Below are positions 1 to 64,000 of a stretch of 64,000 nucleotides of DNA, in pieces. The DNA is from Eucommia ulmoides (Eukaryota; Streptophyta; Magnoliopsida; Garryales; Eucommiaceae): the NCBI GenBank assembly GCA_016647705.1, contig CM028330.1, positions 51,448,897 through 51,512,896 of the forward strand. The letters are read 5' to 3'. Positions within the stretch are counted from its first letter, which is position 1. Each line of letters opens with the position of its first letter. The notes beneath the pieces are model-generated. The model saw nothing but the letters and a program-made list of their open reading frames with translations, was not told the DNA's origin and made no database searches. Position numbers and translations under genes: made by a program.

Positions 1-2805
1 TACTATTATTGTATGCTATTTTTTTACAATCTAATTATATATTCAGATTCGTCTAAACAAAATCTTCAAAACGATATCCAACTCTCTATTTTTTTTCATT
101 AGTTTCAGTTTTCACATTTATAATACATGTAACTTGATATTTTCTAAAATTTTAGTTCCTACGAGTTATAAGATTTTACATGTAACATCCGCAAAAATGT
201 AACATTAATGTTACATGAATATTAAATGTAACAAGGTGTAGTTACTAACTTTTTTATTTTTGTTTTGGTTTGGTTTTGGTTAATGTTACATGTGATATCC
301 TCTGAATTATAGATGTTACATTTCCCATGTGGAATATAACATGAATATGAAAACTTCAAACTAACAAAAAAAATAGTGAATTTGATATCGTTTTGAAGAT
401 CTTATTTAGATGTATCTGAATATATAATTATATTGTAAAACAAATGTGTACAACAATAGTTATTTTCATTTTAATAAATGATTATCTATTATCTAAATTA
501 GCTTCGCAAAATAGGGATGTATTATGTATGTACAATAATTAGAGGTATTTTCGTCACAAAAATGGCAAAAGGGCCGCTCAGTTCATAAAAAAGGAACAGG
601 TGTAATTGGTAATTTTCAACCATTTTGGGGATCTCCCAGTAAGTGCCCCTTTATAGTACGGATTGAGAGTTTCCGTATTCAACAAAATCATTTTATTAAA
701 ACGAAAATAACTATTATTGTATACAATGTTTTTACAATCTAATTATATATTCAGATTCGTCTGAAAAAGATCTTCAAAACGATATCCAACTAACTATTTT
801 TTTTTTCATTAGTTTCAGTTTTCACATTTATATTACATGTAACAAGATATTTTCTCAATTTTTAGTTCCTACGAATTATAAGATGTTACATGTAACATCC
901 CTTAAAATGTGACATTAATGTCACAGGAATATTAAATGTAACATAGTGCAGTTATTAAACTTTTTATTTTTGTTTTGGTTAACGTTACATGTAACATCTT
1001 CTTAATTACAGATGTCACATTTCCCAAGTGGAATGTAACATGAATATGAAAACTAAAAACTAATGAACAAAGTAGTGAATTTAATATCGTTTTGATGATC
1101 TTGTTTAGATGAATCTGAATATATAATTACATTGTAAAAAAATGTGTACAACAATAGTTATTTTTATTTTAGTAAATGATTATCTATTACTTAAATTAGC
1201 TCCGCAAAATAGGGTTGTATTATGTAGGTACAATAATTAGGGAAATTTCTCGTCACAAAAATGACAAAAGGACCGCTCGGTTCATGAAAAAAGGAACAGA
1301 TGTAATTGGTAATTTTCAACCATTTTAGGGATCTCCCAGTAAGTGCCCATTTTTAATAACGATTGAGCGTTTCCATATTAAACAAAATTATTTTATTAAA
1401 ATGAAAATAACTATTATTCTGTAGAATTTTTTTACAATCTTATTATATATTCAGATTCGTCTAAAAAAGAACTTCAAAACGATATCCAACTCACTATTTT
1501 TTTTTTCATTAGTTTCAGTTTTCACATTTATATTACACGTAACATGATATTTTCTAAATTTTTAGTTCCTACGAATTATAAGATGTTACATGTAACATCC
1601 CCAAAAATGTAACATTAATGTTACATGAATATTAAATGTAACAAGGTGTAGTTACTAACTTTTTTATTTTTGTTTTGGTTTGGTTTTCGTTAATGTTACA
1701 TGTGACATCCTCTGAATTATAGATGTTACATTTCCCAAGTAGAATGTAATATGAATATGAAAACTGAAAACTAATGAAAAAAATAGAGAATTTGATATCC
1801 TTTCGAAGATCTTGTTTGGATGAATGTGAATATATAATTATATTGTAAAAAAAATGTGTACAACAATAGTTATTTTCATTTTAATAAATGTTTATCTATT
1901 ACCTAAATTAGGTCCGTAAAATAGGTATGTAATATGTACGTACAATAATTAGGGGTATTTTCGTCACAAAAATGGCAAAAGGACCGCTCGGTTCTTGAAA
2001 AAAGGAACGGGTGTAATTGGTAATTTTCAACCATTTTAGGGATCTCCCAGTAAGTGCCCATTTTTAATAACGATTGAGCGTTTCCATATTCAACAAAATC
2101 ATTTTATTAAAACAAAAATTACTATTATTCTATACAATTTTTTTACAATCTTATTATATATTCAGATTCATCTAAAAAAGATCTTCAAAACGATATCCAA
2201 CTCACTATTTTTTTTTCATTAGTTTCAGTTTTCACATTTATATTACACGTAACATGATATTTTCTAAATTTTTAGTTCCTACGAATTATAAGATGTTACA
2301 TGTAACATCCCCTGAAATGTAACATTATTGTTACATGAATATTAATTGTAACATGGTGTAGTGACTAAACTTTTTATTTTTGTTTTTGTTTGGTTTTGGT
2401 TAATGTTACATGTAACATCCTCTGAATTATAGATGTTACATTTCCCTTGTGAGATGTATTATGAATATGAAAACTGAAAACTAATGAAAAAAATAGAGAA
2501 TTTGATATGGTTTTGGAGATCTTGTTTAGATGAATGTGAATATATAATTATATTGTAAAAAAAAATGTACAACAATAGTTATTTTCATTTTAATAAATGT
2601 TTATCTATTACCTAAATTAGGTCCGTAAAATAGGGATGTATTATGTACGTACACTAATTAGGGGCATTTTCATCACAAAAATGGCAAAAGGACCGCTCGG
2701 TTCATGAAAAAAGGAACATGTGTAATTGGTAATTTTCAACCTTTTTTGGGATCTCCCGGTAAGTGCCCCTTTTTAGTAGGGATTGAGAGTTTCCATTTTC
2801 AACAA

Positions 2806-2966
2806 AATCATTTTATTAAAACGAAAAAAACTATTATTGTATACAATTTTTTTACAATCTAATTATATATTCAAATTCGTCTAAAAAAGATCTTCAAAAC
2901 GATATCCAACTCACTATTTTTTTTTTCATTAGTTTCGGTTTTCACATTTATATTACATGTAACATG
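2806..2966 (+). repeat. Left inverted arm of the representative monomer
   Basis: Runs from AATCATTTTATTAAAACG to the ATTACATGTAACATG region. Its reverse complement aligns with 3157-3314 over about 160 bp with few gaps; by eye identity is near 80%. Shared landmarks in order are AATCATT, AATAACTATT, TATATATTCA, AAGATCTTCAAAACGATATC, CACTATTTTTTT and CATTAG. The arm contains the recurring frame IIYSDSSK..LQNDI, which is also read from the other arm on the opposite strand. Confidence 0.93.
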
Positions 2967-3003
2967 ATATTTTCTAAATTTTCAGTTCCTACGAATTATA
3001 AGA

Positions 3004-3017
3004 TGTTACATGTAACA
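3004..3017. repeat. TGTTACATGTAACA palindrome (one of many)
   Basis: A perfect 14-bp dyad in the hinge. Most monomers have two copies about 110 bp apart (for example 2294 and 2404), and the half-site TGTTACAT or ATGTAACA recurs several more times per monomer. A protein-binding role is conceivable but nothing here proves it; the dyad also belongs to the transposon-like ancestor (see the nested element at 54098-55440). Confidence 0.85.
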
Positions 3018-3156
3018 ACCCCTGAAATGTAACATTAATGTTACATGAATGTTAAATGTAATATGGTGTAGTTACTAATATTTTTATTTTTGTTTTGGTT
3101 TGGTCTTGGTTAATGTTAAATGTAACATTCTCTGAATTGTAGATGTTACATTTCCC

Positions 3157-3314
3157 ATGTGGAATATAACATGAATATGAAAACCGAAAACTAATGAAAA
3201 AAATAGTGAATTTGATATCGTTTTGAAGATCTTGTTTAGATGAATCTGAATATATAATTACATTGAAAAAAAAAATGTGTACAACAATAGTTATTTTCAT
3301 TTTAATAAATGATT
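3157..3314 (-). repeat. Right inverted arm of the representative monomer
   Basis: Reverse-complement partner of 2806-2966. Landmarks on the plus strand are CTAATGAAAAAAATAGTG, GATATCGTTTTGAAGATCTT, TGAATCTGAATATATAATTA and AATAGTTATTTTCATTTTA. In a single strand the two arms could fold into a long imperfect hairpin with a 190-base loop. The same arm pair recurs in nearly every monomer. Confidence 0.93.
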
Positions 3315-4876
3315 ATCTATTACCTAAATTTGCTCCGCAAAATAGTGATGTATTATTTATGTACAATAATTAGGGGTATTTTCGTCACAAAAATAGCAAC
3401 AGGACCGCTCAGTTCATGAAAAAATGAACGAGTGTAATTGAAAATTTTCAACTATTTTTGGGATCTCCCAGTAAGTACCCATTTTTAGTAGGGATTGAGA
3501 GTTTCCATATTCAGCAAAATTATTTTATTAAAACGAAAATAACTATTATTGTATACAATTTTTTTACATTCCAGTTTTATATTCAGATTCGTCTAAACAA
3601 GTTATTCAAAACGATATCCAACTCACTATTTTTTTTTTTCATTAGTTATAGTTTTCACATTTATATTGCATGTTTCATGATATTTTCTAAATTTTTAGTT
3701 CCTACGAATTATAAGATGTTACATGTAACATCCCCTGAAATGTAACATTAATGTTACATGAATATTAAATGTAACATGGTGTAGTTACTATTATTTTTAT
3801 TTTTGTTTCGGTTTGGTTTCGGTTAATGTTACATGTAACATCCTCTGAATTGTAGATGTCACATTTCCCATGTGGAATGTAACATGAATATGAAAACTGA
3901 AAAGTAATGAAAAAAATAGTGAATTTGATATCGTTTTGAAGATCTTGTTTAGATGAATCTGAATATATAATTACATTGTAAAAAAAATGTGTACATCAAT
4001 AGTTATTTTCATTTTAGTAAATGATTATCTATTACCTAAATTAACTCCGCAACATAGGGATGTATTATGTAGGTATAATAATTAGGGGTATTTTCATCAC
4101 AAAAATAGCAAAAGGACCGCTCAGTTCATTAAGAAAAAGAGCAGGTGTAATTGGTAATTTTCAACAATTTTTGGGATCTCCCGGTAAGTACCTCTTTTTA
4201 GTAAGGATTGATAGTTTCCATATTCAACAAAATCATTTTATTAAAACGAAAATAACTATTATTGTATACAATTTTTTTTACAATCTAGGTATATATTCAA
4301 ATTCGTCTAAATAAGATATTTAAAACGATATCCAACTCACTATTTTTTTTATTCATTAGTTTTAGTTTCCACATTTATATTGCATGATACATGATATTTC
4401 CTAAATTTTTAGTTCCTACGAATTATAAGATGTTACATGTAACTTCCCCTGAAATGTTACATGAATATTAAATGCAACATGGTGTAGTTACTAATATTTT
4501 TATTTTTGTTTTGGTTTGGTTTTGGTTAATGTTAAATGTAATATTCTCTGAATTGTAGATATTACATTTCCCATGTGGAATGTAACGTGAATATGAAAAC
4601 AGAAAACTAATGAAAAAAATAGTGAATTTGATATCGTTTTAAAGATCTTGTTTAGATGAATCTGAATATATAATTACATTGTAAAAAAAAATGTGTACAA
4701 CAATAGTTATTTTCATTTTAGTAAATGATTACCTATTACCTAAATTAGCTCCGCAAAATAGGGACGTATTATGTAGGTACAATAATTAGGGGTATTTTCG
4801 TCACAAAAATGGCAAAAGGACCTCTCGGTTCATGAAAAAAGGAACAGGTGTAATTGGTAATTTTCAACCATTTTTG

Positions 4877-5513
4877 GGATCTCCCGGTAAGTACCCCATT
4901 TTAGTAGGGATTGAGAGTTTTCATATTCGTCAAAATCATTTTATTAAAACGAAAAAAACTATTATTGTATACAATTTTTTTACAATTTAATTATATATTC
5001 ATATTTGTCTAAAAAAGATCTTCAAAATGATATCCAACTCACTATTTTTTTTTTTTTTCATTAGTTTTAGTTTTCACATTTATATTACATGTAACATGAT
5101 ATTTCTAAATTTTTAGTTCCTACATATTATAAGATTTTACATGTAACATCCCCTGAAATGTAATATTAATGTTACATGAAACATCCTCTGAATTGTAGAT
5201 GTTACATTTCCCATGTGAAATGTAACATGAATATGAAAACTGAAAACTAATAAAAAAATAGTGAATTTGATTCCGTTTTGAAGATCTTGTTTAGATGAAT
5301 CTGAATATGTAATTATATTGTAAAAAACATGTGTACAACAATTGTTATTTTCATTTTAATAAATGATTATCTATTACCTAAATTTGCTCCGCAAAATAGG
5401 GATGTATTATTTAGGTACAATAATTAGGGGTATTTTCGTCACAAAAATAACAAAATGACCGCTCAGTTCATGAAAAAAAGAACAGGTGTAATTGGTAATT
5501 TTGAACTATTTTT
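4877..5513 (+). repeat. Short 638-bp monomer with hinge deletion
   Basis: The hinge jumps from ...AATGTTACATGAA straight to ACATCCTCTGAATTG near 5175-5190, losing about 70 bp between two GTTACATG words. The same short form is present in copy B (about 20660), so the deletion predates the last HOR duplication. Confidence 0.8.
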
Positions 5514-7899
5514 GGGATCTCCCGGTAATTACCCCTTTTTAGTGGGGATTGAGAGTTTCCATATTCCACAAAATCATTTTATTAAAAAGAAAATAACTAT
5601 TATTGTATATAATTTTTTTACAATCTAATTATACATTCAGATTCGTCTAAAAAAGATCTTCAAAACGATATCCAACTCACTATTTTTTTTTTATTAGTTT
5701 CAGTTTTCACATTTATATTACATGTAACATGATATTTTCTAAATTTTTAGTTCCTACGAATTATAAGATGTTACATGTAACATCTCCTGAAATGTAACAT
5801 TAATGTTACATGAATGTTAAATGTAACATGGTGTAGTTACTAAACTTTTTATGTTTGTTTTGGTTTGGTTTTGGTTAATGTTACATGTGACATCCTCTGA
5901 ATTATAGATGTTACATTTCCCATGTAGAATGTAAGATGAATATGAAAACTGAAAACTAATGAAAAAAATAGAGAATTTGATGTCGTTTTGAAGATCTTGT
6001 TTAGATGAATGTGAATAAATAATTATATGGTAAACAAAATGTGTACAACATTAGTTATTTTCATTTTAGTAAATGGTTATCTATTACCTAAATTCGCTCC
6101 GAAAAATAGGGATGTACTATGTACGTACAATAATTTTGGGTATTTTCGTCACAAAAATGGCAGAAGGACCGCTCAGTTCATGAAAAAAGGAACAGGTGTA
6201 ATTGGTAATTTTCAACCATTTTTGGGATCTCCTGGTAAGGGCCCCTTTTTAGTAAGTATTGAGTGTTTCCATATTCAACAAAATTATTTTTTTTAAACGA
6301 AAATAACTATTATTGTATACTTTTTTTTACTATCTAATTATATATTCAGATTCGTCTAAACAAGATCTTCAAAACGATATCCAACTCTCTATTTTTTTTC
6401 ATTAGTTTCAGTTTTCACATTTATATTACAGGTAACTTGATATTTTCTAAAATTTTAGTTCCTACGAATTATAAGATGTTACATGTAACATCCGCAAAAA
6501 TGTAACATTAATGTTACAAGAATATTAAATGTAACAAGGTGTAGTTACTAACTTTTTTATTTTTGTTTTGAATTGGTTTTGGTTAATGTTACATGTGACA
6601 TCCTCTGAATTATAGATGTTACATTTCCCATGTGGAATGTAACATGAATATGAAAACTGAAAACTAACAAAAAAAAATAGTGAATTTGATATCGTTTTGA
6701 AGATCTTGTTTAGATGAATCTGAATATATAATTATATTGTAAAAAAAATGTGTACAACAATATTTATGTTCATTTTAATAAATGATTATCTATTATCTAA
6801 ATTAGCTTCGCAAAAAAGGGATGTATTATGTATGTACAATAATTAGAGGTATTTTCGTCACAAAAATGGCAAAAGGACCGCTCAGTTCATAAAAAAGGAA
6901 CAGGTGTAATTGGTAATTTTCAACCATTTTTGGGATCTCCCGGTAAGTGCCCCTTTTTAGTAGGGATTGAGAGTTTCAATATTCAAAAAAATCATTTTAT
7001 TAAAATGAAAATAACTATTATTGTATACAATGTTTTTACAATCTAATTATATATTCAGATTCGTCTGAAAAAAATCTTCAAAACGATATCCAACTAACTA
7101 TTTTTCTTTTCATTAGTTTCAGTTTTTACATTTATATTACATGTAACAAGATATTTTCTAAATTTTAGTTCCTACGAATTATAAGATGTTACATGTAACA
7201 TCCTCTGAAATGTGACATTAATATTACATGAATATTAAATGTTACATGGTGTAGTTACTAACCTTTTTATTTTTGTTTTGGTTTGGTTTGGTTTTGGTTA
7301 ATGTTACATGTAACATCCGCTGAATTATAGATGTTACATTTCCAATGTGCAATGTAATATGAATGTGAAAACTGAAAACTAATAAAAAAATAGTGAATTT
7401 GATATCGTTTTGAATATCTTGTTTGGATGAATCTGAATATATAATTATATTATAAAAAAATGTGTACAACAATAGTTATTTACATTTTCGTAAATGTTTA
7501 TCTATTACCTAAATTAGGTCCGTAAAATAGGGATGTATTATGTACGTACAATAATTAGGGGTATTTTCGTCACAAAAATGGCAAATGGACCGCTCGGTTC
7601 ATCAAAAAAGGAACAGGTTGTGATTTGTAATTTTGAACCATTTTGGGATCTCCCGGTAAGTGCCCCTTTTTAGTAGGGATTGAGAGTTTCCATATTCAAC
7701 AAAATCATGTTATTAAAACAAAAATAACTATTATTGCTTACAATTATTTTACAATCTAATTATATATTCAGATTCGTCTAAAAAAGATCTTCAAAACGAT
7801 ATCCAACTCTCTATTTTTTTTTTTCATTAGTTTCAGTTTTCACATTTATATTACATGTAACATGATATTTTCTAAATTTTAGTTCCTACAAATTATAAG

Positions 7900-7960
7900 A
7901 TGTTACATGTAACATCCCTTGAAATGTAACATGGTGTAGTTACTAAACTTTTTATTTTTG
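7900..7960 (+). repeat. Monomer subtype lacking ~29 bp of the hinge
   Basis: Here GAAATGTAACAT runs directly into GGTGTAG, missing the usual inserted ATTAATGTTACATGAATATT part. The lost stretch lies between two AATGTAACAT words. The same form occurs near 9330 and 12845, at the matching places in copy B, and near 36950 and 45935, so it marks one monomer lineage across both blocks. Confidence 0.8.
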
Positions 7961-10900
7961 TTTTGGTTTAGTTTTGGTTAATGTTACATGTAACATCCTC
8001 TGAATTAGAGATATTACATTTCCCAAGTGGAATGCAACATGAATATGAAAACAAAAAACTGATGAAAAAAATAGTGAATTTGATATCGTTTTGAAGATCT
8101 TGTTTAGATGAATCTGAATATATAATTACATTGTAAAAAAAATGTGTACAATAATAGTTATTTTCATTTTAGTAAATCATTATCTATTACCTAAATTAGC
8201 TCCGCAAAATAGGGATGTATTATGTAGGTACAATAATTAGGGGTATTTTCGTCACAAAAATGGTAAAAGGACCGCTCGATTCACGAAAAAAGGAATAGGT
8301 GTAATTGGTAATTTTCAACCATTTTGGGATCTCCCAGTGAGTGCCCCTTTTTAGTAGGGATTGAGAATTTTCATATTCGTCAAAAGCATTTTATTAAACT
8401 GAAAATAACTATTATTGTATTCAATTTTTTTACAATCTAATTACATATTCAGATTCGTATAAAAAAGTTCTTCAAAACGATATCCAACTCACTATTTTTT
8501 TTTTTTTTTCATTAGTTTCAATTTTCACATTTATATTACATGTAACATGATATTTTCTAAATTTTTAGTTCCTACGAATTATAAGATGTTACATGTAACA
8601 TCCTCTGAAATGTGACATTAATGTTACATGAATATTAAATGTAACATGGTGTAGTTACTAACCTTTTTATTTTAGTTTTGCTTTGGTTTGGTTTTGGTTA
8701 ATGTTACATCTAACATCCTCTGAATTATAGATGTTACATTTCCAATGTGCAATATAACATGAATGCGAAAACTGAAAACTAATAAAAAGATAGTGAATTT
8801 GATATCGTTTTGAATATCTTGTTTAGATGAATCTGAATATATAATTATATTATAATAAAAATGTGCACAACAATAGTTATTTACATTTTAATAAATGTTT
8901 ATCTATTACCTAAATTAGGTCCGTAAAATAGGGATGTATTATATACGTACAATAATTAGGGGTATTTTCGTCACAAAAATGGCAAAAGGACCGCTCGGTT
9001 CATGAAAAATGGAACAGGTGTAATTTGTAATTTTCAACCATTTTTGGGATCTCCCTGTAAGTGCCCCTTTTTATTAGGGATTGAGAGTTTCCATATTCAA
9101 CAAAATCATTTTATTAAAACGAAAATAACTATTATTGTATACAATTTTTTTTACAATCAAATTATATATTCAGATTCGTCTAAAAAAGATCTTCAAAACG
9201 ATATCCAACTCTCTATTTTTTTTTCTTCATTAGTTTCAGTTTTTATATTTTGTATTACATGTAACCTGATATTTTCTGAATTTTTAGTTCCTACGAATTA
9301 TAAGATGTTACATGTAACATCCCTTGAAATGTAACATAGTGTAGTTACTAAACTTTTATTTTTGTTTTGGGTTGGTTTTGGTTAATGTTACATGTAACAT
9401 GTAACATCCTCTGAATTAGAGATGTTACATTTCCCAAGTGGAATGCAACATGAATATGAAAACTAAAAATTATTGAAAAAAAGAGTGAATTTGATATCTT
9501 TTTGAACATCTTCTTTAGATGAATCTGAATATATAATTACATTGTAAAAAAAATGTGTACAACAATAGTTATTTTCATTTTAGTAAATGATTATCTATTA
9601 CCTAAATTAGCTCCGCAAAATAGGGATGTATTATGTAGGTACAATAATTAGGGATATTTTCATCACAAAAATAGCAAAAGGACCGCTCAGTTCATGAAAA
9701 AGAAGAACAGGTGTAATTGGTAATTTTCAACAATTTTTGGGATCTCCTGGTAAGTACCCCTTTTTAGTAGGGATTGAGAGTTTCTATATTCAACAAAATT
9801 ATTTTATTAAAACGAAAATAACTATTATTGTATACAATTTTTTTACAATCCAGTTTTATATTCAGATTCGTCTAAACAAGATATTCAAAACGATATCCAA
9901 CTCACTATTTTTTTTTTCATTTGTTTTAGTTGTCACATTTATATTGCATGTTTCATGATATTTTCTAAATTTTTTGTTCCTACAAATTATAAGATGTTAC
10001 ATGTAACATCCCCTAAAATGTAACATTAATGTTACATGAATATTAAATGTAACATGGTGTAGTTACTATTATTTTTATTTTGGTTTCGGTTTGGTTTTGG
10101 TTAATGTTACATGTAACATCCTCTGAATTGTAGATGTTACATTTTCCATGTGGAATGTAACAAGAATATGAAAACCGAAAACTAATGAAACAAATAGTGA
10201 ATTTGATATCGTTTTGAAGATCTTGTTTAGATGAATCTGAATATATAATTACATTGTAAAAAAACATATGTACAACAATAGTTATTTTCATTTTAGTAAA
10301 TGATTATCTATTACCTAAATTAACTCCGCAACATAGGGATGTATTATGTAGGTATAATAATTAGGGGTATTTTCATCACAAAAATAGCAAAAGGACCGCT
10401 CAGTTCATGAAAAAAAAAAGAGCAGGTGTAATTGGTAATTTCCAACAATTTTTGGGATCTCCCGGTAAGTAGCCCTTTTTAGTAAGGATTGAGAGTTTTC
10501 ATATTCAACAAAATCATTTTATTAAAACGAAAATAACTATTATTGTATACAATTTTTTTTAAAATCTAGTTATATATTCAGATTCGTCTAAACAAGATAT
10601 TCAAAACGATATCCAACTCACTATTTGTTTTTCATTAGTTTTAGTTTCCACATTTATATTGCATGTTACATGATATTTTCTAAATTTTTAGTTCCTACGA
10701 ATTATAAGATGTTACGTGTAACATCCCCTGAAATGTAACAATAATGTTACATGAATATTAAATGTAACATGGTGTAGTTACTAATATTTTTATTTTTGTT
10801 TTGGTTAATGTTAAATGTAACATTCTCTGAATTGTAGATGTTACATTTCCCATGTGGAATGTAACATGAATATGAAAACAGAAAACTAATGAAAAAAATA

Positions 10901-13900
10901 GTGAATTTGATATCGTTTTGAAGATCATGTTTAGATGAATCTGAATATATAATTACATTGTAAAAAAAATGTGTACAACAATAGTTATTTTCATTTTAAT
11001 AAATGATTATCTATTACATAAATTTGCTCCGCAAAATAGGGATGTGTTATTTAGGTACAATAATTAGGGGTATTTTCGTCACAAAAATAGCAAAAGGACC
11101 GCTCAGTTCATGAAAAAAAGAACAGGTGTAAATGGTAATTTTCAACTATTTTTGGGATCTCCCGGTAAGTACCCCTTTTTAGTAGGGATTGAGAGTTTCC
11201 ATATTCAATAAAATTATTTTATTAAAACGAAAAAAACTATTATTGTATACAATTTTTTTACAATCCAGTTTTATATTCAGATTCGTTTAAACAAGATATT
11301 CAAAACGATATCCAACTCACTATTTTTTTTTTCATTAGTTTTAGTTTTCACATTTATGTTGCATGTTTCATGATATTTTCTAAATTTTTAGTTCCTACGA
11401 ATTCTAAGATGTTACATGTAAAATCCCCTGAAATGTAACATTAATGTTACATGAATATTAAATGTAACATGGTGTAATTACTATTATTTTTATTCTTGTT
11501 TCGGTTTGGTTTTGGTTAATGTTACATGTAACATCCTCTTAATTGTAGATGTTACATTTCCCATGTGGAATGTAACATGAATATGAAAATCGAAAACTAA
11601 TGAAAAAAATAGTGAATTTGATATCGTTTTGAAGATCTTGTTTAGATCAATCTGAATATATAATTACATTGTAAAAAAAATGTGTACAACAATAGTTATT
11701 TTCATTTTCGTAAATGATTATCTATTACCTAAATTAACTCCGCAACATAGGGATGTATTATGTAGGTACAATAATTAGGGGTATTTTCGTCACAAAAATA
11801 GCAAAAGGACCGCTCAGTTCATGAAAAAAAAGAGCAGGTGTAATTGGTAATTTTCAACAATTTTTGGGATCTCTCGGTAAGTAGCCCTTTTTAGTAAGGA
11901 TTGAGAGTTTCCATATTCAACAAAATCATTTTATTAAAGCGAAAATAACTATTGTTGTATACAATTTCTTTTTACAATCTAGTTATATATTCAGATTCGT
12001 CTAAACAAGATATTCAAAATGATATCCAACTCACTATTTTTTTTTCATTAGTTTCAATTTTCACATTTATATTACATGTAACATGATATTTTCTAAATTT
12101 TTAGTTCCTACGAATTATAAGATGTTACATGTAACATCCTCTGAAATGTGACATTAATGTTACATGAATATTACTAACCTTTTTATTTTTGTTTTGGTTT
12201 GGTTTGGTTTTGGTTAATGTTACATGTAACATCCACTGAATTATAGATGTTACATTTCCAATGTGCAATATAACATGAATGTGAAAACTGAAAACTAATA
12301 AAAAAATAGTGAATTTGATATCGTTTTGAATATCTTGTTTGGATGAATCTGAATATATAATTATATTATAAAAAAAAATGTGTACAACAACAGTTATTTA
12401 CATTTTAATAAATGTTTATCTATTACCTAAATTAGGTCCGTAAAATAGGGATGTATTATGTACGTACAATAATTCGGGGTATTTTCGTCACAAAAATGGC
12501 AAAAGGACCGCTCGGTTCATGAAAAAAGGAACAGGTGTAATTAGTAATTTTGAACCATTTTTGGGATCTCCTGGTAAGTGTCCCTTTTTAGTAGGGATTG
12601 AGAGTTTCCATATTCAACAAAATCATTTTATTAAAACGAAAATAACTATTATTATATACAATTTTTTTAAAATTTAATTGTATATTCAGATTCGTCTAAA
12701 AAAGATCTTCAAAACGATATCCAACTCTCTATTGTTTTTTTCTTCATTAGTTTCAGTTTTCACATTTATATTACATGTAACATGATATTTTCTAAATTTT
12801 TAGTTCCTACGAATTATAAGATGTTACATGTAACATCCCTTGAAATGTAACATGGTGTAGTTACTAAACTTTTTATTTTAGTTTTGGTTTGGTTTTGGTT
12901 AATGTTACATATAACATCCTCTGAATTAGAGATGTTACATTTCTCAAGTGGAATGCAACATGAATAAGAAAACGAAAAACTAATAAAAAAAATAGTGAAT
13001 TTGATATCGTTTTGAAGATCTTGTTTAGATAAATCTGAATATATAATTACATTGTAAAAAAAAATATGTACAATAATAGTTAGTTTCCTTTTAGTAAATG
13101 ATTATCTATTACCTAAATTAGCTCCGCAAAATAGGGATGTATTATGTAGGTACAATAATTACGGGTATTTTCGTCACAAAAATGGCAAAAGGACCGCTCG
13201 GTTCATGAAAAAAGGAACAGGTGTAATTGGTAATCTTCAACCATTTTTGGGATCTCCCAGTAAGTACCCCTTTTTAGTAGGGATTGAGAGTTTTCATATT
13301 CGTCAAAATCATTTTATTAAACTGAAAAATAACTATTATTGTATACAATGTTTTTACAATCTAATTATATATTCAGATTCGTATAAAAAAGTTCTTCAAA
13401 ACGATATCCAACTCACTATTTTTTTTTTTTTTCATTAGTTTCTATTTTCACATTTATATTACATGTAACATGATATTTTCTAAATTTTTAGTTCCTACGA
13501 ATTATAAGATGTTACATGTAACATCCTCTGAAATGTGACATTAATGTTACATGAATATTAAATGTAACATGGTGTAGTTACTAACCTTTTTATTTTTGTT
13601 TTGGTTTGGTTTGGTTTTTGTTAATGTTACATGTAACATCCTCTGAATTATAGATGTTACATTTCCAATGTGCAATATAACATGAATGTGAAAACTGAAA
13701 ATTAATAAAAAAAATAGTGAATTTGATATCGTTTTGAAGATCTTGTTTAAATGAATCTGAATATATAATTAATTTGTAAAAAAATTGTACAACAATAGTT
13801 ATTTTCATTTTAGTAAATGATTATCTATTACCTAAATTAACTCCGCAACATAGGGATGTATTATGTAGGTACAATAATTAGGGGTATTTTTGTCACAAAA

Positions 13901-13926
13901 ATAGCAAAAGGACCGCTCAGTTCATG

Positions 13927-13940
13927 AAAAAAAAAAAAAA
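13927..13940 (+). repeat. A14 run at the TTCATGAAA site
   Basis: Most monomers have six or seven A after TTCATG. This unit has 14, an intermediate stage of expansion compared with 14648 (22) and 33963 (33). Confidence 0.85.
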
Positions 13941-14647
13941 GAGCTGGTGTAATTGGTAATTTTCAACAATTTTTGGGATCTCCCGGTAAGTAGCCCTTTT
14001 TAGTAAGGATTGAGAGTTTCCATATTCAACAAAATCATTTTATTAAAACGAAAATAACTATTAATGTATACAATTTTTTTTTACAATCTAGTTATATATT
14101 CAGATTCGTCTAAACAAGATATTCAAAACGATATTCAACTCACTATTTTTTTTTTCAATTAGTTTTAGTTTCCACATTTATATTGCACGTTACATGATAT
14201 TTTCTAAATTTTTAGTTCCTACAAATTATAAGATGTTACATGTAACATCCCCTGAAATGTAACATTAATGTTACATGAATATTAAATGTAACATGGTGTA
14301 GTTACTAATATTTTTATTTTTGTTTTGGTTTGGTTTTGGTTAATGTTAAATGTAACATTCTCTGAATTGTAGATGTTACATTTCCCATGTGGAATGTAAC
14401 ATGAATATGAAAATCGAAAACTAATGAAAAGAATAGTGAATTTGATATCGTTTTGAAGATCTTGTTTAGATGAATCTGAATATATAATTACATTGTAAAA
14501 AAAATATGTACAGCAATAGTTATTTTCATTTTAGTAAATGATTATCTATTACCTAAATTAACTCCGCAACATAGGGATGTATTATGTAGGTACAATAATT
14601 AGGGGTATTTTGGTCACAAGAATAGCAAAAGGACAGCTCAGTTCATG

Positions 14648-14669
14648 AAAAAAAAAAAAAAAAAAAAAA
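14648..14669 (+). repeat. A22 run at the TTCATGAAA site
   Basis: An expanded homopolymer at the same monomer position as the A14 and A33 runs. In copy B this slot instead carries a short run followed by a duplicated GAATAGCAAAAGGACAGC segment. Confidence 0.88.
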
Positions 14670-15493
14670 CAGGTGTAATTGGTAATTTTCAACAATTTTT
14701 GGGATCTCCCGGTAAGTACCCCTTATTAGTAAGGATTGAGAGTTTCCATATTCAACAAAATCATTTTATTAAAACGAAAATAACTATTATTGTATACAAT
14801 TTTTTTTACAATCTACTTATATATTCAGATTCGTCTAAACAAGATATTCAAAACGATATCCAACTCACTATTTTTTTTTTCATTAGTTTCGGTTTTCACA
14901 TTTATATTACATGTAACATGATATTTTCTAAATTTTTAGTTCCTACGAATTATAAGATGTTACCTGTAACAACCCATGAAATGTAACATTAATGTTACAT
15001 GAATGTTAAATGTAACATGGTGTAGTTACTAAACTTTTTATTTTTGTTTTGGTTTGGTTTTGGTTAATGTTACATGTGTCATCCTCTGAATTATAGATGT
15101 TACATTTCCCATGTGGAATGTAATATGAATATGAAAACTGAAAACTAATGAAAAAAATAGAGAATTTGATATCATTTTGAAGATCTTGTTTAGATGAATG
15201 TGAATATATAATTATATTGTAGACAAAATGTATACAACATTAGTTAATTTCATTTTAGTAAATGGTTATCTATTACCTAAATTCGCTCCGTAAAATAGGG
15301 ATGTACTATGTACGTACAATAATTTGGGGTATTTTCGTCACAAAGATGGCAAAAGGACCGCTCGGTTCATGAAAAAAGGAACAGGTGTAATTGATAATTT
15401 TCAACCATTTTTGGGATCTCCCGGTAAGTGCCCCTTTTTAGTAAGTAATGAGTGTTTCCATATTGAACAAAATTATTTTTTTAAAACGAAAAT

Positions 15494-18400
15494 TACTATT
15501 ATTGTATGCTATTTTTTTACAATCTAATTATATATTCAGATTCGTCTAAACAAAATCTTCAAAACGATATCCAACTCTCTATTTTTTTTCATTAGTTTCA
15601 GTTTTCACATTTATAATACATGTAACTTGATATTTTCTAAAATTTTAGTTCCTACGAGTTATAAGATTTTACATGTAACATCCGCAAAAATGTAACATTA
15701 ATGTTACATGAATATTAAATGTAACAAGGTGTAGTTACTAACTTTTTTATTTTTGTTTTGGTTTGGTTTTGGTTAATGTTACATGTGATATCCTCTGAAT
15801 TATAGATGTTACATTTCCCATGTGGAATATAACATGAATATGAAAACTTCAAACTAACAAAAAAAATAGTGAATTTGATATCGTTTTGAAGATCTTATTT
15901 AGATGTATCTGAATATATAATTATATTGTAAAACAAATGTGTACAACAATAGTTATTTTCATTTTAATAAATGATTATCTATTATCTAAATTAGCTTCGC
16001 AAAATAGGGATGTATTATGTATGTACAATAATTAGAGGTATTTTCGTCACAAAAATGGCAAAAGGGCCGCTCAGTTCATAAAAAAGGAACAGGTGTAATT
16101 GGTAATTTTCAACCATTTTGGGATCTCCCAGTAAGTGCCCCTTTATAGTACGGATTGAGAGTTTCCGTATTCAACAAAATCATTTTATTAAAACGAAAAT
16201 AACTATTATTGTATACAATGTTTTTACAATCTAATTATATATTCAGATTCGTCTGAAAAAGATCTTCAAAACGATATCCAACTAACTATTTTTTTTTTCA
16301 TTAGTTTCAGGTTTCACATTTATATTACATGTAACAAGATATTTTCTCAATTTTTAGTTCCTACGAATTATAAGATGTTACATGTAACATCCCTTAAAAT
16401 GTGACATTAATGTCACAGGAATATTAAATGTAACATAGTGCAGTTATTAAACTTTTTATTTTTGTTTTGGTTAACGTTACATGTAACATCTTCTTAATTA
16501 CAGATGTCACATTTCCCAAGTGGAATGTAACATGAATATGAAAACTAAAAACTAATGAACAAAGTAGTGAATTTAATATCGTTTTGATGATCTTGTTTAG
16601 ATGAATCTGAATATATAATTACATTGTAAAAAAATGTGTACAACAATAGTTATTTTTATTTTAGTAAATGATTATCTATTACTTAAATTAGCTCCGCAAA
16701 ATAGGGTTGTATTATGTAGGTACAATAATTAGGGAAATTCTCGTCACAAAAATGACAAAAGGACCGCTCGGTTCATGAAAAAAGGAACAGATGTAATTGG
16801 TAATTTTCAACCATTTTAGGGATCTCCCAGTAAGTGCCCATTTTTAATAACGATTGAGCGTTTCCATATTAAACAAAATTATTTTATTAAAATGAAAATA
16901 ACTATTATTCTGTAGAATTTTTTTACAATCTTATTATATATTCAGATTCGTCTAAAAAAGAACTTCAAAACGATATCCAACTCACTATTTTTTTTTTCAT
17001 TAGTTTCAGTTTTCACATTTATATTACACGTAACATGATATTTTCTAAATTTTTAGTTCCTACGAATTATAAGATGTTACATGTAACATCCCCAAAAATG
17101 TAACATTAATGTTACATGAATATTAAATGTAACAAGGTGTAGTTACTAACTTTTTTATTTTTGTTTTGGTTTGGTTTTCGTTAATGTTACATGTGACATC
17201 CTCTGAATTATAGATGTTACATTTCCCAAGTAGAATGTAATATGAATATGAAAACTGAAAACTAATGAAAAAAATAGAGAATTTGATATCCTTTCGAAGA
17301 TCTTGTTTGGATGAATGTGAATATATAATTATATTGTAAAAAAAATGTGTACAACAATAGTTATTTTCATTTTAATAAATGTTTATCTATTACCTAAATT
17401 AGGTCCGTAAAATAGGTATGTAATATGTACGTACAATAATTAGGGGTATTTTCGTCACAAAAATGGCAAAAGGACCGCTCGGTTCTTGAAAAAAGGAACG
17501 GGTGTAATTGGTAATTTTCAACCATTTTAGGGATCTCCCAGTAAGTGCCCATTTTTAATAACGATTGAGCGTTTCCATATTCAACAAAATCATTTTATTA
17601 AAACAAAAATTACTATTATTCTATACAATGTTTTTACAATCTTATTATATATTCAGATTCGTCTAAAAAAGATCTTCAAAACGATATCCAACTCACTATT
17701 TTTTTTTCATTAGTTTCAGTTTTCACATTTATATTACACGTAACATGATATTTTCTAAATTTTTAGTTCCTACGAATTATAAGATGTTACATGTAACATC
17801 CCCTGAAATGTAACATTATTGTTACATGAATATTAATTGTAACATGGTGTAGTGACTAAACTTTTTATTTTTGTTTTTGTTTGGTTTTGGTTAATGTTAC
17901 ATGTAACATCCTCTGAATTATAGATGTTACATTTCCCTTGTGAGATGTATTATGAATATGAAAACTGAAAACTAATGAAAAAAATAGAGAATTTGATATG
18001 GTTTTGGAGATCTTGTTTAGATGAATGTGAATATATAATTATATTGTAAAAAAAAATGTACAACAATAGTTATTTTCATTTTAATAAATGTTTATCTATT
18101 ACCTAAATTAGGTCCGTAAAATAGGGATGTATTATGTACGTACACTAATTAGGGGCATTTTCATCACAAAAATGGCAAAAGGACCGCTCGGTTCATGAAA
18201 AAAGGAACATGTGTAATTGGTAATTTTCAACCTTTTTTGGGATCTCCCGGTAAGTGCCCCTTTTTAGTAGGGATTGAGAGTTTCCATTTTCAACAAAATC
18301 ATTTTATTAAAACGAAAAAAACTATTATTGTATACAATTTTTTTACAATCTAATTATATATTCAAATTCGTCTAAAAAAGATCTTCAAAACGATATCCAA

Positions 18401-21400
18401 CTCACTATTTTTTTTTTCATTAGTTTCGGTTTTCACATTTATATTACATGTAACATGATATTTTCTAAATTTTCAGTTCCTACGAATTATAAGATGTTAC
18501 ATGTAACAACCCCTGAAATGTAACATTAATGTTACATGAATGTTAAATGTAATATGGTGTAGTTACTAATATTTTTATTTTTGTTTTGGTTTGGTCTTGG
18601 TTAATGTTAAATGTAACATTCTCTGAATTGTAGATGTTACATTTCCCATGTGGAATATAACATGAATATGAAAACCGAAAACTAATGAAAAAAATAGTGA
18701 ATTTGATATCGTTTTGAAGATCTTGTTTAGATGAATCTGAATATATAATTACATTGAAAAAAAAATGTGTACAACAATAGTTATTTTCATTTTAATAAAT
18801 GATTATCTATTACCTAAATTTGCTCCGCAAAATAGTGATGTATTATTTATGTACAATAATTAGGGGTATTTTCGTCACAAAAATAGCAACAGGACCGCTC
18901 AGTTCATGAAAAAATGAACGAGTGTAATTGAAAATTTTCAACTATTTTTGGGATCTCCCAGTAAGTACCCATTTTTAGTAGGGATTGAGAGTTTCCATAT
19001 TCAGCAAAATTATTTTATTAAAACGAAAATAACTATTATTGTATACAATTTTTTTACATTCCAGTTTTATATTCAGATTCGTCTAAACAAGTTATTCAAA
19101 ACGATATCCAACTCACTATTTTTTTTTTTCATTAGTTATAGTTTTCACATTTATATTGCATGTTTCATGATATTTTCTAAATTTTTAGTTCCTACGAATT
19201 ATAAGATGTTACATGTAACATCCCCTGAAATGTAACATTAATGTTACATGAATATTAAATGTAACATGGTGTAGTTACTATTATTTTTATTTTTGTTTCG
19301 GTTTGGTTTCGGTTAATGTTACATGTAACATCCTCTGAATTGTAGATGTCACATTTCCCATGTGGAATGTAACATGAATATGAAAACTGAAAAGTAATGA
19401 AAAAAATAGTGAATTTGATATCGTTTTGAAGATCTTGTTTAGATGAATCTGAATATATAATTACATTGTAAAAAAAATGTGTACATCAATAGTTATTTTC
19501 ATTTTAGTAAATGATTATCTATTACCTAAATTAACTCCGCAACATAGGGATGTATTATGTAGGTATAATAATTAGGGGTATTTTCATCACAAAAATAGCA
19601 AAAGGACCGCTCAGTTCATTAAGAAAAAGAGCAGGTGTAATTGGTAATTTTCAACAATTTTTGGGATCTCCCGGTAAGTACCTCTTTTTAGTAAGGATTG
19701 AGAGTTTCCATATTCAACAAAATCATTTTATTAAAACGAAAATAACTATTATTGTATACAATTTTTTTTACAATCTAGGTATATATTCAAATTCGTCTAA
19801 ATAAGATATTTAAAACGATATCCAACTCACTATTTTTTTTATTCATTAGTTTTAGTTTCCACATTTATATTGCATGATACATGATATTTTCTAAATTTTT
19901 AGTTCCTACGAATTATAAGATGTTACATGTAACTTCCCCTGAAATGTTACATGAATATTAAATGCAACATGGTGTAGTTACTAATATTTTTATTTTTGTT
20001 TTGGTTTGGTTTTGGTTAATGTTAAATGTAATATTCTCTGAATTGTAGATGTTACATTTCCCATGTGGAATGTAACGTGAATATGAAAACAGAAAACTAA
20101 TGAAAAAAATAGTGAATTTGATATCGTTTTAAAGATCTTGTTTAGATGAATCTGAATATATAATTACATTGTAAAAAAAATGTGTACAACAATAGTTATT
20201 TTCATTTTAGTAAATGATTACCTATTACCTAAATTAGCTCCGCAAAATAGGGACGTATTATGTAGGTACAATAATTAGGGGTATTTTCGTCACAAAAATG
20301 GCAAAAGGACCTCTCGGTTCATGAAAAAAGGAACAGGTGTAATTGGTAATTTTCAACCATTTTTGGGATCTCCCGGTAAGTACCCCATTTTAGTAGGGAT
20401 TGAGAGTTTTCATATTCGTCAAAATCATTTTATTAAAACGAAAAAAACTATTATTGTATACAATTTTTTTACAATTTAATTATATATTCATATTTGTCTA
20501 AAAAAGATCTTCAAAACGATATCCAACTCACTATTTTTTTTTTTTTCATTAGTTTTAGTTTTCACATTTATATTACATGTAACATGATATTTTCTAAATT
20601 TTTAGTTCCTACATATTATAAGATTTTACATGTAACATCCCCTGAAATGTAATATTAATGTTACATGAAACATCCTCTGAATTGTAGATGTTACATTTCC
20701 CATGTGAAATGTAACATGAATATGAAAACTGAAAACTAATAAAAAAATAGTGAATTTGATTCCGTTTTGAAGATCTTGTTTAGATGAATCTGAATATGTA
20801 ATTATATTGTAAAAAACATGTGTACAACAATTGTTATTTTCATTTTAATAAATGATTATCTATTACCTAAATTTGCTCCGCAAAATAGGGATGTATTATT
20901 TAGGTACAATAATTAGGGGTATTTTCGTCACAAAAATAACAAAATGACCGCTCAGTTCATGAAAAAAAGAACAGGTGTAATTGGTAATTTTGAACTATTT
21001 TTGGGATCTCCCGGTAATTACCCCTTTTTAGTGGGGATTGAGAGTTTCCATATTCCACAAAATCATTTTATTAAAAAGAAAATAACTATTATTGTATATA
21101 ATTTTTTTACAATCTAATTATACATTCAGATTCGTCTAAAAAAGATCTTCAAAACGATATCCAACTCACTATTTTTTTTTTTATTAGTTTCAGTTTTCAC
21201 ATTTATATTACATGTAACATGATATTTTCTAAATTTTTAGTTCCTACGAATTATAAGATGTTACATGTAACATCTCCTGAAATGTAACATTAATGTTACA
21301 TGAATGTTAAATGTAACATGGTGTAGTTACTAAACTTTTTATGTTTGTTTTGGTTTGGTTTTGGTTAATGTTACATGTGACATCCTCTGAATTATAGATG

Positions 21401-24400
21401 TTACATTTCCCATGTAGAATGTAAGATGAATATGAAAACTGAAAACTAATGAAAAAAATAGAGAATTTGATGTCGTTTTGAAGATCTTGTTTAGATGAAT
21501 GTGAATAAATAATTATATGGTAAACAAAATGTGTACAACATTAGTTATTTTCATTTTAGTAAATGGTTATCTATTACCTAAATTCGCTCCGAAAAATAGG
21601 GATGTACTATGTACGTACAATAATTTTGGGTATTTTCGTCACAAAAATGGCAGAAGGACCGCTCAGTTCATGAAAAAAGGAACAGGTGTAATTGGTAATT
21701 TTCAACCATTTTTGGGATCTCCTGGTAAGTGCCCCTTTTTAGTAAGTATTGAGTGTTTCCATATTCAACAAAATTATTTTTTTTAAACGAAAATAACTAT
21801 TATTGTATACTTTTTTTTTACTATCTAATTATATATTCAGATTTGTCTAAACAAGATCTTCAAAACGATATCCAACTCTCTATTTTTTTTCATTAGTTTC
21901 AGTTTTCACATTTATATTACAGGTAACTTGATATTTTCTAAAATTTTAGTTCCTACGAATTATAAGATGTTACATGTAACATCCGCAAAAATGTAACATT
22001 AATGTTACAAGAATATTAAATGTAACAAGGTGTAGTTACTAACTTTTTTATTTTTGTTTTGAATTGGTTTTGGTTAATGTTACATGTGACATCCTCTGAA
22101 TTATAGATGTTACATTTCCCATGTGGAATGTAACATGAATATGAAAACTGAAAACTAACAAAAAAAAATAGTGAATTTGATATCGTTTTGAAGATCTTGT
22201 TTAGATGAATCTGAATATATAATTATATTGTAAAAAAAATGTGTACAACAATATTTATGTTCATTTTAATAAATGATTATCTATTATCTAAATTAGCTTC
22301 GCAAAAAAGGGATGTATTATGTATGTACAATAATTAGAGGTATTTTCGTCACAAAAATGGCAAAAGGACCGCTCAGTTCATAAAAAAGGAACAGGTGTAA
22401 TTGGTAATTTTCAACCATTTTTGGGATCTCCCGGTAAGTGCCCCTTTTTAGTAGGGATTGAGAGTTTCAATATTCAAAAAAATCATTTTATTAAAATGAA
22501 AATAACTATTATTGTATACAATGTTTTTACAATCTAATTATATATTCAGATTCGTCTGAAAAAAATCTTCAAAACGATATCCAACTAACTATTTTTCTTT
22601 TCATTAGTTTCAGTTTTTACATTTATATTACATGTAACAAGATATTTTCTAAATTTTTAGTTCCTACGAATTATAAGATGTTACATGTAACATCCTCTGA
22701 AATGTGACATTAATATTACATGAATATTAAATGTTACATGGTGTAGTTACTAACCTTTTTATTTTTGTTTTGGTTTGGTTTGGTTTTGGTTAATGTTACA
22801 TGTAACATCCGCTGAATTATAGATGTTACATTTCCAATGTGCAATGTAATATGAATGTGAAAACTGAAAACTAATAAAAAAATAGTGAATTTGATATCGT
22901 TTTGAATATCTTGTTTGGATGAATCTGAATATATAATTATATTATAAAAAAATGTGTACAACAATAGTTATTTACATTTTCGTAAATGTTTATCTATTAC
23001 CTAAATTAGGTCCGTAAAATAGGGATGTATTATGTACGTACAATAATTAGGGGTATTTTCGTCACAAAAATGGCAAATGGACCGCTCGGTTCATCAAAAA
23101 AGGAACAGGTGTGATTTGTAATTTTGAACCATTTTTGGGATCTCCCGGTAAGTGCCCCTTTTTAGTAGGGATTGAGAGTTTCCATATTCAACAAAATCAT
23201 GTTATTAAAACAAAAATAACTATTATTGCTTACAATTATTTTACAATCTAATTATATATTCAGATTCGTCTAAAAAAGATCTTCAAAACGATATCCAACT
23301 CTCTATTTTTTTTTTTCATTAGTTTCAGTTTTCACATTTATATTACATGTAACATGATATTTTCTAAATTTTTAGTTCCTACAAATTATAAGATGTTACA
23401 TGTAACATCCCTTGAAATGTAACATGGTGTAGTTACTAAACTTTTTATTTTTGTTTTGGTTTAGTTTTGGTTAATGTTACATGTAACATCCTCTGAATTA
23501 GAGATATTACATTTCCCAAGTGGAATGCAACATGAATATGAAAACAAAAAACTGATGAAAAAAATAGTGAATTTGATATCGTTTTGAAGATCTTGTTTAG
23601 ATGAATCTGAATATATAATTACATTGTAAAAAAAATGTGTACAATAATAGTTATTTTCATTTTAGTAAATCATTATCTATTACCTAAATTAGCTCCGCAA
23701 AATAGGGATGTATTATGTAGGTACAATAATTAGGGGTATTTTCGTCACAAAAATGGTAAAAGGACCGCTCGATTCACGAAAAAAGGAATAAGTGTAATTG
23801 GTAATTTTCAACCATTTTTGGGATCTCCCAGTGAGTGCCCCTTTTTAGTAGGGATTGAGAATTTTCATATTCGTCAAAAGCATTTTATTAAACTGAAAAT
23901 AACTATTATTGTATTCAATTTTTTTACAATCTAATTACATATTCAGATTCGTATAAAAAAGTTCTTCAAAACGATATCCAACTCACTATTTTTTTTTTTT
24001 TTTCATTAGTTTCAATTTTCACATTTATATTACATGTAACATGATATTTTCTAAATTTTTAGTTCCTACGAATTATAAGATGTTACATGTAACATCCTCT
24101 GAAATGTGACATTAATGTTACATGAATATTAAATGTAACATGGTGTAGTTACTAACCTTTTTATTTTAGTTTTGCTTTGGTTTGGTTTTGGTTAATGTTA
24201 CATCTAACATCCTCTGAATTATAGATGTTACATTTCCAATGTGCAATATAACATGAATGCGAAAACTGAAAACTAATAAAAAGATAGTGAATTTGATATC
24301 GTTTTGAATATCTTGTTTAGATGAATCTGAATATATAATTATATTATAATAAAAATGTGCACAACAATAGTTATTTACATTTTAATAAATGTTTATCTAT

Positions 24401-27400
24401 TACCTAAATTAGGTCCATAAAATAGGGATGTATTATGTACGTACAATAATTAGGGGTATTTTCGTCACAAAAATGGCAAAAGGACCGCTCGGTTCATGAA
24501 AAATGGAACAGGTGTAATTTGTAATTTTCAACCATTTTTGGGATCTCCCTGTAAGTGCCCCTTTTTATTAGGGATTGAGAGTTTCCATATTCAACAAAAT
24601 CATTTTATTAAAACGAAAATAACTATTATTGTATATAATTTTTTTTACAATCAAATTATATATTCAGATTCGTCTAAAAAAGATCTTCAAAACGATATCC
24701 AACTCTCTATTTTTTTTTCTTCATTAGTTTCAGTTTTTATATTTATATTACATGTAACCTGATATTTTCTGAATTTTTAGTTCCTACGAATTATAAGATG
24801 TTACATGTAACATCCCTTGAAATGTAACATGGTGTAGTTACTAAACTTTTTATTTTTGTTTTGGGTTGGTTTTGGTTAATGTTACATGTAACATGTAACA
24901 TCCTCTGAATTAGAGATGTTACATTTCCCAAGTGGAATGCAACATGAATATGAAAACTAAAAATTATTGAAAAAAAGAGTGAATTTGATATCTTTTTGAA
25001 GATCTTCTTTAGATGAATCTGAATATATAATTACATTGTAAAAAAAATGTGTACAACAATAGTTATTTTCATTTTAGTAAATGATTATCTATTACCAAAA
25101 TTAGCTCCGCAAAATAGGGATGTATTATGTAGGTACAATAATTAGGGATATTTTCATCACAAAAATAGCAAAAGGACCGCTCAGTTCATGAAAAAGAAGA
25201 ACAGGTGTAATTGGTAATTTTCAACAATTTTTGGGATCTCCTGGTAAGTACCCCTTTTTAGTAGGGATTGAGAGTTTCTATATTCAACAAAATTATTTTA
25301 TTAAAACGAAAATAACTATTATTGTATACAATTTTTTTACAATCCAGTTTTATATTCAGATTCGTCTAAACAAGATATTCAAAACGATATCCAACTCACT
25401 ATTTTTTTTTTCATTTGTTTTAGTTGTCACATTTATATTGCATGTTTCATGATATTTTCTAAATTTTTTGTTCCTGCAAATTATAAGATGTTACATGTAA
25501 CATCCCCTAAAATGTAACATTAATGTTACATGAATATTAAATGTAACATGGTGTAGTTACTATTATTTTTATTTTGGTTTCGGTTTGGTTTTGGTTAATG
25601 TTACATGTAACATCCTCTGAATTGTAGATGTTACATTTTCCATGTGGAATGTAGCAAGAATATGAAAACCGAAAACTAATGAAACAAATAGTGAATTTGA
25701 TATCGTTTTGAAGATCTTGTTTAGATGAATCTGAATATATAATTACATTGTAAAAAAACATATGTACAACAATAGTTATTTTCATTTTAGTAAATGATTA
25801 TCTATTACCTAAATTAACTCCGCAACATAGGGATGTATTATGTAGGTATAATAATTAGGGGTATTTTCATCACAAAAATAGCAAAAGGACCGCTCAGTTC
25901 ATGAAAAAAAAAAGAGCAGGTGTAATTGGTAATTTCCAACAATTTTTGGGATCTCCCGGTAAGTAGCCCTTTTTAGTAAGGATTGAGAGTTTTCATATTC
26001 AACAAAATCATTTTATTAAAACGAAAATAACTATTATTGTATACAATTTTTTTTAAAATCTAGTTATATATTCAGATTCGTCTAAACAAGATATTCAAAA
26101 CGATATCCAACTCACTATTTGTTTTTCGTTAGTTTTAGTTTCCACATTTATATTGCATGTTACATGATATTTTCTAAATTTTTAGTTCCTACGAATTATA
26201 AGATGTTACGTGTAACATCCCCTGAAATGTAACAATAATGTTACATGAATATTAAATGTAACATGGTGTAGTTACTAATATTTTTATTTTTGTTTTGGTT
26301 AATGTTAAATGTAACATTCTCTGAATTGTAGATGTTACATTTCCCATGTGGAATGTAACATGAATATGAAAACAGAAAACTAATGAAAAAAATAGTGAAT
26401 TTGATATCGTTTTGAAGATCATGTTTAGATGAATCTGAATATATAATTACATTGTAAAAAAAATGTGTACAACAATAGTTATTTTCATTTTAATAAATGA
26501 TTATCTATTACATAAATTTGCTCCGCAAAATAGGGATGTGTTATTTAGGTACAATAATTAGGGGTATTTTCGTCACAAAAATAGCAAAAGGACCGCTCAG
26601 TTCATGAAAAAAAGAACAGGTGTAAATGGTAATTTTCAACTATTTTTGGGATCTCCCGGTAAGTACCCCTTTTTAGTAGGGATTGAGAGTTTCCATATTC
26701 AATAAAATTATTTTATTAAAACGAAAAAAACTATTATTGTATACAATTTTTTTACAATCCAGTTTTATATTCAGATTCGTTTAAACAAGATATTCAAAAC
26801 GATATCCAACTCACTATTTTTTTTTTTCATTAGTTTTAGTTTTCACATTTATGTTGCATGTTTCATGATATTTTCTAAATTTTTAGTTCCTACGAATTCT
26901 AAGATGTTACATGTAAAATCCCCTGAAATGTAACATTAATGTTACATGAATATTAAATGTAACATGGTGTAATTACTATTATTTTTATTCTTGTTTCGGT
27001 TTGGTTTTGGTTAATGTTACATGTAACATCCTCTTAATTGTAGATGTTACATTTCCCATGTGGAATGTAACATGAATATGAAAATCGAAAACTAATGAAA
27101 AAAATAGTGAATTTGATATCGTTTTGAAGATCTTGTTTAGATCAATCTGAATATATAATTACATTGTAAAAAAAATGTGTACAACAATAGTTATTTTCAT
27201 TTTCGTAAATGATTATCTATTACCTAAATTAACTCCGCAACATAGGGATGTATTATGTAGGTACAATAATTAGGGGTATTTTCGTCACAAAAATAGCAAA
27301 AGGACCGCTCAGTTCATGAAAAAAAAGAGCAGGTGTAATTGGTAATTTTCAACAATTTTTGGGATCTCTCGGTAAGTAGCCCTTTTTAGTAAGGATTGAG

Positions 27401-30400
27401 AGTTTCCATATTCAACAAAATCATTTTATTAAAGCGAAAATAACTATTGTTGTATACAATTTCTTTTTACAATCTAGTTATATATTCAGATTCGTCTAAA
27501 CAAGATATTCAAAATGATATCCAACTCACTATTTTTTTTTCATTAGTTTCAATTTTCACATTTATATTACATGTAACATGATATTTTCTAAATTTTTAGT
27601 TCCTACGAATTATAAGATGTTACATGTAACATCCTCTGAAATGTGACATTAATGTTACATGAATATTACTAACCTTTTTATTTTTGTTTTGGTTTGGTTT
27701 GGTTTTGGTTAATGTTACATGTAACATCCACTGAATTATAGATGTTACATTTCCAATGTGCAATATAACATGAATGTGAAAACTGAAAACTAATAAAAAA
27801 ATAGTGAATTTGATATCGTTTTGAATATCTTGTTTGGATGAATCTGAATATATAATTATATTATAAAAAAAATGTGTACAACAACAGTTATTTACATTTT
27901 AATAAATGTTTATCTATTACCTAAATTAGGTCCGTAAAATAGGGATGTATTATGTACGTACAATAATTCGGGGTATTTTCGTCACAAAAATGGCAAAAGG
28001 ACCGCTCGGTTCATGAAAAAAGGAACAGGTGTAATTAGTAATTTTGAACCATTTTTGGGATCTCCTGGTAAGTGTCCCTTTTTAGTAGGGATTGAGAGTT
28101 TCCATATTCAACAAAATCATTTTATTAAAACGAAAATAACTATTATTATATACAATTTTTTTAAAATTTAATTGTATATTCAGATTCGTCTAAAAAAGAT
28201 CTTCAAAACGATATCCAACTCTCTATTGTTTTTTTCTTCATTAGTTTCAGTTTTCACATTTATATTACATGTAACATGATATTTTCTAAATTTTTAGTTC
28301 CTACGAATTATAAGATGTTACATGTAACATCCCTTGAAATGTAACATGGTGTAGTTACTAAACTTTTTATTTTAGTTTTGGTTTGGTTTTGGTTAATGTT
28401 ACATATAACATCCTCTGAATTAGAGATGTTACATTTCTCAAGTGGAATGCAACATGAATAAGAAAACGAAAAACTAATAAAAAAAATAGTGAATTTGATA
28501 TCGTTTTGAAGATCTTGTTTAGATAAATCTGAATATATAATTACATTGTAAAAAAAATATGTACAATAATAGTTAGTTTCCTTTTAGTAAATGATTATCT
28601 ATTACCTAAATTAGCTCCGCAAAATAGGGATGTATTATGTAGGTACAATAATTACGGGTATTTTCGTCACAAAAATGGCAAAAGGACCGCTCGGTTCATG
28701 AAAAAAGGAACAGGTGTAATTGGTAATCTTCAACCATTTTTGGGATCTCCCAGTAAGTGCCCCTTTTTAGTAGGGATTGAGAGTTTTCATATTCGTCAAA
28801 ATCATTTTATTAAACTGAAAAATAACTATTATTGTATAAAATGTTTTTACAATCTAATTATATATTCAGATTCGTATAAAAAAGTTCTTCAAAACGATAT
28901 CCAACTCACTATTTTTTTTTTTTTCATTAGTTTCTATTTTCACATTTATATTACATGTAACATGATATTTTCTAAATTTTTAGTTCCTACGAATTATAAG
29001 ATGTTACATGTAACATCCTCTGAAATGTGACATTAATGTTACATGAATATTAAATGTAACATGGTGTAGTTACTAACCTTTTTATTTTTGTTTTGGTTTG
29101 GTTTGGTTTTTGTTAATGTTACATGTAACATCCTCTGAATTATAGATGTTACATTTCCAATGTGCAATATAACATGAATGTGAAAACTGAAAATTAATAA
29201 AAAAATAGTGAATTTGATATCGTTTTGAAGATCTTGTTTAAATGAATCTGAATATATAATTAATTTGTAAAAAAAATGTGTACAACAATAGTTATTTTCA
29301 TTTTAGTAAATGATTATCTATTACCTAAATTAACTCCGCAACATAGGGATGTATTATGTAGGTACAATAATTAGGGGTATTTTTGTCACAAAAATAGCAA
29401 AAGGACCGCTCAGTTCATGAAAAAAAAAAAAAAAAGAGCTGGTGTAATTGGTAATTTTCAACAATTTTTGGGATCTCCCGGTAAGTAGCCCTTTTTAGTA
29501 AGGATTGAGAGTTTCCATATTCAACAAAATCATTTTATTAAAACGAAAATAACTATTAATGTATACAATTTTTTTTTACAATCTAGTTATATATTCAGAT
29601 TCGTCTAAACAAGATATTCAAAACGATATTCAACTCACTATTTTTTTTTTCAATTAGTTTTAGTTTCCACATTTATATTGCACGTTACATGATATTTTCT
29701 AAATTTTTAGTTCCTACAAATTATAAGATGTTACATGTAACATCCCCTGAAATGTAACATTAATGTTACATGAATATTAAATGTAACATGGTGTAGTTAC
29801 TAATATTTTTATTTTTGTTTTGGTTTGGTTTTGGTTAATGTTAAATGTAACATTCTCTGAATTGTAGATGTTACATTTCCCATGTGGAATGTAACATGAA
29901 TATGAAAATCGAAAACTAATGAAAAGAATAGTGAATTTGATATCGTTTTGAAGATCTTGTTTAGATGAATCTGAATATATAATTACATTGTAAAAAAAAT
30001 ATGTACAGCAATAGTTATTTTCATTTTAGTAAATGATTATCTATTACCTAAATTAACTCCGCAACATAGGGATGTATTATGTAGGTACAATAATTAGGGG
30101 TATTTTGGTCACAAGAATAGCAAAAGGACAGCTCAGTTCATGAAAAAAAAGAATAGCAAAAGGACAGCTCAGCTCAGTTCATAAAAGAATAGCAAACAGG
30201 TGTAATTGGTAATTTTCAACAATTTTTGGGATCTCCCGGTAAGTACCCCTTATTAGTAAGGATTGAGAGTTTCCATATTCAACAAAATCATTTTATTAAA
30301 ACGAAAATAACTATTATTGTATACAATTTTTTTTACAATCTACTTATATATTCAGATTCGTCTAAACAAGATATTCAAAACGATATCCAACTCACTATTT

Positions 30401-31020
30401 TTTTTTTCATTAGTTTCGGTTTTCACATTTATATTACATGTAACATGATATTTTCTAAATTTTTAGTTCCTACGAATTATAAGATGTTACCTGTAACAAC
30501 CCATGAAATGTAACATTAATGTTACATGAATGTTAAATGTAACATGGTGTAGTTACTAAACTTTTTATTTTTGTTTTGGTTTGGTTTTGGTTAATGTTAC
30601 ATGTGTCATCCTCTGAATTATAGATGTTACATTTCCCATGTGGAATGTAATATGAATATGAAAACTGAAAACTAATGAAAAAAATAGAGAATTTGATATC
30701 ATTTTGAAGATCTTGTTTAGATGAATGTGAATATATAATTATATTGTAGACAAAATGTATACAACATTAGTTAATTTCATTTTAGTAAATGGTTATCTAT
30801 TACCTAAATTCGCTCCGTAAAATAGGGATGTACTATGTACGTACAATAATTTGGGGTATTTTCGTCACAAAGATGGCAAAAGGACCGCTCGGTTCATGAA
30901 AAAAGGAACAGGTGTAATTGATAATTTTCAACCATTTTTGGGATCTCCCGGTAAGTGCCCCTTTTTAGTAAGTAATGAGTGTTTCCATATTGAACAAAAT
31001 TATTTTTTTAAAACGGAAAT
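15494..31020 (+). repeat. Higher-order repeat copy B (22 monomers, 15,527 bp)
   Basis: This copy matches copy A slot by slot. In two stretches of about 250 bp compared by eye (19550-19804 against 4060-4314, and about 25930-26180 against 10441-10690) I saw about one substitution each. Other differences are mainly homopolymer lengths (for example GGGG against GGG at the first anchor) and a 9254-type one-word change. The extra ~34 bp relative to copy A is explained by a local insertion at about 30151-30196. The very low divergence implies recent duplication or homogenisation. Confidence 0.95.
30151..30196 (+). repeat. Local ~46-bp duplication in HOR copy B
   Basis: After TTCATGAAAAAAAA the words GAATAGCAAAAGGACAGC, GCTCAGTTCAT and GAATAGCAAA are repeated. 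They copy the immediately preceding segment (about 30114-30141) one and a half times. Copy A has only a longer A-run here. This accounts for copy B being 34 bp longer. Confidence 0.85.
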
Positions 31021-33550
31021 TACTATTATTGTATGCTATTTTTTTACAATCTAATTATATATTCAGATTCGTCTAAACAAAATCTTCAAAACGATATCCA
31101 ACTCTCTATTTTTTTTCATTAGTTTCAGTTTTCACATTTATAATACATGTAACTTGATATTTTCTAAAATTTTAGTTCCTACGAGTTATAAGATTTTACA
31201 TGTAACATCCGCAAAAATGTAACATTAATGTTACATGAATATTAAATGTAACAAGGTGTAGTTACTAACTTTTTTATTTTTGTTTTGGTTTGGTTTTGGT
31301 TAATGTTACATGTGATATCCTCTGAATTATAGATGTTACATTTCCCATGTGGAATATAACATGAATATGAAAACTTCAAACTAACAAAAAAAATAGTGAA
31401 TTTGATATCGTTTTGAAGATCTTATTTAGATGTATCTGAATATATAATTATATTGTAAAACAAATGTGTACAACAATAGTTATTTTCATTTTAATAAATG
31501 ATTATCTATTATCTAAATTAGCTTCGCAAAATAGGGATGTATTATGTATGTACAATAATTAGAGGTATTTTCGTCACAAAAATGGCAAAAGGGCCGCTCA
31601 GTTCATAAAAAAGGAACAGGTGTAATTGGTAATTTTCAACCATTTTTGGGATCTCCCAGTAAGTGCCCCTTTATAGTACGGATTGAGAGTTTCCGTATTC
31701 AACAAAATCATTTTATTAAAACGAAAATAACTATTATTGTATACAATGTTTTTACAATCTAATTATATATTCAGATTCGTCTGAAAAAGATCTTCAAAAC
31801 GATATCCAACTAACTATTTTTTTTTTCATTAGTTTCAGTTTTCACATTTATATTACATGTAACAAGATATTTTCTCAATTTTTAGTTCCTACGAATTATA
31901 AGATGTTACATGTAACATCCCTTAAAATGTGACATTAATGTCACAGGAATATTAAATGTAACATAGTGCAGTTATTAAACTTTTTATTTTTGTTTTGGTT
32001 AACGTTACATGTAACATCTTCTTAATTACAGATGTCACATTTCCCAAGTGGAATGTAACATGAATATGAAAACTAAAAACTAATGAACAAAGTAGTGAAT
32101 TTAATATCGTTTTGATGATCTTGTTTAGATGAATCTGAATATATAATTACATTGTAAAAAAATGTGTACAACAATAGTTATTTTTATTTTAGTAAATGAT
32201 TATCTATTACTTAAATTAGCTCCGCAAAATAGGGTTGTATTATGTAGGTACAATAATTAGGGAAATTTTCGTCACAAAAATGACAAAAGGACCGCTCGGT
32301 TCATGAAAAAAGGAACAGATGTAATTGGTAATTTTCAACCATTTTAGGGATCTCCCAGTAAGTGCCCATTTTTAATAACGATTGAGCGTTTCCATATTAA
32401 ACAAAATTATTTTATTAAAATGAAAATAACTATTACTCTGTAGAATTTTTTTACAATCTTATTATATATTCAGATTCGTCTAAAAAAGAACTTCAAAACG
32501 ATATCCAACTCACTATTTTTTTTTTCATTAGTTTCAGTTTTCACATTTATATTACACGTAACATGATATTTTCTAAATTTTTAGTTCCTACGAATTATAA
32601 GATGTTACATGTAACATCCCCAAAAATGTAACATTAATGTTACATGAATATTAAATGTAACAAGGTGTAGTTACTAACTTTTTTATTTTTGTTTTGGTTT
32701 GGTTTTCGTTAATGTTACATGTGACATCCTCTGAATTATAGATGTTACATTTCCCAAGTAGAATGTAATATGAATATGAAAACTGAAAACTAATGAAAAA
32801 AATAGAGAATTTGATATCCTTTCGAAGATCTTGTTTGGATGAATGTGAATATATAATTATATTGTAAAAAAAATGTGTACAACAATAGTTATTTTCATTT
32901 TAATAAATGTTTATCTATTACCTAAATTAGGTCCGTAAAATAGGTATGTAATATGTACGTACAATAATTAGGGGTATTTTCGTCACAAAAATGGCAAAAG
33001 GACCGCTCGGTTCTTGAAAAAAGGAACGGGTGTAATTGGTAATTTTCAACCATTTTAGGGATCTCCCAGTAAGTGCCCATTTTTAATAACGATTGAGCGT
33101 TTCCATATTCAACAAAATCATTTTATTAAAACAAAAATTACTATTATTCTATACAATTTTTTTACAATCTTATTATATATTCAGATTCGTCTAAAAAAGA
33201 TCTTCAAAACGATATCCAACTCACTATTTTTTTTTCATTAGTTTCAGTTTTCACATTTATATTACACGTAACATGATATTTTCTAAATTTTTAGTTCCTA
33301 CGAATTATAAGATGTTACATGTAACATCCCCTGAAATGTAACATTATTGTTACATGAATATTAATTGTAACATGGTGTAGTGACTAAACTTTTTATTTTT
33401 GTTTTTGTTTGGTTTTGGTTAATGTTACATGTAACATCCTCTGAATTATAGATGTTACATTTCCCTTGTGAGATGTATTATGAATATGAAAACTGAAAAC
33501 TAATGAAAAAAATAGAGAATTTGATATGGTTTTGGAGATCTTGTTTAGAT
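31021..33550 (+). repeat. Higher-order repeat copy C, truncated after ~2.5 kb
   Basis: Follows copy A positions 1 to about 2530 with very few changes (anchors 31648, 32347, 33058). It leaves that register at about 33550, inside the right arm of a monomer, and continues in sequence corresponding to about 14232 of copy A. The missing interval corresponds to about 11.7 kb of the HOR. The junction carries the short shared word AGATG. Confidence 0.9.
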
Positions 33551-33962
33551 GTTACATGTAACATCCCCTGAAATGTAACATTAATGTTACATGAATATTA
33601 AATGTAACATGGTGTAGTTACTAATATTTTTATTTTGGTTTGGTTTGGTTTTGGTTAATGTTAAATGTAACATTCTCTGAATTGTAGATGTTACATTTCC
33701 CATGTGGAATGTAACATGAATATGAAAATCGAAAACTAATGAAAAGAATAGTGAATTTGATATCGTTTTGAAGATCTTGTTTAGATGAATCTGAATATAT
33801 AATTACATTGTAAAAAAAATATGTACAGCAATAGTTATTTTCATTTTAGTAAATGATTATCTATTACCTAAATTAACTCCGCAACATAGGGATGTATTAT
33901 GTAGGTACAATAATTAGGGGTATTTTGGTCACAAGAATAGCAAAAGGACAGCTCAGTTCATG

Positions 33963-33996
<34 letters not shown>

Positions 33997-34200
33997 AGGT
34001 TTAATTGGTAATTTTCAACAATTTTTGGGATCTCCCGGTAAGTACCCCTTATTAGTAAGGATTGAGAGTTTCCATATTCAACAAAATCATTTTATTAAAA
34101 CGAAAATAACTATTATTGTATACAATTTTTTTTACAATCTACTTATATATTCAGATTCGTCTAAACAAGATATTCAAAACGATATCCAACTCACTATTTT
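33551..34200 (+). repeat. Segment homologous to HOR positions ~14232-14880, joined to truncated copy C
   Basis: From the 33550 junction the sequence tracks copy A from about 14232, including the AATGTTAAATGTAACATTC variant, the GGTCACAAGAATAGC variant, the long A-run and the CCTTATTAGTAAGG variant. Similarity to that slot is lost near 34200, where the text switches from the TTTCGGTTTTCACA form to a TTTTAGTTTCCACA form typical of other monomers. The composite unit between anchors 33058 and 34027 is 969 bp because it carries an extra hinge plus right-arm portion. Confidence 0.82.
33963..33995 (+). repeat. A33 homopolymer
   Basis: The longest mononucleotide run in the window, at the TTCATGAAA site of the composite 969-bp unit. 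Exact length may be affected by sequencing error. Confidence 0.85.
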
Positions 34201-34741
34201 TTTTTTCGTTAGTTTTAGTTTCCACATTTATATTGCATGTGAGATGATATTTTCTAAATTTTTAGTTCCTAGGAATTATAAGATGTTACATTTAACATCC
34301 CTTGAAATGTAACATTAATGTTACATGAATATTCAATGTAACATGGGGTAGTTACTAATATTTTTATTTTTGTTTTGGTTTGGTTTTGGTTAATGTTAAA
34401 TGTAACATTCTCTGAATTGTAGATGTTACATTTCCCATGTGGAATGTAACATGAATATGAAAACTGAAAACTAATGAAAAAAATAGGGAATTTGATATCG
34501 TTTTGAAGATCTTGTTTAGATGAATCTGAATATATAATTACATTGTAAAAAAAAATGTGTACAACAATAGTTATTTTCATTTTAGTAAATGATTATCTAT
34601 TACCTAAATTAACTCCGCAACATAGGGATGTATTATATAGGTACAATAATTAGAGGTATTTTCGTCACAAAAACAGCAAAAGGACCGCTCAGTTCATGAA
34701 AAAAAAGAACAGGTGTAATTTGTAATTTTCAACCATTTTTG

Positions 34742-35237
34742 GGATCTCCCGGTAAGTGCCCCTTTTTAGTAGGGATTGAGAGTTTCTATATTCAACAAAA
34801 TCATTTTATTAAAACGAAAATAACTATTATTGTATACAATTTTTTTACAATGTAATTATATATTTAGATTCGTCTAAAAAAGATCTTCAAAACGATATCC
34901 AACTCACTATTTTTTTTTCCATTACTTTCAGTTTTCACTTTTATATTACATGTAACATGATATTTTCTAAATTTTTAATTCCTACGAATTATAAGATGTT
35001 ACGTGTAACATCCTCCGAAATGTAACATTAATGTTACATGAATATTAAATGTAATATGGTGTAGTTACTAACCTTTTTATTTTTGTTTTGGTTTGGTTTG
35101 GATTTGGTTAATGTTACATGTAACATCCTCTGAATTATAGATGTTACATTTCCAATGTGCAATGTAACATGAATATGAAAACTGAAAACTAATAAAACAA
35201 ATAGTGAATTTGATATCGTTTTTTTTCAACCATTTTT
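34742..35237 (+). repeat. Truncated monomer (497 bp)
   Basis: The right arm is cut at GATATCGTTTT near 35220 and joins directly to TTTTCAACCATTTTT of the spacer, so about 210 bp (end of the right arm plus most of the spacer) are missing. The two sides share a T-run at the join. Confidence 0.85.
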
Positions 35238-38200
35238 GGGATCTCCCGGTAAGTGCCCCTTTTTAGTAGGGATTGAGATTTTCCAAATTCAACAAAATCA
35301 TTTTATTAAAACGAAAATAACTATTATTGGATACAATTTTTTTACAATCTAATTGTATATTCAATTTCCTCAAAAAAAAAGATCTTCAAAACGATATCCA
35401 ACTCACTAATTTTTTTTCATTAGTTTCAGTTTTCACATTTATATTACATGTAACATGATATTTTCTAAATTTTTAGTTCCTACGAATTATAAGATTTTAC
35501 ATGTAACATCTCCTAAAATGTAACATTAATGTTACTTGAATATTAAATGTAACATGGTGTAGTTACAAACCTTTCTATTTTTGTTTTGGTTTGGTTTGGA
35601 TTTGGTTAATGTTACATGTAACATCCTCTGAATTATAGATGTTACATTTCCAATGTGCAATGTAACATGAATATGAAAACTGAAAACTAATAAAAAAATA
35701 GTGAATTTGATATCGTTTCGAATATCTTGTTTGGACGAATCTAAATATATAATTATATTATAAAAAAAATGTGTACAACAATAGTTATTTTCATTTTAAT
35801 AAATGTTTATCTATTACCTAAATTAGGTCTGTAAAATAGGGACGTATTATGTACGTACAATAATTAGGGGTATTTTCGTTACAAAAATGGCGAAAGGACC
35901 GCTCGGTTCATGAAAAAAGGAACAGGTGTAATTGGTAATTTTCAACCATTTTTGGGATCTCCTGGTAAGTGTCCCTCTTTAGTAAGGATTGAGTATTTCC
36001 GTATTCAACAAAATCATTTTATTAAAACGAAAATAACTATTATTGTATACATTTTTTTTACAATCTAGTTATATATTCAGATTCGTTTAAACAAGATTTT
36101 CAAAACGATATCCAACTCACTATTTTTTTTTTAATTAGTTCTAGTTTTCACATTTATATTGCATGTTACATGATATTTTCTATATTTTTAGTTCCTACGA
36201 ATTGTAAGATGTTACATGTAACATCCCCTGAAATGTAACATTAATGTTACATGAATATTAAATGTCACATTATGTAGTTACAAACCTTTTTATTTTTGTT
36301 TTGGTTTGGTTTTGTTTTGGTTAATGATACATGTAACATCCTCTGAATTATAGATGTTACATTTCCAATGTGCAATGTAACATGAATATGAAAACTGAAA
36401 AGTAATAAAAAAATAGTGAATTTGATATCGTTTTGAATATCTTATTTGGATGAATCTGAATATATAATTATATTATAAAAAAAATGTGTACAACAGTAGT
36501 TATTTTTATTTTAATAAATGTTTATCTATTACCTAAATTAGGTCTGTAAAATAGGGATGTATTATGTACGTACAATAATTAGGGGTATTTTCGTCACAAA
36601 AATGGTAAAAGGACCGCTCGGTTCATGAAAAAAGGAACAGGTATAATTTGTAGTTTTCAACCATTTTTGGGATCTCCCGGTAAGTGCCCCTTTTTAGTAG
36701 GGATTGAGAGTTTCCATATTCAACAAAATCATTTTATTAAAACGAAAACAACTATTATTGTATACAATTTTTTCACAATCTAATTTTATATTCATATTCG
36801 TCTAAAAAAGATCTTCAAAACGATATCCAACTCACTATATATTTTTTTCATTAGTTTCAGTTTTCACATTTATGTTACATGTAACATGATATTTTCTAAA
36901 TTTTTAGTTCCTACGAATTATGAGATGTTACATGTAACATCCCTTGAAATGTAACATGGTGTAGTTACTACACTTTTTATTTTTGTTTTGGTTTGGTTTT
37001 GGTTAATGTTATATATAACATCCTCTGAATTATAGATATTACATTCCCCAAGTGGAATGTAACATGAATATGAAAACTGAAAACTAATGAAAAAAATAGT
37101 GAATTTGATATCGTTTTGAAGATCTTGTTTAGATGAATCTGAATATATAATTACATTGTAAAAAAAATGTGTCCAACAATAGTTATTTTCATTTTAGTAA
37201 ATGATTATCTATTACCTAAATTAGCTCCGCAAAAATAGGGATGTATTATGTAGGTACAATAATTAGGGGTATTTTCGTCACAAAAATGGCAAAAGGACCG
37301 CTCAGTTCATGAAAAAAGGAGCAAGTGTAATTTGTAATTTTTAACCATTTTTGGGATCTCCTGGTAAGTCCCCCTTTTTAGTAGGGATTGAGAGTTTTCA
37401 GATTCGACAAAATCATTATATTAAACTGAAAATAACTATTATTGTATACAATTTTTTTACAATCTAATTATATATTCAGATTCATCTAAACATTATCTTC
37501 AAAACGATATCCAACTCACTATTTTTTTTTCATTAGTTTCAGTTTTCACATTTATATTATATATAACATGATATTTTCTAAATTTTTAGTTCCTACGAAT
37601 TATAAGATGTTATATGTAATATCCTCTGAAATGTTACATAAATGTTACAAGAATATTAAATGTAACATGGTGTAGTTACTAACCTTTTTCTTTTTGTTTT
37701 GGTTTGGTTTTGGTTAATGTGACATGTAACATTCTCTGAATTAGAGATGTTACATTTCCCACGTGGAATGTAACATGAATATGAAAATTGAAAACTAATG
37801 AAAAAAATAGTGAATTTGATATCATTTTGAAGATCTTGTTGAGATGAATCTGAATATATAATTATATTATACAAAAAATGTGTACAACAATAGTTATTTT
37901 CATTTTAATAAATGATTTTCTGTTACCTAAATTATCTCCACAAAATAGGGATGCATTATGTACGTACAATAATTAGGGGTATTTTCGTCAGAAAAATGGC
38001 AGAAGGACCGCTCGGTTCATGAAAAAAGGAACAGGTGTAATTGGTAATTTTCAACCATTTTTGGGATCTCCCGATAAGTGCCCATTTTTAGTAAGGATTG
38101 AGTGTTTCCATATTCAACAAAATTATTTTTTTAAAACGAAAATAACTATTATCGTATAATATTTTTTTTTACATTCTAATTATATATTCAGATTCGTCTA

Positions 38201-40204
38201 AACAAGATCTTCAAAACGATACCCACCTCTCTATTTTTTTTTATTAGTTTCAGTTTTCACATTTATTTTACATGTAACTCGATATTTTCTAAATTTTTAG
38301 TTCCTACGAATTATAAGATGTTACATGCAACATCCCCTTAAATGTAACATTAATGTTACATGAATTTTAAATTTAACATGGAGTAGTTACTAACCTTTTT
38401 ATTTTTGTTTTGGTTTGGTTTTGGTTAATGTTACATGTAACATCCTCTGAATTATAGATGTTACATTTCCCATGTGGAATGTAAAATGAATATGAAAACT
38501 GAAGACTAATGAAAAAAAATAGTGAATTTGATACCGTCTTGAAGATCTTGTTTAGATGAATCTGAATATATAATTATATTGTAAAAAAAATGTGTACAAC
38601 AATAGTTATTTTCATTATAATAAATGATTATCTATTACCTAAATTTGCTCCGCAGAATAGGGATGTATTATTTAGGTAAAATAATTAGGGGAATTTTCGT
38701 CACAAAAATAGCAAAAGAACCGCTCAGTTCAAGAAAAAAAGAACAGGTATAATTGGTAATTTTCAACCATTTTTGGGATCTCCCGGTAAGTGCCCCTTTT
38801 TAGTAGGGATTGAGAGTTTCCATATTCAACAAAATCATTTTATTAAAACGAAAATAACTATTATTGTATACAATTTTTTTACAATCTGGTTATATATTCA
38901 TATTCGTCTAAACAAGATATTCAAAACGCTATACAACTCACTATTTTTTTTCATTAGTTTTAGTTTTCACATTTATATTGCATGTTACATGACATTTTCT
39001 AAATTTTTAGTTCCTACGAATTATAAGATGTTACATGTAACATCCTCTGAAATGTAACATTAATGTTACATGAACATTAAATGTAACATGGTGTAGTTAC
39101 TAATATTTTTATTTTTGTTTTGGTTTGGTTTTGGTTAATGTTACATGTAACATCCTCTGAATTGTAGATGTTACATTTCCCATGTAGAATGTAACATGAA
39201 TATGAAAACTGAAAAACTAATGAAAAAAATAGTGAATTTGATATTGTTTTGAAGATCTTGTTTAGATGAATCTGAATATATAATTACATTGAAAAAAAAA
39301 ATGTGTACAACAATAGTTATTTTCATTTTAGTAAATGATTATCTAGTACCTAAATTAACTCCGCAACATAGGGATGTATTATGTAGGTACAATAATTAGG
39401 GGTATTTTGGTCACAAAAATGGCAAAAGGACCGCTCAGTTCATGAAAAACGAACAGGTGTAATTAGTAATTTTCAACCACTTTTGGGATCTCCCGGTAAG
39501 TGCCCCTTTTTAGTAGGAATTGAGAGTTTCCATATTCAACAAAATCATTTTATTAAAACAAAAATAACTGTTACTGTATACAATTTTTTTACAATCCAAT
39601 TATATATTCAGATTTGTTTAAAAAAGATCTTCAAAAGGATATCTAACTCACTATTTTTTTTTTCCATTAGTTGCAGTTTTCACATTTATATTACATGTAA
39701 CATGATATTTTCTAAAATTTTTAGTTCCTACGAATTATAAGATGTTACATGTAACATCCTATGAAATGTAACATTAATGTTACATGAATATTAAATGTAA
39801 CATGGTGTAGTTACAAACCTTTTTATTTTTGTTTTGGTTTGGTTTGGTTTTGGTTAATGTTACATGTAACATCCTCTGAATTATAGATGTTACATTTCGA
39901 ATGTGCAATGTAACATGAATATGAAAACTGAAAACTAATAAAAAAATAGTGAATTTGATATCGTTTTGAATAACTTGTTTGGATGAATCTGAATATATAA
40001 TTATATTATTAAAAAAAAATGTGTAAAACAATAGTTATTTTCATTTTAATAAATGATTATCTATTACCTAAATTAGGTCCGTAAAATAGGGATGTATTAT
40101 GTACGTACAATAATTAGGGGTATTTTCATCAAAAAAATGGCAAAAGGACCGCTTGGTTCATGAAAAAAGAAACAGGTGTAATTTGTAATTTTCAACCATT
40201 TTTC

Positions 40205-40684
40205 GGATCTTCCGGTAAATGCCCCTTTTTAGTAGGGATTGAGAGTTTCCATATTTAACAAAATCATTTTATTAAAACGAAAATAACTATTATTGTATAC
40301 AATTTTTTTACAATCTAATTATATATTCAGAATCGTCTAAAAAATATCTTCAAAACGATATCCAACTCACTATTTTTTTTTTCCATTAGTTTCAGTTTTC
40401 ACATTTATATTGCATGTAACATGATATTTTCTAAATTTTTAGTTCCTACGAATTATAAGATATTACATGTAACATCCCTTGATATGTAACATTAATGTTA
40501 CATGAATATTAAATGTAACATGGTGTAGTTACTAAACTTTTTATTTTTGTTTTGGTTTGGTTTTGGTTAATGTTACATGTAACGTCCTCTGAATTATAAA
40601 TGTTACATTTCCCATTTGAAATGTACCATGAATATGAAAACCGAAAACTAATGAAAAAAATAGTGAATTTGATATCGTTTTAAA
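40205..40684 (+). repeat. Truncated monomer (~480 bp)
   Basis: Near 40681-40690 the right arm word ...TTTTAAAGATCT continues directly as CTCCCGGTAAG. The arm word AAGATCT and the anchor word GGGATCT share GATCT, so about 220 bp were lost at a five-base microhomology. This is the same part of the monomer that is lost at 35220. Confidence 0.87.
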
Positions 40685-43600
40685 GATCTCCCGGTAAGTG
40701 CCCCTTTTTAGTAGAGATTGAGAGTTTCTATATTCAACAAAATCATTTTATTAAACTGAAAATAACTATTATTGTATACAATTTTTTTACAATCCAATTA
40801 TATATTTAGATTCGTCTACACAAGATCTTCAAAACGATATCCAACTCACTATTTTTTTTTCATTAGTTTCAGTTTTCACATTTATATTACATATAACATG
40901 ATATTTTCTAAATTTTTAGTTCCTACGAATTACAAGATGTTTTCATGTAACATCCTCTGAAATGTTACATTAATGTTACAAGAATATTAAATGTAACATG
41001 GTGTAGTTACTAACCTTTTTATTTTTGTTTTGGTTTGGTTTTGGTTAATGTGAAATGTAACATCCTCTGAATTAGAAATGTTACATTTCCCACGTGGAAT
41101 GTAACATGAATATGAAAACTGAAAACAAATGGAAACAATAGTGAATTTGATATCATTATGAAGATCTTGTTGAGATAAATCTGAATATATAATTATATTA
41201 TAAAAAAAATGTGAACAACAATAGTTATTTTCGTTTTAATAAATGATTATCAATTACCTAAATTAGCTCCACAAAATAGGGATGTATTATGTACGTACAA
41301 TAATTAGGGGTATTTTCGTCACAAAAATGACAAAAAGACCGCTCGATTCATGAAAAAAGGAACAGGTGTAATTGGTAATTTTCAACCATTTTTGAGATCT
41401 TCCGGTAAGTGTCACTTTTCAGTAAGGATTGAGTGTTTTCATATTCAACAAAATCATTTTATTGAAACGAAAATAACTATTATTGTATACAATTTTTTTA
41501 CAATCTAGTTATATATTCAGATTCGTCTAAACAAGAAATTCAAAACGATATCCAAGTCAACATTTTTTTTTTCATTAGTTTTAGTTTTCACATTTGTATT
41601 ACATGTTACATGATATTTTCTAAATTTTTAGTTCCTACGAATTGTAAGATGTTACATGTAACATCCCCTGAAATGTAACATTAATGTTACATGAATATTA
41701 AATGTAACATGGTGTAGTTACTAATTTTTTTCTTTTTGTTTTGGTTTGGTTTTGGCTAATGTTACATGTAACATCCTCTGAATTGTAGATGTTACATTTC
41801 CCATGTGGAATGTAACATGAATATGAAAACTGAAAACTATGAAAAAAATAGTGAATTTGATATCATTTTGAAGATCTTGTTGAGATTAATCTGAATATAT
41901 AATTATATTATAAAAAATATGTGTACAACAATAGTTATTTTCATTTTAATAAATGATTTTCTATTACCTAAATTAGCTCCACAAAATAGGGATGTATTAT
42001 GTACGTACAATAATTAGGGGTATTTTCGTCACAAAAATGGCAGAAGGACCGCTCGGTTCATGAAAAAAGGAACAGGTGTAATTGGTAATTTTCAACCATT
42101 TTTGGGATCTCTCGGTAAGTGCCCCTTTTTAGTAAGGATTGAGTGTTTCCATATTCAACAAAATTATTTTTTTCAAACGATAATAACTATTATCGTATAC
42201 TATTTTTTTTATAATCTAATTATATATTCAGATTCGTCTAAACAAGATCTTCAAAACGATACCCACTTCTCTATTTTTTTTCATTAGTTTCAGTTTTTAC
42301 ATTTATATTACATATAACTTGATATTTTCTAAATTTTTAGTTCCTACGAATTATAAGATGTTACATGCAACATCCCCTGAAATGTAACATTAATGTTACA
42401 TGAATTTTAAATTTAACTTGGTGTCGTTACTAACCTTTTTATTTTTGTTTTGGCTTGGTTTTGGTTAATGTTACATGTAACATCCTCTGAATTATAGATG
42501 TTACATTTCCCATGTGGAATGTAACATGAATATGAAAACTGAAAACTAATGAAAAAAATAGTGAATTTGATACCGTTTTAAAGATTTTGTTTAGATGGAT
42601 CTGAATATATAATTATATTATAAAAAAAATGTGTACAACAATAGTTATTTTCATTTTAATAAATGATTATCTATTACCTAAATTTGCTCAGCAAAATAGG
42701 GATGTATTACTTAGGTACAATAATTAGGGGTATTTTCGTCACAAAAATAGCAAAAGAACCGCTCAGTTCAAGAAAAAAAGAACAGGTGTAATTGGTAATT
42801 TTCAACCATTTTTGGGATCTCCCGGTAAGTGCCCCTTTTTAGTAGGGATTGAGAGTTTCCATAATCAACAAAATCATTTTGTTAAAACGAAAATAACTAT
42901 TATTGTATACAATTTTTTTACAATCTAGTTATATATTCAGATTCGTCTAAACAAGATATTCAAAACGCTATACAACTCACTATTTTTTTTCATTAGTTTT
43001 AGTTTTCATATTTATATTGCATGTTACATGACATTTTCTAAATTTTTAGTTCATACGAATTATAAGATGTTACATGTAACATCCTCTGAAATGTAACATT
43101 AATGTTACATGAATATTAAATGTAACATGGTGTAGTTACTAATATTTTTATTTTTGTTTTGGTTTGGTTTTGGTTAATGTTATATGTAACATCCTCTGAA
43201 TTATAGATGTTACATTTCCCATCTAGATTGTAACATGAATATGAAAACTGAAAACTAAAGAAAAAAATAGTGAATTTGATATTGTTTTGAAGATCTTGTT
43301 TAGATGAATCTGAATATATAATTACATTGGAAAAAAAATGTGTACAACAATAGTTATTTTCATTTTAGTAAATGATTATCTATTACCTAAATTAACTCCG
43401 CAACATAGGGATGTATTATGTAGGTACAATAATTAGGGGTATTTTGGTCACAAAAATGGCAAAAGGACCGCTCAATTCATGAAAAAAGAACAGGTGTAAT
43501 TAGTAATTTTCAACCATTTTTGGGATCTCCCGGTAAATGCCTCTTTTTAGTAGGGATTGAGAGTTTCCATATTCAACAAAATCATTTTATTAAAACGAAA

Positions 43601-46600
43601 ATAACTATTATTGTATACAATGTTTTTTACAATCTAATTATATATTCAGATTCGTCTAAAAAAGATCTTCAAAACAATATCCAACTCACTATTTTTTTTT
43701 TCATTAGTTTCAGTTTTCACATTTATATTACATGTAACTTGATATTTTCTAAATTTTTAGTTCCTACGAATTATAAGATGTTACATGCAACATCCCTTGA
43801 AATGTAACATTAATGTTACAAGAATTTTAAATTTAACATAGTGTAGTTACTAACCTTTTAATTTTTATTTTGGTTTGGTTTTTGTTAATGTGACATGTAA
43901 CATCCTCTGAATTAGAGATGTTACATTTCCCATGTGGAATGTAACATGAATATGAAAACTGAAAACTAATGAAAAAAATAGTGAATTTGATATCATTTTG
44001 AAGATCTTGTTGAGATAAATCTGAATATATAATTATATTATAAAAAAAATGTGTACAACAATAGTTATTTTCATTTTAATAAATGATTATCAATTATCTA
44101 AATTAGCTCCACAAAATAGGGATGCATTATGTACGTACAATAATTAGGGTATTTTCGTCACAAAAATGACAAAAAGACCGCTCGATTCATGAAAAAAGGA
44201 ACAGGTGTAATTGGTAATTTTCAACCATTTTTGGGATCTTCCGGTAAGTGCCACTTTTCAGTAAGGATTGAGTGTTTTCATATTCAACAAAATCATTTTA
44301 TTGAAACGAAAATAACTATTATTGTATACAATTTTTTTACAATCTAGTTATATATTCAGATTCGTCTAAACAAGAAATTCAAAACGTTATCCAAGTCACC
44401 ATTTTTTTTTCATTAGTTTTAGTTTTCACATTTGTATTGCCTGTTACATGATATTTTCTAAATTTTTAGTTCCTACGAATTGTAAGATGTTACATGTAAC
44501 ATCCTCTGAAATGTAACATTAATGTTACATGAATATTAAATGTAACATTGTGTAGTTACTAATCTTTTTATTTTTGTTTTGGTTTGATTTTGGTTAATGT
44601 TACATGTAACATCCTCTGAATTGTAGATATTACATTTCCCATGTGGAATGTAACATGAACATGAAAACTAAAAACTAATGAAAAAAATAATGAATTTGGT
44701 ATCGTTTTGAAGATCATGTTTAGATGAATCTGAATATATAATTACATTGTAAAAAAAATGTGTACAACAATAGTTGTTTTCATTTTAGTAAATGATTATC
44801 TATTACCTAAATTAGCTCCGCAACATACGGATGTATTATGTAGGTACAATAATTAGGGGTATTTTGGTCACAAAAATGGCAAAAAGACCGCTCAGTTCAT
44901 GAAAAAAGAACTGGTGTAATTTGTAATTTTCAACCATTTTTGGGATCTCCCGGTAAGTGCCCCTTTTTAGTAGGGATTGAGAGTTTCCATATTCAACAAA
45001 ATCATTTTATTAAAACAAAAATAACTATTATTGTATACAATTTTTTTACAATTTAATTATATATTCAGATTCGTTTAAAAAATATATTCAAAACGATATC
45101 TAACTCACTATTTTTTTTTCCATTAGTTTCAGTTTTCACATTTATATTACATGTAACATGATATTTCCTAAATTTTTAGTTCCTTCGAATTATAAGATGT
45201 TACATGTAACATCCTCTTAAATGTAACATTAATGTTACATGAATCTTAAATATAACATAGTGTAGTTACAAACCTTTTTATTTTTGTTTTGGTTTGGTTT
45301 GGTTTTGGTTATTTATGATACATTTAACATCCTCTGAATTATAGATGTTACATTTCCAATGTGCAATGTAACATGAATATGAAAACTGAAAACTAATAAA
45401 AAAATAGTGAATTTGATATCGTTTTGAATATCTTGTTTGGATTAATCTAAATATATAATTATATTATAAAAAAAATGTGTACAACAGTAGTTATTTTCAT
45501 TTTAATAAATGTTTATCTATTACCTAAACTAGGTCTGTAAAATAGGGATGTATTTTGTATGTACAATAATTAGGGGTATTTTCGTCACAAAAATGGCAAA
45601 AGGACCGCTCGGTTCATGAAAAAAGGAACAGGTATCATTTGAAATTTTCAACCATTTTTGGGATCTCCTGATAAGTGCCCCTTTTTAGTAGGGATTGAGA
45701 GTTTCCATATTCAACAAAATCATTTTATTAAAACGAAAATAACTATTATTGTATACAATTTTTTTACAATCTAATTATATATTCAGATTCGTCTAAAAAA
45801 GATCTTCAAAACGATATCCAACTCACTATTTTTTTTTTTCATTAGTTTCAGTTTTCACATTTATATTACATGTAACATGATATTTTCTAAATTTTTAGTT
45901 CCTACGAATTATAAGATGTTACATGTAACATCCCTTGAAATGTAACATGGTGTAGTTACTAAACTTTTTATTTTTGTTTTGATTTGGTTTTGGTTAATGT
46001 TACATGTAACATCCTCTGAATTATAGATGTTACATTTCCCAAGTGGAATGTAACATGAATATGAAAACTGAAAACTAACGAAAACAATAGTGAATTTGAT
46101 ATCGTTTTGAAAATCTTGTTTAGATGAATCTGAATATATAATTACATTGTAAAAAAATGTGTCCAACAATAGTTATTTTCATTTTAGTAAATGATTATCT
46201 ATTACCTAAATTAGCTCCGCAAAATAGGGATGTATTATGTAGATACAATAATTAGGGGTATTTTCGTCACAAAAATGGCAAAAGGACCGCTCGGTTCATG
46301 AAAAAAGGAGCAGGTGTAATTTGTAATTTTCAACCATTTTTGGGATCTCCCGGTAAGTGCCCCTTTTTAGTAGGGATTGAGAGTTTTCATATTCGGCAAA
46401 ATCATTTTATTAAACTGAAAATAACTATTATTGCATACAATTTTTTTACAATCTAATTATATATTCAGATTCGTCTAAACAAGATCTTCAAAACGATATC
46501 CAACTCACTATTTTTTTTTCATTAGTTTCAGTTTTCACATTTATATTATATATAACATGATATTTTCTAAATTTTTAGTTCCTACGAATTGTAAGATGTT

Positions 46601-49600
46601 ACATGTAATATCCTCTGAAATGTTACATTAATGTTACAAGAATATTAAATGTAACATGATATAGTTCCTAACCATTTTATTTTTGTTTTGGTTTGGTTTT
46701 GGTTAATGTGACATGTAACATTCTCGGAATTAGAGATGTTACATTTCCCACGTGGAATGTAACATGAATATGAAAACTGAAAACTAATGAAAAAAATAGT
46801 GAATTTGATATCATTTTGAAGATCTTGTTGAGATGAATCTGAATATATAATTATATTATAAAAAAAATGTGTACAACAATAGTTATTTTCATTTTAATAA
46901 ATGATTTTCTATTACCTAAATTAGCTCCACAAAATAGGGATGTATTATGTACGTACAATAATTAGGGGTATTTTCGTCACAAAAATGGCAGAAGGACCGC
47001 TCGGTTCATGAAAAAAGGAACATGTGTAATTGGTAATTTTCAACCATTTTTGGGATCTCCCGGTAAGTACCCATTTTTAGTAAGGATTGAGTATTTCCAT
47101 ATTCAACAAAATCATTTTTTTAAAACGAAAATAACTATTATCGTATACTATTTTTTTTTACAATCTAATTGTATATTCAGATTCGTCTAAACAAGATCTT
47201 CAAAACGATACCCACCTCTCTATTTTTTTTCATTAGTTTCAGTTTTCACATTTATATTACATGTAACTTGATATTTTCTAAATTTTTAGTTCCTACGAAT
47301 TATAAGATGTTACATGCAACATCCCCTGAAATGTAACATTAATGTTACATGAATTTTAAATTTAACATGGTGTAGTTACTAACCTTTTTATTTTTGTTTT
47401 GGTTTGGTTTTGGTTAATGTTACATGTAACATCCTCTTAATTATAGATGTTACATTTCCCATGTGGAATGTAATATGAATATGAAAACTGAAAACTAATG
47501 AAAAAAATAGTGAATTTGATACCGTTTTGAAGATCTTGTTTACATAAATCTGAATATATAATTATATTGTAAAAAAAAATGTGTACAACAATAGTTATTT
47601 TCATTTTAATAAATGATTATCTATTACCTAAATTTGCTCTGCAAAATAGGGATGTATTATTTAGGTACAATAATTAGGGGTATTTTCGTCACAAAAATAG
47701 CAAAAGAACCGCTCAGTTCAAGAAAAAAAGAACAGGTGCAATTGGTAATTTTCAACCATTTTTGGGATCACCCGGTAAGTGCCCCTTTTTAGTAGGGATT
47801 GAGAGTTTCCATAATCAACAAAATCATTTTATTAAAACGAAAATAACTATTATTGTATACAATTTTTTTACAATCTAGTTATATATTCAAATTCGTCTAA
47901 ACAAGATATTCAAAACGCTATACAACTCACTATTTTTTTTTCCTTAGTTTTAGTTTTCATATTTATATTGCATGTTACATGACATTTTCTAAATTTTTAG
48001 TTCCTACGAATTATAAGATGTTACATGTAACATCCTCTGAAATGTAACATTAATGTTACATGAATATTAAATGTAACATGGTGTAGTTACTAATATTTTT
48101 ATTTTTGCTTTGGTTTGGTTTTGGTTAATGTTATATGTAACATCCTCTGAATTATAGATGTTACATTTCCCATGTAGATTGTAACATGAATATGAAAACT
48201 GAAAACTAATGAAAAAAATAGTCAATTTGATATTGTTTTGAAGATTTTGTTTAGATGAATCTGAATATATAATTACATTGAAAAAAAAAATGTGTACCAC
48301 AATAGTTATTTTCATTTTAGTAAATGATTATCTATTACCTAAATTTGCTCCGCAAAATAGGGATGTATTATTTAGGAACAATAATTAGGGCTATTTTCGT
48401 CACAAAAATAGCAAAAGGACCGCTTAGTTCATGAAAAAAGAACAGGTGTAATTAGTAATTTTCAACCATTTTTGGGATCTTCCAGTAAGTGCCCCTTTTA
48501 GTTGGGATTGAGAGTTTCCATATTCAACAAAATCATTTTATTAAAACGAAAATAACTATTATTGTATAAAAAAAATTTACAATCTAATTATATATTCAGA
48601 TTCGTTCAAAAAAGATCTTCAAAACGATATCCAACTCACTATTTGTTTTTCCATTAGTTTCAGTTTTCACATTTATATTACATGTAACATGATATTTTCT
48701 AAATTTTTAGTTCCTACGAATTATAAGATGTTACATGTAACATCTTCTGAAATGTAACATTAATGTTATATGAATATTAAATGTAACATGGTGTAGTTAC
48801 AAACCTTTTTATTTTTGTTTTGGTTAATGTTACATGTAACTTCCTCTAAATTATAGATGTTACATTTCCAATGTGCAACGTAACATGAATATGAAAACTG
48901 AAAACTAATAAAAGAAATAGTGAATTTTATATCATTTTGAATATCTTGTTTGGATGAATCTGAATATATAATTATATTATAAAAAAATGTGTACAACAAT
49001 AGTTATTTTCATTTTAATAAATTTTATCTATTACCTAAATTAGGTTCGTAAAATAGGGATGTATTATGTACGTACAATAATTAGGGGTATTTTCGTCACA
49101 AAAATGGGAAAAGGACCGCTCGATTCATGAAAAAAGGAACAGGTGTAATTTGTAATTTTCAACCATTTTTGGGATCTTCCGGTAAATGCCCCTTTTTAGT
49201 AGGGATTGAGAGTTTCCATATTCAATAAAATCATTTTATTAAAACGAAAATAACTATTATTGTATACAATTTTTTTACAATCTAATTATATATTCAGATT
49301 CGTCTAAAAACGATCTTCAAAACGATATCCAACTCACTATATTTTTTTTCATTAGTTTCAGTTTTCACATTTATATTAAATATAACATGATATTTTCTAA
49401 ATTTTTAGTTCCTACGAATTATAAGATGTTTTCATGTAACATCCTCTGAAATGTTACATTAATGTTACAAGAATATTAAATGTAACATGGTGTAGTTACT
49501 AACCTTTTTATTTTTGTTTTGGTTTGGTTTTGGTTAATGTGAAATGTAACATCCTCTGAATTAGAAATGTTACATTTCTCACGTGGAATGTAACACGAAT

Positions 49601-52029
49601 ATGAAAATTGAAAACTAATGAAAACAATAGTGAATTTGATATCATTATGCAGATCTTGTTGAGATGAATCTGAATATATAATTATATTACAAAAAAAAAT
49701 GTGTACAACAATAGGTATTTTTATTTTAATAAATGATTTTCTATTACCTAAATTAGCTCCACAAAATAGGGATGTATTATGTACGTACAATAATGAGGGG
49801 TATTTTCGTCGTAAAACTGGCAGAAGGACCGCTCGATTCATGAAAAAAGGAACATGTGTAATTGGTAATTTTCAACCATTTTTGGAATCTCCTGGTAATT
49901 GCCCCTTTTTAGTAAGGATTGAGTGTTTCCATATTCAACAAAATTATTTTTTTAAAACGAAAATTACTATTATTGTATACTATTTTTTTACAATCTAGTT
50001 ATATATTCAGATTCGTCTAAACAAAATATTCAAAACGATATCCAACTCACTATTTTTTTTTTTCATTAGTTTTAGTTTTCACATTTATATTGCATGTAAC
50101 ATGATATTTTCTAAATTTTTAGTTCCTACGAATTGTAAGATGTTACATGTAACATCCCCTGAAATGTAACACTAATGTTACATGAATATTAAATGTAACA
50201 TGGTGTAGTTACTAATCTTTTTATTTTTGTTTTGGTTTGGTTTTGGTTAATGTTACATGTAACATCCTCTGAATTGTAGATATTACATTTCTCATGTGGA
50301 ATGTAACATGAATATGAAAACTGAAAACTAATGAAAAAAATAGAGAATTTGATATCGTTTTAAAGATCTTGTTTCGATGAATCTGAATATATAATTATAT
50401 CGTAAAAAAAATGTGTACAAAAATAGTTATTTTAATTTTAATAAATGATTATCTATTACCTAAATTAGCTCCGCAAAATAGGGATGTATTATGTAGGTAC
50501 AATAATGAGGGGTATTTTGGTCACAAAAATGGCAAAAGGGCCGCTCAGTTCATGAAAAAAGAACAGGTGTAATTGGTAATTTTCAACCATTTTTGGGATC
50601 TCCCGGTAAGTGCCCCTTTTTAGTAGGGACTGAGAGTTTCCATATTCAACAAAATCATTTTATTGAAACGAAAATAACTATTATTGTATACAATTTTTTT
50701 ACAATCTAATTATATATTCAGATTCGTCTAAAAAAGATCTTTAAAACGATTTCCAACTCACTATTTTTTTTTCATTAGTTTTAGTTTTCACATTTATATT
50801 ACATGTAACATGATATTTTCTAAATTTTTAGTTCCTACGAATTATAAGATGTTACATGTAATATCCTCTTAAATGTAACATTAATGTTACATGAATATTA
50901 AATGTAACATGGTATAGTTACAAACCTTTTTATTTTTGTTTTGGTTTGGTTTGGTTTTGGTTAATGTTACATGTAACATCCTCTGAATTGTAGATGTTAC
51001 ATTTCCCATGTGGAATGTAACATGAATATAAAAACTGAAAACTAATGAAAAAAAATAGTGAATTTGATATCGTTTTGAAGACCTTGTTTGGATAAATCTG
51101 AATATATAATTATATTATAAAAAAATGTGTACAACAATAGTTATTTTCATTTTTATAAATGTTTATCTATTACCTAAATTAGGTCCGTAAAATAGGGATG
51201 TTTTATGTAGGTACAATAATTAGATTATTTTCGTTACAAAAATGGCAAAAGGACCGCTCGGTTCATAAAAAAAGGAACAGGTGTAATTTGCAATTTTCAA
51301 CCATTTTTGCGATCTCCCGGTAAGTGCCCCTTTTTAGTAGGGAATGAGAGTTTCCATATTCAATAAAATCATTTTATTAAAACGAAAATAACTATTATTG
51401 TATACAATTTTTTTACAATCTAATTATATATTCAGATTCGTCTAAACATGATCTTCAAAACGATATCCAACTCACTATTTTTTTTTCATTAGTTTTAGTT
51501 TTCACATTTATATTACATGTAACTTGATATTTTTTAAATTTTTAGTTCCTACGAATTATAAGATGTTGCATGTAAAATCCCCTGAAATGTAACATTATTG
51601 TTACATAAATATTAAATGTAACATGACGTAGTTACTAACCTTTTTATTTTTGTTTTGCTTTGGTTTTGGTTAATGTTACATGTAACATCCTCTGAATTAT
51701 AGATGTTACATTTCCCATGTGGAATGTAACATGAATATGAAAACTGAAAACTAATGAAAAAAATAGTGAGTTTGATATCGTTTTGAAGTTCTTGTTTAGA
51801 TGAATCTGAATATATAATTATATTGTTAAAAACATGTGTACAACAATAGTTATTTTCATTTTAATAAATGATTATCTATTACCTAAATTAGCTCCGCAAA
51901 ATAGGGATGTATTATGTAAATACAATAATTAGGGATATTTTCGTCACAAAAATGGCAAAAGGACAGCTCTATTCATGAAAAAAGGAATAGGTGTAATTGG
52001 TAGTTTTCAACCTTTTTTGGGATCTTCCG

Positions 52030-52040
52030 GTAAGTGCCCC
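52030..52040 (-). repeat. Right edge of the satellite array; transposon-like terminus
   Basis: The last monomer ends at ...TCCGGTAAGTGCCCC, after which the text (TAATTTTTAATACTACC) no longer follows the monomer. Read on the minus strand the edge begins GGGGCACTTACCGGAAGATC. This aligns with the start of the nested element at 54098 (GGAAAAATTACC...ATCCCAAAAA...TTTACCACTTACTCC), so the array appears to stop at an old element end. Confidence 0.75.
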
Positions 52041-53051
52041 TAATTTTTAATACTACCTAATTCACCCCCACCCCCACCCCCCCTCTTAGGTAGCTCAATA
52101 GGCCAACATAATCCTTGTACTATTCACTTTTTTAACAAGATTGAATTGTAATTTGGAGTCTGTGGCTATAGGAGCGGCTCAATAGATGGGGACATGAACC
52201 ATTGGCAAAGGCATGATTACCATTTATTAAACGTTTCAAGTGTTGGCGTTTTCTTTTTTAATATCCACCCGTGACTGGGGACTTTCTGTGTTGTTAGGAA
52301 TAAAGGGTTAATTACACTTTGTACCCTTGTAATTAGACTGAATTGTAATTTACATTTAAACAAACACAACATACGTTTGAGATATTTGGGACCCTTGGAT
52401 TAGATATCTAATGGTCAATATTAAATGATTCCAAGAGACATTGTTTACCGTCGAATTGATTTTGATCCAACGATGAAGAGAAAACACCATTTTAAACTAT
52501 TCTTATAATTATATTGAATTATGTACCTAATAACTTATATTTTATAAAATATGACATTTTTACATTTTGGATTTTTTAGCTCTTAGATTGATTTTGATCC
52601 AACTATTCAAATGAAATAATAATTTAATAATACTGAAATACTATTAAATTTAATATAATTTAATAATATATGCATTTTTTATAGTACTGAAATATTAAAT
52701 TTACAGAAATAAAACTAAAGAAATAATATAAAGAGAAAATATAATTTTCAGAAATTATGGAGATTAAATTTATGAAAATTATAGAAATAACTAGTTTTAA
52801 ACCTTCATATTATGAGGGTCTAAAAAAAATATTAATATATATTTTGTATTTGAATATTATCCATAATTCACAACTGAACTTTTAATTTTATATTAATACA
52901 TTTTATGAATGTATAAAAACTAAATTTTAATATCGAGAAATAAAAATAAAATTATAACCTAGAAAATAATTAATGTCAACCTCTAAAACTATTATGTTGT
53001 GTTTGGTACGCTGGAATTTAATGGAATAGAATGATCATTACTATTCTTATA
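52041..53051. other. AT-rich non-coding flank between array and retrotransposon
   Basis: No ORF of note. It contains GGGTTAATTACACTTTG at about 52308, a word often seen at plant transposon ends, and two loosely similar words ending GAATTGTAATTT (near 52142 and 52350). From about 52480 to 52990 the sequence is extremely AT-rich. A GTGTTTGGTACGCTGG word near 53000 looks like the edge of another dispersed repeat into which the retrotransposon inserted. I cannot name any of these. Confidence 0.6.
52065..52083 (-). other. C-run; possible G-quadruplex on the minus strand
   Basis: C5-A-C5-A-C7. On the minus strand this is four or more G-tracts separated by single bases, which fits a G-quadruplex pattern. 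It lies 25 bp outside the array edge and is conspicuous in otherwise AT-rich sequence. Confidence 0.7.
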
Positions 53052-53454
53052 TGTTGGATTATAGAGCGCGTCGAGTCGACCCGTTGAGCGTCAACATGGG
53101 CCTCATGATTCATAGAGAGTCACCATGTGAATGGGTACACCTCTTAGTCTTAAGGATCACGTCTTTTCGATAGACACCCATTGGAATAAACATACCCTTT
53201 CGGTATGTACCCATTGGAACGGACACATCCTTTGATATTTTCTCTATAAATATGCATTGATACATTAAGGTCTCTATCCCATCAGATTATAGATAATTTG
53301 AGTGGCCTTGGTTAGTTAATGTGTGAATATTATCAAAAAATATTTTAGTAGTATTTTTCTTGCCGACGAGAGAAGAAACGGGGAATGGTTGTAAACGAGT
53401 CTGCCGAATCCGAAAGGTACGCTTCCGTTTTTTATATTTCCACATAAGTTTACA
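53052..53454 (+). repeat. 5' LTR (403 bp)
   Basis: Starts TGTTGGATTATAG and ends CATAAGTTTACA, followed by the PBS. It contains a TATA-like CTATAAATA at about 53243. It pairs with 61340-61742, which has identical length and the same ends. Confidence 0.95.
53243..53251 (+). promoter_or_regulatory. TATA-like box in the 5' LTR
   Basis: CTATAAATA lies about 190 bp into the LTR and recurs at the matching place in the 3' LTR and in the duplicated LTR end at 53620. Position and sequence fit the U3/R promoter of a copia LTR. Activity is unknown. Confidence 0.55.
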
Positions 53455-53468
53455 TTGGTATCAGAGCC
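53455..53468 (+). other. Primer-binding site (tRNA-iMet type)
   Basis: TTGGTATCAGAGCC follows the 5' LTR directly. TGGTATCAGAGC is the usual plant copia site complementary to the 3' end of initiator methionine tRNA. Confidence 0.93.
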
Positions 53469-53619
53469 TTATAGACTCATTTCGCCAAATCATGTTGTCC
53501 ATGGAAGAAAAATCGATTTTTCTCGTTCATGGCTGAAATATTTTATTTTTTTTAGATATGCATTGATACATATCTAAAATATTTTATTTTCTCTATAAAT
53601 AGAGAAAATATTTTATTTT

Positions 53620-53930
53620 CTCTATAAATATGCATTGACACATTAAGGTCTCTATCCCATCAGATTATAGATAATTTGAGTGGCCTTGGTTAGTTAATGT
53701 GTGAATATTATCGAAAAATATTTTAGTAGTATTTTTCTTGCCGACGAGAGAAAAAACGAGGAATGGTTGTAAACGAGTCTGCCGAATCCGAAAGGTACGC
53801 TTCCGTTTTTTATATTTCCGCATAAGTTTACATTGGTATCAGAGCCTTATAGACTCATTTCGCCAAATCATGTTGTCCATGGAAGAAAAATCGGTTTTTC
53901 TCGTTCATGGCTGAAATTTTTTTTTTTTTT
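53620..53930 (+). repeat. Tandem partial copy of LTR 3' part + PBS + leader
   Basis: Positions 53242 to about 53550 (from the TATA-like word through the LTR end, PBS and start of the leader) recur 378 bp downstream. A second LTR end falls at 53832 and the leader word CATGTTGTCCATGGAAG is repeated. A short AT-rich linker (53551-53619) with further CTCTATAAAT words separates the copies. The second copy has drifted slightly, so the duplication is old. Confidence 0.92.
53833..53846 (+). other. Duplicated primer-binding site
   Basis: A second TTGGTATCAGAGCC, identical to the first, inside the duplicated segment. Confidence 0.92.
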
Positions 53931-54097
53931 AGAATAGTTCGATATTTTTTGAAAATTTTTATACAGAAAAATTCTACGTTTCATTACGAGTTAAACAATA
54001 TAAATTTCATAAAATTTGGACATACGGTTGATTTTATATGATTTTTCGAAAGATTGAAAATGTAAAACTCGTTCACTGTTATCAGTCATTTTTTTTA

Positions 54098-54180
54098 GGA
54101 AAAATTACCTATTAATCCCAAAAAAAGAAATTATTTACCACTTACTCCCATCGATTTTTCTTTGCACCGATTAGTCCCGT
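54098..54180 (+). repeat. Left terminal inverted repeat of the nested element
   Basis: Carries the landmarks ATTACC, AATCCCAAAAA, TTTACCACTTACTCCCATCG, a T-run, then TGCACCGATTAGTC. It aligns with the reverse complement of about 55360-55440 and with the minus strand of the satellite spacer. Confidence 0.75.
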
Positions 54181-54240
54181 CAACACGTTTTTCTTGCACC
54201 AGTTAGTCCCATCAACACCTTTCCTTGCACCAATTAGTCC
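54162..54240 (+). repeat. 31-bp tandem repeat, 2.5 copies
   Basis: TTGCACC..TTAGTCCC..TCAACAC units begin at 54162, 54194 and 54225, an internal amplification of the inner end of the left terminal repeat. Confidence 0.85.
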
Positions 54241-54345
54241 TATTTTAAAAAATTGTGAGGATTGAGTTTACCGAAATGCTCTCCCATGAGTTTTACATTG
54301 AGAAAGAAGATCGTCAAATTGGTGTACCATCGCTGTCAGCCACCT

Positions 54346-54452
54346 GCCGCCGCCAGTCGCCGGCCGCCGGTCTCCGCCGCCAATCACCTCCGGTCGCCGT
54401 CGTCGTCGCCGGTCACCGCCGCCACCGCCGCCGGTCGCCGGTCGCCGCCGCC
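54346..54452. repeat. CCG/CGCC-rich low-complexity tract
   Basis: An island of CCGCCG and GTCGCCGG words, far more GC-rich than anything else in the window. The overlapping open frames (Arg/Ala/Pro/Val-rich) are low-complexity by-products and are not called genes. Confidence 0.85.
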
Positions 54453-54654
54453 ATAAATTACAGCTTTACCCTAAACTTTATCACTTTTTGTCACTTTTAT
54501 ATGTTTCAAAAAAAAAAAAATTCTTAATTTTAGGATAAAATTGTTACTAAACGTAATGTAAAATAAGAGAACAATTGATGTTATATTCAACATTTACAGG
54601 TGTTCAATATAATATCATATGTATTTTACTCTCCATACAAAAATAAGATAATAA

Positions 54655-55335
54655 TGAATGTTACATTCAACATCCACATGAGGGGTATTTTGGTTAGAAA
54701 AAAATAACATTAAAAAAAAAAAAAAAACAGTTGATGTTACATTCAACATCCACATGTGTTGAATGTTACATTCAACATCCACATGAGGGACATTTTGGTC
54801 AGAAAAAAATAACATTAAAAAAAAAAAAAACACAGTTGATGTTACATTCAACATCCACAGGTGTTGAATGTTACATTCAACATCCACATTAGGGGCATTT
54901 TAGTCAGAAAAAAATAACATTAAAAAAAAAAAAAAACACAGTTGATGTTATATTCAACATCCACAGGTGTTGAATGTTACATTCAACATCCACATGAGGG
55001 GCATTCAATATCCACATGAGGGGCATTTTTGTCAGAAAAAAATAACATTAAAAAAAAACAGTTGATGTTACATTCAACACTCACAGGTGTTAAATGTTAC
55101 ATTCAACATCCACATGAGGGGTATTTTGGTTAAAAAAAATAGTATTAAAAAAAAAAAAAAAAAACAAACAATTGATGTTACATTCAACATCCACATGAAG
55201 GGTATTTTGGTCAGAAAAAATTAGCATAAAAAAAAATAATAAAAAAATAAAATAAAACCAAAAAAATAAACCCAAAAAAAATATATATATATATTAATAA
55301 TTTTGATGTTACATTCAACATCCATGTGAAGGGTA
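54655..55335. repeat. ~104-bp minisatellite of GATGTTACATTCAACATCC dyads
   Basis: The near-palindrome GATGTTACATTCAACATCC (and GAATGTTACATTCAACATCC) recurs about eleven times, mostly as pairs within a unit of about 100 bp that also contains CACATGAGGGGCATTTTGG, TCAGAAAAAAATAACATT and an A-run. The dyad differs by two bases from the satellite's GATGTTACATGTAACATCC, and GGGGTATTTTGGTCA is shared with satellite spacers. Confidence 0.9.
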
Positions 55336-55359
55336 TTTTGGTCATAAAAAGACAAAAAG

Positions 55360-55440
55360 ACTTATTGGTGCAAAAAAAAAAGTGATGGGAGTATTTGGTA
55401 AATTTTTTTGTATTTTAGGACTAAATGGTGCATACCCTTG
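55360..55440 (-). repeat. Right terminal inverted repeat of the nested element
   Basis: The reverse complement begins CAAGGGTATGCACCATTTAG and continues TCCTAAAA, TTTACCAAATACTCCCATCA, a T-run, TGCACCAATAAGTC, then TATGACCAAAATACCC. This order matches the left terminal repeat, and on the minus strand the satellite spacer. Confidence 0.75.
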
Positions 55441-55502
55441 TTTTTTTATTACTGTTCTGATTTTGGAATAGTTTTTTTATTACTGTTCTGATTTTGGAAT
55501 AG
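55441..55502 (+). repeat. 31-bp tandem duplication
   Basis: T7 followed by ATTACTGTTCTGATTTTGG and AATAG occurs twice without a gap (55441-55471 and 55472-55502) at the exit of the nested element, within the copia leader. Confidence 0.92.
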
Positions 55503-55634
55503 TTAGGAAGAAGACGACTCAAAACGACGTGATTTCGTTTATAAAATGGCACGTCGATTCGTTCAATATATATATATACTCGCACACGTTTATGAAGACA
55601 CGTCGTGTTGGCGAAAAAGATGGCTTCACCAGAA

Positions 55635-55684
55635 GGATTTGAACCTAAAGCCCTCTCTAACAGACTAATGGCCTAACAACCACT
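55635..55684 (-). other. tRNA-like / pol III box relic in the copia leader
   Basis: On the minus strand GGTTCAAATCC (complement of 55635-55645) matches the tRNA B-box/T-arm consensus. AGTGGTTGTTAGGCC (complement of 55670-55684) resembles a tRNA A-box/D-arm. Their separation of about 25 bp is a little short and no complete cloverleaf is evident. It may be a SINE head, a tRNA relic or chance. Confidence 0.35.
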
Positions 55685-55699
55685 GTGATAACTCATTAA

Positions 55700-56122
55700 T
55701 TCGGTTCTATTGGCATTATTTATTTCTACATACTCAAGTTACAGTGCACTCTTGCCTACGATATGATGAAATTTGATTTGGTTACTTAGTGAGCATTTAT
55801 TATATGTGAACATGTTATTTAATTTTAGTATACGATATACATATATTTTCATTTAGAAAAAGCATGAAATCAAATTTTTTGAGCTACAATGAGTTAAAAT
55901 ATATTTTTCTTATTTTTTATTTTGCGCATAATGTATTTAGAATTAATATTTAAATCTATAAATGTAAGAGATGATTATGAGCATAGCGAAATTTTAGATC
56001 CAGTACTATAGAGATATATATTATTTTTAAATTCGATTATTGCGGAAAAATAATTAGTGTGTGCTAATATCTTTAATCTACATAAAATGTAGTGAAATAG
56101 TTTTAACAAATATAGTAACGGA
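55700..56122 (+). other. Rest of copia leader, non-coding
   Basis: AT-rich sequence without a convincing ORF or start codon for gag. The gag reading frame can be followed back to about 56110 but no in-frame ATG is visible there, so the true gag start has been lost or lies in decayed sequence. Confidence 0.6.
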
Positions 56123-56970
56123 TCTTACTAAAGTTGAGAAACTGGATGGAAATAACTACGATATTTGGCATTGTAAGATCTAGTATCTCCTAAATGAGCG
56201 AGAGGTTTTAGAAACACTGACACACAGCATGGAATCACCTCCCGAAGGTAATTATGCCCAACACTGGCGTGAGATGGAAACCTATCAAAATTGGGCCAAG
56301 AAAGATCGTAGTGCAAGATTCACTATGTTAAGCTATATGCACGATGATGTTAAGCTATATGCACGATGATCTAATTGGTGATTATGAAAGTTATGTCACT
56401 GCACTAGAGATGTGGAATGCCTTGAAGTTGGCATTTGCCGGTACATCAGCAATTAGGTTGCGAGTCTTGACACTTAAGTTTGAAACTTATAAGATGTCTC
56501 CCAAAACAAAGATGGTTGAGCATCTTCGAAAAATGTCGGCTATGATACGCGACCTAAAATCAGCTAGTAACAACTTATCTGATGAGCAATAGATCCTAAC
56601 TGTGCTTCACTCTTTGCCTGATTCTTGGGAGCAAATAAAGCTCACAATGACGCACAATGAAAATATCCAAAATTTTACCTAATTACAGCGTCATTTGGAA
56701 TTAAAGACAGGGAGGTTGGAGGCATAAGGTAATACTTCTATGTTTGTCGCTGAGTTTAGCCATCGCCAGACATTTGGGTCCAAGCGAAAGTGGCAAGACA
56801 AAGTACAACAAAGAGGAATAAGAGGATCTTCTTATAAAAAGAGAAAGGGCAGAAAGTATCAAAAAGGCAAGCGTGGAGGAAAGAAGGACAAGTCTAAGCT
56901 GAAGTGTTACAACTATGATAAACTTGGTCACTTCGCTCGTGAATGCACTAAGCCGAATAAGGTACAAACC
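56123..56970 (+). pseudogene. Ty1/copia gag remnant
   Basis: The conceptual reading runs LTKVEKLDGNNYDIWH, then YLLNEREVLETL, MLSYMHDDLIGDYESYV, ALEMWNALKLAF, LTLKFETYKM, typical of the UBN2-type gag of plant copia elements, and ends in a basic stretch and a zinc knuckle. It would form the nucleocapsid-like particle. Breaks: in-frame stops at 56181, 56590, 56680 and 56725, and a 22-bp tandem duplication (56325-56346 and 56347-56368) that shifts the frame. The zinc knuckle (56905-56946) reads CYNYDKLGHFAREC, so the second Cys of the usual C-X2-C-X4-H-X4-C pattern is Tyr. Non-functional. Confidence 0.9.
56325..56368 (+). repeat. 22-bp tandem duplication in gag
   Basis: The 22 bases starting ATGTTAAGCTATATGC occur twice in direct succession. 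Because 22 is not a multiple of three, the second copy breaks the gag frame. Confidence 0.97.
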
Positions 56971-57339
56971 AACTCTATCTTTCAAAATGATGCCCTTGTG
57001 TGCAGTCATGTCTTGGTTATTCATTCTTTTCCTGATTGGATTGTAGATACTGGAGCAACAAGACACGTCGCAAAAGATCAAGTAGGGTTCACTGAGTATC
57101 GTAGAATTCCAATTGGGAGTCAACGTATTTACATGGGGAATAGTACTAGCGAAGATGTGATAGGAATTGGAACCTATCAATTAAAGATGTGTTCTGGACG
57201 CACCGCGCTTCTCTATAATGTTCTTTATGCTCCTGGAGTTCAACAAAACTTGATGTATGTTGTAGCCATGGCCGAACTAGGTTTTTCTTTCAGTTTCACG
57301 ATAGACTCTGTTCAATTTAATTTAGATTCCGTGTTTTAG
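56971..57339 (+). pseudogene. Ty1/copia protease remnant
   Basis: In frame with the end of gag. DWIVDTGATRHVAKD contains the aspartic-protease motif DTGA (57046-57057), followed by YMGNSTSEDVIGIGTY and LYNVLYAPGVQQNLMYV, a typical copia protease. In a live element it cleaves the gag-pol polyprotein. The frame stops at 57337 (TAG) and then continues into the integrase without a shift, so it is one decayed gag-pol frame. The catalytic DTGA itself is intact, but no complete polyprotein can be made. Confidence 0.9.
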
Positions 57340-58400
57340 GGTAGTGGACACATAGTAGATAGATTTTATGTACTAGATATTGATGAATCTTTATATTTTG
57401 ATACATATTTAATTTCTAGTAATAATGATTCTATTACATCTACATCTGTTACATGGCATGCAACACTTGGTCATATTGGGTAAGAAAGAATAACAAGGTT
57501 AGCTCGAGAAGAACTTTTAGGTCCACTCTCTAGAGTTAACTTACCTGTTTGTGAATCTTGTTTGGCTGGTAAAGCCATAAGAAAGCCTTTTGGCAAGGCT
57601 AGAAGGGCAACATCAACCTTAGAGTTAGTCCATTCTGACATTAGCAGACCTATGAATGTTAGGGCACGACATAGTGCTAATTATTTTATCACATTCATTA
57701 ATGATTACTCACGTTTTGGTTATGTTTATCTCATTTCTCACAAATCAGAGACATTGGATTGCTTCCAAAGATTTGTTCATTTAGTTGAGAATCAAATAGG
57801 TAAAAATCTTAAGATTTTACGTACTAACCGAGGACGTAAGTATTTGTCTGAACAATTCAAGGTTATATGTGATAATAGAGGCATAATTAGACAATTGATG
57901 ATTCCCGGTACTCCACAACAAAATGGAGTAACTGAGCGTAGGAATCGAATTTTATTGGATATGGTCAGGTCAATGATGGCACATGCTAATCTACTAATTA
58001 ATTTCTGGGGAGATGCTTTATTGACAGCGACCTATATCCTTAATAGAGTGTTCTCCAAGTCAGTCCTATCTACACCATATGAGTTATGGACTGGTTTCAA
58101 ACCAGAATTAGAACACTTGCGACCATGGGGATCTACAGGTTATGTTCGTATTACGTCACATGCACATGGAAAATTGGGCCCTAGAGCTCAAAAGTGCATA
58201 TTCGTTAGATATCCTGATCACTCCAAAGGATATGTAATGTTACATGAACGTTGTGATGGCGTACTGACTGAGATTGAGTCACGCGATGTCGAATTTATGA
58301 AAAATAAATTTCCAAACAGAGGTGAACTAAGAGGTTTTAAAGAACTTTATGAGTTGAATGAGTCCAACGATAACTCTACACCATCACTCGGTGAGGGTGG
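57340..58400 (+). pseudogene. Ty1/copia integrase remnant
   Basis: The N-terminal zinc-binding part is visible as WHATLGHIG and, past a stop at 57481, VCESCLAGK. The catalytic core follows: the first Asp in LVHSDIS (codon 57637), a second acidic site that now reads LRTNRG, where Asp has become Asn (codon 57826), and the Glu in QQNGVTERRNR (codon 57934). The C-terminal part has FWGDALLTATYILNR and PYELWTGFKPELEHLRPWG. Integrase would insert the cDNA, but with D-N-E in place of D-D-E this copy should be inactive. From 57562 it shares one open frame with the RT start, up to the stop at 58723. Confidence 0.93.
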
Positions 58401-58619
58401 GAAAATTAATCCTCGTCCTTCTACAAGTACGCCAATGATCGCCGAGGATAGTGGTAGAGATTTAGAGAATAGTAGGAGTATACCACAATATAATTCTCAA
58501 ACTCTTCAACTGCATAGAAGTCAACGTGGAAATATTCATCGACGTCTATTTGGGATTACTAAGGAATTTTTCATATGTTCTTCACTAGAGGAAGATGAGC
58601 CTTCCTCTTATCAAGAGGC

Positions 58620-59560
58620 CTTATCATCACCTCCTACTAAAGAATGGATAACTGCAATGAAAGATGAGATTAGTTCTATGCAAAAGAATCAGGTATGGGA
58701 ACTAGTTGATCTTCCGCTTGGATGAAAATCTATTGGAAACAAATGGGTTTTAAAGATTAAATGTCAGGCAGATGGATCTATTGATAGGTACAAAGCTTGT
58801 CTCATGATGAAAGGTTACACTAAAAAAGAGGGTGTAGACTACGAGAAAACTTTTTCACCTGTTGTTAGGTTTGCCTCCATTCGCTTAATCCTAGCCATCG
58901 TCACCCATTTGGATCTAGAACTTTTTCAAATGGATGTTAAAACTACTTTTCTCAATAGAGAACTAGATGAAGAGATTTACATGGATCAACCTATTGGTTT
59001 TGTGGCCAAGGGACAAGAGTGCAATGTATGCAAGCTAAAACATTCCATTTATGGTCTAAAATAATCATATACAATGGTACATCAAATTTCATCAAGCTAT
59101 AATTACTTTTGGCTTTATCATGATTAAGGAAGATCATTGTGTTTATATAAAGCAGTCAGAGAAAAGTTTCATTATCCTTACTCTGTATGTAGGCAATATT
59201 TTATTGGCAGGAAATGACATAGGGATGATTGTCTCCACTAAAGAGTGGTTGTCCTTTACTTGTTATATAAAGGACATGGGTGAAGCAAATTATGTACTTG
59301 GTGTTAAAATTATTCGAGACCGTTCTAAGAAACTTCTTGCTTTGTCTCAAGAGACTTATATCAGGAAGGTACTTGAACGATTTCGAATGCATAATACTAA
59401 GCCTATAGATACTCCTGTTGAGAAAGGTAGTACCTTGAGTCTTGATTTTTATCTTAGAACTAATGTTGAAAAAGAAGATATGTCTCGTATACCATATGCA
59501 AGTGCAATTGGAAGCCTAATGTATGCCATGATGTGTACAGAACCAGACATATGTTATGCT
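58620..59560 (+). pseudogene. Ty1/copia reverse transcriptase remnant
   Basis: RT begins near WITAMKDEISSMQKNQVW. Motif A QMDVKTTFLN (Asp codon 58933) is intact, followed by EIYMDQPIGFV and KHSIYGLK. Stops lie at 58723 and 59062. Near 59065-59072 the frame shifts and resumes with QWY...IMIKEDHCVYIKQ. The catalytic box reads YVGN (59186-59197) where copia RTs have YVDD, so both Asp are lost. Downstream VLGVKIIRD, SQETYIRKVLERF and PYASAIGSLMYAM are typical of copia RT. This was the polymerase that copied the element RNA; it is inactive here. Confidence 0.94.
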
Positions 59561-60155
59561 GTGGGGTTAGTTAGTCTTTTCCAGAGCAATCCAGGAATTG
59601 TTCATTGGAGAGCAGTTAAAAGGATCCTGCGGTACCTTCGTGGAATCACAGACTATATGTTTTTCTATCGTGGTGGAAATATACATTTGCAAGGATATAG
59701 TGATGCAGAGTGGTGACTTGGACGAACGTAAGTCGACATCAGGATATGCTTTCATACTCAGCAACGGTGCTATTTCATAGTCTAGCAAAAAGCAATCTTG
59801 CATAGCACTATCCACTATGGAAGCAGAATATATTGCTTGTACTTCAGCAGTTCAAGAGACTGTTTGGTTAAAAAGATTTTTAGAAAGTCTTGAGATAGTA
59901 CCGCATTCTGTAGATCCTGTAACCATACATTGTGATAGTATGGCTGCTCTCGCATATGTCAAGGATCCAAAATATCATGGAAAGACGAAGCATATTCAGA
60001 CTCGATATCACTACATCCGAGATAGAGTCTCACATGGAGAAGTGGTACTCAAGCATATTTCTACGAGTAAAATGGTGGTTGATCCCTTAACCAAATCTAT
60101 TTCTAGAGATTTGTTCGAATCTCATGTAAGGTCTTTGGGTCTTCGTAGATTGTAA
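59561..60155 (+). pseudogene. Ty1/copia RNase H remnant and end of pol
   Basis: WRAVKRILRYLRGI and QGYSDAEW mark the start. A stop at 59714 and a frame change follow, then DLDERKSTSGYAFILSNGAIS, a TAG at 59778 where a Trp codon is expected, and MEAEYIACTSAVQETVWLKR, HCDSMAALAYVKDP and the C-terminal SLGLRRL ending at 60155. The acidic residues in SDA, EAEY and HCDS are visible. The domain would degrade the RNA strand after reverse transcription. The breaks make it non-functional. Confidence 0.92.
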
Positions 60156-61328
60156 AAGATATGTTTGATTTATTAGCTTCATATATTTGTACCGCAATGC
60201 ACATTTAGAATTTCATACTTTATTTGCATTTATTAAAAGTATGATAAACGATTTAAGATATTTGTTATAGCATATATTTTACCATGATGGTAGATGTCAC
60301 CAGGCTAAATGGTTGGATACTCATACGACAACCAGCCTCGGCGCTGAGATAGTATGCGAGATAAAACTTTAGAGTTCTGAAGATTGAGTTAGAGAATTCT
60401 TTATAATGTCTCCTTGGACTAGCCAAGATGAGGTTTATGATAAACCGAATATAAAAGTTTCTCACACTTCATGTAGCCTGAGAATAGCCGAATGTGAGAT
60501 TTCAATTGGATACTCGAGGAGATACCAACTTGAAGTTCTCAAGTCAATCACTTATATAGTGATTGGACTTAGATTCATACGGTAATTTAGATTGACATCC
60601 TCATTTTCTTTTGTGAGTATAATACCGTAGCATGTAAAATTATACTACATGTGCTTTAAGATGACCACATAGGGAGTGAGAAATGGATCCTTACTTTCTT
60701 ACTATGTGAGCCCCATATATATATATATGTATGTATGTATATATGTATATATGTATGTATGGATCACTAATAATGATCTAATTGTTCCCTTATGACTTTG
60801 AACTGTGTTATAATTCAGAAATTTGATGTTGCTACTTTAGCTTGTTATCCTATGGCCATGAATAATGCGGTCTAAAGAGACATGTCTAGGAAAGCAGTCA
60901 AATAGAAGTTGAGTAACATGAGGATCAAAGGAAGACAATTTAGTAACACATCTTGTGAAAATTGCAGTGTACGGTGCTTAATGGTGGCCATCACATATAA
61001 AGTTATTTTTCAAAAAATTATATTATATATATTATTTTATTTTATTTTTGTAAATAAGCACGCTACTGCAAAAGGAGATTAAGCATGTTCTGAGTTTTAA
61101 ATTCTAGAGGGGTTAGAAATGCTTAATTTGATGTGACTGAATTGGTCCAGGGCATAGACGAGTATTTTATTTTGCAGGGGGATGTTGCCATGTTAGTTTG
61201 ATAGAAACTTAATATGGTGCTCCCACATTATTTGAAGACACTCGTCGGTCGCACACACCACTAACCTGTTTAAAGAGGGTATAATGCATGAGTTTAAAGA
61301 GAGAAACACATTTGGTGCCCATTGTGTC
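60156..61328 (+). other. Non-coding 3' region of the copia element
   Basis: Lies between pol and the polypurine tract; no coding frame is recognised. It contains a TA/TATG microsatellite at about 60714-60760 and an AT-rich tract near 61010-61055. Confidence 0.75.
60714..60760. repeat. (TA)n/(TATG)n microsatellite
   Basis: Alternating ATATAT and GTATGTAT words in the copia 3' region; likely length-polymorphic. Confidence 0.9.
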
Positions 61329-61339
61329 CGAGTGGGAGA
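61329..61339 (+). other. Polypurine tract
   Basis: CGAGTGGGAGA directly precedes the 3' LTR. GTGGGAGA before TGTTGG is the usual plus-strand primer site of plant copia elements. Confidence 0.88.
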
Positions 61340-61742
61340 TGTTGGATTATGGATCGGGTCGGGTCGACCCGTAGAGCGTCCACATGGGCCCGATGATTCA
61401 TGGAGAGTCACCATGTGAATGGGTGCACCTCTTAATCTTAAGGATCACGTCTTTTCGATAAACACCCGTTGGAATAAACATACCCTTTCGGTATGTACCC
61501 ATTGGAACGAACACATCATTTGCAATTTTCTCTATAAATATGCTTTGATACATTAAGGTCTCTATCCCATTAGATTATAGATAATTTGAGTGGCCTTGGT
61601 TAGTTAATGTGTGAATATTATCGAAAAATATTATAGTAGTATTTTTCTTGTTGACGAAAGAAGAAACGACGAACGGTTGTAAACGAGTCTGCCGAATCCG
61701 AAAGGTACACTTCCGTTTTTTATGTTTTCGCATAAGTTTACA
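61340..61742 (+). repeat. 3' LTR (403 bp)
   Basis: Starts TGTTGGATTATGG and ends CATAAGTTTACA. It has the same length as the 5' LTR, with about 30 substitutions by hand count (about 7%), many of them transitions. That indicates an old insertion. Confidence 0.95.
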
Positions 61743-61948
61743 CTATATTTAATGACAAAAATGATTAAATGTGGTATTAGAATGACCATTCTCATTCCAA
61801 TGTCTTATCAGAGTATAGAATTAATCAAGAATGGAATGCATTTGTACAATAAAGTCTCCATTTGTAAAGTATATAATTTTTTTTTAAATAAAGAATATTT
61901 GAACATAAACCAAATAAAGTTTCAAATAAGAGGTAAATATATGTATGT

Positions 61949-61966
61949 ATACACACACACATATAT
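61949..61966. repeat. Short (AC)n/(AT)n microsatellite
   Basis: ATACACACACACATATAT just before the purine tract. Confidence 0.85.
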
Positions 61967-62027
61967 AGAAGAAAGAGAAAGAGAAAAAAAAGAAGAAGAA
62001 GAAGAAGAAGAATAAGAAGAAGAAGAT
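61967..62027 (+). repeat. Polypurine / (GAA)n microsatellite
   Basis: Unbroken purines from 61967 to 62012, then more AAG and GAT triplets and GGAGG words. The strand asymmetry would allow triplex formation. The frame over it (Lys/Glu-rich) is a by-product. Confidence 0.9.
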
Positions 62028-62158
62028 GATGATGAGCAGGAGGAGGGGGAAAAAGAAAAAGAAAAAAAATAGGTGGTGGACGAGGGGTGGGCGGTGGTAT
62101 TACCAGCGAGGGTCAGGGTGGTGGTACCAGTGGGGATTGGGGGCTTAATTAGAATATG

Positions 62159-62186
62159 TGTATGTGTGTGTGTAAGAGAGAGATAA
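62159..62186. repeat. (GT)n(GA)n microsatellite
   Basis: GTATGTGTGTGTGTAAGAGAGAGAT; simple-sequence DNA in intergenic context. Confidence 0.8.
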
Positions 62187-62287
62187 TTTGGCGTCGACTA
62201 CCGATATCGAATTCTCGTCAGAAAAGATGGTGTAGGGAGGAAGAAGTAAGGGGAGAAAGTGTAAATTATTATTAGAAACTCAAAGGA

Positions 62288-62343
62288 TAAAATAGTAATT
62301 TAATTAAATTTTCGTTGGGTAAAATAGTAATTTAATTAAATTT
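62288..62343 (+). repeat. 24-bp direct repeat, two copies
   Basis: TAAAATAGTAATTTAATTAA plus AATT words at 62288-62311 and 62320-62343, separated by CGTTGGG. A small tandem duplication with no known role. Confidence 0.9.
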
Positions 62344-62454
62344 CATTCCAATTTCAATATTTGGTTAGTATTTGGTCGACTATTTTTGATCAATGAAGGA
62401 TAAAAATCTAATCCCATGAAATTTGGATTAACTAATACCAAGTTTATCTTGGGA

Positions 62455-62890
62455 TTGGATAACTTTGTCAGCGCAAAGAGCTAACCAAGAAGGAGGTGAA
62501 TTGAGTAGTTACTAAAATTTAAACAATTAAATATAAATAATCAATTTTCCTAAATATATTATTATCTTTATATCCAACTGATATGTTTTTAATACTAAGT
62601 GCATACCCAAATACAATATAAAAAATAAATCAATGCAGCACACAACGACATATCTTGATTCGATAAGCTACTCTTACCTACTCCAGTCCCCAGAGCTCCA
62701 CGGAAATTCGCAACTCACTAAACCTCTGATTCATTTCCCAAGTAGGAACCAAACCCTTATAATTACGATTTTTTTACCGGCTCAGAATCAACATTTACAA
62801 TTATCTTTTTTCCAAACTCAAGAAGAACCTTATCTTTTTACCAATCTCAAGACTAACCTTATCTTTAATTTGTTTTTATTTGTTTATGTA
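62455..62890. other. Possible retroelement-derived sequence, unassigned
   Basis: AAGAAGGAGGTGAATTGAGT near 62488 and the later ACACAACGACATATCTTGAT text resemble stretches seen in LTRs of plant copia elements, but I cannot find a matching second LTR or boundary. The 86-codon frame at 62633-62893 has no recognisable motif and is not called as a gene. Confidence 0.3.
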
Positions 62891-64000
62891 TAAACAAGGT
62901 GTTTGGGGTGAAAAAGGAAAAAAAATGGTCCATATGCGAGCAAGTCGGTGGAAGAACGGTGTAAAAAGTGCAAAAAAAGGCCTTCCAACATCTGCAGCGG
63001 TTAAAATACAGAGAGTTGTTGAATTCTCCACCACTGCAACAGTCATCCAGTAGAAATCCACTGACTTCTCCACTACTGCAACGGTTTGATAATAGATTTC
63101 AATGATATTTCGAGATATTTTTGAGATATTTTGGATCATATTTATATCTCCTTCTCTCCCACACCTATGACCACGTTTTTTGGGAGTCTTGAGAGCTCCA
63201 AAACAATACCAAAGGGAAGAGATCATCAAATTAAAGAAGAGGGAACAAGCTCGGAGTGCAAATCACGAACGTGGAAGCGTCGGTTCTTCAGATAACGGTT
63301 TTTCCCCTTCGTTTCTCTTCTTATTTCTTAAACCTTTGATAGTTTTTATTATGTTTAGCTTTTATATTGTTGAATATATGACTATGGCCATGAGTAGCTA
63401 AACATATATTGTTTAGGGCTTGATTGACTTCATGAAAACGTTGTTTGTATAAATTAATGTTTCGTTATCGATTGTTCATGTTTATCCGATTGTGTTTATC
63501 ATTTTATTACAATCTTAATATGCTTGTTATGGTATTAGAGTTAGTTTTGAGAATACAAGGTTTGACACTCGGGAGAGGAAATCCCGAATTCGGACTAGGG
63601 TTTAAATACAACGCAACGATCTAATGACCCAAGAGGGCATTAGAAAGTGTACAATCCGTAAGGTTGGAGCGAGACTCATGTGACCAAGTGTCATATAGAC
63701 ACTCGAGGGGGACTTCGGCGTTGACGCGAAGTCGTATATTCATTCCCTTTACACTCAGGAGAGGTAGTGAGTGAGTTTTCGATACCTAGATTGTCATATA
63801 GATTTGAATGTTGTTAATGTAAACTAGATTGAATCGAACACGATTAAGTGAACGAAATTAATCCCAAAAAAATATATTCCCTTAAACGTCATAATAGTAT
63901 TTTAGTTTAATTAGTTAATTAGTTTAGTATATTATTTATAAAACAAAAATCTAAATTTGAATCGCCTAGATAAAGTTAGGTTATGACAATTGTGGTACTT
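62891..64000. other. Unassigned repeat-like or intergenic sequence to window end
   Basis: No protein is recognised on either strand. The minus-strand frame at 62876-63229 contains TVAVVEK and TVAVVEN, reflecting a roughly 50-bp imperfect DNA repeat (CTCCACCACTGCAACAG and CTCCACTACTGCAACGG near 63028 and 63067). The higher-complexity stretch 63540-63830 and the AT-rich end with AGGTTATGACAATTGTGG look like part of a large retroelement leader or LTR, but no partner is in the window. Confidence 0.35.

Follow-up and report, generated by a model that had tools for sequence, protein, structure and literature searches.

A tandem satellite of Eucommia ulmoides whose monomer may derive from a foldback-like DNA transposon

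A long tandem satellite was found in the window, that is, in the whole 64,000-nucleotide stretch of Eucommia ulmoides DNA analysed here. We favour, with moderate confidence, the explanation that its monomer arose from a foldback-like DNA transposon, itself non-autonomous, with ends and dyad sites distantly related to those of a nested element lying ∼2 kb to the right of the array (Table 1). Each monomer carries one terminus-like end in register with the ends of the element, and ATGTTAC/GTAACAT half-sites are common to the interiors of both. The nested element is best regarded as a relative of the putative source of the monomer.

Table 1. Features of the window that bear on the origin of the satellite
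Feature	Position	Strand	Basis and remarks
Satellite tandem array	1..52040	+	Anchor spacing and MAFFT consensus; open on the left, at the window edge
Higher-order repeat	1..33551	+	Self-megablast; 22-monomer unit of ∼15.5 kb, ∼2.2 copies, 99.4-99.8% identical
Divergent array edge	33552..52040	+	Without the 22-mer repeat; stops on the terminus-like word
Example monomer	46364..47073	+	Arms fold as a single long hairpin; RNA fold z = -16.4, 20 shuffles
Last full monomer	51331..52040	+	Terminus-like end (minus strand GGGGCACTTACC...) is the array end
Ty1/copia LTR retrotransposon enclosing the nested element	53051..61742	+	LTR pair and Pfam
Nested non-autonomous TIR-like element	54098..55440		Terminal inverted repeats (imperfect) and internal repeats that carry dyads
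Element 5' terminus	54106..54180	-	Weak profile match (629-703); E 0.27, 0.3 bits
Element dyad region matching satellite dyads	54731..54877		Two overlapping matches (4.5 and 3.7 bits), both higher than any of 60 shuffled flanks
Element 3' terminus	55329..55405	+	Top profile match (profile 602-678); E 7.3e-05, 12.0 bits

Anchor spacing and a MAFFT consensus gave a monomer of 711 bp, in place of the 704-bp unit described in an earlier note on this DNA. The array is a long head-to-tail run of similar monomers, as is characteristic of satellite DNA, and comprises 73 full monomers (650 to 52040) and a left partial copy (1-649), with a mean identity to the consensus of 95.2% and a mean pairwise p-distance of 0.083 (gaps excluded). 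Monomers 0-45 have their nearest neighbour at a lag of 22 or 44, and the resulting 22-monomer higher-order repeat, which had not been described previously, is recent. Nearest-neighbour distances for the edge monomers (46-72) were 0.027-0.061. Given that the 22-mer is present in ∼2.2 copies, 49 of the 73 monomers are non-redundant; the consensus, the profile and the permutation test presented below were built on all 73, 22-mer copies included. The edge monomers were not closer to the element than those of the higher-order part, with T3 score means of 189.9 for monomers 0-45 and 181.5 for monomers 46-72.

The boundaries used here for the nested element are those of the earlier note. Its terminal inverted repeats, the defining feature of TIR DNA transposons, were identical at 83 of 128 columns (24 gapped), and none of 5000 shuffles aligned as well in each of three scoring schemes. 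A tandem repeat with a ∼105-bp unit lies within it at 54655-55195, and 12 dyads were counted at up to three mismatches. No stop-to-stop frame longer than 94 amino acids was present inside the element, and none of the seven frames of the window scanned had a Pfam match to a transposase, VANC or Helitron domain. Members of the Mutator and hAT superfamilies are marked by their transposase and by target duplications of 9 or 8 bp, respectively; the sequence TTTTTTTA, found on both sides of the element as a putative target duplication, is in each case a T run. The LTRs of the enclosing retrotransposon (53051-53454 and 61339-61742) are 92.3% identical, and its Pfam matches were copia gag, Pol_BBD, SH3_retrovirus and RVT_2 over the cut-off and rve under it. 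Rfam returned 0 matches at the gathering threshold for 52000-64000.

The colinearity of the satellite end with both ends of the element, as originally proposed, was assessed by using the minus-strand leader of the satellite (120 nt). Alignment with the reverse complement of the element 3' end gave 66 of 94 identical columns, which none of 5000 dinucleotide shuffles equalled in any of three scoring schemes. The correspondence is thus firm at the 3' end and weaker at the 5' end (61 of 96 columns; 112, 2 and 2 of 5000 shuffles equal). When the whole monomer was compared with the whole element on both strands, a score of 48 was obtained, equalled in 3 of 1500 shuffles (best 50; Gumbel p 0.0016), and 13 segments of real flank (710 bp each, taken with 53462-54097 and approximately the last 750 bases excluded) scored 23-39 against the element. 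The likeness of monomer and element exceeds that of shuffled sequence. In a scan of the 12-kb flank (52042-64000) with a satellite profile, the five top matches all fell within the element, and three of these exceeded all 60 shuffled flanks. The top match, at the 3' terminus, carries a composition correction of 15.2 bits, and the match at the 5' terminus is below the shuffled maximum of 1.9 bits. No positive-score match was observed to the right of 52040 outside the nested element. The observation that the array stops on a terminus-like word was also borne out: it ends on ...GGTAAGTGCCCC, in register with the outer ends of the element to within ∼2 bp (best ungapped offset 0 at the 5' end, 15/24, and 2 at the 3' end, 12/24).

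Dyads said to differ at two bases do so. GATGTTACATGTAACATCC was present in 43 exact copies in the array and 0 in the element, and GATGTTACATTCAACATCC in 4 exact copies in the element and 0 in the array; the two agree at 17 of 19 positions, compared with 15 of 19 for the best of 1000 shuffled monomers. A further word reported as shared, GGGGTATTTTGGTCA, occurs as written at 7 places in the array and 0 in the element, the commoner array form of this region carrying CGTCA (34 places). What is shared is a 14-mer, GGGTATTTTGGTCA, with 7 copies in the array and 2 in the element, and words of this kind may occur at many plant transposon ends. The half-site ATGTTAC/GTAACAT was found 10 times per consensus monomer (shuffle mean 0.24) and 10 times in the element (mean 0.33), with 527 exact copies across the array in the window. 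Elsewhere in the flank (10.6 kb in total), there were 2 in 55441-64000 (mean 1.60) and 0 in 52041-54097. ATGTTAC ranked first among 7-mers of the monomer; in the element it was outside the top 14, with ATGTAAC, from the same dyad, ranking 14th and ATGTTACA ranking 12th among 8-mers. The pattern GATGTTACATGTAACATCCNCTGAA had 0 occurrences in viral_contigs. Six sequence words of 14-18 bases had no literature match, and for four words of 12-13 bases no title among the matches listed concerned transposons or satellites. In the available portions of the literature on transposon-derived satellites, none was recognised as the present sequence.

More than half of the monomer consists of a pair of inverted arms of ∼200 bp each (consensus 37 to ∼245 and ∼340 to 544), a feature absent from the earlier account. 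The arms aligned locally with a score of 389 (maximum of 38 in 200 shuffles), and their outer 150 bp are 91.9% identical in the consensus. This layout, in which a short centre is flanked by long inverted repeats, gives the monomer a foldback-like structure. Homogenisation of the arms by hairpin repair was considered and rejected, as arms of the same monomer were no closer than arms of different monomers (likeness within a monomer, 0.858; 4976 of 5000 permutations equal or higher). Given this lack of closer likeness within monomers, the inverted repeat is older than the amplification, and the long arms of the consensus diverged before the monomer spread. The outer arms had no similarity to the element (608 and 688 of 1000 shuffles as good), and the inner region was weakly similar in plain alignment (35 of 1000). 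The terminus-like end is situated 167 bp outside one arm, and no clear inverted partner of the leader was found in its own monomer (112 of 1000 shuffles as good).

Repetition of a complete TIR element was also considered. Searches with the element ends against consensus 1-590 on both strands were equalled by 669, 7, 227 and 180 of 1000 shuffles. The low value came from the element 5' end on the strand expected of a second terminal repeat (consensus 92-239, 94 of 163 columns), and on retesting the match was equalled by 20 of 2000 shuffles in the scheme first used and by 112 and 1736 in two others. It is gappy and AT-rich and is a doubtful candidate for a second terminus. As these searches revealed no credible second end, a complete element as the repeating unit is unsupported. 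For the proposal that the satellite was born from a non-autonomous TIR element, a transposon origin is the favoured reading, and the likeness exceeds that of shuffles. Members of one family are conventionally expected to share 80% identity over 80% of their length. Monomer and element fall short of this (66/94 and 61/96 at the ends, outer arms dissimilar), and the term "same family" was too strong for 64-70% identity over ∼95 bp of end plus the dyad. The likeness is confined to ends and dyads.

A composite origin, in which the arms come from an unrelated foldback-like unit that lay within or beside an old element copy bearing such ends, the whole stretch then being amplified with the transposon end as a passenger, would be consistent with the limits of the arm alignment at consensus 37 and 544 and with the sequences directly outside both arms, which do not match each other (913 of 1000 shuffles as good). 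The resemblance of the leader, but not of the outer arms, to the element and the lack of a convincing second terminus also fit such an origin. However, the half-sites resembling those of the element lie at consensus 190-397, on the inner arm parts and the loop and outside the leader; therefore, leader and arms/loop both point to the element, and we consider a composite unlikely, although it deserves serious attention.

Alternatively, AT-rich transposon ends and palindromes may share short words by constraint or chance, the satellite being unrelated to the element. The modest excess of the whole-to-whole score over shuffles, the level of identity at the ends, the large composition correction of the top profile match and the weak 5' match are all compatible with such convergence. 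It is nevertheless quite unlikely, as several words keep their order and spacing across ∼95 bp, shuffles never reached the 3' end alignment, the leading flank-scan matches are concentrated in one 1.3-kb element, and the same half-site is enriched in monomer and element. The reverse direction, capture of satellite sequence by the element, has a precedent proposed for miDNA4 of Xenopus in the available part of the account (PMC12628747), and the internal tandem dyad repeats of the present element would suit it. Here, it is extremely improbable, given that the best likeness is to the terminal inverted repeat of the element, which captured filler would not supply, and that no other part of the monomer had a strong profile match in the element.

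Descent from a foldback-like transposon can be accommodated by the following scheme. A single transposase lineage, recognising the shared end and dyads, would have served both element types. Either breakage at one terminus or an unequal exchange involving adjacent copies may then have produced a head-to-tail duplication that covered one end and the interior, the other end being lost. Unequal crossing-over followed by block duplication could have built the array, the left part of which would later have given rise to the 22-monomer higher-order repeat. The dyads were probably protein-binding sites originally, for a transposase or an anti-silencing protein, and, if the array is transcribed, its RNA could form long hairpins and thereby feed small-RNA silencing. 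That the array is a working decoy or docking array, its half-sites titrating or recruiting the DNA-binding protein of the element and its hairpin arms being a source of RNAs that silence the same group of elements, is very unlikely.

Comparisons with known systems draw on the available portions of the cited reports. Tetris of Drosophila virilis is an apparently non-autonomous foldback-like transposon with long inverted and internal tandem repeats, from which the TIR-220 arrays are derived (PMC4079207), and the present monomer resembles it in its foldback-like shape, long inverted repeats and tandem arrays. TIR-220 is a repeat inside the Tetris TIR, whereas the monomer here includes both inverted arms and one end; the three complete Tetris copies have target duplications of 8-9 bp (PMC4079207), and the putative duplication here lies in T runs. 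The hosts, moreover, belong to different kingdoms.

The Chenopodium satellite CficCl-61-40 has a unit length that is reportedly ∼40 bp. It too is a satellite of a plant, and it has been traced to a remnant of the tnp2 transposase domain of the Jozin CACTA element, a DNA transposon (PMC7320549, PMC9659126). Its source was a coding remnant, whereas 711 bp of non-coding end and interior are repeated here. Tandem truncated Helitrons described in plant genomes by Xiong et al. in 2016 likewise form arrays in which one end is retained in many copies (PMC12628747). However, Helitrons are rolling-circle elements, whereas terminal inverted repeats mark the related element here, and the seven frames of the window that were scanned had no Helitron domain. 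VANDAL transposons are associated with non-coding motif arrays (YAGTATTAY for VANC21; AGTTGTCC/AGTTGTAC for VANC6) (PMC5735166). The seven frames contained no VANC or transposase match. Both motifs had 0 occurrences in the consensus monomer and the element, and such target-motif arrays are a trait of those families and not of every VANDAL.

The conversion of transposons to satellites is already known, and the present case is a plausible further example. One window combines a foldback-shaped monomer, a nearby related mobile element, a divergent edge that stops on a terminus-like word and a recent 22-monomer repeat. If the link is true, the array would be a place to test how the end of a transposon comes to bound a satellite unit, and whether putative binding sites common to both persist within an array.

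The satellite forms a head-to-tail tandem array over positions 1-52040 of the window. Anchoring on GATCTCCCGGTAAGTGCC, with at most 4 mismatches allowed, delimited 73 full monomers, the first starting at 650 and the last ending at 52040 (numbered 0-72 from the left), and their MAFFT consensus is 711 bp long, which replaces the 704 bp of the earlier note. Mean identity to the consensus is 95.2%, and the mean pairwise p-distance among the 73 monomers, gaps excluded, is 0.083. For monomers 0-45, near-identical partners (p-distance 0-0.007) sit 22 or 44 monomers away; self-comparison resolves 1-33551 into ∼2.2 copies of a ∼15.5-kb unit at 99.4-99.8% identity. Monomers 46-72 are divergent, with nearest-neighbor distances of 0.027-0.061. 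The array is likely to comprise a recently homogenized inner part beside an older edge. The monomer-start word is TTTTTAGTA at 51 of the 72 junctions and TTTTTAATA at 6; the latter was also found three bases into 52041-52056, directly past the array, where it possibly represents microhomology at the array end.

More than half of the monomer is made up of a long inverted repeat, whose arms span 37 to ∼245 and ∼340 to 544 of the consensus (alignment score of 389 versus a maximum of 38 among 200 shuffles). Over their outer 150 bp the arms share 91.9% identity in the consensus, and one sample monomer folded as RNA gave −227 kcal/mol versus a shuffle mean of −127 (n = 20; z = −16.4). Arms were no more alike within a monomer than between monomers (0.858, a value equaled or exceeded in 4976 of 5000 permutations). 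Given that same-side arms (5′ with 5′, 3′ with 3′) have a mean likeness of 0.92 across monomers, these comparisons indicate that the inverted repeat, already diverged, existed prior to the spread of the monomers. Immediately flanking the arms, the sequence on one side shows no match to that on the other (913 of 1000 shuffles as good).

One 120-nt monomer end, read on the minus strand and here termed the leader, was aligned with the ends of the nested element, a non-autonomous DNA transposon-like insertion (54098-55440, boundaries as given in the earlier note), under three scoring schemes with 5000 dinucleotide shuffles each. Against the reverse complement of the element 3′ end, 66 of 94 columns were identical, and no shuffle was as good under any scheme. 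Aligned with each other, the element's two ends likewise outscored every shuffle under all three schemes. Against the 5′ end, 61 of 96 columns were identical, with 112, 2, and 2 of 5000 shuffles as good. The proposed likeness of satellite and element termini is thus borne out at the 3′ end and weaker at the 5′ end. Whole monomer and whole element, compared on both strands, scored 48 (3 of 1500 shuffles as good, the best reaching 50); 13 real flank segments scored 23-39 against the element.

In ungapped comparisons of the first 24 bases of the leader at offsets of −4 to 4, the best offset was 0 with the element 5′ end (15/24) and 2 with the 3′ end (12/24), the two element ends themselves agreeing best at offset 2 (13/24). 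Given these offsets, the array boundary and the outer ends of the element coincide within ∼2 bp. The array does stop on a terminus-like word, as had been noted: it ends at 52040 on GGTAAGTGCCCC. Both element flanks carry TTTTTTTA, a T run and so ambiguous as a target duplication. When the element ends were compared with consensus positions 1-590 on both strands, 669, 7, 227, and 180 of 1000 shuffles were as good. The value of 7 belongs to the 5′ end, on the strand predicted for a second inverted terminus; this match (94 of 163 columns identical) was equaled by 20, 112, and 1736 of 2000 shuffles under three schemes and is not counted as a second monomer terminus. The monomer holds no clear inverted partner of its leader (as good a score in 112 of 1000 shuffles).

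The stretch 52042-64000 was scanned with a hidden Markov model built from the full set of 73 monomers, and 60 shuffled flanks served as control. The five best matches all fell inside the element, outside which no match scored positively. Given a shuffle maximum of 1.9, matches 1-3 exceed every shuffle; the 5′ terminus and match 5 do not. Matches 2 and 3 both lie in the region of the element's dyad, a 19-bp palindrome-type site. The array and element dyads do differ at two bases, as had been noted, the best of 1000 shuffled monomers reaching 15/19. The half-site ATGTTAC/GTAACAT is present in 10 copies each in the consensus monomer (shuffle mean 0.24) and the element (0.33), in two copies in 55441-64000 (1.60), and in none in 52041-54097; the array as a whole contains 527. 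A word reported as shared, GGGGTATTTTGGTCA, is absent from the element in full form, its last 14 bases occurring there twice and at seven places in the array.

Coordinates of features in the array and its right flank
Feature	Position	Relation or remark	Score or basis
Higher-order repeat of 22 monomers	1-33551	Adjoins divergent array edge	Self-comparison and nearest-neighbor distances
Monomer of atypical length, 969 bp	33080-34048	Overlaps 236-bp internal duplication at 33310-33787	
Monomer of atypical length, 497 bp	34763-35259		
Monomer of atypical length, 479 bp	40226-40704		
Ty1/copia retrotransposon	53051-61742	Holds nested element	LTRs 53051-53454 and 61339-61742, 92.3% identical
Profile match 1	55329-55405	15.2-bit composition correction at same place in a similar profile run	12.0 bits, E 7.3e-05
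Profile match 2	54731-54877		4.5 bits
Profile match 3	54835-54877		3.7 bits
Profile match 4	54106-54180	Element 5′ terminus	0.3 bits
Profile match 5	54971-54984		−3.9 bits

The surrounding Ty1/copia element has copia gag and reverse-transcriptase domains above cut-off, an integrase core match below its cut-off, and a tRNA-Met-like primer site. The retrotransposon and this primer site together suggest a plant origin of the window. Its LTR-into-leader stretch is tandemly duplicated (53236-53556 and 53614-53933, 97.5% identical). Within the nested element, 54320-54455 is of low complexity and GC-rich, and is perhaps captured host sequence; one frame gave no Pfam match. A perfect 31-bp tandem duplication (2.1 copies, 55440-55504) lies directly at the element's right flank.

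It is somewhat probable that the monomer descends from a non-autonomous, foldback-like element akin to the nested element in its ends and binding sites. The dyads would serve as binding sites, perhaps for a transposase common to both element types. The chief rival to this derivation, considered rather unlikely, is a composite origin: an unrelated foldback unit would have fused with a fragment of such an element, and the two would then have been amplified together. The rival is favored by the outer arms, which show no likeness to the element (608 and 688 of 1000 shuffles as good). The inner monomer region shows a weak likeness in plain alignment (35 of 1000). Under derivation from a foldback-like element, one end and the interior may have been duplicated in tandem, thereby making the terminus the boundary of the repeat unit; unequal exchange could then have built the rest of the array.

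The literature records satellites derived from DNA transposons, among them Tetris/TIR-220 of Drosophila virilis (PMC4079207), and several cases from MITEs and one from the CACTA element Jozin in Chenopodium (PMC9659126, PMC12628747, PMC7320549); motif multiplication within non-coding transposon DNA is described for VANDAL (PMC5735166). Given these precedents, and that six sequence words matched no paper in the literature searched, the array is probably a further case of the known transposon-to-satellite route.
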